Part shown: piece after piece, positions 1 to 44,772 of the stretch
Layout of the letters: every line of letters begins with the position of its first letter
Numbering within the stretch: position 1 is the first letter of the stretch
Assembly: GCA_903944345.1 (NCBI GenBank)
Contig: CAJARJ010000018.1
Coordinates: 184,581-229,352 of the forward strand
From: Candidatus Omnitrophota bacterium
Lineage (GTDB): Bacteria; Omnitrophota; Gorgyraeia; Zapsychrales; Fredricksoniimonadaceae
DNA: 44,772 nt
Direction of reading: 5' to 3'
Notes under the pieces: model-generated
The model's database searches: none
What the model saw: the letters and a program-made list of their open reading frames with translations, nothing else
Told to the model about the DNA's origin: nothing
Made by a program: the position numbers and the translations under genes

Positions 1-293
1 GAAACCAGCCCAAGAATCTTGCAGACCACAAGAAGCCAAGACACCAGATCCGGAGCCTGCTCGCGGGGAAGCCAATGCATGGAAACCAGAATTCCGGCAG
101 CCCAAAGCAGCAATTTCGAAGGAAGAGCCAAAGAATCAATCACCAGATCATCAATAGTATTCTTTGTCCGCGCACTCCATTTACGAACAAGAACAAACAC
201 GATTTTCCAGACCGATCCAGCCGCAAGAATCCAGAACAATAAAACAGTTAAAAACATAATCCAGGAATCACCATCCCACAAAGACTCATTCAC
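1..293 (-). CDS. MscS-like mechanosensitive channel, N-terminal part (runs off the window)
   Basis: Reading the minus strand from a GTG at 293 gives an open frame to the window edge. The protein starts VNESLWDGDSWIMFLTVLLF: one hydrophobic segment, then a basic stretch (RKWSARTKNTIDDLVIDSL) and a second hydrophobic segment. The pattern of TM, then R-x-T-K-N-T-x-D-D, then TM is typical of the membrane region of MscS-family channels, which open under membrane tension. The pore helix and beta domain lie outside the window, so the family call is an inference from this short N-terminus. A purine-rich AAGGAAAA precedes the GTG. It lies 93 bases downstream of mlaD in the same direction and may be the last gene of that operon. 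An ATG at 259 is an alternative start. Confidence 0.6.
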   Translation of the reverse strand, partial: MNESLWDGDSWIMFLTVLLFWILAAGSVWKIVFVLVRKWSARTKNTIDDLVIDSLALPSKLLLWAAGILVSMHWLPREQAPDLVSWLLVVCKILGLV

Positions 294-386
294 GCTGTTT
301 TCCTTTTCTTACAAAAATAACAACCCGTCTTGTGCATCGAAACCAGAAAAGTCCGCACCCGGAACATACCCAAGAACTAATACCAA

Positions 387-980
387 TCAGAATATCTTGA
401 ACAGATTTCCATCCATCACCCGCCGTTCGATACGATCCAGCAAACGCTTGGTCTTGCGAGAGATGCCTTGCAACTCACCCATCATCAGATTGATTCCACG
501 GGTGGTTTCATTAAAAGAACCCGCTGTACTCTCCAGCACTTTGGCAATATCATAAACATCCAGCAGCGGCTCGGCCAGTACCGGACGCGATATATCCAGC
601 AACGACTCCCCGGGACGGCGATCAATCTCAACGTATTTCGCCCCCAGAACTCCTTCGGTCTGAATGGAAATGCTCGTGGAACGGATCAACTGTTTCTCAT
701 AACGCCGGTATATCCCCAGCGTCACGCGAATCCCTCGGCCCGTAACGTCCTGATCCAGAAGATCGATGGATCTGACCGTGCCAACCGCAACCCCCGAAAG
801 ACGCACCGGAGCGCCTTCGGCTAACCCCCCCACCTTGTCAAAAAGCACCTCGACGGCAAATTGAGGACGGGAAAGCCCCCGGTTAAAGCCGATAAAAAAT
901 ATCACAAAACAGATCAACACACATCCCGAGATAAAAAACAATCCTGCCAGAATCTGCTTGCTGCGGTCATCTTTTGGCAT
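387..980 (-). CDS. mlaD: MlaD-family (MCE domain) substrate-binding protein of a lipid ABC transporter
   Basis: The 197-residue protein has an N-terminal membrane anchor (about residues 10-30). It is followed by an MCE domain (about 38-115) with the hallmark stretch FDKVGGLAEGAPVRLSGVAV and the continuation GVLGAKYVEI. The C-terminus is helical and charged. In the Mla system MlaD forms a periplasmic hexameric ring that passes phospholipids between the MlaFE complex and soluble carriers. The ATG at 980 is chosen because GGAG lies 6 bases upstream and the anchor follows directly; a longer frame to 1100 would add a non-membrane basic extension. The start overlaps the end of mlaF by 14 bases, so the two are probably translationally coupled. 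Confidence 0.88.
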   Translation of the reverse strand: MPKDDRSKQILAGLFFISGCVLICFVIFFIGFNRGLSRPQFAVEVLFDKVGGLAEGAPVRLSGVAVGTVRSIDLLDQDVTGRGIRVTLGIYRRYEKQLIRSTSISIQTEGVLGAKYVEIDRRPGESLLDISRPVLAEPLLDVYDIAKVLESTAGSFNETTRGINLMMGELQGISRKTKRLLDRIERRVMDGNLFKIF

Positions 981-1731
981 CCGTCGCTCCTTTTTTCTCC
1001 CCTGCAACCGGACAATCTTCCAGAAAAGCCCGGACAAACGGTTCCGGAGAAGAACGCAAATCACTCTCGCTGCCTTGGGCGGCAATTTTACCCCGGTCAA
1101 GCATGATCAGTCTGTCGGCGCAACGAAAAGCATTGACCGCATCATGCGTCGTAATCACCGTTGCACAGCCCATCCGTTTGGCCAGATCACGAATAAGCAG
1201 CGAAATATCCCGGCTGCGCACCGGATCCAACCCGGAGGTCGGCTCATCACAAAGCAAAACCTTGGGCTCCAGAATAAGCGCCCTGGCCAAGGCCGCGCGC
1301 TTGCGCATTCCTCCGGATATTTCGGAAGGATATTTGTCTTGAGCTCCGGACAAATCCACCATTCGCAAAAAGTCAGTCGTCCTGGCATGCACTTCAACGG
1401 CCCCCAAAGCCGTGTGCTCCCTTAAAGGGAATGCCAGGTTTTCTTGCACAGTCATAAAATCAAACAAAGCACCATCCTGAAAAAGATAACCCATCCGGCG
1501 ACGGAAACTCAGAAGGTTCTTCTCGGACAACTGATCCACGCGGGCACGGTCAATTTCGATCTCGCCCTGATCAGGCGAAAGCAATCCGATCAGATGCAAT
1601 AAAAGCACACTTTTGCCGGTACCACTGGGCCCCATAACAGCCAGAACCTCGCCACTGGCGACCTGAAAACTGATACTATTTAAGACCTGTTGGGCACCAA
1701 AAGCCTTGCTCAGACCGCTAACTCTGATCAT
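967..1731 (-). CDS. mlaF: MlaF-type ABC transporter ATPase
   Basis: This 254-residue ABC ATPase energises the MlaE permease in retrograde or anterograde phospholipid transport at the inner membrane. Visible motifs are Walker A GPSGTGKS (34-41), Q-loop glutamine 85, signature SGGMRKR (139-145), Walker B VLLCDEP (158-164), the D-loop SGLD, and the switch histidine in TTHD (196). The signature SGGM and the sequence LFDFMTVQENLAFPLREH match the MlaF/Ttg2A subgroup. Its ATG overlaps the stop of the upstream lipoprotein gene (ATGA). The order here is mlaE, lipoprotein, mlaF, mlaD, whereas Escherichia coli has mlaF-E-D-C-B. Confidence 0.92.
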   Translation of the reverse strand: MIRVSGLSKAFGAQQVLNSISFQVASGEVLAVMGPSGTGKSVLLLHLIGLLSPDQGEIEIDRARVDQLSEKNLLSFRRRMGYLFQDGALFDFMTVQENLAFPLREHTALGAVEVHARTTDFLRMVDLSGAQDKYPSEISGGMRKRAALARALILEPKVLLCDEPTSGLDPVRSRDISLLIRDLAKRMGCATVITTHDAVNAFRCADRLIMLDRGKIAAQGSESDLRSSPEPFVRAFLEDCPVAGEKKGATDAKR

Positions 1732-2057
1732 TGGCGCAACTCGCAGGCCCGATAACGATCCGGGCCAAAATACAGATAAATCCTGGCAAAGGGGCGAACA
1801 TCCACTTTCTCCAAATAAATAATTACCGAACGATATTCTCCTGCCTTGTAAACTTCCGAATCAAACAGATTTTCAACCTCATCTGTCGGGTACCAGTCTT
1901 CTCCCTCAAAACGCACCGGTTCTCCATTGCGAACCCACTCCGGCTCGCCGACCAGGCTGCCACCCAAGGAGAGCGCGGACTGCTGGCGACTGGCTCCGCA
2001 TCCGGTCACAGACAACAACAATCCGGCAATCAGCATAAAAACAGAAATGTTTCTCAT
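1728..2057 (-). CDS. Small lipoprotein inserted in the mla operon
   Basis: I do not recognise a family. The 109-residue product begins MRNISVFMLIAGLLLSVTGC, a typical type II signal peptide ending in a lipobox (V-T-G-C, with Cys near residue 20), so it should be lipid-anchored. The mature part is short, acidic and contains several Tyr/Trp (EPEWVRNGEPVRFEGEDWYP, then RIYLYFGPDRYRACELRQ). The ATG at 2057 follows the mlaE stop by one base and the gene ends in an ATGA overlap with mlaF. This tight packing suggests a role with the transporter, perhaps as an accessory lipoprotein; that role is inference from position only. Confidence 0.7.
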   Translation of the reverse strand: MRNISVFMLIAGLLLSVTGCGASRQQSALSLGGSLVGEPEWVRNGEPVRFEGEDWYPTDEVENLFDSEVYKAGEYRSVIIYLEKVDVRPFARIYLYFGPDRYRACELRQ

Positions 2058-2058
2058 A

Positions 2059-2823
2059 TCATACACCCCAGAAAACAAGAATCATCTTGGTCAATATCGT
2101 GTTAATCACAATAACGCCAATATAGCACAGGGCTACCGCCCTTGTGGTAGCGTGACCGACCCCCAAAGCCCCTCCGGAAGCAAAAAAACCCTGGAAACAG
2201 CAAACTCCTCCAATCAGAAAGGCAAAAACAAATGTTTTAAAAAAACCGCCAAAAAAATCAACAAAACCGATCGAATGAAATGTCTGATTCAGATAGTAAA
2301 CCCCGGGGATACCCGTCTGGGTAACGGCAATCACATAACCACCAAAGATGCCGACAATCTCGGCAATGACCACCAATGCCGGCAAGACCATGAGACAAGC
2401 CAGCATGCGCGGAACAATCAGAAACTCCACGGGGTCAACCCCTAGCGCCCGCACCGCCAAAAGCTGGTTATTAACTCCCATCGTGGCCAGTTCTGCCGCT
2501 ATACCAGCTCCGGCTTTTCCGGAAAAGACCAATGCAGTAAAAATAGGCCCCAATTCCCTGACGAGTGACAACGAAACCAGCTGGGCAATAAATTCACGCG
2601 CCCCGAAACGTTCCATCATGACCTGCCCCTGCAGGGCCAGAACCGCTCCGGAGGCGAAGGCTGCGGCAATCACAATCAGCAGGGACTGCAGCCCAAGCTC
2701 GTAAACCTGCCGAAAGACCTCTCCCCAGCGGATATGTCCACGAATAACGCATCCAACAGCTTCCCCCAGGAAAAGAACCCAGCGACCAATTGTGCCAAAG
2801 ACATCATCAAGAACCCGGTTCAT
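2059..2823 (-). CDS. mlaE: MlaE-family ABC transporter permease
   Basis: The 254-residue integral membrane protein has an N-terminal amphipathic region and about five hydrophobic segments. The MlaE/YrbE family signature is clear: LVRELGPIFTALVFSGKAGA followed by GIAAELATMGVNNQLLAVRALGVDP. The family forms the transmembrane dimer that binds phospholipid between MlaF and the MlaD ring. The ATG at 2823 is preceded by GGGG and lies 20 bases after the stop of the nuclease gene. The full family length is present and no key region is missing. Confidence 0.92.
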   Translation of the reverse strand: MNRVLDDVFGTIGRWVLFLGEAVGCVIRGHIRWGEVFRQVYELGLQSLLIVIAAAFASGAVLALQGQVMMERFGAREFIAQLVSLSLVRELGPIFTALVFSGKAGAGIAAELATMGVNNQLLAVRALGVDPVEFLIVPRMLACLMVLPALVVIAEIVGIFGGYVIAVTQTGIPGVYYLNQTFHSIGFVDFFGGFFKTFVFAFLIGGVCCFQGFFASGGALGVGHATTRAVALCYIGVIVINTILTKMILVFWGV

Positions 2824-2843
2824 TTGTCATGCCCCGCACGATA

Positions 2844-3347
2844 TTATCCACGATCCTTCAGCCATAAATCCTCAAATTCACGATTGACCCTGGCCCGAAA
2901 AACTTCCGGAATCACCTTGCTTTCTTCTCCTGCAGAGGCCGTCTTGCGGGCCACCGCCGCACGGCGGCAGGCGGCACCACGGGCAACAAAATCTTCGACC
3001 GACATGATCCCGGCCTCGTGCTGACGCGCGTACTGCTGCAGCTGCCGGTCATTAGACACAAGAACAAAAGTGCGGGGGGCGGAAGCATCCTCGATAAGAC
3101 GTTTGATCAGTTCATCCGCACTCTCTCCGCGGGAAAAAAGCACCCGGATCTCGCCTGGCGGTTCCGGCCAGAAAATATCGTCGCGGCCATCAAAAACAAT
3201 CGTCACAGGATTGCGTGTGCTGCCCTGGGGCCGCTGGACATCCAGAAAAGTGATCAGCCCTGTGCGTGCAGCCTCAAGCGTCCGCTCTGCAAGCGTCGGC
3301 ATGAGATGGATCACATTGTACCCGTCGATCAGAAAATGACGTGACAT
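2844..3347 (-). CDS. YacP-like NYN-domain ribonuclease
   Basis: The 167-residue protein begins MSRHFLIDGYNVIH, the N-terminal strand and Asp/Asn signature of the YacP-like NYN (PIN-related) nuclease family. Acidic and polar active-site positions follow in VFDGRDD, ESADELIKRLIE and VLVSNDRQL. Bacillus YacP (Rae1) is a ribosome-associated mRNA endonuclease; the substrate here is unknown. The start cannot be moved downstream without losing the first catalytic strand. The gene therefore overlaps the upstream flippase-like gene by 74 bases in another frame. GGGG sits about 6 bases before the ATG. Confidence 0.82.
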   Translation of the reverse strand: MSRHFLIDGYNVIHLMPTLAERTLEAARTGLITFLDVQRPQGSTRNPVTIVFDGRDDIFWPEPPGEIRVLFSRGESADELIKRLIEDASAPRTFVLVSNDRQLQQYARQHEAGIMSVEDFVARGAACRRAAVARKTASAGEESKVIPEVFRARVNREFEDLWLKDRG

Positions 3348-4266
3348 ACATTACCCCGCCGATAAGACCAATAATAATTACAAAAAGAAAACCGATCAGG
3401 CTCAGGCTGACCGCAATCCCCTGCTCCATCCCTACCTTGCCCAGCAGATAAACCCAGCCGAATTCACGAAAACCGAGTCCGCCGATAGAAGGCAGAAAAG
3501 AAACCGCCGCAACAATCGGAGTAAAGACCAAAAAAGACATCGGATGCGCCTGTTGATGCAGGGCCAAGGCGATAAGATAATACATATACGCACTCAGCAC
3601 CTGGATACCGCACGAATAAAGCACGCAGCCCAAAGCCGTTCTTTTGCGACCACGCATCAAAAGCACATCGGCATGCATGTCCATCAGAGCTTTATGGGCA
3701 CGCGGCCATTTCAGAAAAACCCGGCAAAAGAAACTGTAAACCACAGAATTAAACAACATTCCCCCGATTGCAAGGGACAACAATGTCAACACAGCGATAG
3801 GCACAATGACCGAGGGAGCATCGATAATCTCGCTGCCAAAACAATACGCCACCAGCGCAACGATCACCAATCCGCCAAACCCGCTCAGACGATCCAGAAC
3901 CACCGAAGCATATACCTTTGGCTTTTGCCCGGCGCCGCGGGACAATCCATAGGCCTTCACAAGGTCCCCGCCAATGGATGTCGGCAGAAACAGATTCGAA
4001 AACAACCCGATAAAAAAGAACCTGGTCACCTGACTTAACGGAGCCTGAAAACTGAGCGCACGCATAAACAACACCCAGCGCACCAGAACCATGAACTGCA
4101 ACAAAAGATGCAGCAAAAACGCCGCCACCAGAAGAAAAATATCAGCCTGACGCACTGCAGCCCAGGTGTCCGGCCAGTTAACCATCGAGAACAACCAGAC
4201 AAGAAGAAGGGCACTTACAACCACCCTCCCGGCAAAAGACAAGAAATCTTTCATTTTCGCGGTCAT
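3274..4266 (-). CDS. Flippase-like integral membrane protein (LPG synthase TM / UPF0104 family)
   Basis: This 330-residue polytopic membrane protein has about eight hydrophobic segments. It has features of the lysylphosphatidylglycerol-synthase transmembrane (UPF0104) family: an early FMRALSF, then NLFLPTSIGGDLVKAYGLSR, VVLDRLSGFGGL, and late SFLPSIGGLGFREFGWVYL. Stand-alone members lack the soluble aminoacyltransferase domain and are thought to move lipids or glycolipids across the inner membrane; the substrate cannot be read here. It starts with an ATGA overlap on lipA. The last 25 codons, after the final membrane helix, run out of frame into the following nuclease gene. Confidence 0.82.
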   Translation of the reverse strand: MTAKMKDFLSFAGRVVVSALLLVWLFSMVNWPDTWAAVRQADIFLLVAAFLLHLLLQFMVLVRWVLFMRALSFQAPLSQVTRFFFIGLFSNLFLPTSIGGDLVKAYGLSRGAGQKPKVYASVVLDRLSGFGGLVIVALVAYCFGSEIIDAPSVIVPIAVLTLLSLAIGGMLFNSVVYSFFCRVFLKWPRAHKALMDMHADVLLMRGRKRTALGCVLYSCGIQVLSAYMYYLIALALHQQAHPMSFLVFTPIVAAVSFLPSIGGLGFREFGWVYLLGKVGMEQGIAVSLSLIGFLFVIIIGLIGGVMYVTSFSDRRVQCDPSHADACRADA

Positions 4267-5180
4267 GCTTTGATCCCTTCTTGACAGCTTCTGTAACTTT
4301 CTTCCGCCAGGTAAGAACTCCTGACCAGCGGCCCGCAGGTCATCGCGCGAAATCCTCTCTTTAACCCTTCCTGACGATAAACTTCAAACATATCCGGAGA
4401 AACAAACCTCGCCACCGGTACATGCCTTTGAATGTCCCCGGGCGAAAGATATTGCCCGACAGTCAACATATCACATCCAGCCGATTTTAATTCATCAAAA
4501 GCCGAAAAGATTTCTTCATCCGTCTCGCCCATTCCGGCCATAATCCCGGACTTGATTACAGTCTGCGGAGCCAGGCACCGGGCAAGAGATAAAACCTGAA
4601 GCGAGCGCTCATGATCCGCCCGTGAACGAACCGTGACAGACAGGCGACGAACAGTTTCAATATTATGTCCGATAACATGCACACCGGATTCAGCCACAAC
4701 CTTGAGGCATTCCCTGCGAGCGGAAAAATCAGGAATCAAAACCTCGACAATAACGTGTGGACATAAAGAACGGATATTCCCAACCACCCGGGCAAAGTGA
4801 TTGGCCCCCTCATCGGGCAAATCGTCTCTTGTCACCGAAGTGATCACCACATAACGAAGACCAAGCTGTTTGACGGCACGAGCCACCTGAACCGGCTCGT
4901 TTTGATCCGGAGGGAGTAAAGGCCCATTGCTAGAAACAGCACAGAAACGGCAGGAACGGGTACACGTATTTCCAAGAATCATGAAGGTGGCATGCCCTTT
5001 CTCCCAACATTGGCCGAGATTCGGGCAATGCGCCCCGGTACAGACTGTCCGCAGCCCGGTGTCACGTAGAAGGGTGCGCATCCTGACAAGCGCTGCCGGA
5101 TCCGGCAACTCCTGGCGAAACCATACCGGCAAAGAACGCCCTCCGGAAAGAAAGGCGGATTTCAGGCGGGAGTTTTCCAC
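4263..5180 (-). CDS. lipA: Lipoyl synthase
   Basis: This radical SAM enzyme inserts two sulfurs into protein-bound octanoyl groups to form lipoyl cofactors. Over 305 residues it shows the auxiliary-cluster cysteines CTGAHCPNLGQCW (C47, C52, C58) and the radical SAM motif CTRSCRFC (C73, C77, C80). It also has the C-terminal RSSY that supplies the serine ligand of the auxiliary cluster. The start is GTG at 5180 with AGGGAC upstream, overlapping the end of def by 19 bases. No lipB or lipoate-dependent dehydrogenase gene is in the window. Confidence 0.95.
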   Translation of the reverse strand: MENSRLKSAFLSGGRSLPVWFRQELPDPAALVRMRTLLRDTGLRTVCTGAHCPNLGQCWEKGHATFMILGNTCTRSCRFCAVSSNGPLLPPDQNEPVQVARAVKQLGLRYVVITSVTRDDLPDEGANHFARVVGNIRSLCPHVIVEVLIPDFSARRECLKVVAESGVHVIGHNIETVRRLSVTVRSRADHERSLQVLSLARCLAPQTVIKSGIMAGMGETDEEIFSAFDELKSAGCDMLTVGQYLSPGDIQRHVPVARFVSPDMFEVYRQEGLKRGFRAMTCGPLVRSSYLAEESYRSCQEGIKA

Positions 5181-5683
5181 ATGTCCCTGCTTAACGCTTC
5201 CAGACGGGCCAGCTGCGGCTGAAACTTCTCCCGCTCGGCGTCCGTCGCGTAATCAATCAGCAACCTGGCAAACAGATGATCGGATTCGTGCTGAAAGATC
5301 CTGGCCAGCAATCCGCTCAAAACCCGCTCGACACGCCGGCCATTACCATCAAGATAACGAACCCTGATGACGGAAGGTCGTTTGATGTTAATCCTGATCT
5401 TGGGCAAACTCAGGCACCCCTCCTCCATAACAGCCTGTTCAGTAGAAGCCTCAACAATCTCGGGGTTAATGACCACAAAAGGCCCATCGCCGGCATCCGC
5501 CACAAAAATCTGCCGCTCGACCCCGACCTGGGGCGCAGCCAGTCCCGCTCCTTCGAACTCGTACATGGCCCGGATCATTTCCTGAATAAAGAAACGTTCC
5601 GAAGGCCCAACCGAATCAACGGGGCTGGCGCATTGTCTCAGCACGGGGTCACCGTAATATCTAAGCTTTAACGCGGTTGGCAT
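5162..5683 (-). CDS. def: Peptide deformylase
   Basis: This enzyme removes the N-formyl group from nascent proteins using a metal held by one Cys and two His. The three family motifs are present: GAGLAAPQ, EGCLS (metal Cys) and QHESDHL (the HExxH metal and catalytic site, with Ser where Ile is more usual). The protein is about 173 residues, normal for the family. The ATG at 5683 is preferred, but a TTG two codons upstream (5689) is possible; neither has a clear SD. The gene overlaps the 3' end of panD by 23 bases, so coupled translation is likely. Confidence 0.92.
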   Translation of the reverse strand: MPTALKLRYYGDPVLRQCASPVDSVGPSERFFIQEMIRAMYEFEGAGLAAPQVGVERQIFVADAGDGPFVVINPEIVEASTEQAVMEEGCLSLPKIRINIKRPSVIRVRYLDGNGRRVERVLSGLLARIFQHESDHLFARLLIDYATDAEREKFQPQLARLEALSRDMWKTPA

Positions 5684-6011
5684 CGTCAAGATGAACTGTT
5701 TGTATGGTCATGCCGCGTGCTTCGTCCGGTGTCATCTGGGCGTAGCTGACAATGATCAGGCGATCCCCCACATACCCCTGTCGGGCAGCCGGTCCATTAA
5801 GACAAATCTGTCCGGACCCGGGCTTGCCGGCAATCACGTATGTTTCCAGACGGGATCCATTGTTAATATTAAATATCTCGACCTTCTCGCCTGGCAAAAG
5901 CCCGGCCGCTTTTATAATATCGGCATCAATCGTAATGCTGCCTTCATAATAAAGCTCTGCCTGGGTAACCCGGGCATGCGAAATTTTAGATTTACATAAA
6001 GTAATCAGCAT
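5661..6011 (-). CDS. panD: Aspartate 1-decarboxylase (pyruvoyl enzyme) proenzyme
   Basis: The enzyme makes beta-alanine for pantothenate and coenzyme A synthesis. The 116-residue protein from the ATG at 6011 (GGAG five bases upstream) contains the self-processing site YYEGS, with Gly24-Ser25 at the same position as in E. coli PanD. Cleavage there generates the N-terminal pyruvoyl group on the alpha chain. K9 and the later YAQM and GDRLIIVSY segments agree with the family. The longer frame to 6098 runs back into the thioredoxin gene and is not needed. It follows trxA by 10 bases and overlaps def. Confidence 0.93.
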   Translation of the reverse strand: MLITLCKSKISHARVTQAELYYEGSITIDADIIKAAGLLPGEKVEIFNINNGSRLETYVIAGKPGSGQICLNGPAARQGYVGDRLIIVSYAQMTPDEARGMTIQTVHLDDANRVKA

Positions 6012-6021
6012 GAGTCTCCGT

Positions 6022-6345
6022 TCACATATGAGCCTGGATCTTTTCGAGAATCTTTGGCCTGGGCAAAACCCCGACCATCTGATCAACGGGCTTGCCATTC
6101 TTGAAAATAAACAATGTCGGAATCGACATCACGTTAAACTGAGCCGCCAGATCCTGTGCCTCGTCTACGTTAATTTTGCAAACCTTGGCTCGCCCTTGCA
6201 ATTCGACTGCCAGATCTTCAACAATCGGCATAAGCATCTTGCACGGACCGCACCATTCTGCCCAGAAGTCCACCAGCACAGGAACCCCCGCCTTGAGCAC
6301 TTCCTGATCAAAATTCATCTCATTAACCGCAATAGCTGCTCCCAT
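6022..6345 (-). CDS. trxA: Thioredoxin
   Basis: The 107-residue thioredoxin has the redox motif WCGPC after VLVDFWAE, the buried Asp in VDFWAEWC and the cis-proline loop MSIPTLFIF. It is a general cytoplasmic disulfide reductant. The ATG at 6345 is chosen because of a near-perfect SD, AAGGAGG, seven bases upstream. The frame continues open to 6492 but that part crosses a good promoter (6385-6413) and is not family-like. It is the first gene of the long minus-strand run that ends with the mla genes. Confidence 0.95.
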   Translation of the reverse strand: MGAAIAVNEMNFDQEVLKAGVPVLVDFWAEWCGPCKMLMPIVEDLAVELQGRAKVCKINVDEAQDLAAQFNVMSIPTLFIFKNGKPVDQMVGVLPRPKILEKIQAHM

Positions 6346-6384
6346 AACGCCTCCTTGTATCGTATCCCTCATATAAGTCTTGTT

Positions 6385-6413
6385 ATTATAGTCACCGTCT
6401 GTTTCCACCGCAA
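6385..6413 (-). promoter_or_regulatory. Sigma-70-type promoter for the trxA-panD-def-lipA-mla run
   Basis: On the minus strand TTGCGG (6408-6413) and a perfect TATAAT (6385-6390) are separated by exactly 17 bases. They lie 40 bases upstream of the trxA start codon. Later genes of the run overlap or nearly abut, so this may drive all of them. Confidence 0.75.
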
Positions 6414-6561
6414 GGAATTTTAGCCCAATACTTCCCTTCGGCACGCACTGTCCCGAAGAAAAAAAACGGAGCTGCCAACACAAAAAATTCATGTGCTATA
6501 CTTGACACGGGAGCGTCGGACTAAAGAACGCTAACAGTCTCTGAACCATGAGGAGGCGATC

Positions 6562-7767
6562 ATGACCCCCAAGCCCGTCAAGATTTTCGTCCTCGACACC
6601 AATGTTATCCTGCACGACAGTTCCTGCCTTCACCACTTTAAACACCATGATGTTGTGCTTCCAATCTGCGTTCTGGAAGAACTCGACAAATTCAAAAAAG
6701 GCAACGAAACCGTCAATTTTCATGCCCGGCATTTTCTTAAAGAGATTGACAAGATCACTTCCGACAAACTTTTTAACGGCGGGCTGCCCATCGCCAAGAA
6801 CAAAGGCTTGCTGATCATCAAGCTGGACAAGCACTTCCATCCCGATCTGAAGCCACATTTTAGTCAGGACAAGATTGACCACATGATCCTTAACACAGCC
6901 TACTGCCTGGCGCAAGAATACCCTGATCGGGAAGTGACTCTAGTCACCAAGGATGTCAATCTGCGCATGAAAGCCAAAGCTGTGCACATGATCGCCGAAG
7001 ACTATACCACCGATCACGTCAAGGACATTTCTACCATATACAAAGGTTATCGCTTCGAGGAGAACGTGTCCCGGGAACTAATGGATCGTCTATGCCACGA
7101 ACCTGCGGGCATCCCGGTCAAAAGCTTCAAAACCCGCAGTAAATTCCTGCCCAATGAATTCATTGTGGCCCGCAACAAAGACATGTCCGCTTTGGGATCT
7201 GTTGATCCGGATGATATGACGATCAAACACATCACCAAAATCAACGCCTCCGGCATCAAACCGCGTAATGTTGAGCAGATGTTTGCCCTGCACGCACTTA
7301 TGAACGAAAAGATCCGGTTGGTCACCGTATCCGGCAAAGCGGGCACCGGAAAAACCCTGTTGGCGCTGGCCGCAGCTCTGGAACAGCGCAACAATTACAA
7401 ACAGATATTTCTCTCCCGTCCGATTGTGGCTCTGTCCAACAAGGATCTGGGATATCTTCCGGGAGGCGTAGACGAAAAAGTTGGCCCATACATGCAGCCG
7501 CTTTACGACAATCTGGGAGTCATTCAGGATCGGCTGATTGATCCTGGTGAACGCCGCGGCCGCAAATTCCAGAAAATGCTTGATGACGAAAAACTGGTTA
7601 TCGCTCCGCTAGCCTACATCCGCGGACGCAGCCTGGTAGATACCTACTTTATTGTGGATGAAGCCCAGAACCTGACCCCGCACGAGATCAAAACCATCAT
7701 TACCCGTGCCGGAGAAAATACAAAAATGGTGTTTGCCGGCGACATTTTCCAGATCGACCATCCTTAA
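6562..7767 (+). CDS. PhoH-family PIN plus ATPase protein, truncated by an in-frame stop
   Basis: This is a YlaK/PhoH2-type protein: an N-terminal PIN nuclease domain (FVLDTNVILHD, then VLEELDKF and VTKDVNLRMKA) is followed by a PhoH helicase-like ATPase domain. That domain has Walker A SGKAGTGKT and Walker B TYFIVDEAQNL. Relatives act in RNA unwinding or cleavage. The start at 6562 has a strong GAGGAGG SD. The frame reaches TAA at 7765-7767, immediately after GDIFQIDHP. The same frame then continues for 42 family-like codons to a second TAA at 7894, so the TAA sits where the family normally has Tyr (GDPxQIDxPYLD). It is either a recent nonsense mutation, a read error or a readthrough site. 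Confidence 0.9.
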   Translation: MTPKPVKIFVLDTNVILHDSSCLHHFKHHDVVLPICVLEELDKFKKGNETVNFHARHFLKEIDKITSDKLFNGGLPIAKNKGLLIIKLDKHFHPDLKPHFSQDKIDHMILNTAYCLAQEYPDREVTLVTKDVNLRMKAKAVHMIAEDYTTDHVKDISTIYKGYRFEENVSRELMDRLCHEPAGIPVKSFKTRSKFLPNEFIVARNKDMSALGSVDPDDMTIKHITKINASGIKPRNVEQMFALHALMNEKIRLVTVSGKAGTGKTLLALAAALEQRNNYKQIFLSRPIVALSNKDLGYLPGGVDEKVGPYMQPLYDNLGVIQDRLIDPGERRGRKFQKMLDDEKLVIAPLAYIRGRSLVDTYFIVDEAQNLTPHEIKTIITRAGENTKMVFAGDIFQIDHP

Positions 7768-7896
7768 CTGGACATTTATTCGAACGGGCTAAGCTACCTG
7801 ATCGACAAAATGCAGGGACAGAAAATATATACACATATTTTTCTGGAGAAAGGTGAACGCTCTCACCTGGCGGAGCTGGCCAGTGACCTGTTATAA
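7768..7896 (+). pseudogene. Stranded C-terminus of the PhoH-family gene
   Basis: Continuing in frame after the TAA at 7765 gives [18 protein letters not shown], then [20 protein letters not shown], then SDLL and a TAA at 7894-7896. This is the normal end of PhoH proteins (LDxxSNGL and LEKGERSxLAELA). The drift-free conservation of these 42 codons says the interruption is very recent or not real. Confidence 0.85.
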
Positions 7897-7903
7897 AAGC
7901 CGG

Positions 7904-8233
7904 TCACCACTTTTTAAAAACAAAGAAGACTGCAAGAATAATGCAGGCAAAAGCGGCTATATAATTCCAGCGTAAAGGCTCTTTAAGATAGAACACCGAA
8001 AAACCGCAAAACACCACCAGTGTAATGACTTCCTGGATGGTTTTAAGTTGCGCGGCATTGAATATTCCATACCCCATGCGATTGGCCGGAACCATCAGAC
8101 AATATTCAAAAAACGCTATCCCCCAGCTGATCAGAATAACCAGCCATAGAGGTTGATCCCGAAATTTAAGATGCCCATACCAGGCAAACGTCATAAAAAT
8201 ATTGGAAAATGCCAGAAGAATAATAGTTTTCAT
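7904..8233 (-). CDS. DUF486-family small membrane protein
   Basis: The 109-residue, four-helix membrane protein MKTIILLAFSNIFMTFAWYG matches DUF486. This family is related to small multidrug-resistance/DMT transporters; its function is not established. Features are the WYGHLKF loop, SWGIAFFEYCLMVPANRMGY and the final FFVFKKW. The ATG at 8233 has AAGG eight bases upstream and overlaps the stop of the flavoprotein gene (ATGA). The gene converges on the PhoH gene with only seven bases between them. Confidence 0.85.
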   Translation of the reverse strand: MKTIILLAFSNIFMTFAWYGHLKFRDQPLWLVILISWGIAFFEYCLMVPANRMGYGIFNAAQLKTIQEVITLVVFCGFSVFYLKEPLRWNYIAAFACIILAVFFVFKKW

Positions 8234-9453
8234 GAACGACACCTTCTGGTTATCGCCCGCGCCGCCGCGATGCCCGAAGCCCAGGCCCAGTGCAAATTAA
8301 AACCGCCAATTCTTCCATTCACATCCAGAACTTCTCCCGCAAAAAACAGTCCCTCCTGAAAACGCGATTCCAAATCCGCGCCTTTGACCTCTTTGAGATC
8401 CACGCCTCCACTGGTGATCTCGGCCTTCGCGTACCCGGCAACATCTCGGACAGGAAGCGGCAAAGCACGCAAGGCGGTTCCAAGCGACCGCTTCTCCTCC
8501 CTGGTCAGGCGGCCGGAGAGTGCGGGCAAACGCCCGTCGACTTTCGCCAAAGCCAGCAAAACAACCGCCAGGCGCTCAGGCAGGGTTCGGGTGATCACAT
8601 TCTTTAACGAGGGCTGAGGTGCGTGGCCCAGTAAAAAATCGATTCCTTCATCTTTCTGCGACGAAAAAAAATCAGCCCTGAGCTCGCCTCCCTCCTGCCG
8701 GCAGTCCAACCAGGCGGAGGCAATCTCCAGAACAGACGGCCCGCTGAACCCGTTATGCGTAAAAAGAAACGGACCTTCACTCACAGCAAGCTTGCGTCCT
8801 TGCGCCCATAACGACAACCGCAGGGGCACCACAATCCCGGCAAGTGAAGAAAAGACTTCATCCCCGGCTATGAACGGTGTCAGCGCCGGACGGGGATCAA
8901 CCAGCTTGTGCCCGAAATTCCTGGCAAAAATATAACCCGAACCGTCACATCCGGTCGCCGGATAGGAAAGTCCTCCGGTGGCTACCAGCAAGGTCCGGGC
9001 GGTAAAAACCTCTTGCATTCCAAAAACATGAAAGACACCGTTCTGAACTTCCAAAGAACGCACACGGTTGTTGCACAATAGCTGAACGCCGCCCTGCTGG
9101 CAATAACGCAGCAAAGCGTCCAGAACCGTACGCGCCTTATTATCAGCGGAGAAATAACAGCCGTCCTCAGCACATTCCAGCGGAGCACCGTTGGCGGCAA
9201 AAAACCTGAGTGTGTCGGTTGTCGAAAAATGCCGCAGGACATGCTTGAGCGTATGCCGGCAAGAAGAATAGTAATCTTTCTCCGTCACCCGGACGTTGGT
9301 GGCGTTACAACGTCCTCCGCCACAAAGCAACAATTTTGCTCCCGGCTGACGATTGCCTTCAAGAACAAGCACACTCAACCCCTGATGCACCACTTCACCG
9401 GCGGCCATCAAGCCAGCCGCACCAGCGCCAACAACAATACAATCGTAAAGCAC
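8230..9453 (-). CDS. HI0933/BaiN-family FAD-dependent oxidoreductase
   Basis: The 407-residue flavoprotein has the N-terminal dinucleotide-binding motif VVGAGAAGLMAAGE. The family signature GAKLLLCGGGRCNATN follows, then LLVATGGLSYPATGCDGSGY and the C-terminal FAD contact FAGEVLDVNGRIGGFNLHWA. Members are annotated as HI0933-like or aminoacetone oxidase-family proteins, and one clade includes BaiN, implicated in bile-acid reduction. The substrate cannot be deduced. The start is GTG at 9453, preceded by a run of six G. It forms a pair with the downstream DUF486 gene. Confidence 0.9.
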   Translation of the reverse strand: MLYDCIVVGAGAAGLMAAGEVVHQGLSVLVLEGNRQPGAKLLLCGGGRCNATNVRVTEKDYYSSCRHTLKHVLRHFSTTDTLRFFAANGAPLECAEDGCYFSADNKARTVLDALLRYCQQGGVQLLCNNRVRSLEVQNGVFHVFGMQEVFTARTLLVATGGLSYPATGCDGSGYIFARNFGHKLVDPRPALTPFIAGDEVFSSLAGIVVPLRLSLWAQGRKLAVSEGPFLFTHNGFSGPSVLEIASAWLDCRQEGGELRADFFSSQKDEGIDFLLGHAPQPSLKNVITRTLPERLAVVLLALAKVDGRLPALSGRLTREEKRSLGTALRALPLPVRDVAGYAKAEITSGGVDLKEVKGADLESRFQEGLFFAGEVLDVNGRIGGFNLHWAWASGIAAARAITRRCRS

Positions 9454-9544
9454 TTTGCCCCCCTACAATAGAAACGATCAGCCGCCCGGGACTCTCCGAA
9501 CGGCTGACCGAAAAAACCTCATCTACCAATCTCTTTAAGAGCGT

Positions 9545-11209
9545 TTAACGCCCCGCCATGATCGCCGCCACATCCTCGGCCACCTGACCGGTCGGCTTGA
9601 TGTCAAAATTCTCAACCAGAACCTTGGCCACATTTGGCGACAAAAATGCCGGCAATGTCGGTCCCAGACGGATATGCTTGACACCAATCGACAAAAGAGC
9701 GAGCAGAACTGCTACAGCCTTTTGTTCATACCAGGCAATGTCATAAGATACCGGAAGCTGATTGATATCCTCAAGACCAAAAACCTCCTTGAGTCTGAGT
9801 GCAATGACTGCCAATGAAAATGAATCATTACACTGACCGGCATCAAGCACGCGGGGGATACCCCCGATATCGCCTAATGGCAGTTTATTATAACGGTATT
9901 TCGCACAACCTGCAGTTAAAATCACCGCATCCTTCGGCAGAGCATTGGCCACATCGGTAAAATACTGACGCTCCTTCATTCTTCCGTCGCATCCGGCCAT
10001 AACCACAAACCGCTTTATGGCCCCGGACTTGACGGCAGCCACCACCTTGTCAGCCAAAGCCAGAACCTGATCATGGGCAAAGCCACCCACTAAAGTTCCG
10101 GTCTCGATCTGCCTTGGCGCCGCGCAAGTCTTGGCCAGAGCAATGATCTTCGAAAAATCCTTTCTTCCGCCCGCCGGACGGTCAGCAATATGCGCCGCCC
10201 CCGGATAACCGGCCGCCCCCGTCGTAAACATCCGCCCAAGATAACTTCCTTTGACCGGAATAATGCAATTGGTCGTCATCAGGATCGGGCCATTAAAGCT
10301 TTCGAAATCCTCGTTCTGATGCCACCAGGATCCGCCATAATTTCCGGCCAGATTGTCATACTGCTGGAATTTGGGATAGTAATGTGCCGGCAGCATTTCA
10401 CTGTGCGTATAAACATCAACTCCTGTGCCACGAGTCTGTTCCATGAGATCTTCCATATCACGCAGATCATGTCCGGAAATAATAATGCCAGGATTAGTGC
10501 GAACCCCCAGCTGAACAGTTGTGATTTTCGGTTTACCATACGCGGTTGTATTTGCCTTGTCCAGCAGGGCCATGGTCTTGACCGCTGTCTCTCCTACCTT
10601 TAGCGTCATGCTAACCAGGGCACTTACAGGTAAATCCTTGATCGTGGCCGTCAAGGCTTCGACAATAGCACGATCAATCGAAAGGTCTTCATAGCCCAGC
10701 TCTGCCGCATGCTGCGCATAGGCAGCAACACCCTTAAGCCCGTAAGTAATTAATTCCCGCAAAGAACGGATATCCGCGTCTTCCGTCGAAAGAACACCAA
10801 CCACCGCCGCTTTGGACATAATGTCTGCTTCAGTCTTCGGCGTCCAGAGCACGCAATCCGGCAGCTCTGAACCGCACCCGGACGCACAAGCACATGCGCC
10901 GGAGGCACCTTTCGCGCGCCATGCGTCACGAATCGTGAGCCCCTCGCGAATACGGTCCAAAATGGCCTTATCATCAAAGTTCGCATTCGTGATCGTAGTA
11001 AAAATAGCCGTTGATACAAACCGGGCCGTTGCCTGGTCGAGTTTCTGTCCGGCCGCTTCCGCCCGCTCAACGCAACAGGCGATCCCTTTAACAACATAGA
11101 TCAAAAGATCCTGCAATTGCGCAGTATTATCCGGTTTACCACAAACCCCGCGAATTTTACAGCCGATGCCACTGGCCGCTTCCTGACACTGATAACAAAA
11201 CATGCTCAT
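9545..11209 (-). CDS. hcp: Hybrid cluster protein (hydroxylamine reductase)
   Basis: Hcp proteins carry an iron-sulfur cubane and a hybrid Fe-S-O cluster. They reduce hydroxylamine and nitric oxide and act in nitrosative-stress defence. The 554-residue protein starts [20 protein letters not shown] with C5, C8, C17 and C23 (CX2CX8CX5C spacing). Hybrid-cluster ligands appear in the later conserved stretches [53 protein letters not shown] and [11 protein letters not shown]. An AAGGAGGGG SD precedes the ATG at 11209. It follows the ferredoxin gene by 18 bases and is presumably under the Rrf2 regulator upstream. Confidence 0.96.
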
Positions 11210-11227
11210 GATCCCCTCCTTTGGGTT

Positions 11228-12028
11228 CTAGATGATCTCACCACGCAGCGAGATCGTGTATTCCTTGATAATAATATTCTTGCCCGAACGCTTCAACGCC
11301 TCCTCCACGATACGTCCGGTTCCTCCGCAACAGGGAACCTCCATCCGGCAGAGGGTAATCGAACGAATATTGTTCAACTGAAATATAGCGGAAAGTTTGT
11401 CGATATACTCCTCAAGCCCCTCATCAAGCTTGGGACAAAAGACCACCAAAACCTTGCCCTTGAGAAAGCGCCGGTGAAAATCACCGTAAGCAAAAGCCAC
11501 ACAATCTGCTGCCACTACAAGCTCGGCATCCTTGAAATATGGAGCGTGCGGATTAAGTAATTTGAGCTGGACTGGCCACTGCTGAAGCTGCGAGGCAACC
11601 GGAGCGCCAGGCTGGTCTGCTACAGAAACCGGGGCTCTTTGTATGGTCTGGGCCATAGTCCCAGGACAGCCACAGGCCATAGGCTTCTGCGCTTCTTTCT
11701 TATGCAGAAACTCCTGAGCCTGCTTTAGATAGACTTCCTGCCCGTGATCGGCCAGATGCTTAAGATGCGCCTTCAGCGCCTCGGGCCCTTCTTTCATAAT
11801 ATTCTCCAGAGCCTCAACCTCATTGTATTCCCCGGCTTCACGCTCTTCGACTGTAATAGCTCCTCTGGGACATTCCCCCAAACAGGCGCCAAGTCCATCA
11901 CAAAGGGAATCCCCAACAAGGCGGGCCTTACCATCTATAATTTTGATCGCTCCCTCATGACAGGCAGGCACACATAAACCGCAGCCGTCGCACTTTGTTT
12001 CGTCAATCCGTATAATGCTGCGTTTCAT
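11228..12028 (-). CDS. 4Fe-4S ferredoxin-type protein associated with hcp
   Basis: The 266-residue protein has an N-terminal ferredoxin domain with a complete CDGCGLCVPAC cluster motif. A second motif, CDGLGACLGECP, has Leu in place of the second Cys. A Cys-rich linker (MACGCPG) is followed by a C-terminal domain with AADCVAFAYGDFH and LCRMEVPCCGGTGRIV. It is probably the electron donor or maturation partner of Hcp. The gene lies between the Rrf2 regulator (ATGA overlap) and hcp, which supports a functional trio. The SD is AAGGAGAA before the ATG at 12028. Confidence 0.85.
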   Translation of the reverse strand: MKRSIIRIDETKCDGCGLCVPACHEGAIKIIDGKARLVGDSLCDGLGACLGECPRGAITVEEREAGEYNEVEALENIMKEGPEALKAHLKHLADHGQEVYLKQAQEFLHKKEAQKPMACGCPGTMAQTIQRAPVSVADQPGAPVASQLQQWPVQLKLLNPHAPYFKDAELVVAADCVAFAYGDFHRRFLKGKVLVVFCPKLDEGLEEYIDKLSAIFQLNNIRSITLCRMEVPCCGGTGRIVEEALKRSGKNIIIKEYTISLRGEII

Positions 12029-12447
12029 CTTTTTTCTCCTTGCTGCAGCCCCTTCATCAGCGAGGCAACAGTCGCATTCTGCAAACGTTCCCGGGCAAAA
12101 ACCTCTATTTCCTTAATCTCCCGACGTAGCGGGCAAGTCTGCGCGCAAACACACAACTTTTTACGAAACAGACAATCTCCCATACTAACCGGCCCCTGAA
12201 AGAGCACAAAAAGATCATTCAAACGAATGGACTCTGGTTTTACGTTTAAAACGAACCCGCCGCCCTGCCCTTTAACCGACTCAAGATAGCCTGCTTTCTG
12301 CAGGTTCTGCAGCACTCCACGCATAAATGGACGCGGAAGCCCGAGATCCCGGTGCAACTCTGCAGTCGACACCCGTTCCGGCACTTTGCCTGCCATATAA
12401 ATCAAGGCTCTTACTGCGTAATCTGTTTTTCGAGCAAGGAAATTCAT
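12025..12447 (-). CDS. Rrf2-family iron-sulfur transcription regulator
   Basis: The 140-residue protein opens MNFLARKTDYAVRALIYMAG, the standard Rrf2 N-terminus, with a winged helix and recognition segment at about residues 25-65. Four cysteines (C92, C99, C101, C105) are placed to hold an Fe-S cluster that could sense redox state or nitric oxide. Rrf2 proteins such as NsrR and IscR repress by binding palindromes when the cluster is intact. The gene heads the hcp operon, and a perfect 9-base inverted repeat lies over its own promoter, so autoregulation is likely. There is no recognisable SD, and the predicted transcript start is only about four bases before the ATG. Confidence 0.9.
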   Translation of the reverse strand: MNFLARKTDYAVRALIYMAGKVPERVSTAELHRDLGLPRPFMRGVLQNLQKAGYLESVKGQGGGFVLNVKPESIRLNDLFVLFQGPVSMGDCLFRKKLCVCAQTCPLRREIKEIEVFARERLQNATVASLMKGLQQGEKR

Positions 12448-12456
12448 ATCTGTTCA

Positions 12457-12485
12457 AATGATACCACGTAGGTATCATTAGTCAA
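12457..12485 (-). promoter_or_regulatory. Promoter and palindromic Rrf2 operator of the hcp operon
   Basis: On the minus strand TTGACT (12480-12485) and TATCAT (12458-12463) are 16 bases apart. The perfect inverted repeat AATGATACC-ACGTA-GGTATCATT (12457-12465 and 12471-12479) covers the spacer and the -10. A repressor bound there would block RNA polymerase. That the Rrf2 protein binds it is inferred from position. Confidence 0.75.
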
Positions 12486-12495
12486 GAAAAAAATA

Positions 12496-13116
12496 TCAGC
12501 GGTTAATAGCCGCTAACGCCGACTCCATTTCCTTACGCAACAGCTCGTTAAAAGGGCCACCTTCTCTGTCCATTAACTCGACCAAAACCGGAACAGCCTC
12601 CCGAGCCTGCGGGCCAAACATCTCCAGGGCGGAAACAACCGCCGCATAAGAAGTCCCCTCGCGAGAGGAAATAGCCGACACACCGGATGAATCCAGAACC
12701 CGCGTCTTGTCTTCCGACAACAAAACCGCCACCAACGGCGCGACCGCCGACACATCTTCTATTTCCCCGAGAGCAAGAGCCACGTGCGAACGCAAAGCAA
12801 TAAGCCCATCACCGGTATCGATATTGCGATATTTTTGCAGGGCTTTTATCAATTCCGGGACAGCCGCCTGCGCCGACACGCCCATCCGGCCAAGCTCCCG
12901 GGCGGCATCGGCGATACACCAATATTTATCGTGGCGGCGAGAAAAAGAAGCGAGAAAACTTCTTCTCTCAGAAACGCCCCCCTGGAACTGAGCCACACAA
13001 GCCCCTGCGTTCAATTGAACAACCAGCTCGGGAACAGAAAAAGAAGTCTCCACAGACCAGGCGGAAGGATAAAAAGGCAAAAGAAGGAACAAGAGCAGCA
13101 GGCCCCCGGCTCTCAT
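12496..13116 (-). CDS. Exported HEAT-repeat protein
   Basis: The 206-residue protein has a clear signal peptide (MRAGGLLLLFLLLPFYPSAW, probable cleavage after SAWS). The mature part is made of HEAT-like helical pairs: AARELGRMGVSAQAAVPELI, SHVALALGEIEDVSAVAPLV and ALEMFGPQAREAVPVLVELM. Such repeats usually bind other proteins; no catalytic motif is seen. It overlaps the hisI stop by four bases (ATGA) and is the last gene of the DHS-like, hisI, HEAT unit. Its role is unknown. Confidence 0.75.
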   Translation of the reverse strand: MRAGGLLLLFLLLPFYPSAWSVETSFSVPELVVQLNAGACVAQFQGGVSERRSFLASFSRRHDKYWCIADAARELGRMGVSAQAAVPELIKALQKYRNIDTGDGLIALRSHVALALGEIEDVSAVAPLVAVLLSEDKTRVLDSSGVSAISSREGTSYAAVVSALEMFGPQAREAVPVLVELMDREGGPFNELLRKEMESALAAINR

Positions 13117-13553
13117 GCCTGAACAAACTCAAGAACGCCGTTCTTGACACGACGATAGTAACAGCCAAAGCGCGTTTGCCCGGCGGCATCTTTCACGTGA
13201 CAGGAGCCCTTGCCCTTCATCGAAACAAGATAAAGCAAGGAGTTCTGCTCACAATTGATACGAACCTCCTTAATAGAAAGCTCGTCTCCGGAAGTCTTGC
13301 CCTTGATCCACAATTCATTACGGGAAGTACTCCAGAAAGTGGCCAGGCCTGACTGCAAAGTGTGCGCCAAAGCTGCCTCATTGGCATAAGCCAAAATAAG
13401 AACTTCTTTCGTATGAGCATCCTGAACCACAACCGGAACCACCGGATCAGGACACTGGGCCACCTTGCGCAGTTTCTCAAAATCTAAAGCTATGTCCGTA
13501 CCATTCTCAAGCTGCTCAAGAGTTAACGGTGTCTTATAATTCTTGCGATTCAT
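13113..13553 (-). CDS. hisI: Phosphoribosyl-AMP cyclohydrolase
   Basis: HisI opens the purine ring of phosphoribosyl-AMP in histidine synthesis and needs zinc. The 146-residue protein has the family core VLILAYANEAALAHTLQSGL, ATFWSTSRNELWIKGKTSGD and the late metal ligands INCEQNSLLYLV and GSCHV, followed by CYYR. It lacks a HisE domain. It is isolated from other his genes in this window and lies 12 bases after the deoxyhypusine-synthase homologue. SD: AGGAG 6 bases before the ATG at 13553. Confidence 0.93.
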   Translation of the reverse strand: MNRKNYKTPLTLEQLENGTDIALDFEKLRKVAQCPDPVVPVVVQDAHTKEVLILAYANEAALAHTLQSGLATFWSTSRNELWIKGKTSGDELSIKEVRINCEQNSLLYLVSMKGKGSCHVKDAAGQTRFGCYYRRVKNGVLEFVQA

Positions 13554-13565
13554 TGCGCTCTCCTG

Positions 13566-14591
13566 TTATGACTTGCCTGCAAAAATTTTGGAAAACGCGC
13601 GTGGCTTACGGCTCTTCCAGTTGGACGTATGATACGCGTAGCTGGCAATCAGAGGGACAACGGTTGTCGCTTCGGCATAAACCATCTGCTCGAACACTGT
13701 GTCCACCTTACCCCAGGAAGCAGCTTCCTTGAGCGTCGAGCTTGAACATGCACCGTCACGCACATCCGCAACCGTAATCTGAACGGCATACTTATGCATG
13801 GGCACCTCAACTCCCAGAACCTCGGCACAAACCACCGTGTCCTGAGCAAAATTCTTGGGAACTCCCCCGCCAATCATAAACAAGCCCGAGGTCGGAGCTT
13901 TCATCTTAATTTGGGTCAGTTCATAAAAATCTTTAACCGAGTCAATCGACACATGCGCCCCGGGCCGCTTGACCTGATGCAACACCAGCCCAAAACCGGC
14001 GGAAGAATCGGTGAACGCCGGACAGAAAATCGGAATATCTTTTTCAAACGCGGTCTGAACCAACGAATCCTTCTTTTTGGATTTGGCAACCAGATACCGC
14101 CCCATTTCCCTGATAAACTCTCTCGAAGAGTACGGCCGCGGCTCCAGGGCGTCAGCAATCTCCTTGATAGTACGGTCACAAACCTGCAGATCGTCCTCAC
14201 TGATAAAAGTGTCATAGATACGGTCAATATAAAGCGACCGCAGAATCTTGTCGTCCACCTGCGGAGTTCCCTTGTAATGCTTGAAGCCAAGGGCCTCAAA
14301 AAAGTCCATATCCACGATGCTGGCGCCTGTAGCCACCACGGCGTCAACCATATTGGATTTAAGCATGTCAACATACACCTGCATGCAGCCGCCCGCGCTG
14401 GTTGATCCGGCCAGGCACAGAATATTGGCACTGCCCTTGTCGTTGATCATGCGCACAAGAATATCCGCTGCCCGCGCCGTGTCACGCGAGGTGAACGACA
14501 TCTCGCGCATCGCATCAATGACCGCGGTCGAATTGATCTTTTTAATATCCACATGCTTGACAACATCCTTAAGAAGGTCTTTCTTTTTCAT
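13566..14591 (-). CDS. Deoxyhypusine synthase-family protein (possible homospermidine or related polyamine synthase)
   Basis: The 341-residue protein shows the NAD- and spermidine-binding features of the deoxyhypusine synthase fold: CLAGSTSAGG near residue 60, VVATGASIVDMDFFEALG, PIFCPAFTDSSAGF, FMIGGGVPKNF and the catalytic lysine in ASWGKVD. Bacteria have no eIF5A to modify. Known bacterial homologues include homospermidine synthases that transfer an aminobutyl group from one polyamine to another. Three genes for making putrescine from arginine lie within 5 kb, which supports a polyamine product. The exact product cannot be read from sequence. A terminator separates it from the arginine decarboxylase gene upstream. 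Confidence 0.85.
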   Translation of the reverse strand: MKKKDLLKDVVKHVDIKKINSTAVIDAMREMSFTSRDTARAADILVRMINDKGSANILCLAGSTSAGGCMQVYVDMLKSNMVDAVVATGASIVDMDFFEALGFKHYKGTPQVDDKILRSLYIDRIYDTFISEDDLQVCDRTIKEIADALEPRPYSSREFIREMGRYLVAKSKKKDSLVQTAFEKDIPIFCPAFTDSSAGFGLVLHQVKRPGAHVSIDSVKDFYELTQIKMKAPTSGLFMIGGGVPKNFAQDTVVCAEVLGVEVPMHKYAVQITVADVRDGACSSSTLKEAASWGKVDTVFEQMVYAEATTVVPLIASYAYHTSNWKSRKPRAFSKIFAGKS

Positions 14592-14627
14592 GCTTCGCCC
14601 CGCTGTTTGTAGTCAGTTGTTTTTATG

Positions 14628-14660
14628 AAAAAATCCGCGGAGAAATCTTCTTCCGCGGAT
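14628..14660 (-). terminator. Rho-independent terminator after the arginine decarboxylase gene
   Basis: A perfect 9-base stem (ATCCGCGGA / TCCGCGGAT, 14633-14641 and 14652-14660) with a 10-base loop is followed on the minus strand by six T (14628-14633). It would stop transcription before the deoxyhypusine-synthase homologue, which must then have its own promoter. Confidence 0.85.
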
Positions 14661-14682
14661 CAAAATTTTCTCTCGGCACAGT

Positions 14683-15312
14683 TTATCGGACGCTGAGAAC
14701 CGGAAGAACATGGCTAGTGAAACAAATTGCCACCAGCGACGTGCCATATTTCTTCTTGGGCACAAAGCTCTTCATGGTCAAGCGCTCATCACGCAACTCA
14801 AACTCGTCCTGGAAACCGTTTGTATACAATGTCTGGAGACTGGCCCGCAACTGGGCAGACGCGTCTTCTTCGGACATAGCTCCGTTATACTCACAAACCA
14901 AGCCGCCGTAACGCTCTTTCGTTTTGCGATTAAACAACCAGCCGTAAATAATACCCGCCGTTGCACGAACGCCTTTCTCAGCATTCGCGCACGCCATGAT
15001 AGTCTCCATGACCGCACCATGAATCATGTCTTTGGGTTTACGAACCTCACGGGCAATCCCCGGCATAATTGAAGAATAAGTCATGACATTATAACGCTCA
15101 ATGCCGGCATCACGTAAGGCCAGGTGAAAAGATCCTGCATGCACCGTAATATCGCATTCCCCGCATCCCTTGGTCACAAAATAATCCTTGGGAATACGCA
15201 TTCCGATGGTGATCGACTGAAGATGCTTCTCGCTCAACAAAACTTCCGCATCACGAATAACATCTTCCGCGTTGACTGCTCCGCCGACCAAAACATTGAC
15301 AGGTTGTTTCAT
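14683..15312 (-). CDS. Pyruvoyl-dependent arginine decarboxylase proenzyme
   Basis: The enzyme converts arginine to agmatine, the first step of the agmatine route to putrescine. The 209-residue protein has the family core IPKDYFVTKGCGECDITVHA, SFHLALRDAGIERYNVMTYS and the self-cleavage site Ser80-Ser81 in TYSSIMPG. That site gives the pyruvoyl group. The family also has GxIYG and EYNG near the active site (GIIYGWLF, CEYNGAMSEEDA). The strong SD AAAGGAG precedes the ATG at 15312. It has its own terminator at 14628-14660 and a long untranslated leader with a possible attenuator. Confidence 0.9.
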   Translation of the reverse strand: MKQPVNVLVGGAVNAEDVIRDAEVLLSEKHLQSITIGMRIPKDYFVTKGCGECDITVHAGSFHLALRDAGIERYNVMTYSSIMPGIAREVRKPKDMIHGAVMETIMACANAEKGVRATAGIIYGWLFNRKTKERYGGLVCEYNGAMSEEDASAQLRASLQTLYTNGFQDEFELRDERLTMKSFVPKKKYGTSLVAICFTSHVLPVLSVR

Positions 15313-15654
15313 TTCTCCTTTTTCCTTCTTCCCAGTTCTGTTAACACGGACTTAACAAACCAGAATAAAAAATACGCGGCGCCAATGGTTAACCTTTAGC
15401 ACCCGCGTATATTTTATACAAACGAATTGAGCGTTTTTGACAATTCATTTCTGATTTCCTTAGCCTCGCGGAGCTGTAAAGAAAGTCAGAAGTCATCTCT
15501 CAGTTAACGAATTTAACATCTATTTACAGCGATTGCAATAAAAATTGCAGGGAATACCCAAGGCTTTGTCGTCGGAGAAAAACTATATCGGCAATTTATT
15601 TCCGCCACGACAATAAATTGCCTGAAAAATGCCCTCTCCACAAAAACACGCGCA
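15313..15654 (-). other. Intergenic region with hairpins, no gene seen
   Basis: No convincing coding frame occurs in these 342 bases. It contains a hairpin with a T-run on the minus strand (15367-15410). It also contains a perfect 11-base inverted repeat GGCAATTTATT / AATAAATTGCC (15590-15600 and 15612-15622) just downstream of the beta-barrel gene, and a weak TTGTCA / TATAAA promoter-like pair 19 bases apart near 15413-15443 (minus). It may hold the leader of the decarboxylase gene or a small RNA; neither is proven. Confidence 0.5.
15367..15410 (-). terminator. Terminator or attenuator hairpin ahead of the arginine decarboxylase gene
   Basis: On the minus strand ATACGCGG (15403-15410) pairs with CCGCGTAT (15372-15379), followed by a T-run (15367-15372). 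It sits only about 55 bases before the decarboxylase start codon, so it either ends transcription from upstream or acts as an attenuator in the decarboxylase leader. Confidence 0.6.
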
Positions 15655-16401
15655 CTAGAAATGCCAGTGCAAAGCTGCCGCCAGAGAAAGGCCGTCCTGC
15701 CAGTCTGCTTCAAGATTAACCCAGGTTTTTTCGGTCAAAGGAACATCGACACCACACACCAACCCTACCCTGCGCCCGCCGTCTGCTTTGTACATTTTAC
15801 GTTCATCGTCTGTATAACGAATGTAATCCGTAAGATTATACCTAATACCCAAATACGGACTTAACAACGAAAAATGCCTAGACACCAATAAAGAACCCTG
15901 CCAGTCCTCAAGAATACCGTGTTGCTTGACCCCGTCGAAGTCAAGCGCGGCCGGGTGAATGCTGAAATGCTGAAACCCCGCAATCACACGTATTGGGTTC
16001 GACTCATACAAGCGCAAACGAAAGCCATACCCGCCTCCCCATACGGAATCCTTATAGACCGTCTCTGCACCGGAAGAGTTCTTATGACGAAAAGTTCCGT
16101 AAAGATTCCACTTGAGATCCAGCGCCAGCCATTTTGTCAGTCCGTATGACATGGCCAGATAGCTCTGCTGACTACTCAACACCCCAAGGTTATTATCCAG
16201 AGAGCTGCCGGCGATATAGTAATGCTGCACCCCCCAAAACACCTGGTGGGCCGCCGGAAGCCTGGTTCCATACGCCGGAGAGGCCAATGCCGGAGCAGTT
16301 GATGCCGTCGCCATCAAAAAGGCAAATAAAAAGATCCCTGCGCCCGGACAATGCATCACGGCAAAACGAATTATTTTCCTGACGGTTGAAGTCAACACCA
16401 C
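15655..16401 (-). CDS. Predicted outer-membrane beta-barrel protein
   Basis: I cannot assign a family. The 248-residue protein has a long signal peptide (hydrophobic FLFAFLMATASTAPALA, cleavage near ALA-SPA). The mature part of about 200 residues shows alternating polar/aromatic strands such as YLAMSYGLTKWLALDLKWNL, GGGYGFRLRLYE and SPYLGIRYNLTDYIRYT. It ends WHF, and a C-terminal aromatic is typical of proteins assembled by BamA. The size suits an 8- to 10-stranded barrel. The start is a GTG at 16401 with GAGG about 10 bases upstream. It lies 9 bases after the EF-hand protein gene, so the two form an envelope-protein pair. Confidence 0.75.
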   Translation of the reverse strand: MVLTSTVRKIIRFAVMHCPGAGIFLFAFLMATASTAPALASPAYGTRLPAAHQVFWGVQHYYIAGSSLDNNLGVLSSQQSYLAMSYGLTKWLALDLKWNLYGTFRHKNSSGAETVYKDSVWGGGYGFRLRLYESNPIRVIAGFQHFSIHPAALDFDGVKQHGILEDWQGSLLVSRHFSLLSPYLGIRYNLTDYIRYTDDERKMYKADGGRRVGLVCGVDVPLTEKTWVNLEADWQDGLSLAAALHWHF

Positions 16402-16410
16402 CCTGAATCC

Positions 16411-16908
16411 TCAGCTGTTCGAGAACTCCTGTACGTCGGCTGCCTGATCAAATCTTTTCCTGATGTCCCGGTACTCTTTCTTTTTCTCTTCCCGGAAAGC
16501 CAGGAACATTCGCCGATGTTTCTCGCGTAAAGACACCCAAAGACTGCGGTCTTCCCTGCGGAGAGCCTTAATCAGGTTGCGCCCGGAGAGCTGCTCCCCC
16601 CTGGTAATGCGCCCGTCACGATTCAGATCCAGCGCCCGACGCAAAGAAACCTTGCGGGCAGAACTGCTGGAACGCAAGGACTGAATTTCCTGCGCCTTCT
16701 CCTGCAAGAAAACACGCATTGCTCTTTTCTTGCTGCGCTTAAAGGCTTCGATATCCCGACGAAAGTTTCGAATACTGGTCTGCCGTGCCAAACGCTGCTC
16801 AACCCTGATTCCGTCTTTCGGAAAAACATCAGCACTCTGGCTGCGCGCGTCAGACACCCACAACAATAATCCGGCAATTAAAAAAGCAATACGCACAACC
16901 ACCTTCAT
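16411..16908 (-). CDS. Exported EF-hand-motif protein, highly charged and helical
   Basis: The 165-residue product from the ATG at 16908 (SD AAGGA) has a signal peptide (MKVVVRIAFLIAGLLLWVSD, cleavage near ARS-QS). An Arg/Lys/Glu-rich, probably coiled-coil body follows. One EF-hand-type loop is clear: DLNRDGRITRGE (D-x-N-x-D-G-x-I-x-x-x-E), which could bind calcium. The helical segments before and after are unusually rich in Arg. I do not recognise the family. It is followed closely by the beta-barrel gene. Its promoter region is shared back to back with the tRNA-Arg gene. Confidence 0.7.
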   Translation of the reverse strand: MKVVVRIAFLIAGLLLWVSDARSQSADVFPKDGIRVEQRLARQTSIRNFRRDIEAFKRSKKRAMRVFLQEKAQEIQSLRSSSSARKVSLRRALDLNRDGRITRGEQLSGRNLIKALRREDRSLWVSLREKHRRMFLAFREEKKKEYRDIRKRFDQAADVQEFSNS

Positions 16909-16959
16909 TCGTTTTTCCTTGCGCCTTGGGCATTTTATGCTGTAAAAATTCAGAAACTG

Positions 16960-16968
16960 TGATACAAT
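16960..16968 (+). promoter_or_regulatory. Extended -10 promoter of tRNA-Arg
   Basis: TGATACAAT (TGn plus TACAAT) lies 10 bases before the tRNA 5' end, so transcription would start at about 16975. No good -35 is visible, which is usual for extended -10 promoters. Confidence 0.5.
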
Positions 16969-16978
16969 TCGCAAATTC

Positions 16979-17050
16979 GTCCCCTTAGCTTAACGGATAA
17001 AGCACAAGCCTCCGAAGCTTGGGATCCGGGTTCGATTCCCGGAGGGGGCG
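16979..17050 (+). tRNA. tRNA-Arg (anticodon CCG)
   Basis: The 72-base cloverleaf folds fully. Acceptor GTCCCCT pairs with AGGGGGC with one U-G pair, and the D stem is GCTT/AAGC. The anticodon stem CAAGC/GCTTG encloses loop CTCCGAA, with CCG at 17012-17014. The T stem CCGGG/CCCGG encloses TTCGATT, and the discriminator is G. CCA is not encoded. It is the only plus-strand gene between 7896 and 19333. Confidence 0.93.
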
Positions 17051-17057
17051 CTTATTT

Positions 17058-18107
17058 CTATCCTGCAGGAATTTGCTGTGTCAAACAATGGCAAGTCCCC
17101 AGCCCCACAATAATATCTGCCGCCCTGACCGGGACTATCCGACGCCCTTTGAAAAGCTTTTCCAGAATACGCAAGGCATCCGCGTCCTGGGGACAATCAA
17201 AAACCGGAACCAGCACAATCCCATTGGCAATATAAAAATTCGCATAACTGGCCGGTAAACGCTCGTCCTTGCGATAATACATGGGACGCGGCATCGGCAG
17301 CCGCACAATCCGGAAAGGCTTTCCGTCAGTATCGGTAAACCCTTTCAGGAGACGAATGTTTTTTTCACAGATTGCGTGATTGACATCCGCCTCGTCCTTT
17401 TCTTCAACAGTCACAATAGTACGCGGATCGGTAAACCGGGCGATATCATCAATATGCCCATCCGTGTCGTCCCCGGCAATCCCGTCTTTAAGCCATAATA
17501 TTTTCCGAACCCCAAATGCTGCCTTCAGCAAAGCTTCTATCTGTTTCTTACCAAGCTGGGGATTACGATTTTCGTTAAGCAGGCAACTTTCCGTGGTCAA
17601 CAACACTCCCCGCCCGTTCACATCAATGGATCCGCCTTCCAGAACCCAGGGAAAATCAAAACGCTCCAAACCAAGAAACCCGGCCATCTTGCGTGCGATA
17701 CGATTGTCTTTCGCGGAAGGATATTTCCCTCCCCAGGCATTAAATATCCAGTTCGTTGCCGCCAACTGTCCGGTTTTGTCGTTACACACAACAACGCACC
17801 CATGATCACGACACCAGGCATCATTGGTCGCAAAACGATGAAAAAACACATTCTTTTTGACCTTGCGCCTGGCCAGCTTGGCCGACAAGTCGTCTTCCAT
17901 GAGCTGGTCATTAACATTAATGTGCACTTCTTCGACCTGAGCCAGGCAGGCCACCATATCAGCAAAAGATTCCTGGGCACCTTTCAAGGCAGTGAAAAAG
18001 CTTTTGGGATTATGCGGATAAGACAACCATGTCCCACGATGGGGCTCCCACTCGGCTGGCATGCGATAACCACGGACGGAAAGAGACCTCTGCGTACTAC
18101 TCCTCAT
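17058..18107 (-). CDS. aguA: Agmatine deiminase
   Basis: The enzyme hydrolyses agmatine to N-carbamoylputrescine and ammonia. The 349-residue protein is a guanidine-modifying enzyme with MPAEWEPHRGTWLSYPHN near the N-terminus. Active-site stretches are NDAWCRDHG, VLEGGSID and GDDTDGHIDDIARF, and the catalytic Cys341 lies in LGTCHCLTQQ. The more usual family form is GGNIHCITQQ, so the loop before the catalytic Cys differs slightly. The ATG at 18107 overlaps the end of aguB by 11 bases. Together they convert agmatine to putrescine. Confidence 0.95.
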   Translation of the reverse strand: MRSSTQRSLSVRGYRMPAEWEPHRGTWLSYPHNPKSFFTALKGAQESFADMVACLAQVEEVHINVNDQLMEDDLSAKLARRKVKKNVFFHRFATNDAWCRDHGCVVVCNDKTGQLAATNWIFNAWGGKYPSAKDNRIARKMAGFLGLERFDFPWVLEGGSIDVNGRGVLLTTESCLLNENRNPQLGKKQIEALLKAAFGVRKILWLKDGIAGDDTDGHIDDIARFTDPRTIVTVEEKDEADVNHAICEKNIRLLKGFTDTDGKPFRIVRLPMPRPMYYRKDERLPASYANFYIANGIVLVPVFDCPQDADALRILEKLFKGRRIVPVRAADIIVGLGTCHCLTQQIPAG

Positions 18108-18993
18108 CGTTGAACCTCTTGGTTATATCCGCATAACTGTCAGTCCGTCTGTCTCGCAAAAATGGCCATTGCACCCGCTTGACCGGAATGGTATCCAGAT
18201 CAACCGGTACAATCAGAACTTCCTGCGTATCCCGGGACGCCCGCCCCATAACCGTGCCATAGGGATCAGCCACAAAACTTTGCCCCCAAAATTCTATCCC
18301 TTTATCCGGACATTCCGGATGAGGTTCAAATCCAACCCGGTTAACCGCTGCAACAAAACAACCATTGGCAATCGCATGCGAACGCTGTATCGTTTCCCAG
18401 GAGGCGTGCTGACGTTCCCCATACTCCTGCTTGTCCTCAGGCAGCCAGCCAATCGCCGTGGGATAGAAAATAATCTGTGCCCCCATAAGCGCTGTCAGGC
18501 GAGCAGCTTCCGGGTACCACTGATCCCAGCAAACCAGCACTCCAATATCGGCATATTTTGTTTTAAAAACCTTATAGCCCAGATCACCCGGAGCGAAATA
18601 AAACTTCTCCTGAAACTGCGGATCATCCGGAATGTGCATCTTGCGATACTTCCCAAGATATTTGCCGTCCGCGTCAATTACTGCCGCCGTATTATGATAA
18701 ACACCCTCCGCCCTTTTCTCAAAGAGTGATGCGACAATCACCACTTTGTGCTTCCTAGCCAAGACCGATAAGGCCTTGACCGCCGCAGACTTTTCAATCA
18801 CCGGCTCGGCAAGAGCGAACATTTCGTAATCTTCCTGCTGACAGAAATAATGACTCTTGAACAATTCCTGAGTCGCTATAATCCGCGCCCCTTTACGGGC
18901 GGCAGCGGCAATAAGCCGGGCAACTTTGGCCGTGTTATCAGCTACGTCTTTAGAGCAGGCATGTTGAATAAGGGCAATCTTGATCGTGTTCAC
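18097..18993 (-). CDS. aguB: N-carbamoylputrescine amidase
   Basis: This nitrilase-superfamily enzyme releases putrescine from N-carbamoylputrescine. The 298-residue protein has the Glu-Lys-Cys triad: Glu in ATQELFKSHYFC, Lys in YRKMHIPDDP and Cys in VLVCWDQWYPEAAR. The segment SHYFCQQEDY and the late FWGQSFVADPYGT are typical of the plant and bacterial AguB group. The start is GTG at 18993 with a perfect AGGAGG SD. With aguA and the pyruvoyl arginine decarboxylase it completes arginine to putrescine. Confidence 0.95.
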   Translation of the reverse strand: MNTIKIALIQHACSKDVADNTAKVARLIAAAARKGARIIATQELFKSHYFCQQEDYEMFALAEPVIEKSAAVKALSVLARKHKVVIVASLFEKRAEGVYHNTAAVIDADGKYLGKYRKMHIPDDPQFQEKFYFAPGDLGYKVFKTKYADIGVLVCWDQWYPEAARLTALMGAQIIFYPTAIGWLPEDKQEYGERQHASWETIQRSHAIANGCFVAAVNRVGFEPHPECPDKGIEFWGQSFVADPYGTVMGRASRDTQEVLIVPVDLDTIPVKRVQWPFLRDRRTDSYADITKRFNDEE

Positions 18994-19115
18994 AGCAACC
19001 TCCTGAAAGTTTGCTGTATTCTACTGAAAAGAAAAAGATTTGCAACACTGTTTTTGAACCCGCGAAAGATATGAGAATATTAATAATCATCGACGCTGTC
19101 GTCCGGCCAGCGTCA

Positions 19116-19145
19116 TTGGCTTGCACCGCGGGGGCATGCTATACT
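19116..19145 (+). promoter_or_regulatory. Promoter of the riboswitch leader
   Basis: An extended -10, TGCTATACT (TATACT at 19140-19145), lies 32 bases before the aptamer. TTGGCT (19116-19121), a weak -35, is 18 bases upstream. Transcription would begin near 19152. Confidence 0.6.
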
Positions 19146-19176
19146 TATCAAGGTTGAGGATTCAGTTCTTTGTGGA

Positions 19177-19269
19177 TGTTCGAAAAGGCAAACTACTTGA
19201 AAGAGTAGGACGCAAAGCCGTGAGCCTAACCCCTTGCAAAAGGAGTATGGTTGTCTGGTTGCCGTGACA
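19177..19269 (+). ncRNA. Cyclic-di-GMP riboswitch, GEMM-I class
   Basis: The leader matches the GEMM-I aptamer in order. First comes GGCAAAC, then a six-pair hairpin CTACTT-GAAA-GAGTAG with a GNRA tetraloop, and then the invariant GACGCAAAGCC. The second hairpin region CCTAACCCCTTGCAAAAGG follows and the closing strand is GGTTGCC. P1 can form between TGTTCG (19177-19182) and CGTGACA (19263-19269). By alignment to the Vibrio Vc2 aptamer, the base before CAAAC is G, which fits c-di-GMP rather than cGAMP; that numbering was done by eye. The regulated gene is the small secreted protein at 19333. Confidence 0.9.
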
Positions 19270-19296
19270 GAATCTAATCTGTTGCGTAATACGTCT

Positions 19297-19328
19297 CCCC
19301 TCTTTCAGTAGCCCACAACAAAGGGGGG
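19297..19328 (+). promoter_or_regulatory. SD-sequestering stem (riboswitch expression platform)
   Basis: CCCCTCTTT (19297-19305) can pair over nine positions (one U-G) with AAAGGGGGG (19320-19328), which contains the ribosome binding site of the next gene. Upstream, ACAGA/TCTGT (19267-19271, 19278-19282) competes with the 3' strand of P1. This suggests translational control by the ligand; its direction, on or off, cannot be decided by eye. Confidence 0.65.
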
Positions 19329-19332
19329 CACG

Positions 19333-19605
19333 ATGAAAACACTGTCCGGATTTATTGTTCTTGGATTTATACTCTGCAGTTGCTGCGCTTTTGCCCTGGC
19401 CGGATCAACTACAACCCAATCCTTTACTATAACCGTAAGAATACCTCCTGCGGCATCATTACCGATCTTTCCGCAGAACTCAGACATTTCAGCATCCGGA
19501 TATCAGAAAGTCACTCAAAAAAATAACCCTGCCATTATCACAGAAGAACAACGAATTCTTCCGGATATGCGCAAGGCTGTTTTAAAATCAATTTCGATTC
19601 TCTGA
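19333..19605 (+). CDS. Small secreted protein under c-di-GMP riboswitch control
   Basis: The 90-residue protein has a signal peptide (MKTLSGFIVLGFILCSCCAF, cleavage near ALA-GS). The mature part of about 65 residues opens STTTQSFTITVRIPPAA, an alternating strand resembling the edge strand of secreted fimbrial subunits. It has no Cys after the signal. The rest is polar and unrecognised. The SD lies in the stem at 19297-19328. Its stop codon abuts that of the usher-like gene on the other strand. A role as minor subunit, donor strand or regulator of the fibre encoded opposite is inference. Confidence 0.75.
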   Translation: MKTLSGFIVLGFILCSCCAFALAGSTTTQSFTITVRIPPAASLPIFPQNSDISASGYQKVTQKNNPAIITEEQRILPDMRKAVLKSISIL

Positions 19606-22600
19606 TCAGTCCTCGACCAGCGAGGCCGGGTTAGGCTTGACCGGAACATGGAACACGTAGGTTGAGCCTTCCTGGAGATCGATCTCGGTCTTCACCTTAA
19701 TCAGCGGAACAAACTCGATCGGAACTGAGCTCATATCGAGCGAAATAGTATGCTTGCCTCTGGACGCCCCCCTGAAGAAATAGGTACCACTGTGATCGGA
19801 AGCCACAACGGTCTTCTCATCCAGACGAAGCTTGACTCCCCGCAAATACGTGTCTCCTGAATCCGGTTTGCCATTACCGTTTACGTCAACATAAACCGTT
19901 CCGTAAACCCCGGCCTGACTGGAAAGACCAAAATCCACCCTGCGAACCCCGGCCTGCAAAGTACGAACTTTCTGGAAAGCCGGCGTAACAAAAATCGCGC
20001 CAGCAGGCAAGCTGGGAGTATGCGGAGCCACCGCCACTCGCCGCCCCTTGACAGAAACACGATAATAACCTCGGGCATCAGTCCGGGCCTCTTTTTCGCC
20101 AACCTTGACCACAACCCCCTCAATGCCCTCATCCCCATTAGAGAAAATCTTGTCTCCGTCACGATCCCGGTAAACATAACCGGCCACAAAACCCCAAGGA
20201 TCCCAAACAATATTTGTCCCCCAGGCCATACGCATCCCGAAGCGGACATCCAGATCATGATAAGAAGGATTATCCGAAATCTGCGCCAGCACATTGCGCA
20301 ATCTGCTGTCCATAAAGAAGTTGACGTCTTTTATAGGCGTATAGTTCAAAGCAAGCGAACCCGTTACGCTATCCTCTCCCGAAAGGTAGCTAAAATCTCC
20401 TTCGACATTTCTTTCATTGCGATAGGAAACCCCGGCCATGCCTCTAAGGTTATCGGTGAAATCCTTGTTATAAGATAAACCGGTAGTCATAACCGAAGGC
20501 TGATACCCGTCCTTGGTCAATACTTCTTCGACCCAGGAATATTCATAGTTCACATACCCCGAAAAATTCTGCAGGAAGGGGAGTTGTAAGCCGGTAAGCA
20601 GTGTATAGCGATCCGACTCAATCTGCGGAAAATATTCATATCGTGACAGCTGGGTTGTCCCTCCGGCAAATATCGCTCCGGTACGGCCTCCCAGAAAGGG
20701 AAAAAATCTGGTAACCCGCAGCCCCCCACCCCAAGCCTGGCGAGGAGACTCCTCACCCTGAAGATCAGTATACTGGCCCGAAAGATCAAACGCATACCGG
20801 CCATCTACAGGAACGTTAATCTGACCGCTGACATCGTAATTCAAAGCATGAGGAGAATAGGGGTTAGGCGCAAAATTATTCTGATATAGATTCAGATAGG
20901 TGCTGGCAAACGCCCCCCCCAGATCAGTGCCGGTGGTCCATATTCCTCCGGTTTCCCCCAGACCGGAGGGCGTCCCCAGAACCGAACTGTAATCCTTGTT
21001 AATATCCCTAAAACTCGCCGTCTGATAAACTGGACCATTGTTCCAGAGCAGGCTGGCTATTGCCGCCTTGTCTGCAGAATCGTCACGGGCCAGTTCGGCA
21101 TTAAGCATAGCCTTGTCAATCTGTTGCTGAACTTCAATAGAATAAACTTCCGCAGAAACACCTTCCGTACGGTCTTGTCCATAACCACGGGCATAATTCA
21201 AAGCATAGGAATGTTCCTTGCTAAGAGGGAACAGCACTGCCTGAAAAGTATCCGCTCCGGCATCTATAGTCGAAGACTGGCGGTCGGCCACATAAATTGT
21301 TGAAGCAAGCTGTCGGCCATGACTGGTCGAAAGAGCAAGCCCGTTATCAAAAAGCTTAACTTCTCCAACGACTCCACGCAAATGCGAAGATAAAGTTAAG
21401 GCAGAAAGATCACGATTATAATCGAACACCCGCAAATCCAGATCACTGGTCCAAGGCATCGGAATATCGCTGAGCCCCAGTGTATATGTGGGATAGTCAT
21501 TAATCGGCCTAAAGCCCGCGGCGGTGATAGAACCATCGGAAAGGCCGTAAGGTGTTTCTCCGGTAAAACTGAAAACCTGGGTGATATCATGCGACTGACG
21601 CCCCAGATGGGGCACATTATCCCCCCGATAGAAAGAAGAATTATCCAGACTATAAGACAAACGAAACGGAGCCGAGTGTTCCACCAGGGCATCTTCGGCC
21701 AGACGTCCGGCATCTTTCCCCTCAGGAAGCACGACCTGGACATAAACAGTGGTGCGTCCACGGTCATCCCAGATATGCAAAAACAAACTCCCCCACATCG
21801 GAGCATCAATGCGCAGCTGATCCAGTGAAGTCTTCTTTACGGAGACTATTCCTGGCTCGATTTCGAGAAATCTCTGAATATTACGCCCCTCTACCACAAC
21901 AGCCGCACCCAGCTCGAGCTTGAGGGTTGGCTTGGAAGGATTGGCCTGGATAATATCATCCAGAGAAACCACTTCAATAAATTTACGCTGCCCCGCCTTT
22001 GTGGACGATGAAGCATGAGGTGCTGCAACAGGAAGCGCACTGGCTGGTTTACGAACCTGAACCTCAACCGGAGACCGGACGGGTTCTGAAGCCGGAGCAG
22101 ACACGGGAAGAGCGGCAACCCTGCTTTGGACTCCAGTTAACTGATCCAGAGCCTCCGATACCGCGTTCATTCGGGGCGAAGATAGAACTGGATCCGGCTG
22201 TTCTATGATTTCTGCCTCCACCACCGGAGTACGCCTTGAGGCAGAAGCGTTCTGTAAACGCCCCTCGCGGCTACGGATAATCAAGTTTAAAAACTCCAGC
22301 GGCTCCTGATCGGCGCTATCCATCTGATGCGCCTGATAGAAATAAAGATACGCTGCATCCTCGTCGCCTTTGGCCAACGAATCCTTTCCTTGTGCCAGCA
22401 ACTGCTGATACTGCAAATCTCCCTGTCCTGAGTCAGACCGCTGCAAGGGCCGCCCGGCAGTATCGTATTGTTCTTGCAGACTCTCGAGATAGCGCGCCGG
22501 GGCCTCGGCATCCGGAAACAGGAACTTCGCCCGCTCGAAATAAAATTCGGCGGCATCCCGGTCCTGGTCACGCATAGCCTGGACGCCTTCTTCTATATAG

Positions 22601-22755
22601 TAGCGATAAAGACGGGTACGATTATCGGCAAAAGCCGGAAGAGAAAAAAGCAGAAAGAAAGCAAAAAGAACAATGACCGGAGAATGCCCGAGGAGAGTTC
22701 TTCTGCCTTGCCTGTACTGGTCAGAAAAAATCATCCTCAACATTCCTCCGATCAT
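19606..22755 (-). CDS. Usher-like outer-membrane protein with TPR, CpaC-N-like and SdrD-B-like domains
   Basis: This 1049-residue exported protein has a mosaic layout. A signal peptide ends near FADN (about 43). Two TPR-like helical pairs follow (about 48-95 and 115-160), then a Pro/Ala-rich linker. A domain at about 265-355 resembles the N-terminal domain of pilus secretins (CpaC): LKLELGAAVVVEGRNIQRFL, then EIEPGIVSV. A long beta-rich region (about 365-850) has barrel-type strands such as YTLGLSDIPMPWTSDLDLRV. Two C-terminal SdrD-B/Ig-like domains carry VYRDRDGDKIFSNGDEGIEG and VYVDVNGNGKPDSGDTYLRG. It is last in an operon with chaperone- and pilin-like genes, which suggests an usher that secretes fibre subunits. 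A GGAGG just inside the frame makes the ATG at 22734 a likely true start. Confidence 0.75.
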   Translation of the reverse strand: MIGGMLRMIFSDQYRQGRRTLLGHSPVIVLFAFFLLFSLPAFADNRTRLYRYYIEEGVQAMRDQDRDAAEFYFERAKFLFPDAEAPARYLESLQEQYDTAGRPLQRSDSGQGDLQYQQLLAQGKDSLAKGDEDAAYLYFYQAHQMDSADQEPLEFLNLIIRSREGRLQNASASRRTPVVEAEIIEQPDPVLSSPRMNAVSEALDQLTGVQSRVAALPVSAPASEPVRSPVEVQVRKPASALPVAAPHASSSTKAGQRKFIEVVSLDDIIQANPSKPTLKLELGAAVVVEGRNIQRFLEIEPGIVSVKKTSLDQLRIDAPMWGSLFLHIWDDRGRTTVYVQVVLPEGKDAGRLAEDALVEHSAPFRLSYSLDNSSFYRGDNVPHLGRQSHDITQVFSFTGETPYGLSDGSITAAGFRPINDYPTYTLGLSDIPMPWTSDLDLRVFDYNRDLSALTLSSHLRGVVGEVKLFDNGLALSTSHGRQLASTIYVADRQSSTIDAGADTFQAVLFPLSKEHSYALNYARGYGQDRTEGVSAEVYSIEVQQQIDKAMLNAELARDDSADKAAIASLLWNNGPVYQTASFRDINKDYSSVLGTPSGLGETGGIWTTGTDLGGAFASTYLNLYQNNFAPNPYSPHALNYDVSGQINVPVDGRYAFDLSGQYTDLQGEESPRQAWGGGLRVTRFFPFLGGRTGAIFAGGTTQLSRYEYFPQIESDRYTLLTGLQLPFLQNFSGYVNYEYSWVEEVLTKDGYQPSVMTTGLSYNKDFTDNLRGMAGVSYRNERNVEGDFSYLSGEDSVTGSLALNYTPIKDVNFFMDSRLRNVLAQISDNPSYHDLDVRFGMRMAWGTNIVWDPWGFVAGYVYRDRDGDKIFSNGDEGIEGVVVKVGEKEARTDARGYYRVSVKGRRVAVAPHTPSLPAGAIFVTPAFQKVRTLQAGVRRVDFGLSSQAGVYGTVYVDVNGNGKPDSGDTYLRGVKLRLDEKTVVASDHSGTYFFRGASRGKHTISLDMSSVPIEFVPLIKVKTEIDLQEGSTYVFHVPVKPNPASLVED

Positions 22756-22788
22756 TGTTTAAATCTTACATTATTGTAAAAAGATTAC

Positions 22789-23595
22789 TTATTGCAGATT
22801 CTCTATAGTCAAACCGTTTGCACCCTGGGTCAGGGATATCTCCTTAACCGCCACACTACCACTGCCCAAATCAACATTAAGCACCAGAGAATATGTTCCC
22901 GGTGCCAGCTCGGCAGGCAATGCAATCCGCCAGTTGCCGGTTGCCCCTGGAGCAACATACAAATTGGTCCCTTCGCCACGGTGTACCGTTAACCCCTGAG
23001 CATCCAAAAGATAGAAAGTCGTCTTGGGGATCAGGACTAAATCGGACTGATTGACAAAACTGCCCAGAACATCGTTCCCCTCAGCCTTGACGTCCTTAAT
23101 ATCAGCCACTCTGGGGGCATCCTTGGATTCCACAAAAAACAGACAACCCAGGCGTGTTACCAACGCGACTCCGGTTGAATCAATCATTGGAGTCGCTCGC
23201 TCAAAAAACAAAACTCCGTAATGACCACCCTTTATGTCCGCAGGCGCATTAACAGCATAATCGATCACCTGACTCCCGTTCGGAGGCAAAACAAACTCTT
23301 GAGGAGTAAAAGACACCCACTGGCTGGCTGAACCCGGCAGGATTCCCGCCGGCGAGAATTCCTTGTTGCCATCAAAAGGCGGAACATACCGAAAGTCCTC
23401 CCAATAGGCGCGGACGCCTACTTCCTCATCAGAAGTATTATGCAAAACCATTGACCCGCTGGAACGCTCCCCGCCGGCCACGGTCAGGGTGACCTTTCCT
23501 TCCTCAAGGAAGAACTGGGCCCTGACCGGTCCGGTAAGGAACATGAGCAGCAGCGCTATGGACAAACACACCTGTCTCATCATACGCACCCTCAT
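22789..23595 (-). CDS. Periplasmic chaperone-like Ig-fold protein of the fibre locus
   Basis: The 268-residue protein has a signal peptide (cleavage near VRA-QF). A two-domain beta-sandwich layout follows, like PapD-type chaperones and DUF916-type Ig proteins. Domain 1 begins KVTLTVAGGERSSGSMVLHN and includes EFVLPPNGSQVIDYAVNAPA. Domain 2 includes LGSFVNQSDLVLIPKTTFYL and ends with LAPGTYSLVLNVDLGSG. The conserved Arg/Lys anchor of classical chaperones cannot be placed confidently. An SD (AAAGGA) precedes the ATG at 23595. It lies 12 bases after the pilin-like gene and 33 bases before the usher-like gene. Confidence 0.7.
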   Translation of the reverse strand: MRVRMMRQVCLSIALLLMFLTGPVRAQFFLEEGKVTLTVAGGERSSGSMVLHNTSDEEVGVRAYWEDFRYVPPFDGNKEFSPAGILPGSASQWVSFTPQEFVLPPNGSQVIDYAVNAPADIKGGHYGVLFFERATPMIDSTGVALVTRLGCLFFVESKDAPRVADIKDVKAEGNDVLGSFVNQSDLVLIPKTTFYLLDAQGLTVHRGEGTNLYVAPGATGNWRIALPAELAPGTYSLVLNVDLGSGSVAVKEISLTQGANGLTIENLQ

Positions 23596-23607
23596 TGTCC
23601 TTTATTA

Positions 23608-24225
23608 TTAGGAAATTGTCGCGGTAACTTTGAACGTACCGGTATAATCTCCAGCCTTGTCAGACAAGTTGAAACCTTCAGCACCAGTAGGAAGACCAGT
23701 GAACGGAGCAATGTTGCCGCCCAGATAGATTTTAAGGGCTTTGCCAGCAAAAGCTCCAAGATTTTCATTTTCTGTCGCAACATTGTACAACAAAACCTTG
23801 TTCATGGTTGTAATGTCGCTCTCATCTGTAGGATTAGCCACCGTGAACTTGGTGAAATCCACATTGACCTTGTACCCCAAACCCTTACGAGTTGTGGCGC
23901 TGTTTGGGTTGCTGCTTTCGGTATAAGTGAACGCAACGTTCATACTTGTACCCTGTGATCCAGTCGGAGCAACCACAATGGCATAGTAATACTTAGCACG
24001 GTAATCGCCATAAGTGGCATTGTATTCCAACGCTAAGTCCAGATTTCCGGTGTGCAAAGACGCCGGATTGGCTCCTTCATGCTTGAGAACATACATCGAC
24101 GCACCTGCTGAAACCGGCACGTTCGCTGTGGCAATAAAAGAAAACGGATTGCTGTCGGCCAGCAACTGGGAGGTCAGTGACGCAACAAACAACCCCGTGA
24201 ATAATGCAATTCCTAATTTCTTCAT
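23608..24225 (-). CDS. Pilin-like secreted subunit
   Basis: The 205-residue protein has a signal peptide (MKKLGIALFTGLFVASLTSQ, cleavage near LLA-DS). A beta-rich, Cys-free mature part follows, with low charge and many Thr/Asn/Gly. It begins FSFIATANVPVSAGASMYVL and ends DKAGDYTGTFKVTATIS, an alternating final strand typical of fimbrial subunits. There is no type IV pilin N-terminus. Its place between tip-like and chaperone-like genes and its strong SD (GGGGGAG before the ATG at 24225) fit a major subunit. I do not recognise the family. Confidence 0.7.
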   Translation of the reverse strand: MKKLGIALFTGLFVASLTSQLLADSNPFSFIATANVPVSAGASMYVLKHEGANPASLHTGNLDLALEYNATYGDYRAKYYYAIVVAPTGSQGTSMNVAFTYTESSNPNSATTRKGLGYKVNVDFTKFTVANPTDESDITTMNKVLLYNVATENENLGAFAGKALKIYLGGNIAPFTGLPTGAEGFNLSDKAGDYTGTFKVTATIS

Positions 24226-24269
24226 ACTACTCCCCCTCTTATGATTATAAACTTATGACTTTGTTGATT

Positions 24270-25634
24270 TCAATTCTGATTCAAAGAAAACCTTATCGGT
24301 GCCGCGTACTGCCCTCCTTCCGCATACTGTTCCGGTTGCATTTGATAAATAACATTAAAAACAGCCGAATCGCCCTGAGCATTGGACGAAAAGACCGGAT
24401 ATTCTCCGTCTTCAACAGGAGTAAACTCACCTAACTTGCTTTTCCCGCGCTCCCCTGCAGGAATCTCAACCCTCATCTGAAAAGCGTCTTTGGGCAAAGG
24501 TTTACCTTTCTCATTAGTCATAAGATTCGGTACCGTTTGCATGACCTGATAAGGACGACGCAAATTGGTTCTGACCTTCACGGTAACCACCTGCTCACGG
24601 GAAGGCTGCCCGGGCACCAGATTGCCAAACTGCATGCCTTGAGCCGGAGGCGCCACCTCCATCGAAAAAACCGGCTGAATTTCACAATCAAGATCAATGT
24701 CCGCAGACTCTATATCGCCTGCAGTTTCGATTGTATACCGAAGACGCCCTTTATACTCGCCAGCATCAAGACCGGAAAGAGCCGAAGAATCAAGCAAAAG
24801 CCTGACAAAGACCTTGTCTTGTGATGATCGTCCCGAATAAACAAGCACCCGCCCCCGGGTCATGGCTTCGAATTCACGCTGCCGCATCCCCTGTCCACTG
24901 GCGGAATCCACACTAAAACGCAGAGCATCCGCAGGCATTTCCCGACCTATAACTCCCGCGGGAAGAATAACCGCCTCCTGATAAATCCGAACCTCATTGT
25001 CGGAATCGACTGAAAAATCAACTTCAACCTGATCTCTCAAGACATTTTCGGAATCTGTATCGCGCACCTCGACCCGGTTCTTGTTACGCGCGCCTGAAAC
25101 CTCAAATTTACGCTCTGAAGCTTTTTCAAGACTGACGGGTATGGTGACCTGAGCCTGCGAACCGTCTTCAAGACTGCGAACGGCAAGGAGCAGCTGACCG
25201 GAGTACACCCCACCAGGCCCGGGGACTTGAGGATCAAAGGAATAATTAAGGGCAAAGATATCCCCGGGACCATTTTGACCGGAGGAATATAAGAGCTGCT
25301 CGCCCATACTGATACGTTCTGGACTCTGAATATAAAGAGTACCCGCTGAATTGGAGCCGGGAACGGATACAACTTCCAAAGCACGGAAGTCGAGTGTCTC
25401 CCCTTTTTCATTGCGCATAGGTTCGACGAAACGCTGAAAAACCCGATACCGCTTACCGTCTGTTGAGCTGATACGAACCCGCAATTCCTTAAATTCAGAG
25501 GAATGACCAAACCCGGGGCGAAAGCGCAAATTGGTTCCTCCATCAGTAGGATTGACGCTGATTGAAAGCCCAGCATATGCCGATCCCGACAGAAAAGAAA
25601 TAAGAATGGATATAAGAAGAAGCCAAGCTTTCAT
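24270..25634 (-). CDS. Two-lobed exported protein, probable fibre tip or adhesin
   Basis: The 454-residue protein has a signal peptide (MKAWLLLISILISFLSGSAY, cleavage near AYA-GL) and a beta-rich mature part with no Cys except one in VDLDCEIQ. It contains an internal duplication. The first lobe (about 20-150) has YRVFQRFVEPMRNEKGETL and a later LLYSSGQNG. The last lobe (about 330-454) has YQVMQTVPNLMTNEKGKPL and PVFSSNAQG, in the same order. The middle region is different. Being first in the operon and larger than the pilin-like protein, it could be the tip subunit. It has a good promoter and SD (AAGGGA). Confidence 0.65.
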   Translation of the reverse strand: MKAWLLLISILISFLSGSAYAGLSISVNPTDGGTNLRFRPGFGHSSEFKELRVRISSTDGKRYRVFQRFVEPMRNEKGETLDFRALEVVSVPGSNSAGTLYIQSPERISMGEQLLYSSGQNGPGDIFALNYSFDPQVPGPGGVYSGQLLLAVRSLEDGSQAQVTIPVSLEKASERKFEVSGARNKNRVEVRDTDSENVLRDQVEVDFSVDSDNEVRIYQEAVILPAGVIGREMPADALRFSVDSASGQGMRQREFEAMTRGRVLVYSGRSSQDKVFVRLLLDSSALSGLDAGEYKGRLRYTIETAGDIESADIDLDCEIQPVFSMEVAPPAQGMQFGNLVPGQPSREQVVTVKVRTNLRRPYQVMQTVPNLMTNEKGKPLPKDAFQMRVEIPAGERGKSKLGEFTPVEDGEYPVFSSNAQGDSAVFNVIYQMQPEQYAEGGQYAAPIRFSLNQN

Positions 25635-25661
25635 AAGATCAGTCCCTTTTTGAATTGAGTT

Positions 25662-25689
25662 AGTGTAACATATTGCATCATTATGTCAA
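25662..25689 (-). promoter_or_regulatory. Promoter of the fibre operon
   Basis: On the minus strand a perfect TTGACA (25684-25689) and TACACT (25662-25667) are 16 bases apart, about 28 bases before the start codon of the tip-like gene. No riboswitch-like fold is seen in this short leader. Confidence 0.65.
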
Positions 25690-25863
25690 GGTTTGCATAT
25701 CACTGGCATTCCAACAAATCCCCGCTATCTCACCATCCCGAGGGGCTCTCATTTAATCATCCCGGCAACGATTAAATGAATAGTTACTAAAATATTTATT
25801 TTTACTGGAATTCAACTTCCATTAATATAGTATATTACCCGTCAATCATAATTTTTTCAAAAC

Positions 25864-27411
25864 ATGTTTAAACACCTGCAAAAACCTCATGTGATCCTGA
25901 TCTATCCCAAAACAGGTATGGATTTTGGATCCACTATAGCTCCTCCGCACGCCTTACTGGCCGTGGCCGCCCCGCTGCTGAAAGCAGGCTACCGTGTTGC
26001 ACTTCTGGATCAACGCGCACAAGCTATTACCCCAGAAACTCTGGCTCAGCTTGTCTCTAGTGATCTTCTATGTGTTGGCATATCCACCATGACCGGCACC
26101 CAAATACGTCATGCGCTGCACCTGGCCACGATGGTACGCAAGATCACTAACGGTAAAACTCCTTTAATCTGGGGAGGTTGCCATCCATCGGTACTTCCGG
26201 AGCAAACCGCACAACATGAACTGGTAGACGTCGTTGTCATCGGTGAAGGCGAAGATGCTTTTTATGAAGTTGTCCAGGCCCTTGAACATAAACAACCTTT
26301 AAATAATATCCAAGGTATCGCTTTCTGTGACGGGCAAAGCGTGGTGCGCACCGCACCTCGGCCACTTCTGGACATTGAAACCCTGCTCCCTGTTCCCTGG
26401 GAACTGGTAAATGTCGAAGCATACATCCACCGGGACATGTATCTTAAGGAAAGCTCCAGAGTTCTGGATATCGGACAAACCAGCCGTGGCTGCCCTTTTC
26501 ATTGCGGCTTCTGTTCAAGCGCATCAATACGCCAACGCAAATGGCGTCCTATGTCAGTAGAAAAAAGCCTCGATCTGATCATCGGCACAGTTCGCCGCTT
26601 CAACCTCAACGGAATATGGCTGAGGGATGACGAATTCTATATTGACCGCGCCCGTGCTACCAGAATCTGTGAAGGAATTGTCAGCAGCGGAATCAAAATC
26701 GCCTTTTATACCTCCGGCACCCGGGTTGATGTATTTGAAAAAGCGACCGACTATGAAATCGAAATCCTCAAGCGCGCGGGAGCCTGCACCCTCAAATTCG
26801 GCGCCGAGTCCGGCTCACAGCGCATTCTTGATTTAATGAACAAAGGAATTCGTCTTGAACAGACACTAAAAGCCAACCAGCGCTGCAAGAAGTACGGGAT
26901 TCGTCCGGCCTTCAGCCTGATTGTCGGATACCCCACCGAGACATTCGCGGATATTCATCAGACAATTGATCTTGCATTCCGCCTCAAGCGAGAAAATCCC
27001 CAGGCTCAGCTGGAAACAATGGCGATTTATACCCCTTTGCCTGGCACCCCGGATTTTCCGCTGGCACTTGAACACGGCCTCAAACCGCCGGAAGCTCTTG
27101 AGGGTTGGGCTGATTGGATCTTTGACGATTATGACAAGGAAGGACGTCGCAACCCGTGGTTTAATGCCCGGGAGCGTGAGTATCTGGGTAATATCTCTTA
27201 CATGAGTATTTTGTCGAACGCCTTGGTCAATGTCATGGGGAGCCTGCGGCATGTCCCCTTGCGTATTGCCGCCCAGACCATTGCGCGAGCCGTCAGCGCC
27301 TATTACCGGATGAAACTCAAGAACAAAATGTACCGTTGGGCGCCGGAACTTACCCCAATTCGTAAGCTTCGGCACGAACTTTTCTACAACAACGATCTTA
27401 CAATGTCATGA
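25864..27411 (+). CDS. B12-binding-domain radical SAM protein
   Basis: The 515-residue protein has an N-terminal cobalamin-binding-type domain (about 1-140, [20 protein letters not shown], then [18 protein letters not shown] and [11 protein letters not shown]). A radical SAM domain follows, with the cluster motif CPFHCGFC. It also has [32 protein letters not shown] and [11 protein letters not shown]. This is the layout of BchE/HpnR-like enzymes, which often methylate or cyclise unactivated carbons in lipids and natural products. The C-terminal tail is basic. The ATG has no SD. It overlaps the next small gene by four bases. The substrate is unknown, but the glycosyltransferases nearby suggest an envelope component. 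Confidence 0.88.
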
Positions 27412-27536
27412 TCCAACCTCGCGAATGGCTTCCCCGGCTTCTGGCACTCCTTCTCTGGCCCCTGATCATGGCCTCAGTGCTAATTTCATTTCTTATTGCC
27501 CGTATCTTCCGACTGGCCAGAAAAAAAACAGGTTAA
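27408..27536 (+). CDS. 42-residue single-pass membrane peptide
   Basis: An ATG overlaps the radical SAM stop (ATGA) and opens a 42-codon frame beginning [20 protein letters not shown]. It continues with a long hydrophobic helix ([14 protein letters not shown]) and a basic tail (RLARKKTG). The exact ATGA coupling and the clean membrane topology favour a real gene. The family is unknown. Its stop overlaps the end of the TamB-like gene on the opposite strand. Confidence 0.55.
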
Positions 27537-29071
27537 AACATCCGACGGTATTTAATCAGAATACTGTCTTCAGGGCGCACAGGCTCAGCTTCTGCAGCGG
27601 TTGAGAGGCTCTGACGCGTTTCGCGATCTGCTTTCACGGAAAAGAAGTTGTTAATTCTGTATTCTCCGCCGATCTTCTGCGATGACATCAGATTACCGGT
27701 CGCATCAACTGTATGCCGAAATTCGTATCTTGCATCCAGATGTCCTGTTACTTCTTTGGTAATCCCAAGCCCTTTCTGAGCCTTGTCCACATTCAGTGAA
27801 ATATCCTTGATCCCCAGACGCTGCGAAAGACGATACCCAATGCCGCCAAAGACAAAATAATCCATAAATTCGCCCGCGGCATCCAGAGAAAATTTTCTCT
27901 GCGTCAAGGATTTCTCCGTTCCACGCCAGCTGCGGTTGGTCACCAGCATAACCAGAAGCTGATCCTGCGCCAAACCATCCGCCGACTGCAGTCTGAGCTC
28001 TGGCGCATTCAGATTGCCTCTTAACCGGATATCGATGCGGGTATCTCCTACCTGAGACATGCCGGAAAGATCAAAAACCGGATTGGCTGGATCCCCTTCA
28101 AAAAGCAATGTGCCTGGTAACAATCGCACCTGCGCCGTCGCGGCTCCGGCAAGACTCCCGCCATCAACCCGAATCGTTCCGTAAAGCCGGGGATCTGCCG
28201 AGATGGCCGTTCTTAAATGAAGATCAACGGGCACATTTTCCAACCCGGCACCATCCCGAACCAGTTTTTCCAGGGTCAACTTACCGGAAACTTCAAACGA
28301 CGCCAACGGACCGTGAATATACAAATCAATATCACTCACCGTTCCGGATAAAGAACGCCAGGGAGCCCCCTCACCCAAAAACGAAATAATCCGCGAGGCC
28401 GGAAGCCAGCGAGAAAACAAGTTAATATCCAGAAGCCCGTCCCGGTACCCGCCGCTAATCAGAATCGATCCTGCAGATTCTGCCTCCACTCTCGCATTAA
28501 AAATATTAACACTCAACCCTTGCCCGGACCCGGCATCCATCGCAAAGCGAATTTCCTGGCCCCGCAATAATGCCTCGTCGAAGGACCGCAAAGCGCGTAC
28601 AAAACGCGCATTGAGCTCCGGCAGTTTTTGCCGATCCAGAAAATCCAGCGTCTCTTTCAGACCAATCTTTTGCGTTCCCAGTATCACTTCCCAACGGCCA
28701 GGTGTCCAGTGGCCTTTTAAAGACACCGCTGCCCGACTGACGGGTAAAACCAGCAATCCTTCCTCAAAAAGAACAAGCGCCCCCCCCTGAAAGGGGGACT
28801 GCACCCTGACAAGCCCAAGATGAATCACCGTTTTCCGTGGAAGCCGCCCGGCATCCTCCAGAATAACCCCGGCCCAGCGAAATCCGCGAAACAAACTGCC
28901 AACGGCCAATTCGGTCTTGAGCTCTCCGGTCTGCAGGAGAACCTCCAATACTCCCTGCACGAACCATCCTGAGCCCCGCGCGGTCAGAAAAATGTAGCCG
29001 CCAAAAGACGCAAGAAACAAGACAACGCAACACAACAAAAGGCAACTGCGTTTCCAAACTTTCATACACAT
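27533..29071 (-). CDS. TamB/AsmA-like inner-membrane-anchored protein
   Basis: The 512-residue protein has one N-terminal membrane anchor (LLLCCVVLFLASFGGYIFLT) and a long beta-rich periplasmic region. The C-terminal part has TamB (DUF490) features: VDGGSLAGAATAQVRLLPGT, IDIRLRGNLNAPELRLQSAD, then LAQDQLLVMLVTNRSW and DYFVFGGIGYRLSQRLGIKD. TamB-type proteins form a bridge for phospholipids or for outer-membrane protein insertion. It is shorter than E. coli TamB (about 1260 residues), as in many other phyla. The start may be the ATG at 29065. A TATAAT on the minus strand (29125-29130) could serve it. Confidence 0.78.
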   Translation of the reverse strand: MCMKVWKRSCLLLCCVVLFLASFGGYIFLTARGSGWFVQGVLEVLLQTGELKTELAVGSLFRGFRWAGVILEDAGRLPRKTVIHLGLVRVQSPFQGGALVLFEEGLLVLPVSRAAVSLKGHWTPGRWEVILGTQKIGLKETLDFLDRQKLPELNARFVRALRSFDEALLRGQEIRFAMDAGSGQGLSVNIFNARVEAESAGSILISGGYRDGLLDINLFSRWLPASRIISFLGEGAPWRSLSGTVSDIDLYIHGPLASFEVSGKLTLEKLVRDGAGLENVPVDLHLRTAISADPRLYGTIRVDGGSLAGAATAQVRLLPGTLLFEGDPANPVFDLSGMSQVGDTRIDIRLRGNLNAPELRLQSADGLAQDQLLVMLVTNRSWRGTEKSLTQRKFSLDAAGEFMDYFVFGGIGYRLSQRLGIKDISLNVDKAQKGLGITKEVTGHLDARYEFRHTVDATGNLMSSQKIGGEYRINNFFSVKADRETRQSLSTAAEAEPVRPEDSILIKYRRMF

Positions 29072-29185
29072 TTACCCGGCAGAAAAGAAGAAATCATTGA
29101 CTCTTATCCTGTACCCACACGATCATTATATCGAAACTACTCTGTTGTTCTACCAATACCTTGAGTGAAGTTACTGAATATTCCT

Positions 29186-29214
29186 TTGGTGCTCTGCGGT
29201 AAAACATGTAAACT
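29186..29214 (+). promoter_or_regulatory. Possible promoter of the glycosyltransferase operon
   Basis: TTGGTG (29186-29191) and TAAACT (29209-29214) are 17 bases apart and about 30 bases before the ATG at 29244. The match is moderate. The same TAAACT -10 occurs at two other predicted promoters in the window. Confidence 0.4.
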
Positions 29215-29243
29215 AATAAAAACTATAAACCCGGGGTTCCTCG

Positions 29244-30245
29244 ATGGAGCAAGCGACACACCAGAATCAACTTGTAGCTGCAGAGAAACCTCTTACACTG
29301 GTCTCGGTAATCACACCCTGCTACAATGACCGTACATATTTAAAAGAAGCCCTGCTCTCCTGCATCAACAACACATATCCGCTTATCGAAATTATTATTA
29401 TCGACGACTGTTCCAATATTCCCCTAGAAATATCCTCACTCGGTCTGGACTTCCGTTCAAGAAAAATAACCTTGATCCGTAACGCCGTCAACCGAGGATC
29501 CGGCTATTCCAGAAACGTCGGCATCAAAGCCGCCCAAGGAGAGCTGATCGCTTTTCTGGACGCCGATGATATCTGGCTCCCGGAAATCATCGAGAAGCAG
29601 GTCGCCGTATTTGATTCCGACCGCAAGGTATCCTGGGTCTACACTGACGGCTACTACCTGATGAACGGCCATAAAATGAGCCGCCCGAATTCCTATTACC
29701 ATGGATTTAATACTTACGGCTTCCCTGCAGGAAAAGATGTCAACGCCTGCCACCTGCAAGGCTATAACTACATGACTTTTTCTTCCAACATGATCCGTAA
29801 ATCGGCCTTGCTGGAAGTCGGTCTCTTTAACGAAACCTTGCGAGTCTCCGAAGACTGGGATCTTTTCGTCCGGATTGCGGAACGTTTTGAGGCCTGCCCC
29901 GTCAATGAACCCTTGATGATCTACCGGATCAACAACTCCGGGCGTCATTTTGTCAACCGGGACGATTATGTCACCGTCAATGTCGATATCCTCCAGCGCC
30001 TCTACGAGCGCCAGAATCTTCTGCCGGAACACCAACCAGCACTGGATCGGGCTGTTGCCATGGTCTACGAACGGGCAGGCATACAGCGTCTGAATGCCGG
30101 ACTTACCCGGGAAGCCCGGCCATTTCTTTTTCACCCGAAAATCCGACCACTGGCCTGGCGCCTGCGCACAATATGCCTGCGGCTTTGTTCGCTGCTTCCG
30201 CCTTTTTTCTACCGCATGGCCTTATGGTGCTATGATCATTCCTAA
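29244..30245 (+). CDS. Family 2 glycosyltransferase
   Basis: This 333-residue GT-A enzyme has VSVITPCYNDRTYLKEALLS at the start of the Rossmann-like domain. Asp motifs follow in IIIIDDCSN and FLDADDIWLPE (metal-binding DxD type). The acceptor-side Asp is in RVSEDWDLFVRIAE. It transfers a sugar from a nucleotide donor, probably to a lipid or surface glycan. The hydrophobic C-terminus (RLCSLLPPFFYRMALWCY) may associate with the membrane. It heads an operon with a radical SAM protein (33 bases downstream) and a GT-C-like protein. Confidence 0.9.
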   Translation: MEQATHQNQLVAAEKPLTLVSVITPCYNDRTYLKEALLSCINNTYPLIEIIIIDDCSNIPLEISSLGLDFRSRKITLIRNAVNRGSGYSRNVGIKAAQGELIAFLDADDIWLPEIIEKQVAVFDSDRKVSWVYTDGYYLMNGHKMSRPNSYYHGFNTYGFPAGKDVNACHLQGYNYMTFSSNMIRKSALLEVGLFNETLRVSEDWDLFVRIAERFEACPVNEPLMIYRINNSGRHFVNRDDYVTVNVDILQRLYERQNLLPEHQPALDRAVAMVYERAGIQRLNAGLTREARPFLFHPKIRPLAWRLRTICLRLCSLLPPFFYRMALWCYDHS

Positions 30246-30277
30246 AGCGGCCCGAAAAACGGAGGCTTTACGGCCCT

Positions 30278-31396
30278 ATGCGCGAAACCTTGTTCTGGCT
30301 TGATGAATGCTGCAAATGGCTTAAGGGTCCTGGTCTGGATTCGCTTGTCCTTTATGTGACCAGCCGCTGCAATGCCGGTTGTGAATTCTGCTGTTATCAC
30401 AACAACCTTAACCAAGGACCAGAACTTAGCCTCGATGAGATTGAATCCGTGGCCCGAAAGCTTGGATCACTCCGGGGGCTTCTAATCGCCGGAGGGGAGC
30501 CATTTCTGCGGACTCATCTTGCCGAGATTGTCCTCGCCTTTGTTCATCACAGCCACACCCAGGTGGTGCAGATTCCAACCAACGGATACTTCCCAGATCG
30601 TGCTGTCGAATGCGTAAAAAAAATCCTGGCTGCTGCTCCCGGACTGAACCTGTCTATACAGGTCTCTCTTGACGCTCTGGGTGAAACACACAATGAGCTG
30701 CGTCGGCTGAAAGACGGCTTCGTCCGAGCCGAAGAAACAATCCGCAAACTCGGCGAGCTCAAGCGCCATGACAACGCTCTGCGCATACTGGTAGTTTCCG
30801 TGCTTAGCCCGCAAACCCTGCCGTACGCACGAGCCCTGGCCACCTACGTCCGTGACGACATAAAGCCTGACTACCACTGGTTTGAACCTGTCCGTGGAGG
30901 ACACCTCGCCGACAGTCTCCGTACCGCTCTGGACAACGAAACCCGGACTTTCTTGCGCAAAAACCTGGGACACTATCTGTACCGCAGCTGCGGACGATCC
31001 ACCAGCATTTACTCCAGCCGATCCATGAACAAAATGATCACGGCTTTTAGCCTCAATAATTTCGATATCGCCTACAACAACCTGCTGGCAGGCCACAAGT
31101 GGCCAGTAAGGTGCCGCGCCGGGGAAAAAATAGCCGTTCTTTACCCTGACGCCAGCCTGGCACTGTGCGAACTGCTGCCCCAACGAGTCAACCTCCGGGA
31201 TCAGGCCTGGGACATTCCCCGTGCTTTAGGCAGCGAGCAGTTTTCCCAAAGCTTCCGCGCAATCCGACGACATGAATGCGACTGTACCCACGGCTGTTTT
31301 ATCCCGCCATCCGTTCGCTATTCTGCACCCGAACTCGGAAAAATATTGCTTAAGGGCCTCTGGCTCGATAAACGATCAATCGATACTGGAGAATGA
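30278..31396 (+). CDS. Radical SAM protein with SPASM-like C-terminal cysteines
   Basis: The 372-residue protein has the radical SAM cluster motif CNAGCEFC after LVLYVTSR, the glycine-rich LLIAGGEPFLR and the strand LNLSIQVSLDA. A C-terminal set of cysteines (VRCRAGEKIAVLYPDASLAL, then CELL and CDCTHGCF) resembles a shortened SPASM or twitch domain holding an extra cluster. Such enzymes modify peptides or small molecules. It sits between two glycosyltransferase-type genes, so it may modify a sugar, lipid or glycoconjugate. The SD is a GGAGG 12 bases before the ATG. Confidence 0.85.
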   Translation: MRETLFWLDECCKWLKGPGLDSLVLYVTSRCNAGCEFCCYHNNLNQGPELSLDEIESVARKLGSLRGLLIAGGEPFLRTHLAEIVLAFVHHSHTQVVQIPTNGYFPDRAVECVKKILAAAPGLNLSIQVSLDALGETHNELRRLKDGFVRAEETIRKLGELKRHDNALRILVVSVLSPQTLPYARALATYVRDDIKPDYHWFEPVRGGHLADSLRTALDNETRTFLRKNLGHYLYRSCGRSTSIYSSRSMNKMITAFSLNNFDIAYNNLLAGHKWPVRCRAGEKIAVLYPDASLALCELLPQRVNLRDQAWDIPRALGSEQFSQSFRAIRRHECDCTHGCFIPPSVRYSAPELGKILLKGLWLDKRSIDTGE

Positions 31397-31400
31397 CAGC

Positions 31401-33056
31401 ATGCCCCTGAAAACAAGAATTCACGGCCTCTATTTGTATTGGTCCGCCCGCAGCCAGATTGTTTTTCTTATATTAACTATTCTTTCAGCCTGCTACATCT
31501 TGTCTTCTTTTTCTGATTTTCAATATTATCTTTCAACCGGAGATCACGGACGCGAACTTTACTGCTACAAAAAAACCATGGACGGCGCTGTGCCTTACCG
31601 GGATTTCTCCTGGTTATACGGACCGTTCTTCCTTTATTATTATGCTCTCTTTTATCAACTATTTGGCGTGAGCGTACAAAGCGTTCTCCTGGGACAAAAC
31701 CTGCTGATTCTGGGAAGCACTGCACTTATATACCTGATCTGTTCACGTTTTCTCTCGCCGGCCCTGGCCTATATATGTGCCTTGTGGTATCTGTCGTACC
31801 GGGGGATGGAGTTTTTCTTCTCCTATCACCACTCTGGTGGACTGCTGCTCATCCTGCTGATCCTTTTTTGCATCTTTGAATACATCAGAAAACCGGCAAG
31901 ACTGCCGGTCTTCACCGGTTTTGCCGCTGTCCTTCTTTTACTTCTGACCCGCCTTAATCTGGGAACGGCATTCTTCGCGGCTTTTCTGGCATCTTTACTA
32001 ATCGTTGACCAATTCAGAAAAGACTCTCCCGTACAGACAGACAAAAGACTATATCTACTTTTATCAGTCATCACAGCGACGGTCCCGGCCGCTGTCTACT
32101 GGCTGCTGATTCACCCTTTGCCACAATACGTTATTAACCAAACGTTCCCGTACTCCCATGCTCAACTGGCCGTTGTCAAAATCACCCCCTGGCAAGCCGT
32201 CATTGAATTCTTCCGTATCCTGGCAGAAATTTTCACCGTATCCTGGCCGCGAAAAATCTTTGCCCTGGCGCTATGCACGGCCATCTTTCAGTCTATCGCT
32301 GCATCGATCCAGAAAAAAAACATACGACCCTCCAGAGAAAGCATCCTTGCTTTTCTGTCTCTGTTTATCTTCCTTGTCTGCGGACTGCATGAATTCATCG
32401 GCAGCGGGGTCACCTTCCGCCTGAACTGGATCTTTCCAATCATGCTTGTCATCCTAGCTCATCTTTTCTCCGAGTTGCTACGCCTTAATTCCGAAAAAAT
32501 TTTTACCCCTGTAGTTCGGACACTCACGCTGCTTATGTTCTTCGGCTTTATCGTAAGACAAATCGCCGACAACAAAAATTTTATTGCTCCACACAAGACT
32601 CCCGAACGGATCATTGCAGCGGCGGAAACCCGAATATACACAATCCAGGACAGCTCATGGCTAAAAACCGTTACAGACACTCTCGAATATCTGCGCCAGC
32701 ATGTCTTGCCCGGAGAGACTATCTTCTGCCTGCCGCATGATTCTTTATACAACTTTCTTTCCGGACACGATGCACCTACCCGTCAATTGGCTTTCTTTGA
32801 ACACACCATGATCACGCCCGAGCAAGAACAGGCAACGATCAATGACCTGGAATCAAAACACGTCCAATGGGTTGTCATATCCAACCGCATTGAGTCCGTC
32901 GAATTCGGCATGGGTATATTTGGAACAACCCATTGCCACCTGCTTAACGATTATCTTACGGAACATTTTGAAGTGGCCGCGCAATACGGAGACTGGAACG
33001 GACCGGGGGGATGGGGAGCTGATCACGCAACCGCGATTCTTAAACGCAAGTCGTGA
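31401..33056 (+). CDS. GT-C-fold membrane glycosyltransferase-like protein
   Basis: The 551-residue protein from the ATG at 31401 (SD TGGAGAA) has about ten transmembrane helices. An early extracytoplasmic motif, STGDHGRELYCYKKTMDG, then AVPYRDFSWLYGP, is the acidic first loop characteristic of PMT/ArnT-like GT-C enzymes that use polyprenyl-phosphate sugars. The C-terminal soluble portion (about 410-551) contains LPGETIFCLPHDSLYNFLSG and VVISNRIESVE, as in bacterial family-39 relatives. A longer frame to 31272 lies inside the previous gene and is not needed. It adds a sugar or other group outside the cytoplasm; the acceptor is unknown. Confidence 0.78.
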   Translation: MPLKTRIHGLYLYWSARSQIVFLILTILSACYILSSFSDFQYYLSTGDHGRELYCYKKTMDGAVPYRDFSWLYGPFFLYYYALFYQLFGVSVQSVLLGQNLLILGSTALIYLICSRFLSPALAYICALWYLSYRGMEFFFSYHHSGGLLLILLILFCIFEYIRKPARLPVFTGFAAVLLLLLTRLNLGTAFFAAFLASLLIVDQFRKDSPVQTDKRLYLLLSVITATVPAAVYWLLIHPLPQYVINQTFPYSHAQLAVVKITPWQAVIEFFRILAEIFTVSWPRKIFALALCTAIFQSIAASIQKKNIRPSRESILAFLSLFIFLVCGLHEFIGSGVTFRLNWIFPIMLVILAHLFSELLRLNSEKIFTPVVRTLTLLMFFGFIVRQIADNKNFIAPHKTPERIIAAAETRIYTIQDSSWLKTVTDTLEYLRQHVLPGETIFCLPHDSLYNFLSGHDAPTRQLAFFEHTMITPEQEQATINDLESKHVQWVVISNRIESVEFGMGIFGTTHCHLLNDYLTEHFEVAAQYGDWNGPGGWGADHATAILKRKS

Positions 33057-33125
33057 ATACCTATAATTCTCACTACAATAAAACTGCAATGAAACGGAGT
33101 AAAGTGCAATTTAAGGCAGAAAATG

Positions 33126-33154
33126 TTGCCAAACGCAGAAAAATATTATAAACT
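33126..33154 (+). promoter_or_regulatory. Probable promoter of the exported HD-domain gene
   Basis: TTGCCA (33126-33131) and TAAACT (33149-33154) are 17 bases apart, giving a leader of about 65 bases before the proposed CTG start at 33227. Confidence 0.5.
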
Positions 33155-33226
33155 CTTAGTGGAAAATCATAAAACTGATAACAAGAGCTTCCCCTAGATT
33201 TACTTTCATGTAACCGGGAGGAACGC

Positions 33227-35986
33227 CTGTTCTGCAAGAAAAAACAACCTGCGCTCCTGGCATGGCCCCTGGCTCTGCTTCTGGGACTGCAAACCGGGGT
33301 ATCTCCGGTGCAAGCCACTACTCCTCCTGCAGCGAAACCAGTCGCACAAATCCCGGGGATATCCGATGCCACGCTCTTCCCGATTCTAAAAGGTGTGCGC
33401 GTCGACCCGGATGACCCGTTCAATCTGCAATTTATTATTGAAGACACACCGGAACACAAAAAAGACCACCCCGCAACCGCTGACCGCTACCTTAAGCTTG
33501 TTAAATACTTCCTGACATCTCTTACCGTTCCAGACAACCAGCAATGGGTCAACCTATCACCTTATGAAAAGGATAGAATGATCAGCCCTGATTTCGGACA
33601 AACCATCATGGGGCACGACCTGCTGCAACAAGATCTGGTTCTGAAACAAAATACCGCATTTTATATGCACCCCGACTCGTCCGCCGGAAAAGCCTTCTGG
33701 GCACAAGTCTACCGCCGGGCACAGGACTATTTTGGAACAACCGATCTTCCTTTTGATACATTCAACAAAATATGGATTGTTCCGGACAAGGCCGTAATCT
33801 ACGAAAATGGCGCCTCCGCCTTTTTAGTTGAACAGCATCTAAAAGCCCTGACCGAAAGCGATTATGCGGCCATGCAACAACAGCCGACAACGCAAACTCC
33901 CGAAACCACTCAATATTCCCACATCACCCGTGACGCAGTCAAAGATATCCTTCTTCCTGTTATCGAGGAAGACATCAATAACGGTGCCGCTTTTGCCCCG
34001 TTACGCCAAATGGCCGCAGCCATGGAACTGGCCACATGGTACAAAAAAACACGCCTCACGTCTTTTCTGCAGCAAAACTACATTGACCAGGCCAGAGTGC
34101 GCGGCGTCGATCAGCTTCCCGGAAACAACGCGCTGATTTATCAGGATTATCTGCACGATTTCCGGGAAGGCATCTTCAATTTTATACGGGAAGACATTGA
34201 TCCTCTCACCCGACAGCCAGTTCCGCGCAAATACGTCGCCGGAGGTTTCCAGAGAAATCCCCGGCCGGCCGATATTGTACGCGATTTCTCACAAATACAG
34301 ACAATACCCCGAGCAGGCACTGTCAGCTTTATTGTGTCCGTAGAATTACGACGGCTTACTCACTCATACAATCCGGATATTCCAGAAGCACTGACCCCGA
34401 TCATGCTCCCTATTCTCGCGCAGCATCCGGAAACATGGCGCCACAGCCTCTGGGTAACCCGATGGCTTCTTCTTGCCGCGACAAGAGCCTGGCCAGATTT
34501 CAAACCCCCGGAAGGAATGCCTCTTGAACAGTTTCTTTCGCTTCTTTTTGTTGCCGGAATGACACATGATGTCGGCAAACTCGCCATCTCTGAAGACCTC
34601 CTGAACCTGGAAGCCATGTTAACCCCCGAGGAACGCAGGATCATATCCGAACATACCTCTCTGGGAGCAACCGAACTTGTTCACAACCGCAAACTGGAAA
34701 ACCTGGGGAACAAAGTTCGAGCATTCAGCATTTTTATTGCCAACAAACACCACGCACACAAAAAAAATCCGCCATCGCACAAAGCAAGTCCGGAAAGTTT
34801 TAACGATATGCTTCCACTTTTACTTCGTATTTTTCAGCTGACGGACATGGCCTGCGGCATGCTTTTTAGGGCAACATACCCCGTATATTTCTCGAATACA
34901 GAGCCCCCCCACGCAGAGCAGGACCCTGCCGCTCTGCTCAGAGGGCTGCGCTTTACATTTCCTCTCGACACCGTCATCTCCATCCTGCGATCCAACATTG
35001 ACGAAGAAACCTCCAAGACCGACCCGCTTTATCAAATGCTCCATTCGTTCGTCAGTGCGCTGGCGACCACTCATGGATCTCTGTCCTTTAACAAAGATCA
35101 GTTCGAAGTGTCCGGACGCAACCCCACTACCCTGGCGTATGCTGTTGCCAATCATCTCGGACGCAACTGGATACAAGAAACCCTCTACCAACCTGTCCAG
35201 ATCGATGAAATGGCTCTGGGATGGCTCAACAAAATTCTTCAGGAAAGAACCAACCCTGTCCTGCATGAATTGTTTCTGTCCCGTGGATTTCTTGATCCCG
35301 ATGATATCCGGCATCTTCTGGGCAAAAAACGCCCCGCCGACACGGATTCACAAAAGACGCAAGCGGGGGACATAGCGGACACTGTCGATTACCTGACAAA
35401 GCATCAAATTCTGATCCAGGTCAACCCCGAGAACATGCCCGCGCTCTATTTTCTTCGCCGAACGATACCCCCATCAAGCACCGTGACACCCTCACAAGAT
35501 GATCAGATGATTGCACTAATCACAACCGATCCGAATCTTCCTCGTTCACTTAAAGAAGGTCTTTTGGATATTCTCGAAAAACGCTCCGCACGTACGCCCG
35601 GCTACATGAAGATGGGAATATCTGTTATTGTCAACTGGCTGCTGGCCAACATGTCCGGATCTTCTGAAGCAACTATTCAACAACGCCATCTGGAAATGAT
35701 GCGCTTTGCCATGGAAGACCTCTTTCCGGACAAAGCCCCGCAGCTTCGAATAAGCCCAAAACCACCCGCCCCCACTACAAGGGGATACGCAATATCCCCC
35801 AAACATAAAGGAGGCATTGATCTTAACAGCGCGAATATGTCCATGAATGTCCTGCGCAAGGAATCTTTACCCGACACAAATTCTTCGTCTTATGGCAACA
35901 GCGAACCTCTTTCAGGACTTCTGGCCACAATCACCCGCATTGCCCCTCTGGGCCCCGGGGACATGCAAACGCTTTTCAAACAATAA
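33227..35986 (+). CDS. Exported HD-GYP-like metal-dependent phosphohydrolase domain protein
   Basis: From a CTG at 33227 the frame encodes 919 residues. It begins with a basic start and a hydrophobic core (QPALLAWPLALLLGLQ), ending at VQA-TT, a signal peptide. A perfect GGGAGG lies just upstream, and no ATG, GTG or TTG allows the whole signal; a GTG at 33308 would remove it. The centre (about 400-545) has the metal-ligand pattern of HD-GYP proteins: H406, H447-D448 (THDVGKL), H476 (EHTSLGA), H508-H509 and D540 (LTDMA). The GYP loop is missing. HD-GYP enzymes cleave c-di-GMP in the cytoplasm, so an exported version must act on something else or be structural. The flanks are unrecognised. Confidence 0.75.
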   Translation: MFCKKKQPALLAWPLALLLGLQTGVSPVQATTPPAAKPVAQIPGISDATLFPILKGVRVDPDDPFNLQFIIEDTPEHKKDHPATADRYLKLVKYFLTSLTVPDNQQWVNLSPYEKDRMISPDFGQTIMGHDLLQQDLVLKQNTAFYMHPDSSAGKAFWAQVYRRAQDYFGTTDLPFDTFNKIWIVPDKAVIYENGASAFLVEQHLKALTESDYAAMQQQPTTQTPETTQYSHITRDAVKDILLPVIEEDINNGAAFAPLRQMAAAMELATWYKKTRLTSFLQQNYIDQARVRGVDQLPGNNALIYQDYLHDFREGIFNFIREDIDPLTRQPVPRKYVAGGFQRNPRPADIVRDFSQIQTIPRAGTVSFIVSVELRRLTHSYNPDIPEALTPIMLPILAQHPETWRHSLWVTRWLLLAATRAWPDFKPPEGMPLEQFLSLLFVAGMTHDVGKLAISEDLLNLEAMLTPEERRIISEHTSLGATELVHNRKLENLGNKVRAFSIFIANKHHAHKKNPPSHKASPESFNDMLPLLLRIFQLTDMACGMLFRATYPVYFSNTEPPHAEQDPAALLRGLRFTFPLDTVISILRSNIDEETSKTDPLYQMLHSFVSALATTHGSLSFNKDQFEVSGRNPTTLAYAVANHLGRNWIQETLYQPVQIDEMALGWLNKILQERTNPVLHELFLSRGFLDPDDIRHLLGKKRPADTDSQKTQAGDIADTVDYLTKHQILIQVNPENMPALYFLRRTIPPSSTVTPSQDDQMIALITTDPNLPRSLKEGLLDILEKRSARTPGYMKMGISVIVNWLLANMSGSSEATIQQRHLEMMRFAMEDLFPDKAPQLRISPKPPAPTTRGYAISPKHKGGIDLNSANMSMNVLRKESLPDTNSSSYGNSEPLSGLLATITRIAPLGPGDMQTLFKQ

Positions 35987-35991
35987 CGTTT

Positions 35992-36618
35992 CTACATCCT
36001 GTAACGGATGACCCATTCGGTGGAGGGCAAGGAAAGCCGAATTTCTTTATAATCATCCCCAAGGGTTCCATGCGTTTCCGCCGATTTGCCCAGGCATATA
36101 ATTTCGTAGGCCTTGGCCTTATCAAGCCCCACGGCTTTCAGAAAGAAGGTCGTACGCACCATCATGGACACCAGCCCCTGCACCTTGCCGTCTTTTTGGA
36201 TCGGATAACGCATGGCAATTAGCCGAGGTTGGGCAATACTGCCATGCGCCGGCTCGGAAAGCTGGGCGCCGGGCTCCTCCTTGAGTTTATCCTGGAAATA
36301 ATGAAGCTCCCCGACACCCTTGAGATCAAAGCCTCTGGCCAGGAAATGCGACGGGAAAAGCACCTCGCGGATCACCCAGTTCTCGTCAATATATGAACCG
36401 CCGAATATCCCCGGCACTCCCGTGATAACAGGCCTCATCGCTTTACGAAAATCGGCCGGTCCGGATACAGCGTCCGCCGCGAGCTTGAGTTTTGCAAAAG
36501 TATCGCTGAAATAGACATCAACTTTCTGCCCCACCGGATCATCCGACGGAACAACCGCCGCTTCTACCCGGAAAGACAGACAGACCAGAAACAAAAGACC
36601 GATTACAACTTTCCTCAT
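35992..36618 (-). CDS. Exported PDC/Cache-like sensor-domain protein
   Basis: The 208-residue protein has a signal peptide (MRKVVIGLLFLVCLSFRVEA). The mature part has a helix followed by a sheet resembling a single PDC/Cache ligand-binding domain: GSYIDENWVIREVLFPSHFL, then IAMRYPIQKDGKVQGLVSMM and VRTTFFLKAV. There is no other domain or membrane anchor. The assignment is by overall pattern and is not firm. Its start overlaps the methyltransferase stop (ATGA) and it ends five bases from the HD-domain gene, which converges on it. Confidence 0.55.
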   Translation of the reverse strand: MRKVVIGLLFLVCLSFRVEAAVVPSDDPVGQKVDVYFSDTFAKLKLAADAVSGPADFRKAMRPVITGVPGIFGGSYIDENWVIREVLFPSHFLARGFDLKGVGELHYFQDKLKEEPGAQLSEPAHGSIAQPRLIAMRYPIQKDGKVQGLVSMMVRTTFFLKAVGLDKAKAYEIICLGKSAETHGTLGDDYKEIRLSLPSTEWVIRYRM

Positions 36619-37271
36619 ACATTTCCTTTCTTTAACATAAAAACCGAAATATACCCCTGATAACGCCTGATAATTTCAAAAGACCCGAAACGGGATTCCC
36701 GCATGGCCGCACGCAGTTTTCCCTCGATATTCTCCCGGATCTCCTCTTGCTGAAACAGGAAATACCCCGCCCAGGCGCATAACTGCCCGAAAACATTGGT
36801 CGGGGTATCCACATCGATAACAACAAGTGTTCCACCCGGCCTCAAAACCCGGAACGCCTCGTCCAGGGCCCGAACCTTGAGCTCACGATCAACATGATGA
36901 AAAAAGAACGTTGAAACGGCACAATCAAAACTGTCCTCAAGAAACGGCAGAGACTCGGCTGGCACAACATCGAAATACACATTGGCCAGCTTGCTCGCCT
37001 TGCGAACAGCGATATCGATCATCTTCGGTGCGGCATCAATGCCGCTAACCCGCCCTCCCCGCTCGGCCAACAGCCGTCCGATTTCGACGGTTAACGTTCC
37101 TGTGCCGCAGCCAATATCCAAAACAGACAACACTCCGGGATCTTTCATAAACTCCATACACTGCAACGATATTCGCTCCTCCTGCCCGAAGAGCATCAGG
37201 GGACTTAAAAGATCATAAACACCCGCCACATGATCAAGGGTGCGTCCTCTGGTCAGTACGGAAGTCTTCAT
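36615..37271 (-). CDS. Class I SAM-dependent methyltransferase (UbiE-like)
   Basis: The 218-residue protein from the ATG at 37271 has the SAM motif VLDIGCGTGTLTVEIGRLL, the acidic GIDAAPKMIDIA and the post-motif DSFDCAVSTFFFHHVD. LRPGGTLVVIDVD follows, typical of UbiE/MenG-like and natural-product methyltransferases. A hydrophobic region near AWAGYFLFQ may meet the membrane. It overlaps the stop of the isoprenoid-synthase-like gene (ATGA) and GAGG precedes the start. The likely substrate is an isoprenoid or quinone made by the neighbours, which is inference from context. Confidence 0.82.
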   Translation of the reverse strand: MKTSVLTRGRTLDHVAGVYDLLSPLMLFGQEERISLQCMEFMKDPGVLSVLDIGCGTGTLTVEIGRLLAERGGRVSGIDAAPKMIDIAVRKASKLANVYFDVVPAESLPFLEDSFDCAVSTFFFHHVDRELKVRALDEAFRVLRPGGTLVVIDVDTPTNVFGQLCAWAGYFLFQQEEIRENIEGKLRAAMRESRFGSFEIIRRYQGYISVFMLKKGNV

Positions 37272-38299
37272 GCTAACCACCTCACGGCTTTCTTAACACC
37301 CAGCGAATAGAAAACCCATTGAACGATAGCACGCATATGTTCCTTCCCAAGTCCTAACCCGGACCGATTAAGGTCGCTCAAGCCTTCCATCATATGGTCA
37401 TAGCCCATGCGTGCCACCTCTTTTAACTCGTCCGCGAACATTGGAAAGATCGCATCTTCGACCTTCAAGGAACTGTCCATGCCCCTCAAACGTTTCTGTG
37501 CCTGCGGGTATTTATGCGTAAACAAGGACAAGGCATAATTTTGCCGTTTTTCCAGATGGTCACGGGAGAGATCCCGCATATCGTCCAAAAGCTGACAGCC
37601 GATCCCGAATTTACCTAACCCGTCGCGACAAGCGTCAATCCTCTTGCGATTAATATTTGTCTCAATCTGTTCAGGCCCCAGAAGCGGCAGACGAAACAAC
37701 AATCCGGTCTTTAACACATGGATCGTGTCCAGTACATACTCCGGAACAGGCCGATTCTTGATGCCGCCTTCTTCAGACGCTTCTTCCGCCGCGCTGGGCA
37801 GGAGAACCTGAAGAGTCGCATCGGAAAGCCGCAAAGAATCTTCCCTGGTTATAACTCCACCCGCAACTGCCTCGTCCAGAAAGCGTGCCAGGATCCGATC
37901 AGCCGTCATGATCGCAACAACCTGTCGCATGGTTCTGGAATCAACCGGCATCTTCACCGGAAAAGATATCTTGTCTTCCGTATCCAGAAGGTTATCGGCG
38001 GACGTTACCCATATACGAAACAGGTAGTTGATCCGGCCATATAGTATCCGTCGTCGCACAGAAACATCAAGAAGTCGGTAGACCGACTGAAAAAAGACCG
38101 AAAAAAAATTGCGGTGCGGCAAATACATCTCGGCCGGATAACCGTTCGCACAAATCCGGAACTCCTTTTGAGTGGCAGACGGAGACACCAGAACAGAGCG
38201 GCCTGCCCTTTCCACAGCACGCAGGCACTGGCAACACTCCTCAAATGAAGAACACAAAACACTGTTGGCGGCAAAGGCACGGGAGACATCAAGAAGCAT
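37268..38299 (-). CDS. Isoprenoid synthase-fold protein with two Asp-rich motifs
   Basis: The 343-residue, all-helical protein has two motifs with the spacing of class I isoprenoid synthases. One is SADNLLDTEDK at about residue 110; the other is GIGCQLLDDMRDLSRD at about 235, a DDxxD-type metal site. It contains RLPLLGPEQIETN between them. It could be a divergent polyprenyl synthase, a squalene/phytoene-type synthase or a terpene cyclase. No trans-prenyltransferase FARM motif is obvious. It overlaps the NAD(P)-binding gene by one base and the methyltransferase by four, so the three are co-translated. Confidence 0.65.
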   Translation of the reverse strand: MLLDVSRAFAANSVLCSSFEECCQCLRAVERAGRSVLVSPSATQKEFRICANGYPAEMYLPHRNFFSVFFQSVYRLLDVSVRRRILYGRINYLFRIWVTSADNLLDTEDKISFPVKMPVDSRTMRQVVAIMTADRILARFLDEAVAGGVITREDSLRLSDATLQVLLPSAAEEASEEGGIKNRPVPEYVLDTIHVLKTGLLFRLPLLGPEQIETNINRKRIDACRDGLGKFGIGCQLLDDMRDLSRDHLEKRQNYALSLFTHKYPQAQKRLRGMDSSLKVEDAIFPMFADELKEVARMGYDHMMEGLSDLNRSGLGLGKEHMRAIVQWVFYSLGVKKAVRWLA

Positions 38300-39168
38300 C
38301 AGACCATCCTCATTGTAGAATCACGTTCAAGATATGCATCAAAATCCATCCTGCCGCGTTTCTGTACGGACACCCCAACCACGGAGAAGAACAGCACCAT
38401 CTTGCCCAAAGCGTAATACCGTAAAGAAAACGGACGTATCAGCGTTAACGCAACATGACAAACCCAGACCGGCACGAATACAATCCTGACCGGCCGGTTC
38501 CAGACGCGAAAACAGGAAACACATATCTCCAGCCAGGTCATTGTCCTGGGGCCACCTGCCGACGTGCAGGTATCGGCAAGAGTTAGCGCATCCTCAGCCA
38601 TACACAAAGCCAGCTCTCCGACATCAATCGGAGCGCACTCTGCCTTACCGTCGCCAATTACAAAAAGAGAACCTTCCCGTGCAGTCTTCGCCATCGCGGC
38701 AAGATCACACATAAACGCGCTGGCACGCATGATAACCCATTGCAATCCGCTGTTTTTAAGCTCTTCTTCAAACCTGAACTTCGCTTCCATAAGTGGCACG
38801 CCCTGCCGCGCTCCAAGATCCGTTCCCGCAGGAGAAATAAAAACAAATTTCCTGACCCCGGCTCGTTTGGCTTCGGCCAGCAGATTCATATTGCCCTGAT
38901 AATCCACATCCATATGTGTCAACTTGCCGCTCACCCGCGTAATACCGATGACCGAAACAACAATATCAATCCCCGCACAAACACCGCAAAGAGTTTCAGG
39001 TCTGGTCACATCCGCTTCAAAAGAGGACATAAGCCTGTCCTTAACTGCTTCGAGTCCTTTAAAAGACAAAGCCAGGCCTGCGGGCCGGATATCTTTCTTC
39101 CGGAAGGCTTCCACCAATTTCTGCCCTAACACACCCCCGACTCCCGCGATCAAAACATTTGTAGCCAT
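38299..39168 (-). CDS. NmrA-like atypical short-chain dehydrogenase
   Basis: The 289-residue protein has an N-terminal dinucleotide site VLIAGVGGVLGQKLVEAFRK, then DVTRPETLCGVCAGIDIVVS, VGITRV-type loop VIGITRVSGK and VRKFVFISPAGTDLG. This is the layout of atypical SDR/NmrA proteins that bind NAD(P) and lack the Tyr-x3-Lys active site. The second half has hydrophobic helices (FVPVWVCHVALTLI), so it may be membrane-associated. An AGGAG SD precedes the ATG at 39168. It is the first gene of the isoprenoid-like unit. Confidence 0.8.
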   Translation of the reverse strand: MATNVLIAGVGGVLGQKLVEAFRKKDIRPAGLALSFKGLEAVKDRLMSSFEADVTRPETLCGVCAGIDIVVSVIGITRVSGKLTHMDVDYQGNMNLLAEAKRAGVRKFVFISPAGTDLGARQGVPLMEAKFRFEEELKNSGLQWVIMRASAFMCDLAAMAKTAREGSLFVIGDGKAECAPIDVGELALCMAEDALTLADTCTSAGGPRTMTWLEICVSCFRVWNRPVRIVFVPVWVCHVALTLIRPFSLRYYALGKMVLFFSVVGVSVQKRGRMDFDAYLERDSTMRMV

Positions 39169-39296
39169 GTCTGCTCCTGTTTATTTCTGTCTGCATGCAA
39201 CCGGTTTACTATTTCATAGTGACAGAAAAACAGATGAAAATAAACCGGCAGAATGGGCAATCTGGTATTTCTGACGCAATTTCTGGCAGTATAAAC

Positions 39297-39324
39297 AAAA
39301 AAGCCTGCAAAAACTTGCAGGCTT
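39297..39324 (-). terminator. Rho-independent terminator after the two-component operon
   Basis: A perfect 10-base stem AAGCCTGCAA / TTGCAGGCTT (39301-39310, 39315-39324) with a 4-base loop is followed on the minus strand by six T (39297-39302). It ends the histidine kinase and response regulator transcript. Confidence 0.9.
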
Positions 39325-39345
39325 CCCTAAAGCACAGAAAAAGCA

Positions 39346-39882
39346 TCAAAGGTCGTATTTCTTGAGCTTGTACCAAAGATTCCGTTCGGAGATGCCCAAA
39401 AGCCGCGCAGCCTCCGCCTTGCCCCCTCCGGAAGCACGCAGAGCTTTTTGAATGGCCTCTTTTTCTTTGGCATCCACCTGTAGCTGCAAATCAAAAGAAC
39501 CCGCCGCCACCGAAACGGCAGCCCCCGCCTTGAGCGCGTTGTGCAAAGACTGAACAAGCTCATCCACACTGAAAGGCTTGCGGATATAGTCGCGCGCGCC
39601 ATGCTTGAGTGTCTTGACCGCCGTATCCACATCAGCGTAAGCCGTAGTGACAACAACCGGAAGTCCGATCCCCAGCCGCTCCATCTCGTAAATGAACTCC
39701 ACTCCATCCATCAGCGGCATGCGCACGTCCGTCACAACAATATCAACATGTTTATCAAACAGGACTTTCAACGCTTCCTGCCCATTCGATGCGGTCAGGA
39801 CATTAAAGCCATGCTCGGGAAGCCCCATACGTAACACCCGCAGAAGCCGCGGCTCGTCGTCAACGATTAAAACATCGGGCAT
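39346..39882 (-). CDS. RegA/PrrA-like response regulator (receiver plus Fis-type helix-turn-helix)
   Basis: The 178-residue protein has a receiver domain with acidic pocket IVDDE, phospho-acceptor Asp52 in VTDVRMPLMDG, Thr in VVTTAYADV and Lys in IRKPFS. A short linker leads to a Fis-family DNA-binding end, AEAARLLGISERNLWYKLKK. NtrC regulators share both ends, but the central AAA+ sigma-54 domain is absent, as in RegA, PrrA and ActR. It probably acts with sigma-70. The gene follows the kinase by one base with GAGGAG as SD. Confidence 0.9.
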   Translation of the reverse strand: MPDVLIVDDEPRLLRVLRMGLPEHGFNVLTASNGQEALKVLFDKHVDIVVTDVRMPLMDGVEFIYEMERLGIGLPVVVTTAYADVDTAVKTLKHGARDYIRKPFSVDELVQSLHNALKAGAAVSVAAGSFDLQLQVDAKEKEAIQKALRASGGGKAEAARLLGISERNLWYKLKKYDL

Positions 39883-39883
39883 A

Positions 39884-41197
39884 TCAGCTCCTCACGGGGA
39901 AATAAACGGTAAACGCCGAACCTGACGGGGGAGGGCTGCTGACCTCAATTCTTCCTCCGTGATCTTCAACGATACCCTTGACCACGGTCAGGCCGATCCC
40001 GAATCCGTACGGTTTGGTTGTGTACATCATATCAAAAATCCGCTCTTTTTGCCGCGGATCCAGGCCAATCCCGTGATCCCTTACCTGTAACACATATTCG
40101 TTTCCGACGGTCTTGAGCGTTATTTCGATCACATCTTTGGGGCGTGAGGCCTCAATAGCATTCAGCAGCAGGTTCATCACCACCTGTTTGACCGGATCCG
40201 CCTGGCAGAACAAAAGAACTCCCGCAGCCTGGTTGTGCACAACGATCCGGATGTCTGCCGCCTCTGCTTTGGAAGTAAAAAGATCCACAACCCTGGCCAC
40301 CAGCACAGACACCTCCACATGTTCCCGAGGCTTGTCGCTGCCACGGCGTAAAAGCAGCAGGTCCGTAAGCAGCCCGTCGATGCGCCCTACCTCGGAAGCA
40401 ATGTCCTGCGCCAGAACAGACACGTCCCCTTGCGAACGCCGTTCTATCACATTGGCCGCGCTCTTTATAATCCCCAAAGGATTACGAATCTCGTGAACCA
40501 GATGCTGCACCAGTGTGACCGAAGCCATCCGGCGTTCCTGCTCCATAAGTTTTCTGGCCTGGCGGCGCAGAAGCTTGACACCGTAAATGCTCCCCCCGAA
40601 AACAAAGACGACAACAATAATCACAAAAAGCAGGCCGTCTCTCTGGGCTTTATGCCGGGCTTTCTGTGCTTCCCTAAGAGAAGAGCTGATTTTGTCAAAG
40701 TAAAACTGGTGTAATGGACGACTGGTCTCCTGCAAACGATCCAGCGATCGCAGAAGCCTTCCCAACGACGGGTCGGTGGGCTCATCGGACAAAGCTGCAA
40801 TATCTTTGGTCAACATCAGAAAAGCCTGCCGGGCAGGATCAAGCAAAAGAGCTTCCTGCTCTTCGTAATCGGGGAAATGCCGCTGCCCAGGCTCATCATT
40901 CTCGTCGGAAGCCCAGGTCGACAAAACATTCTTCATCTGTCCGGCTTTTGACTTGAGCCTGTCAACCGGAAGCCTGCCGGCCTGCCAGGCGCTGATATCG
41001 GTTGATATTCCTTTAAGGATATCTTCCGCCGCAACAACCCGCTGATATTCTTTCCACTGCCCCTCGAACTGCATCTGATGAAAACGCACATCCTCCAGAT
41101 AATACGCTCCCACCCCGCCGATAACGGCGATAACCATGCAAAACAAGACTAGTGCCACCGCGGTCTTGCCAATCACTTTATATTCATTAACTATCAT
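39884..41197 (-). CDS. Membrane sensor histidine kinase
   Basis: The 437-residue kinase has two membrane helices (about 12-34 and 190-210). They enclose a helical periplasmic sensor of about 155 residues that I cannot assign. Next are the H-box LVQHLVHEIRNPLGIIKSAA with the phospho-accepting His, the N-box VMNLLLNAIEAS, the G1 box DHGIGLD and the G2 box GFGIGLTVVKGIV of the ATPase domain. It phosphorylates the adjacent regulator. The input signal is unknown. The start has only a weak SD. Confidence 0.93.
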   Translation of the reverse strand: MIVNEYKVIGKTAVALVLFCMVIAVIGGVGAYYLEDVRFHQMQFEGQWKEYQRVVAAEDILKGISTDISAWQAGRLPVDRLKSKAGQMKNVLSTWASDENDEPGQRHFPDYEEQEALLLDPARQAFLMLTKDIAALSDEPTDPSLGRLLRSLDRLQETSRPLHQFYFDKISSSLREAQKARHKAQRDGLLFVIIVVVFVFGGSIYGVKLLRRQARKLMEQERRMASVTLVQHLVHEIRNPLGIIKSAANVIERRSQGDVSVLAQDIASEVGRIDGLLTDLLLLRRGSDKPREHVEVSVLVARVVDLFTSKAEAADIRIVVHNQAAGVLLFCQADPVKQVVMNLLLNAIEASRPKDVIEITLKTVGNEYVLQVRDHGIGLDPRQKERIFDMMYTTKPYGFGIGLTVVKGIVEDHGGRIEVSSPPPSGSAFTVYFPVRS

Positions 41198-41281
41198 CGG
41201 AGTGATCTTCTATGGAACAAATGATTTGCTGTCTTCCGTGAAATACACCTTAGATCTGTTTGTGCGCTTCGGAGCTGCATT

Positions 41282-41316
41282 AAAAAATACAACAAAGCCC
41301 TCTTGGCGCGGACTTT
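41282..41316 (-). terminator. Probable terminator after the radical SAM operon
   Basis: AAAGCCC / GGACTTT (41294-41300, 41310-41316) forms a seven-pair stem with one U-G pair. A T-run follows on the minus strand after a short spacer. The hairpin and flanks resemble the one after tRNA-Asp at 44451-44473, as if one is a degenerate copy. Confidence 0.55.
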
Positions 41317-41438
41317 ATACATACGAAATAATTGTGTCATCCTTGTAACACTATCTCCACAAAACCAATGCCCACCGGACATTTCAAAAAGGCCCGATGA
41401 CCATATGGAGAATAAGGCTTTTTGCCTGAATTCAGGTA

Positions 41439-42062
41439 TTAATTCTCACCCAAAAGTTGCTTCAATCGCCCTTCAACGGGCTTCAAGGGCTCTTGACCAT
41501 CAAAGAAAGTCTTATAACTTAACCCGTCAGCAAAGAAACCAATTAAATAACGAAGGTCTTCTGGAGTAACCTGGTCTGTCCGAACGATTCTTCCATCGGG
41601 ATACTGAAGAACTAACGTCACATATCTTTCTGTATCCAAAAGAGCAGGACTACACTTGGCGCAAAGCTTGCGCTCATCGAGTGATACTAAAATCCCCTTT
41701 GCGAGTGGACGCAACTTTTCAATCAAACCTCTAAGACCCTGTAATTCCGTCGCCTGTTCAAACGCTTTGGATTTGCGAGAATAAACAGTTTTCTCTCCGT
41801 CAACAGGACAGACATATTCAAAGGTGTCCGGAGGGCCAACCATGTCATAACACATTGCGCCCATCTTCTGCGGCGGCGGATTACTCGACTCAATCTTTTG
41901 TAAAGCCCTTTGTATATCTTCGCGCGACATAGCTTGAACCTTTTCGGCCGTTACTGTTTGCTTATTATTGGCCTCCGGCTGATTAACCTGTTGTGCGCGA
42001 ACGGATAAAATCACAAAACCTAAAACAATCGTGAGAACAAAAGCAATTTGTACAAGAATCAT
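41439..42062 (-). CDS. Exported or anchored Cys-rich protein, paralogue 2 of the radical SAM operon
   Basis: The 207-residue protein has an N-terminal hydrophobic segment (MILVQIAFVLTIVLGFVILS) ending VRAQQ, either a signal peptide or anchor. The mature part contains four cysteines in the pattern MGAMCY, EYVCPVDGEKTVYS and KLCAKC, which could bind zinc or another metal. It ends GLSYKTFFDGQEPLKPVEGR, then LKQLLGEN. It is clearly a tandem duplicate of the next gene, sharing the Cys pattern and whole segments. I do not know the family. SD: AGGA before the ATG at 42062. Confidence 0.7.
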   Translation of the reverse strand: MILVQIAFVLTIVLGFVILSVRAQQVNQPEANNKQTVTAEKVQAMSREDIQRALQKIESSNPPPQKMGAMCYDMVGPPDTFEYVCPVDGEKTVYSRKSKAFEQATELQGLRGLIEKLRPLAKGILVSLDERKLCAKCSPALLDTERYVTLVLQYPDGRIVRTDQVTPEDLRYLIGFFADGLSYKTFFDGQEPLKPVEGRLKQLLGEN

Positions 42063-42070
42063 TTGTCATC

Positions 42071-42685
42071 CTATTTTTCGCCTAATAGTTCCTTAAGACG
42101 TGGCTCAACCGTTTTTAAGGGCTCCTGTCCATCATTATCGGTCTTATAGCTTAACCCGCCGGAAAAAAATCCTATCAAATATCGAATGTCCTGGGAAGAG
42201 ATGCCATCCGTACGAACAAATGTTCCATCCGCATATTTAACCACCAGCGCCATCTTTCTGTCAGGATCCGCAAGATCAGGAAAACACTTTGAGCACAGTT
42301 TCTTTTCGTCCAAGAAAAATGAAAGACCCTTGACCAATGAACCAAGCTCTTTTACCAAGCCCCTTATGCCCTGTGCTTCCTTAACCAGCCCATACGCCCT
42401 TGACTCCGAAGAATACATTGTTTTTTCGCCATCAAAAGGACAAATATATTCAAGATGTATTGCTGGCATTGCGACTTTATAGCACATTGCCCCCATTTTC
42501 TGAAGCGGCGCTGTATTCGTTTCAATCTTTTTTAAAGCTCTTTGGATATCCCCACGCGACATAGATTTCATTGTTTCAGAAGAAACGGCCGGCTTCTCTT
42601 CTGGTTTCTTATCCTGTGCCCTGACCGATAGCATCATCAATCCTAAAAGGACAAACACAACAAATATAATCTGAATAAAAACCAC
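42071..42685 (-). CDS. Exported or anchored Cys-rich protein, paralogue 1 of the radical SAM operon
   Basis: The 204-residue protein has the same layout as its downstream copy: hydrophobic start (FIQIIFVVFVLLGLMMLSVR), SMSRGDIQRALKKIE, then cysteines in MGAMCY, EYICPFDGEKTMYSS and KLCSKC. The C-terminal segment is DIRYLIGFFSGGLSYKT, then DGQEPLK and LKELLGEK. Four conserved Cys suggest a metal site. The start is GTG with AAGGAGG five bases upstream, and it lies 14 bases after the radical SAM gene. It may be a substrate or partner of that enzyme, which is inference from operon position. Confidence 0.7.
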   Translation of the reverse strand: MVFIQIIFVVFVLLGLMMLSVRAQDKKPEEKPAVSSETMKSMSRGDIQRALKKIETNTAPLQKMGAMCYKVAMPAIHLEYICPFDGEKTMYSSESRAYGLVKEAQGIRGLVKELGSLVKGLSFFLDEKKLCSKCFPDLADPDRKMALVVKYADGTFVRTDGISSQDIRYLIGFFSGGLSYKTDNDGQEPLKTVEPRLKELLGEK

Positions 42686-42699
42686 CCCGGCCTCCTTTG

Positions 42700-43761
42700 T
42701 TAAACGAGCAACGCATCTGGGGCATCAATCGCTCCCCCAACAATATGCGCAGCCTCTCGACATCCGCCAGCACAACGGCCAACATCTTTACATCCGTTAC
42801 ACATAGCAGGCAAATAGTCGCTCTGGGCAAATTTCATCCAATACGGATTCATCTTTAGCGTCCCAATCTCTGCATAATGCGCCAACTCAATCGGAGAATG
42901 ATTACAAACGCGCACTTTACCTGATGGACCAATCACAAAGAAATCTTTGGCCGCCGAACACCCGGTTGAAATTTCCAGTCTCTTATATTTGTCCGGATTA
43001 AACAAGCACAACGGAAGCTCCGTGCCTACCGAACCATAGCGGCCGGCGTCGTGGAGCGCCTGTTCCGCAACATCAAGCATTATAATCAGGTCGTCCCGGC
43101 TTAAAGCCAGCTCCTGGGCATAACGCCGACCGCGACCACCCTCAAGGAAACGATTTAATAACAGTTGTGTCGCTCCAGCAAGAAATGCCGCCGAGATTGT
43201 TTCATATAGCTCAAAAAGATTCTTCTTTGTCACGGTGATGCCAACTACAGTTGAAAGCCCTCGTTCCCGCGCTTTCTCAAACACGCGCAATATTTTGTCC
43301 ACATCACCGCCGCCAGTCAATTCGGAAAAAGTACGCAGTCCGGGCATGCTGACACTTAACTGGACATTATTTCTTTTGCACATATCAAGGACAGTATCAT
43401 CCACTAATTTGCCATTAGATAAAAGGTATAATTTAGGTGCTGACACTTGCTCAGCCAGCCGAGCAGATTCTTCCTTGATTATTTTAATCTTCAACTGTGA
43501 AGCATAATCAATGATCTCGAGGAGATCGGAACGCAGCAAAGCTTCTCCGCCGGTGAAACAAATATTATGAACGCCATGTCGCGACAGAAGATCAAGAACG
43601 GCCTTCCATTGCACAGTAGACAGTTCTTCACTCTTCATTGAAACATGACCCTCTGTCATCCAAGGGCAGGAACAGAACTGACACTCGTGATTACACCGAT
43701 AGGTCATCTCAAGAACGGCAGTTATTGGCAGGAATGAAATTGCAGCGCAAGAAAAACTCAA
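42700..43761 (-). CDS. Radical SAM/SPASM-domain maturase-like protein
   Basis: The 353-residue protein has the cluster motif CNHECQFC after ITAVLEMTYR, and NICFTGGEALLRSDLLEIID. Its C-terminal SPASM domain has cysteines in GCSAAKDFF, GKVRVCNHSPIE, MCNGCKDVGRCAGGC, enough for two auxiliary clusters. SPASM enzymes typically modify peptides or proteins, for example by forming thioether or carbon-carbon links. The start is a TTG at 43761 with GGGAG seven bases upstream. It heads an operon with two paralogous Cys-rich exported proteins. No short precursor peptide gene is visible in the 14-base gap or downstream. Confidence 0.87.
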   Translation of the reverse strand: MSFSCAAISFLPITAVLEMTYRCNHECQFCSCPWMTEGHVSMKSEELSTVQWKAVLDLLSRHGVHNICFTGGEALLRSDLLEIIDYASQLKIKIIKEESARLAEQVSAPKLYLLSNGKLVDDTVLDMCKRNNVQLSVSMPGLRTFSELTGGGDVDKILRVFEKARERGLSTVVGITVTKKNLFELYETISAAFLAGATQLLLNRFLEGGRGRRYAQELALSRDDLIIMLDVAEQALHDAGRYGSVGTELPLCLFNPDKYKRLEISTGCSAAKDFFVIGPSGKVRVCNHSPIELAHYAEIGTLKMNPYWMKFAQSDYLPAMCNGCKDVGRCAGGCREAAHIVGGAIDAPDALLV

Positions 43762-44243
43762 ATTAATTCTCCCAGGAAAAATTGCCTACCATACAACTAT
43801 ATGTATAAACCACTAAAAGATTATACTACAATGTCCGATTATAATTTGATGCTCTCTACAAATTTCCGGCCTAAGCCCCCCGACATCTGCAATAGTACCG
43901 GGATGCCGATGGCTGGCCAAAGAACCTGGAACCGGCCAACCGTTCTCTGGCAAAAACTCAAGCAATCCCCGCTTAAGCGTTCTTATCTCTCTTTTATAGC
44001 CCGAAAACAGCCATTTCCTAGTAAAGACCTTTTTGCGGCCACTCAAATGGGACCATATTGCCCTGATATTTCTTTACTAGGCGCCCTTTACTAAAGGCCC
44101 CTTTAGAGATAAAGAGATCGGCAGTCGGACAAATTCTGAGACTTAGAGGCTATTTATTAAGGAGAGATACCCGACAAGTGAAGGATCAAAATGGAAGGAG
44201 CAAAAACAACGACGGAAGTTCTGCTAACCTCAACCAAGATAGC
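43762..44243. other. Intergenic region rich in palindromes, no confident gene
   Basis: Frames exist on both strands (43801-44094 plus, 43813-44046 minus) but neither has an SD, signal or recognisable motif. Visible structure: a perfect 11-base inverted repeat CCTAGTAAAGA / TCTTTACTAGG (44017-44027, 44071-44081) enclosing 43 bases, and a palindrome CCTTTA-C-TAAAGG (44085-44097). A perfect TATAAT on the minus strand (43820-43825) could help drive the radical SAM operon, but no -35 fits. Confidence 0.45.
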
Positions 44244-44278
44244 AAAAAACCTGCTCCCATACGGGAAACAGGCTTTTT
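44244..44278. terminator. Bidirectional terminator downstream of the tRNA-Asp region
   Basis: CCTGCTCCC (44250-44258) and GGGAAACAGG (44263-44272) form a stem with a small internal loop. Six A precede it and five T follow, so each strand has a T-run after the hairpin. Confidence 0.7.
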
Positions 44279-44290
44279 GTTGGTGTTTAA

Positions 44291-44440
44291 TGGCGGGGTG
44301 GACGAGATTTTGTGCCCTCCAGTCGCTTCTTGGACTGCTTCGCAGTCCGCCGCTCCTTTCGGGTCAGCCACCCGCCCCGCCTCATGGATGCTCCCTAATC
44401 GGTCGCTTCCAGCGGGGCTCCCTTCAAATCCCGTCTCTCC
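44291..44440 (-). repeat. tRNA-mimic element, complete copy downstream of tRNA-Asp
   Basis: Read on the minus strand the 150-base element starts GGAGAGACGGGATTTGAA. Its GACGGGATTTGAA (44423-44435 on plus) is the exact reverse complement of the T-arm part of the tRNA-Asp gene just upstream. It ends CTCGTCCACCCCGCCA, a near copy of the tRNA-Asp 3' end with a CCA tail that the tRNA gene itself lacks. Inside are a GCCCCGC/GCGGGGC pair and a GGACTGC-GAA-GCAGTCC hairpin. Parts recur at 44622-44676 and 44694-44772. Confidence 0.75.
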
Positions 44441-44450
44441 TATAAATAAC

Positions 44451-44473
44451 AAAGCCCGCTTGGCGCGGGCTTT
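44451..44473 (-). terminator. Hairpin terminator after tRNA-Asp
   Basis: A perfect nine-base stem AAAGCCCGC / GCGGGCTTT (44451-44459, 44465-44473) with a five-base loop lies eight bases after the tRNA 3' end on the minus strand. Only short T-runs follow, so it may also act in 3' processing. Confidence 0.65.
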
Positions 44474-44480
44474 ATATATA

Positions 44481-44555
44481 CGGGGTGGACGGGATTTGAA
44501 CCCGCGATCTCCAGCGTGACAAGCTGATATGTTAACCAGGCTACACCACCACCCC
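44481..44555 (-). tRNA. tRNA-Asp (anticodon GTC)
   Basis: The 75-base cloverleaf on the minus strand has acceptor GGGGTGG / CCACCCC and discriminator G. The D stem is GTGT/ACAT with one G-U pair. Anticodon stem TCAGC/GCTGG encloses TTGTCAC, with GTC in the centre. T stem GCGGG/CCCGT encloses TTCAAAT. CCA is not encoded (TAT follows). Wobble pairs in three stems make it slightly less regular than the tRNA-Arg gene. Confidence 0.9.
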
Positions 44556-44579
44556 TGAATACCTCAAAAAAGTACGGAT

Positions 44580-44608
44580 AGTTTAATCAGAAAAAACAAT
44601 TTTGTAAA
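44580..44608 (-). promoter_or_regulatory. Promoter of tRNA-Asp
   Basis: On the minus strand TTTACA (44603-44608) and TAAACT (44580-44585) are 17 bases apart. The start would be near 44573, about 18 bases before the tRNA. Confidence 0.55.
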
Positions 44609-44621
44609 GAAAATTCTTAAA

Positions 44622-44676
44622 CGGAAGCTCCCTAATCGGTCGCATCCAGCGGGGCTCCTTTCGAGTCCTGCCTCTC
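44622..44676 (-). repeat. tRNA-mimic element, 5' part only
   Basis: On the minus strand it starts GAGAGGCAGGACTCGAAAGG and follows the same core as the complete copy (AGCCCCGCTGGA, GCGACCGATTAGGGAGC) before breaking off upstream of tRNA-Asp. Its first bases, GGCAGGACTCGAA, are antisense to a different tRNA T arm (TTCGAGTCCTGCC). Confidence 0.7.
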
Positions 44677-44693
44677 AATATAAATTCTTAAAA

Positions 44694-44772
44694 TGGTCGG
44701 TGCAGGACTCGGTGCCCTTCTCTCGCTTAGCTCGTTCGGGTCATCCCTCCGCCCCGCCTCAAGGATGCTCCC
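44694..44772 (-). repeat. tRNA-mimic element, 3' part, cut by the window end
   Basis: On the minus strand it runs from GGGAGCATCC through GAGGCGGGGCGG and GACCCGAA to the end CCGAGTCCTGCACCGACCA. That end is tRNA-like, with acceptor strand, discriminator A and CCA. It shares the core of the 44291-44440 copy but carries the 3' end of another tRNA. Confidence 0.7.

What the first reader, a model, noticed from the sequence alone, without database searches (positions are those of the whole stretch)
19116..19605. c-di-GMP riboswitch with an SD-hiding stem controls a 90-residue secreted protein
The GEMM-I aptamer is almost textbook, and the ribosome site of the next gene lies in a nine-pair stem directly downstream. 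An ACAGA/TCTGT hairpin competes with the aptamer's closing helix, giving a plausible two-state switch. The only gene controlled is tiny, secreted and opposite a fibre operon, which links surface structure to the biofilm second messenger.
Basis: partly seen in the sequence, partly recalled or inferred. Interest (0 to 1): 0.7.

Follow-up and report, generated by a model that had tools for sequence, protein, structure and literature searches.

The report
c-di-GMP riboswitch controlling mini fibre protein
In an uncultured Omnitrophota bacterium a genuine c-di-GMP riboswitch sits before a tiny secreted protein that faces a surface-fibre operon; the same arrangement recurs across the bacterial order, and sequence comparison predicts that c-di-GMP switches the tiny protein off by an unusual refolding in which a hairpin of the sensor itself pairs with the control region.

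Summary
The aptamer is real: c-di-GMP-I at 19177-19266, 69.7 bits against a cut-off of 35. A stem of 9+3 pairs hides the ribosome site of the 90-aa gene at 19333-19605. The organism belongs to Ca. Omnitrophota.

The arrangement is conserved. Relatives of the small secreted protein (70-99 aa, no Pfam family) have a c-di-GMP-I aptamer upstream in about 41 of 43 loci. A predicted fibre operon lies convergent to it in most relatives.

A better-supported switch is CUCUUUCAGUAG (19300-19311, in the SD-hiding strand) pairing with the aptamer's own P2 hairpin (19193-19205). The two states are nearly isoenergetic. The P2/platform pairing coevolves across 31 leaders (p=1e-4; within the family p=4e-4), unlike the rest of the aptamer. 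This predicts an OFF switch: c-di-GMP keeps P2 folded and the SD hidden. Most distant relatives use the same strand as a terminator arm.

New extra: a boxA (GYTCTTT, as in rRNA leaders) just upstream of the aptamer in 27 of 41 such leaders. The small protein's N-terminus resembles the fibre subunit's; a mini-subunit role is inference. No bench data.

The parts
19116..19145 (+). predicted promoter: -35 TTGGCT (19116-19121), 18 nt, TG-TATACT (19140-19145)
   Evidence: 9 of 12 matches; 2 found vs 0.9 expected in shuffles, so weak alone
19165..19171 (+). boxA-like element GTTCTTT(G), predicted NusB/S10 site at the 5' end of the transcript
   Evidence: 27/41 small-protein leaders vs 9/79 other GEMM leaders, Fisher 1e-9; same motif 58-74 nt before 16S rRNA in the same family, own genome included
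19177..19266 (+). c-di-GMP-I (GEMM-I) aptamer
   Evidence: RF01051 69.7 bits, gathering 35
19193..19208 (+). aptamer P2 hairpin CUACUU-GAAA-GAGUAG; predicted switching strand
19292..19305 (+). 5' arm of the SD-hiding stem (CGU 19292-19294; CCCCUCUUU 19297-19305)
19300..19311 (+). CUCUUUCAGUAG: complement of P2 (19193-19196 + 19198-19205), 12 pairs, -14.1 kcal/mol
19320..19332 (+). ribosome-binding region AAAGGGGGGCACG, 3' arm of the SD-hiding stem
19333..19605 (+). 90-aa secreted protein, family of 70-99 aa proteins in Omnitrophota
19606..22755 (-). 1049-aa usher-like outer-membrane protein of the convergent operon (TPR, pilus-N-like, SdrD_B); usher identity not confirmed
22789..23595 (-). 268-aa fimbrial-chaperone-like protein
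   Evidence: EcpB E=0.089; hhalign to EcpB 84%, reversed control 0.1%
23608..24225 (-). 205-aa predicted fibre subunit; mature N-terminus resembles that of the small protein
24270..25634 (-). 454-aa secreted protein, first gene of the convergent operon

Best explanation
This is a c-di-GMP-I riboswitch acting as a translational OFF switch on a small secreted protein that belongs to the neighbouring fibre system. Without c-di-GMP, CUCUUUCAGUAG (19300-19311) pairs with the P2 hairpin of the aptamer (19193-19205). That pairing removes the 5' arm of the SD-hiding stem and leaves the ribosome site accessible. With c-di-GMP, P2 and its GAAA loop are locked in the aptamer, the 19292-19305 arm is free, and it pairs with the ribosome site (19320-19332), so translation stops. 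In most distant relatives the same arm also forms an intrinsic terminator. Shown: aptamer, SD stem, conserved gene pairing, conserved neighbourhood, coevolution of P2 with the platform. Inferred: ligand binding, direction (OFF), refolding during transcription, role of boxA, and that the small protein is a truncated subunit that joins or caps the fibre.
For: Aptamer at twice the cut-off; G at the position of Vc2 G20, with C92 and A47 equivalents, reads as c-di-GMP type (numbering from established structure work). The own genome encodes GGDEF proteins with intact GGEEF. Relatives: about 41 of 43 small-protein loci have the aptamer upstream (L089 read by eye), and 30 of about 34 adequately long fibre-operon loci have it convergent. 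P2 versus platform: own pairs beat swapped pairs, z=-4.3, p=1e-4, n=31; within the family p=4e-4; the rest of the aptamer gives no signal. Shuffle z is -2.35 in small-protein leaders versus -0.05 in 73 other GEMM leaders. In the window the two states lie within about 2 kcal/mol (-58.9 vs -57.0), and the SD is 53% unpaired with the P2:platform pairing versus 11% with P2 folded.
Against: No probing, transcript or reporter data. Swap tests do not fully control for shared ancestry. In about half of the relatives the P2:platform state is predicted 5 kcal/mol or more weaker than P2 folded, so it would need co-transcriptional kinetics. Three relatives with a P2 hairpin (L081, L203, L181) show little or no complementarity. 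Four relatives start translation 9-11 nt after the aptamer and have no such platform. Duplex energies ignore tertiary structure.
Confidence: 0.6

Rival explanations
1. One reading: the ACAGA/TCTGT hairpin competes with the aptamer's closing helix and so couples ligand binding to the SD stem.
For: The hairpin is real and can extend into 19263-19266 at the 3' edge of the aptamer; a hairpin stands at the same place in most family leaders.
Against: It forms in both computed states and leaves the SD stem unaffected. The upstream strand has no clear closing helix in Rfam's model. Hairpin sequences differ freely between relatives.
Confidence: 0.12
2. An ON switch: c-di-GMP binding frees the SD through a route not seen here (for example tertiary contacts or a longer P1).
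For: ON-type cyclic-dinucleotide switches exist (pilM, PMC9262584).
Against: The strand that hides the SD or ends transcription is the one paired with P2 in the ligand-free state, in the window and in most relatives, which gives OFF.
Confidence: 0.15
3. The CUCUUUC strand is conserved only because it is the complement of the SD or a terminator arm, and its match to P2 is incidental.
For: Both constraints act on the same strand; GNRA loops always contribute GAAA.
Against: Own-versus-swapped coevolution, also within the family. In L074 the CUCUUUCAAG element lies outside the best SD stem yet matches P2 over 10 nt. L092 (CUGC/GCAG), L076 and L210 change on both sides. No signal in 73 other GEMM leaders.
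Confidence: 0.15
4. The small protein is unrelated to the fibre and merely neighbours it.
For: Outside the mature N-terminal 21 residues there is no detectable similarity, and without the signal peptide the profile match is weak (27.6%). No fold could be predicted.
Against: Neighbourhood conserved over the order; profile match to the subunit N-terminus 94.8% with signal peptide and E=6.5e-4 without, in the same register, reversed control 0.1%.
Confidence: 0.3

Closest known systems
c-di-GMP-I (GEMM-I) riboswitch, RF01051
   Same: Aptamer sequence, GAAA tetraloop and receptor, binding-site nucleotides
   Different: Target family not described before as far as the held literature shows; predicted use of P2 as switching strand; boxA upstream
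Cd1 OFF switch of C. difficile (PMC9262584)
   Same: Ligand-bound aptamer coexists with the repressive structure; a downstream strand T pairs with an aptamer strand in the ON state
   Different: Cd1 works by a terminator. The text held defines strand A as the aptamer-stabilising partner of the 5' strand and does not describe P2 as the partner; figures could not be seen. Here P2 is the predicted partner and in the window the platform is an SD stem.
Translational c-di-GMP OFF riboswitch masking a distant ribosome site (Genes Cells 2018;23:435, cited in PMC9262584; not read)
   Same: c-di-GMP-dependent masking of the ribosome site
   Different: Details not compared, paper not held
boxA (consensus GYTCTTTAANA, PMC5725501)
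   Same: Core GYTCTTT, as in rRNA leaders of the same bacteria
   Different: Placed directly before a riboswitch aptamer; no held paper found describes this
Alternate chaperone-usher fibres (ECP, EcpA-E)
   Same: Chaperone-like protein matches EcpB; operon of secreted subunit, chaperone and large outer-membrane protein
   Different: Usher-like protein shows no similarity to EcpC; a riboswitch-controlled mini-protein is not part of ECP

Membership tests
c-di-GMP-I riboswitch (RF01051) | covariance model score above gathering threshold, full length | tested here: met
   69.7 vs 35 bits, positions 1-87
c-di-GMP-I riboswitch (RF01051) | GNRA tetraloop in P2 and tetraloop receptor in P3 | tested here: met
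   GAAA 19199-19202; CCUAA/UAUGG receptor in the alignment
c-di-GMP-I riboswitch (RF01051) | ligand contacts equivalent to Vc2 G20, A47, C92 | tested here: met
   G19187, A in GACGCAAAGCC, C19262 by alignment; numbering from knowledge
c-di-GMP-I riboswitch (RF01051) | binds c-di-GMP and changes gene expression | not testable with these tools
   needs probing or reporters
cGAMP-type GEMM-Ib | A at the G20 position | tested here: not met
   G in the window; A occurs in relatives L067 and L081
translational OFF riboswitch with SD sequestration | mutually exclusive anti-sequestor and sequestor structures | tested here: met
   computed only:
boxA / Nus antitermination site | matches the rRNA-leader boxA of the same organism | tested here: met
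   GTTCTTTG in both
boxA / Nus antitermination site | bound by NusB-S10 | not testable with these tools
   needs a binding assay
chaperone-usher fibre system | PapD-like chaperone | tested here: inconclusive
   EcpB E=0.089 in PDB search; hhalign 84%
chaperone-usher fibre system | usher family protein | tested here: not met
   no usher Pfam family, no match to EcpC by sequence; fold could not be predicted
chaperone-usher fibre system | subunits joined by donor strands | tested here: inconclusive
   shared N-terminal motif only; structure prediction unavailable

The most novel reading that the evidence does not exclude
Across an Omnitrophota order, a c-di-GMP OFF riboswitch, whose GNRA-capped P2 hairpin itself is the anti-sequestor/anti-terminator strand and which carries a boxA at its 5' end, controls a truncated fibre subunit that caps, anchors or blocks a chaperone-usher-like fibre. 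c-di-GMP would thereby set fibre length or number through a donor-strand mini-protein.
Probability: 0.25. Interest if true: 0.78.

Novelty: new variant of a known kind. Interest (0 to 1): 0.55.

Why it matters
It ties the biofilm messenger c-di-GMP to a fibre system in a large uncultured phylum for which no riboswitch paper was found. It offers a testable new expression-platform design for a well-studied riboswitch class and a riboswitch-boxA pairing not seen in the held literature. It also gives a compact hypothesis for how a second messenger could tune fibre assembly with a tiny protein.

Tried and rejected
Relatives of the 90-aa protein by single sequence: only a chance antisense match, L006. 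Genome-contig scan with the single protein: nothing. boxA pairing with P2, RBS or platform as an alternative role: no coevolution. Matching the large protein to known ushers: none. PDB search with the subunit profile: nothing useful. First pass over downstream genes misread loci on the minus strand, corrected.

Full report
OBSERVATION. Rfam's c-di-GMP-I model matches 19177-19266 over its full length at 69.7 bits, against a gathering score of 35. The next + strand gene is the 90-codon ORF 19333-19605, with a signal peptide ending near ...CAFALA. The 9-pair stem CCCCTCTTT (19297-19305) / AAAGGGGGG (19320-19328), extended by CGT/ACG, covers its ribosome site. A promoter-like pair TTGGCT/TATACT lies at 19116-19145. 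The ORF is convergent with a four-gene operon, 25634 to 19606 on the - strand.

ORGANISM AND RELATIVES. Titles of contigs with relatives of the operon's chaperone-like protein are Candidatus Omnitrophota, apart from a few odd or weak ones. The own genome has three c-di-GMP-I matches above the cut-off, and GGDEF proteins with intact GGEEF motifs. c-di-GMP-I aptamers occur in 170 of 190 relatives.

A CONSERVED PAIRING. Reading downstream of aptamers in relatives showed the same kind of 70-99-aa secreted protein again and again. A profile from twelve of them (A1) found members in 46 of 190 relatives, counting some that match only the N-terminal part of larger subunits. Of 43 small-protein loci examined, 40 carry an aptamer found by Rfam or by model R1, and L089 has one with a long P3 insert readable by eye, so about 41 of 43. 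The operon p454 - subunit - chaperone - usher-like lies convergent in most of the loci fetched. From the other direction, 30 of 41 chaperone loci have the aptamer on the opposite strand downstream; my count of loci with enough flanking DNA is about 34.

THE SWITCH. In family relatives the leader typically ends in CGYCCTCTCTTTC...GGAGGGCGAAATG, an SD-hiding stem. In more distant relatives the same strand is the 5' arm of an intrinsic terminator (17 of 22 leaders outside the family). This strand also matches the aptamer's P2 hairpin, (CUU)GAAAGAG. In the window the match is CUAC.UGAAAGAG with CUCUUUCAGUAG, 12 pairs with one bulge, -14.1 kcal/mol. Over 31 leaders, own P2/platform pairs are stronger than swapped ones (z=-4.3, p=1e-4). 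The same holds within the family (n=11, p=4e-4) and outside it (n=20, p=0.008); the rest of the aptamer shows nothing. Changes on both sides are seen, for example L092 CUGC/GCAG. The signal is absent from 73 other GEMM leaders in this phylum (shuffle z -0.05 versus -2.35). The window's full leader has its minimum-energy fold in the P2:platform state (-58.9), with the P2-folded, SD-hidden state at -57.0; the SD is 53% versus 11% unpaired. Ligand binding would favour the second state, hence OFF. Four relatives (L067, L072, L079, L080) have the start codon 9-11 nt after the aptamer, where a folded aptamer could simply crowd the ribosome site (inference).

BOXA. GYTCTTT stands just upstream of the aptamer in 27 of 41 small-protein leaders against 9 of 79 other GEMM leaders (Fisher p=1e-9); background expectation is 0.007 per leader. 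The same motif precedes 16S rRNA by 58-74 nt in all eight family genomes with complete 16S and in the own genome, and it fits the published boxA consensus GYTCTTTAANA (PMC5725501). It does not coevolve with P2, RBS or platform, as expected of a protein site. Its role here (for example protecting an untranslated leader from Rho) is inference. No held paper found joins riboswitch and boxA in this way.

THE PROTEINS. The small protein's mature start (S-T-x-S/T-F-x-I/V-S-V-T-I-P) aligns in register with the start of the ~205-aa operon subunit: hhalign 94.8% with signal peptide, 27.6% and E=6.5e-4 without, reversed control 0.1%. That is the place of a donor strand in chaperone-usher fibres (established knowledge), so a truncated subunit that joins or caps the fibre is a reasonable guess. 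The 268-aa protein resembles the chaperone EcpB. The 1049-aa protein is not recognisable as a known usher.

NOVELTY. The aptamer class is known, and OFF control through terminators or SD masking is known (PMC9262584, PMC11218506). What appears new, within the limits of the held library, is P2 as the switching strand, the boxA and the fibre-linked mini-protein family. Hence: new variant of a known kind.

Noticed in passing
G000:C7:20829-20921 (L002): Second c-di-GMP-I aptamer of the own genome, 146 nt before a 542-aa secreted glycosidase-like protein; the same pairing recurs in L021, L053, L054, L060 and L064.
   Followed up: partly
G000:C3:22478-22587 (L003); L062, L126, L128-L131, L133, L134: Weak but sequence-conserved GEMM-like element (near AGCCGATAAAGGTAAACCYGG) at 34-46 bits in about nine genomes, in the own genome next to trpF and with no clear gene behind it.
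   Followed up: no
L067, L081, L011, L104, L109: Aptamers with A at the position of Vc2 G20, the cGAMP-type signature, in relatives; in L067 and L081 before the same small protein.
   Followed up: no
L014, L019, L020, L029, L094, L198, L207: c-di-GMP-I aptamers before a 75-115 aa protein with a motif like RVVxFLxRxExDFLDKxxKD (possible DNA-binding regulator), in L094, L198 and L207 followed by the small fibre-linked protein.
   Followed up: no
L091, L180, L085, L092, L186, L175: c-di-GMP-I aptamers with large insertions after P2, and split-looking matches.
   Followed up: no
L046, L049, L065: c-di-GMP-I aptamers before a 255-aa response-regulator protein in three genomes.
   Followed up: no
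L083 (G029:C85): The conserved small ORF is out of frame with the nearest ATG in this metagenome assembly (real frameshift or assembly error).
   Followed up: no
L025, L034: Aptamers before a different 92-aa secreted protein; these leaders also show strong P2/platform complementarity.
   Followed up: no

Follow-up and report, generated by a model that had tools for sequence, protein, structure and literature searches.

We identified a divergent fibre system of the chaperone-usher kind in an uncultured bacterium of the phylum Omnitrophota. The system is an unrecognised relative of the machines that build surface fibres, and a nearby c-di-GMP-I riboswitch precedes a small exported protein that looks as if it could stop fibre growth. 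The fibre reading is strong but rests on gene conservation, predicted folds and sequence registers. Fibre formation and donor-strand exchange are inferred, as is the terminator role of the small protein. The window analysed was a 44,772-nucleotide stretch of Candidatus Omnitrophota bacterium (assembly GCA_903944345.1, contig CAJARJ010000018.1, positions 184,581 to 229,352 of the forward strand), and all coordinates below refer to it.

We first examined the open reading frames of the locus. Four ORFs of 454, 205, 268 and 1049 aa lie in an operon-like array on the minus strand in the order tip, pilin, chaperone and usher, each with a signal-like N-terminus by inspection; the initial annotation had described four exported proteins in one operon. 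The features of this array are as follows.

24270..25634 (-), tip-like exported protein, 454 aa, with three Ig-like repeats
23608..24225 (-), pilin-like subunit, 205 aa
24115..24138 (-), donor-like segment of the pilin, residues 30-37 (FIATANVP)
22789..23595 (-), periplasmic chaperone-like protein, 268 aa, predicted tandem Ig fold
23149..23169 (-), putative G1 donor motif of the chaperone, residues 143-149 (VALVTRL)
19606..22755 (-), usher-like outer-membrane protein, 1049 aa
22135..22683 (-), helical TPR-type region of the usher, residues 25-207, including the end of the signal region
21730..21975 (-), CpaC-type N domain (T2SS-T3SS_pil_N) of the usher, residues 261-342
20167..21663 (-), predicted barrel region of the usher, residues 365-863, 27 strands by DSSP, without a plug insertion
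19633..20133 (-), two C-terminal beta-sandwich domains of the usher (SdrD_B matches), likely counterparts of usher C-terminal domains

The same gene order recurs in about 45 Omnitrophota loci and in nearly every intact locus examined, and pilin copy number varies from one to three. Titles of the matching public contigs place the family in Candidatus Omnitrophota. A chaperone profile matched 116 of 334 sampled genomes of the phylum. Clustering of flanking ORFs of 100 aa or more showed no other widely shared neighbour. This conservation is far beyond chance and defines a cassette. One locus (L111:1304-10152) carries a tip and three chaperone-like genes, no usher within the fetched stretch, and a short 84-aa exported ORF with a donor-like segment after the last chaperone. 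A second pilin-like gene (profile E 7e-42; L184:7592-8221, C13:117597-118181 in its own genome) lies far from the operon, next to a 1251-aa exported-looking protein with no Pfam match, and is possibly an alternative subunit locus.

Single-sequence Pfam, NCBIfam and PDB sequence searches gave little, and no match to the Pfam usher, chaperone or pilin families was found. The usher profile (PF00577) matched none of 36 usher homologues. In 102 relatives, no genome matched PF00577 or the chaperone model PapD_N (PF00345), whereas the E. coli control did; no such system that could use these parts instead was found in them.

We next analyzed the domain composition of the 1049-aa protein, which the initial annotation had described as a mosaic usher. 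The mosaic is genuine. Across 36 homologues, SdrD_B matched 36, the CpaC-type N domain matched 31 (best 4.5e-9) and TPR_2 matched 14, although the window copy alone gave only E=0.22 for the CpaC-type N domain. AlphaFold2 with 39 homologues (mean pLDDT 81, pTM 0.55) predicted helices at 25-207, a small beta domain at 261-342, 27 consecutive long strands at 365-863, and two beta-sandwich domains to the C-terminus. The strand number was counted from the DSSP assignment, and the predicted barrel may have about 26 strands. Foldseek against the PDB ranked FimD and PapC chains in all of the first 14 places (E 1.5e-18 to 1.5e-9), and the next barrel was at 4.4e-8. The TM-scores for the usher were low (0.26-0.46), as relative domain placement differs and the coordinates could not be inspected; an usher-type barrel is supported by prediction only.

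The barrel region is 498-502 aa in all 39 members with a longest strand-to-strand step of 26 aa, indicating that the plug of classical ushers is absent, which the initial annotation did not note. FimD and PapC typically have a 24-stranded barrel with a plug, and CfaC is described with one (PMC7531860). The two C-terminal Ig-like domains are not an oddity, as classical ushers also end in two such domains; the first aligned weakly, but at the right place, with the C-terminal region of FimD (E 0.0087 in a single comparison). In contrast, the TPR and CpaC-N front end and the missing plug are not ordinary for ushers.

The chaperone family profile aligned with E. coli EcpB over both domains (E 2.8e-5 in a single comparison) and only weakly with classical chaperones. 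The fold model matched CfaA best by TM-score (0.63-0.64), followed by EcpB (0.58) and FimC. The superfamily proline (Pro60 in EcpB) is kept as P98 in 39 of 43 members. The EcpB donor residues A111/A113/A115/I117 aligned with V143, L145, T147 and L149, of which T147 is polar, beside invariant R148 and G150; this assignment of the putative G1 motif rests on alignment with EcpB only. The Arg89 anchor of non-classical chaperones (PMC4654587) is replaced by Gly127 (Gly 39, Ala 3 and Ser 1 of 43). The protein looks, and probably works, like this family, but one characteristic residue is not conserved. The direct profile comparisons of the usher with EcpC and of the pilin with EcpA found no similarity. 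The locus resembles the alternative systems (ECP; class 5 CFA/I, with chaperone CfaA, pilin CfaB, usher CfaC and tip CfaE) in clustering tip, pilin, chaperone and usher and in its chaperone, and differs from ECP in its usher and pilin sequences.

We then examined the subunit termini. The tip-like protein shows three Ig-like repeats (GxY strand ends at residues 144, 294 and 443), not the two lobes initially annotated. Exactly 11 residues follow the Tyr/Phe of the last GxY motif in 32 of 32 tips and 33 of 34 pilins. The two upstream tip domains have the same motif but continue into one more strand. This is what a missing G strand with a chaperone-anchored C-terminus predicts. The pilin begins with a conserved alternating F-x-V-x-A-x-V-P segment (F/V/A/V at 30, 32, 34 and 36, and Pro37 in the family) that is predicted to be disordered (pLDDT about 38), whereas the tip has no N-terminal donor segment. 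For joint prediction, pilin and chaperone were placed in one chain by reading three in-frame TAA codons as Gly, with the signal peptide of the chaperone as linker. This gave good domains but no confident complex (pTM 0.55), so donor-strand complementation rests on sequence anatomy, not on a model.

A fifth part, missed in the initial annotation, lies beyond the 3' end of the usher gene, and the locus should be extended to about 19177 to include it. Its features are as follows.

19177..19266 (+), c-di-GMP-I riboswitch aptamer (RF01051), convergent with the usher gene
19297..19328 (+), hairpin CCCCTCTTT/AAAGGGGGG over the ribosome-binding site of the small ORF (expression platform), read from the sequence
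19333..19605 (+), small exported protein, 90 aa, tail-to-tail with the usher gene
19423..19446 (+), pilin-like donor segment of the small protein, residues 31-38 (FTITVRIP)

The riboswitch scored 69.7 bits against a gathering score of 35 and occurs in the same place in 31 of 41 distinct loci. A homologue of the small ORF was found in the same place in 37 of 41 loci; the two sets of loci overlap but are not identical. Homologous leaders carry either intrinsic terminators or hairpins over the ribosome-binding site. c-di-GMP-I riboswitches occur in 96 of 102 related genomes, up to 15 per genome.

The small protein has a signal peptide, a segment with the consensus S[FY]xISVTIP like the pilin donor segment, a variable middle and a conserved C-terminal hairpin-like end (VRNNxxVxVxTIVVK), with no Ig domain. 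The pilin profile found it in its own genome at E 2.1e-4, partly through the signal peptide. The similarity rests on about 8-15 residues, and with the signal peptide removed each match to a pilin was individually weak (E above 1). However, 7 of the top 10 non-self ORFs were pilins (background 102 of 6525; hypergeometric 2e-11).

Taken together, these results support, with good confidence, a donor-strand fibre assembly machine of the chaperone-usher kind. In this reading, the chaperone holds strand-deficient tip and pilin subunits by lending its G1 strand, with the subunit C-termini at a fixed register. The mosaic outer-membrane protein secretes and polymerises them, each N-terminal segment of a pilin filling the groove of the subunit ahead. 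The tip has a groove-type last domain but no donor segment, so it would be distal. The small protein has a donor segment but no Ig domain, so it would most likely insert into the last pilin and cap or terminate the fibre at its base, linking fibre length or release to c-di-GMP. Donor strand insertion into the last pilin ends assembly in FimI and PapH (PMC10673952), but these are full Ig subunits in the pilus operon, whereas the candidate here has only the donor segment and its own riboswitch-led unit. The initial proposal of a separate secretion system is too strong, and the locus is better described as a divergent branch of the chaperone-usher kind. We tentatively consider a bolder form of this reading, in which it is a separate, so far undescribed branch, found here only in Omnitrophota, with a plug-less usher and a complete set of acceptor-only (tip), donor-and-acceptor (pilin) and donor-only (small protein) subunits, the last being switched by c-di-GMP to end, anchor or release fibres.

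The main alternative, possible but less favoured, is that the four genes work as above while the small protein is not a chain terminator but a pore gate replacing the missing plug, a fibre initiator, or a periplasmic inhibitor that occupies subunit grooves. The plug-less barrel, the conserved C-terminal hairpin and the separate convergent transcription unit are consistent with this. However, a donor segment without an acceptor domain is exactly what termination by donor-strand exchange needs, and a gate or initiator would not need it.

It is unlikely that the locus is a diderm version of the Gram-positive WxL surface system, in which the chaperone would be a WxLIP-like binding protein (DUF916/DUF3324; PMC10599100) and the tip and pilin its displayed partners. 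WxLIP shares the tandem Ig-like architecture, WxLIP_PGBD matched 11 of 34 members (best 1.5e-5), and WxLIP had the best Foldseek E-value (8e-12). However, its TM-score was 0.44, lower than that of CfaA, no WxL domain match was found in tip or pilin, and an usher-like barrel protein is always present, whereas WxL clusters have none. A shared ancestry of the chaperone with WxLIP remains possible; Patescibacteria contigs (L116 and L117) encode proteins weakly similar to the chaperone (E 8e-6 and 2e-5), which fits a link to WxLIP-type proteins of cells without an outer membrane. A secretin-like or polysaccharide-export protein with its own Ig-like substrates, suggested by the TPR and CpaC-N domains, is very unlikely, as no secretin domain matched, the best structural matches are ushers with a wide margin, no synthase or other gene is conserved next to it apart from tip, pilin and chaperone, and the chaperone and C-terminal register evidence would not be explained.

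In a literature search that did not extend to subscription papers or preprints, we found no report joining c-di-GMP riboswitches with chaperone-usher pili in this way and none on chaperone-usher systems in Omnitrophota. The main survey of the phylum discusses type IV and Tad pili and does not use the word usher (PMC10066038). Our results extend the chaperone-usher kind to an uncultured phylum thought to include host-dependent ultra-small cells (PMC10066038), with an usher that seems to work without a plug, and the riboswitch-linked donor-only protein suggests a direct way for c-di-GMP to set fibre length or release. The system would also offer a natural test of how plug gating and chain termination evolved.

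Elsewhere in the window, two adjacent genes (17058-18993) look by inspection like agmatine deiminase and N-carbamoylputrescine amidase, a putrescine route. A 512-aa protein (27533-29071) matches the TamB C-terminal domain (2.8e-17) and is shorter than typical TamB.

Follow-up and report, generated by a model that had tools for sequence, protein, structure and literature searches.

Can a gene cluster in an Omnitrophota genome direct the assembly of chaperone-usher-type surface fibres, although no usher sequence family detects its outer-membrane component? We addressed this question in a window of 44,772 nucleotides (contig CAJARJ010000018.1 of assembly GCA_903944345.1, positions 184,581 to 229,352), where the initial annotation had proposed, from the sequence alone, an unusual chaperone-usher-like fibre locus with a mosaic usher at positions 19606-25634. 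All four open reading frames of the proposed operon are present in the expected order and sizes, separated by gaps of 44, 12, and 33 nt, and each product starts with a signal-peptide-like segment. The arrangement is far beyond chance, since homologues of the 1049-residue protein are found in 49 of 92 related genomes, and by our own count the order 454-pilin-chaperone-1049 is kept in 35 of 38 loci that are not cut by a contig end. Interestingly, the unit extends beyond these limits to 19177-19605, where a fifth gene, tail-to-tail with the usher gene, and a riboswitch lie, both absent from the initial annotation. The features of the extended locus are collected in the table.

Features of the Omnitrophota fibre locus, in coordinates of the window
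Feature	Position	Strand	Length	Description
Tip-like protein (role inferred)	24270..25634	-	454 aa	First gene; exported; three homologous beta-sandwich-like domains; no N-terminal donor strand
Pilin	23608..24225	-	205 aa	Signal peptide; donor strand F-x-V/A-x-A-x-V-P at residues 30-37; Ig-like body 41-205 ending in YTGTFKVTATIS
Periplasmic chaperone	22789..23595	-	268 aa	Two Ig-like domains; G1 donor motif V143-x-L145-x-T147-R148-L149-G150
Mosaic usher (predicted)	19606..22755	-	1049 aa	TPR helices 25-172; disordered linker 172-258; T2SS/T3SS pil_N-like beta domain 261-342; barrel of about 26 strands 365-846; two C-terminal SdrD_B-like beta domains 854-1041
Mini-protein	19333..19605	+	90 aa	Exported; only a pilin-type donor strand (F31-T-I33-T-V35-R-I37-P38), variable linker and conserved C-terminal beta-hairpin-like motif
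c-di-GMP-I riboswitch aptamer (RF01051)	19177..19266	+		In the leader of the mini-gene
Putative expression platform	19297..19332	+		CCCCTCTTT...AAAGGGGGG hairpin covering the Shine-Dalgarno of the mini-gene; CUCUUUC can also pair with aptamer P2 (inference from sequence and folding)

Searches based on sequence alone for usher, chaperone, or pilin families gave nothing decisive beyond SdrD_B, pil_N, TPR, and weak WxLIP/EcpB signals, and no family of ushers or PapD-type chaperones reached significance. The Pfam usher family PF00577 was not among the families listed for 38 members and was absent from 55 related genomes, while the E. coli control was positive. The domains proposed for the 1049-residue protein were nonetheless recovered: SdrD_B is significant (1.1e-9) and present in 38/38 members, the CpaC-type N-domain (PF13629) is weak in the window protein (0.22) but is found in 35/38 members (best 4.5e-9), and TPR families match up to 18/38 members (best 1.9e-5). 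No secretin domain was found among the listed matches. The 454-residue protein matched no Pfam family and, contrary to the two-lobed protein suggested initially, it is a triplication of one domain, with hhalign values of 99% for D1-D2 (score 111 against shuffles of at most 19), 99% for D1-D3, and 96% for D2-D3.

Structure prediction of the 1049-residue protein yielded a model with a pLDDT of 81.7, in which the barrel is mostly above 90. The 11 best PDB matches of this model with Foldseek are all FimD/PapC ushers (E down to 8e-20), and the alignment to FimD runs over residues 369-1040, the two C-terminal domains aligning with FimD up to residue 833. The barrel is somewhat larger than the 20 to 24 strands initially expected, and it has no plug insertion, the longest non-strand stretch inside it being about 15 residues. 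In VIA-align, no single family dominated the barrel, with the Mtr barrel (Z 16.9), FimD (16.7), and porins (about 16) being tied, and the usher assignment rests on the Foldseek ranking and on the C-terminal domains.

We next modeled the pilin and the chaperone in a single chain, from an alignment with nine read-through rows in which the stop codons between the two were read as glycine only to place both proteins together. The chaperone is predicted with high confidence (pLDDT about 98), and its best structural match is the WxLIP protein of Enterococcus faecium (Z 16.2 and 15.5), followed among pilus chaperones by CfaA (Z 14.1), then FimC (about 12-13), CsuC, PapD, and EcpB, the last being also the only sequence-profile match in the PDB (E 0.005). 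The hydrophobic character of G1 columns 143, 145, and 149 is kept in 94-100% of sequences, and R148 and G150 are invariant. In the same model the pilin body is well defined (pLDDT about 90) while its N-terminal donor segment is left disordered (pLDDT under 50) beside its own folded body and a folded chaperone, and thus the pilin does not look self-contained. The hydrophobic residues of this segment alternate strictly in 42 pilins (F-x-V-x-A-x-V-P). However, the G1 segment of the chaperone was not docked in the fused model (fused residues 350-357 unpaired, pTM 0.56), and donor-strand complementation therefore remains an inference.

The most surprising part of the locus is the small exported protein convergent with the usher, which carries only a pilin-type donor strand and no Ig body. 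Its mature part alone, excluding similarity between signal peptides, aligns in register with the pilin donor segment with an hhalign score of 23.4, against 9.1 +/- 1.3 (maximum 12.3) for shuffles. The alternating hydrophobics are conserved at 100% in four positions and are followed by an invariant Pro. A dN/dS of 0.12-0.29 in six pairs rejects the possibility that the frame is non-coding. The mini-gene is present in 41 of 42 usher-bearing relatives and in 0 of 42 others (Fisher p 5e-23, a value that ignores phylogenetic relatedness), although it is missing next to 4 of 39 usher genes. By contrast, TamB and the radical-SAM gene next door have no homologues in the other loci fetched.

The aptamer preceding the mini-gene matches RF01051 with 69.7 bits against a gathering score of 35 (E 9e-12). 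A riboswitch lies at the same place in 30 of the 39 loci with room for it, two of them below the gathering score, and there are only three in the whole genome. We consider it somewhat more likely than not that this is an OFF switch, with synthesis of the mini-protein shut down at high c-di-GMP. The covariation between the anti-aptamer element and P2 is only marginal (p 0.053), and the direction of the switch stays an inference. Scans for promoters and terminators were not clearly above shuffles and were not used.

Taken together, these results support the chaperone-usher-like interpretation of the initial annotation, and we favor with good confidence a divergent fibre system of Omnitrophota linked to a donor-strand protein under a c-di-GMP riboswitch. 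In the inferred mechanism, pilin subunits enter the periplasm with an incomplete Ig fold and are held by the chaperone through donation of its G1 strand. The mosaic usher would collect the complexes on its periplasmic side, its TPR and pil_N-like parts plausibly replacing the classical N-terminal and plug domains, let the N-terminal strand of each incoming pilin replace the chaperone strand in the previous subunit, and extrude the fibre through its barrel, led by the three-domain protein. As the mini-protein could fill the groove of the last subunit while offering no groove to the next, its most likely role is to terminate or cap the chain, and fibres would then grow longer when c-di-GMP is high. 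Our confidence does not extend to this termination step, which is tentative and slightly less likely than not. Equally tentative is the broader view that Omnitrophota control fibre growth with a subunit reduced to the strand that links subunits, capping the chain much as a chain-terminating nucleotide ends DNA synthesis; this would be a new kind of part in donor-strand systems and a new way for c-di-GMP to act on a chaperone-usher-type fibre.

Alternatively, the mini-protein could be a base anchor or release factor, its donor strand lying in the last pilin and its C-terminal hairpin being held by the usher or another envelope part, so that the fibre is attached or detached on a c-di-GMP cue. 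The C-terminal motif R-N-N-x-x-hydrophobic...T-I-V is indeed conserved separately from the donor strand, and PapH and FimI both terminate and anchor (PMC10673952). Yet no partner for this motif was identified, and we regard this role as unlikely, although termination and anchoring cannot be separated from sequence. Somewhat less likely still, the free donor strand could complete a subunit and start a fibre, as does the N-terminus of TapA for TasA filaments in Bacillus. TapA donates an N-terminal strand nearly identical in its first residues to that of TasA and triggers filament growth, and a strain secreting only TapA residues 44-57 still makes biofilm (PMC10151520). However, usher systems normally start with a tip subunit, for which the operon contains a donor-less candidate, and with an OFF switch such fibres would be made at low c-di-GMP, against the usual logic.

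It is doubtful that the locus is instead a separate secretion or surface-attachment complex, closer to WxL/WxLIP pairs, with a 205-residue surface protein that does not polymerise. This view is consistent with the structural match of the chaperone to WxLIP and with the WxLIP_PGBD family matching 18 of 35 members (best 1.5e-5), but it is disfavored by the usher match of the barrel protein, by the disordered donor segment with alternating hydrophobics directly after the pilin signal peptide, and by the tandem duplication of pilin genes in some loci. Finally, a primarily antisense action of the riboswitch-driven transcript on the usher mRNA is very unlikely, for although the two genes always face each other and end within about 20 nt or overlap in most loci, so that read-through would overlap the usher mRNA, the small frame is kept under purifying selection with a signal peptide and donor strand in every member, and in one locus a mini-like gene lies on the same strand as the pilins and chaperones.

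These findings extend usher-type fibre assembly to a phylum where a broad genome study found type IV and Tad pili and giant adhesins but does not mention ushers (PMC10066038), and where annotation by sequence family misses the system entirely. The usher without a plug domain tests which parts of an usher are essential, the chaperone links Gram-positive WxLIP proteins and pilus chaperones by fold, which bears on the origin of the pathway, and the mini-protein makes pilus length control testable with a short exported protein.

Compared to the classical FimC/FimD/FimA and PapD/PapC pili, the system shares the predicted usher fold including the C-terminal domains, a two-domain PapD-like chaperone, and a pilin with an N-terminal donor strand, but it differs in lacking a PF00577 or PapD sequence signal, in its TPR and pil_N-like N-terminus, in its barrel of about 26 strands rather than a 24-strand barrel with an inserted plug, and in the operon order tip-pilin-chaperone-usher, and no full-size terminator subunit was found. 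The resemblance to the alternative (CFA/I-ECP) class, suggested in the initial annotation from gene order and sizes, is partly borne out by the matches to CfaA and EcpB and, in the sequence alignment only, by a large residue at P0 of strand G1 (EcpB Ile117 aligns with column 149, large hydrophobic in 91%) and by the R-x-G after the donor motif. Membership in this class nevertheless fails, as TcfC and CooC_C domains are lacking and the carboxylate-anchoring Arg of these chaperones (EcpB Arg89, CfaA Arg90) is replaced by D/S/N/E/T in the aligned column 112, with Arg in 1 of 35. With respect to the Tad secretin CpaC, the pil_N domain is accompanied by a FimD-like barrel. The WxL/WxLIP pairs of Gram-positive bacteria (PDB 9i25, 9i1y) share the chaperone fold, whereas the Omnitrophota locus has an outer-membrane usher, donor-strand pilins, and a riboswitch-controlled mini-protein, and neither a WxL family among the Pfam matches of the pilins nor a W-x-L in the window pilin was found. 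The terminators PapH and FimI also carry a donor strand with a proposed role at the end of the chain, but they are full-size Ig subunits held by the chaperone, while the mini-protein has no Ig body, its own convergent transcript, and a riboswitch. In TapA/TasA filaments, a second protein likewise supplies a donor strand resembling that of the filament subunit, but in a Gram-positive setting with no usher, and TapA also has an Ig domain.

The locus lies in an Omnitrophota genome of 2.18 Mb that is 95.5% complete (hereafter G000), where four exported proteins of 454, 205, 268, and 1049 residues are encoded on the minus strand, separated by gaps of 44, 12, and 33 nt. Homologues of the 1049-residue protein occur in 49 of 92 relatives and, at E-values of 1e-20 or better, in 71 of 237 genomes sampled across the phylum, including other classes. 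Comparing 41 loci including the window, we found the order 454-residue protein, pilin(s), chaperone, and 1049-residue protein to be intact in 35 of the 38 loci that are not cut by a contig end, the exceptions being the loci numbered L021, L048, and L051. The neighboring genes (TamB, radical SAM, and the agmatine pathway) had no homologues in the loci of the other genomes, so the unit consists of the operon plus what lies just past its end.

Pfam searches of the 1049-residue protein family identified SdrD_B in 38 of 38 members, pil_N in 35, and TPR families in up to 18, but no usher model. The AlphaFold2 model computed from 38 sequences shows TPR helices (residues 25-172), a disordered linker (172-258), a beta domain (261-342), a barrel (365-846) with 26 strands by our count, and two C-terminal beta domains extending to residue 1041. 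The 11 best matches retrieved from the PDB with Foldseek are FimD and PapC, with E-values of 8e-20 at best. In a second alignment, FimD has a Z-score of about 16-17 and the alignment runs to model residue 1040; however, other barrels reach the same Z-score, so the assignment as an usher rests on the Foldseek ranking and on the C-terminal domains. No plug-sized insert exists in the barrel. PF00577 was not found in 55 relatives, while the E. coli control was positive. The TPR and pil_N parts may replace the classical N-terminal and plug domains, although this remains an inference.

The pilin and chaperone genes are in the same frame, with three TAA codons at the junction, so both proteins could be modeled as a single chain by reading TAA as glycine. 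The chaperone is predicted with pLDDT values of about 98. Its best structural matches are WxLIP of Enterococcus faecium (Z-scores of 16.2 and 15.5), followed by CfaA (14.1) and by FimC, CsuC, PapD, and EcpB (about 11.5-13). EcpB is also the only match in sequence-profile searches of the PDB, with an E-value of 0.005 across strands E1-G1. When compared to EcpB, the P0 position is a large hydrophobic residue in 91% of the sequences and R148 and G150 are invariant, but the carboxylate-anchoring Arg is replaced in 34 of 35 (the function of these residues being taken from PMC4654587). The pilin body is well predicted, while residues 20-38, which hold the donor strand, have pLDDT values below 50. 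In this model the chaperone segment 350-357 stayed unpaired, so complementation itself is not shown. Proteins of the chaperone family, WxLIP-like and in some cases with a C-terminal membrane anchor, were also found in two Patescibacteria loci and one locus of an uncultured bacterium (L094, L095, and L096), beside exported proteins ending in GTY...VNY or similar, which suggests a wider WxLIP-chaperone superfamily. In loci L047 and L048, an N-terminal glycoside hydrolase family 26 domain (Pfam E-values of 1.4e-8 and 3.2e-8) is fused to a C-terminal pilin with its own donor strand, apparently displaying an enzyme on the fibre. In addition, G000 itself carries a second pilin gene of the same family, directly followed by a gene for an exported protein without any Pfam match, possibly a large accessory fibre protein.

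The 454-residue protein consists of three copies of one domain (hhalign probabilities of 96-99%, with scores of 57-112 against at most 20 for shuffled sequences). It has no donor strand after its signal peptide, as expected for a most-distal subunit, and a role at the tip is inferred.

Interestingly, the pilin profile also hit a small ORF beyond the usher gene, a part of the locus that the initial annotation had missed. This mini-gene ends one base before the stop codon of the usher. The encoded mini-protein has a signal peptide, followed by the segment F-T-I-T-V-R-I-P, a variable linker, and a C-terminal motif. With the signal peptides excluded, the mini-protein and pilin profiles align residue for residue over 22 positions (score 23.4, compared to 9.1 +/- 1.3 and a maximum of 12.3 for shuffled sequences; E-value 0.0013). 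Four alternating positions are hydrophobic in 100% of 22 mini-proteins and in 98-100% of 42 pilins, in the same phase, and are followed by Pro (100% and 90%, respectively). The third position is mostly Ala in pilins but Val in mini-proteins. The dN/dS ratio is 0.12-0.29 in six pairs. The mini-gene lies on the strand opposite the usher in 34 of 39 loci with room, with a further one identified in locus L050, and it is found in 41 of 42 genomes with the usher and in 0 of 42 without (p = 5e-23, not corrected for phylogeny). In the expanded Omnitrophota cluster of locus L091, a mini-like gene is instead located between chaperone and pilin genes.

Coordinates of the features at the locus, in related loci, and elsewhere in the genome G000
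Sequence	Coordinates	Strand	Size	Feature
Window	19177-19266			c-di-GMP-I aptamer preceding the mini-gene
Window	19333-19605	+	90 aa	Mini-gene
Window	17058-18993			Agmatine deiminase-type (PAD_porph) and carbon-nitrogen hydrolase genes in tandem, an ordinary polyamine pathway pair
Window	27533-29071			Short TamB-like protein next to the fibre locus (Pfam 2.8e-17), not conserved near other copies of the operon
L047	991-2502		503 aa	Glycoside hydrolase family 26 domain fused to a pilin
L048	8400-9866		488 aa	Glycoside hydrolase family 26 domain fused to a pilin
L091	1-9001			Expanded cluster with three chaperones, five pilins, and a mini-like gene on the same strand
L106 (G000:C13)	6592-7221			Second pilin gene of G000
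L106 (G000:C13)	2817-6572		1251 aa	Exported protein directly following the second pilin gene
G000:C7	20829-20921			c-di-GMP-I riboswitch, target gene not clearly identified
G000:C3	22478-22587			c-di-GMP-I riboswitch, target gene not clearly identified

The aptamer preceding the mini-gene scores 69.7 bits. The same arrangement is observed in 27 other loci above the gathering score (in L016 with the sister model RF03167) and in L037 and L046 just below it. G000 has only three such aptamers in total. About half of the leaders, as read by eye, show a hairpin followed by a U-run before the mini-gene, while others show a hairpin over its Shine-Dalgarno. A conserved CUCUUUC element in this hairpin is, in nearly every leader, the best partner of aptamer stem P2, suggesting that a formed aptamer releases the hairpin and turns the gene off. 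However, the pairing energies with the own partner are only slightly better than with swapped ones (p = 0.053), so the direction of the switch is uncertain, with an OFF switch appearing somewhat more likely than the alternative.

The anatomy of the locus fits donor-strand exchange, in which chaperone-held pilins would be delivered to an outer-membrane usher and the N-terminal strand of each pilin would complete the previous one. We consider usher-type fibre assembly very likely, and it is likely that the mini-protein acts through its donor strand. We found no description of this system in literature searches combining Omnitrophota with ushers, or chaperone-usher systems with c-di-GMP riboswitches, although subscription papers and preprints were not covered, and within the same limits we found no precedent for the donor-strand mini-protein in chaperone-usher systems. 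A protein with the strand but no Ig body can complete the last subunit and offers no acceptor groove, so termination or capping is the simplest function, although this assignment remains tentative. An OFF switch would then mean more capping at low c-di-GMP and longer fibres at high c-di-GMP, which would be consistent with c-di-GMP being usually linked to attachment. By comparison, PapH and FimI end chains as full-size subunits without a usable acceptor (PMC10673952), while TapA shows that a donor strand supplied by a second protein can instead start a filament (PMC10151520).
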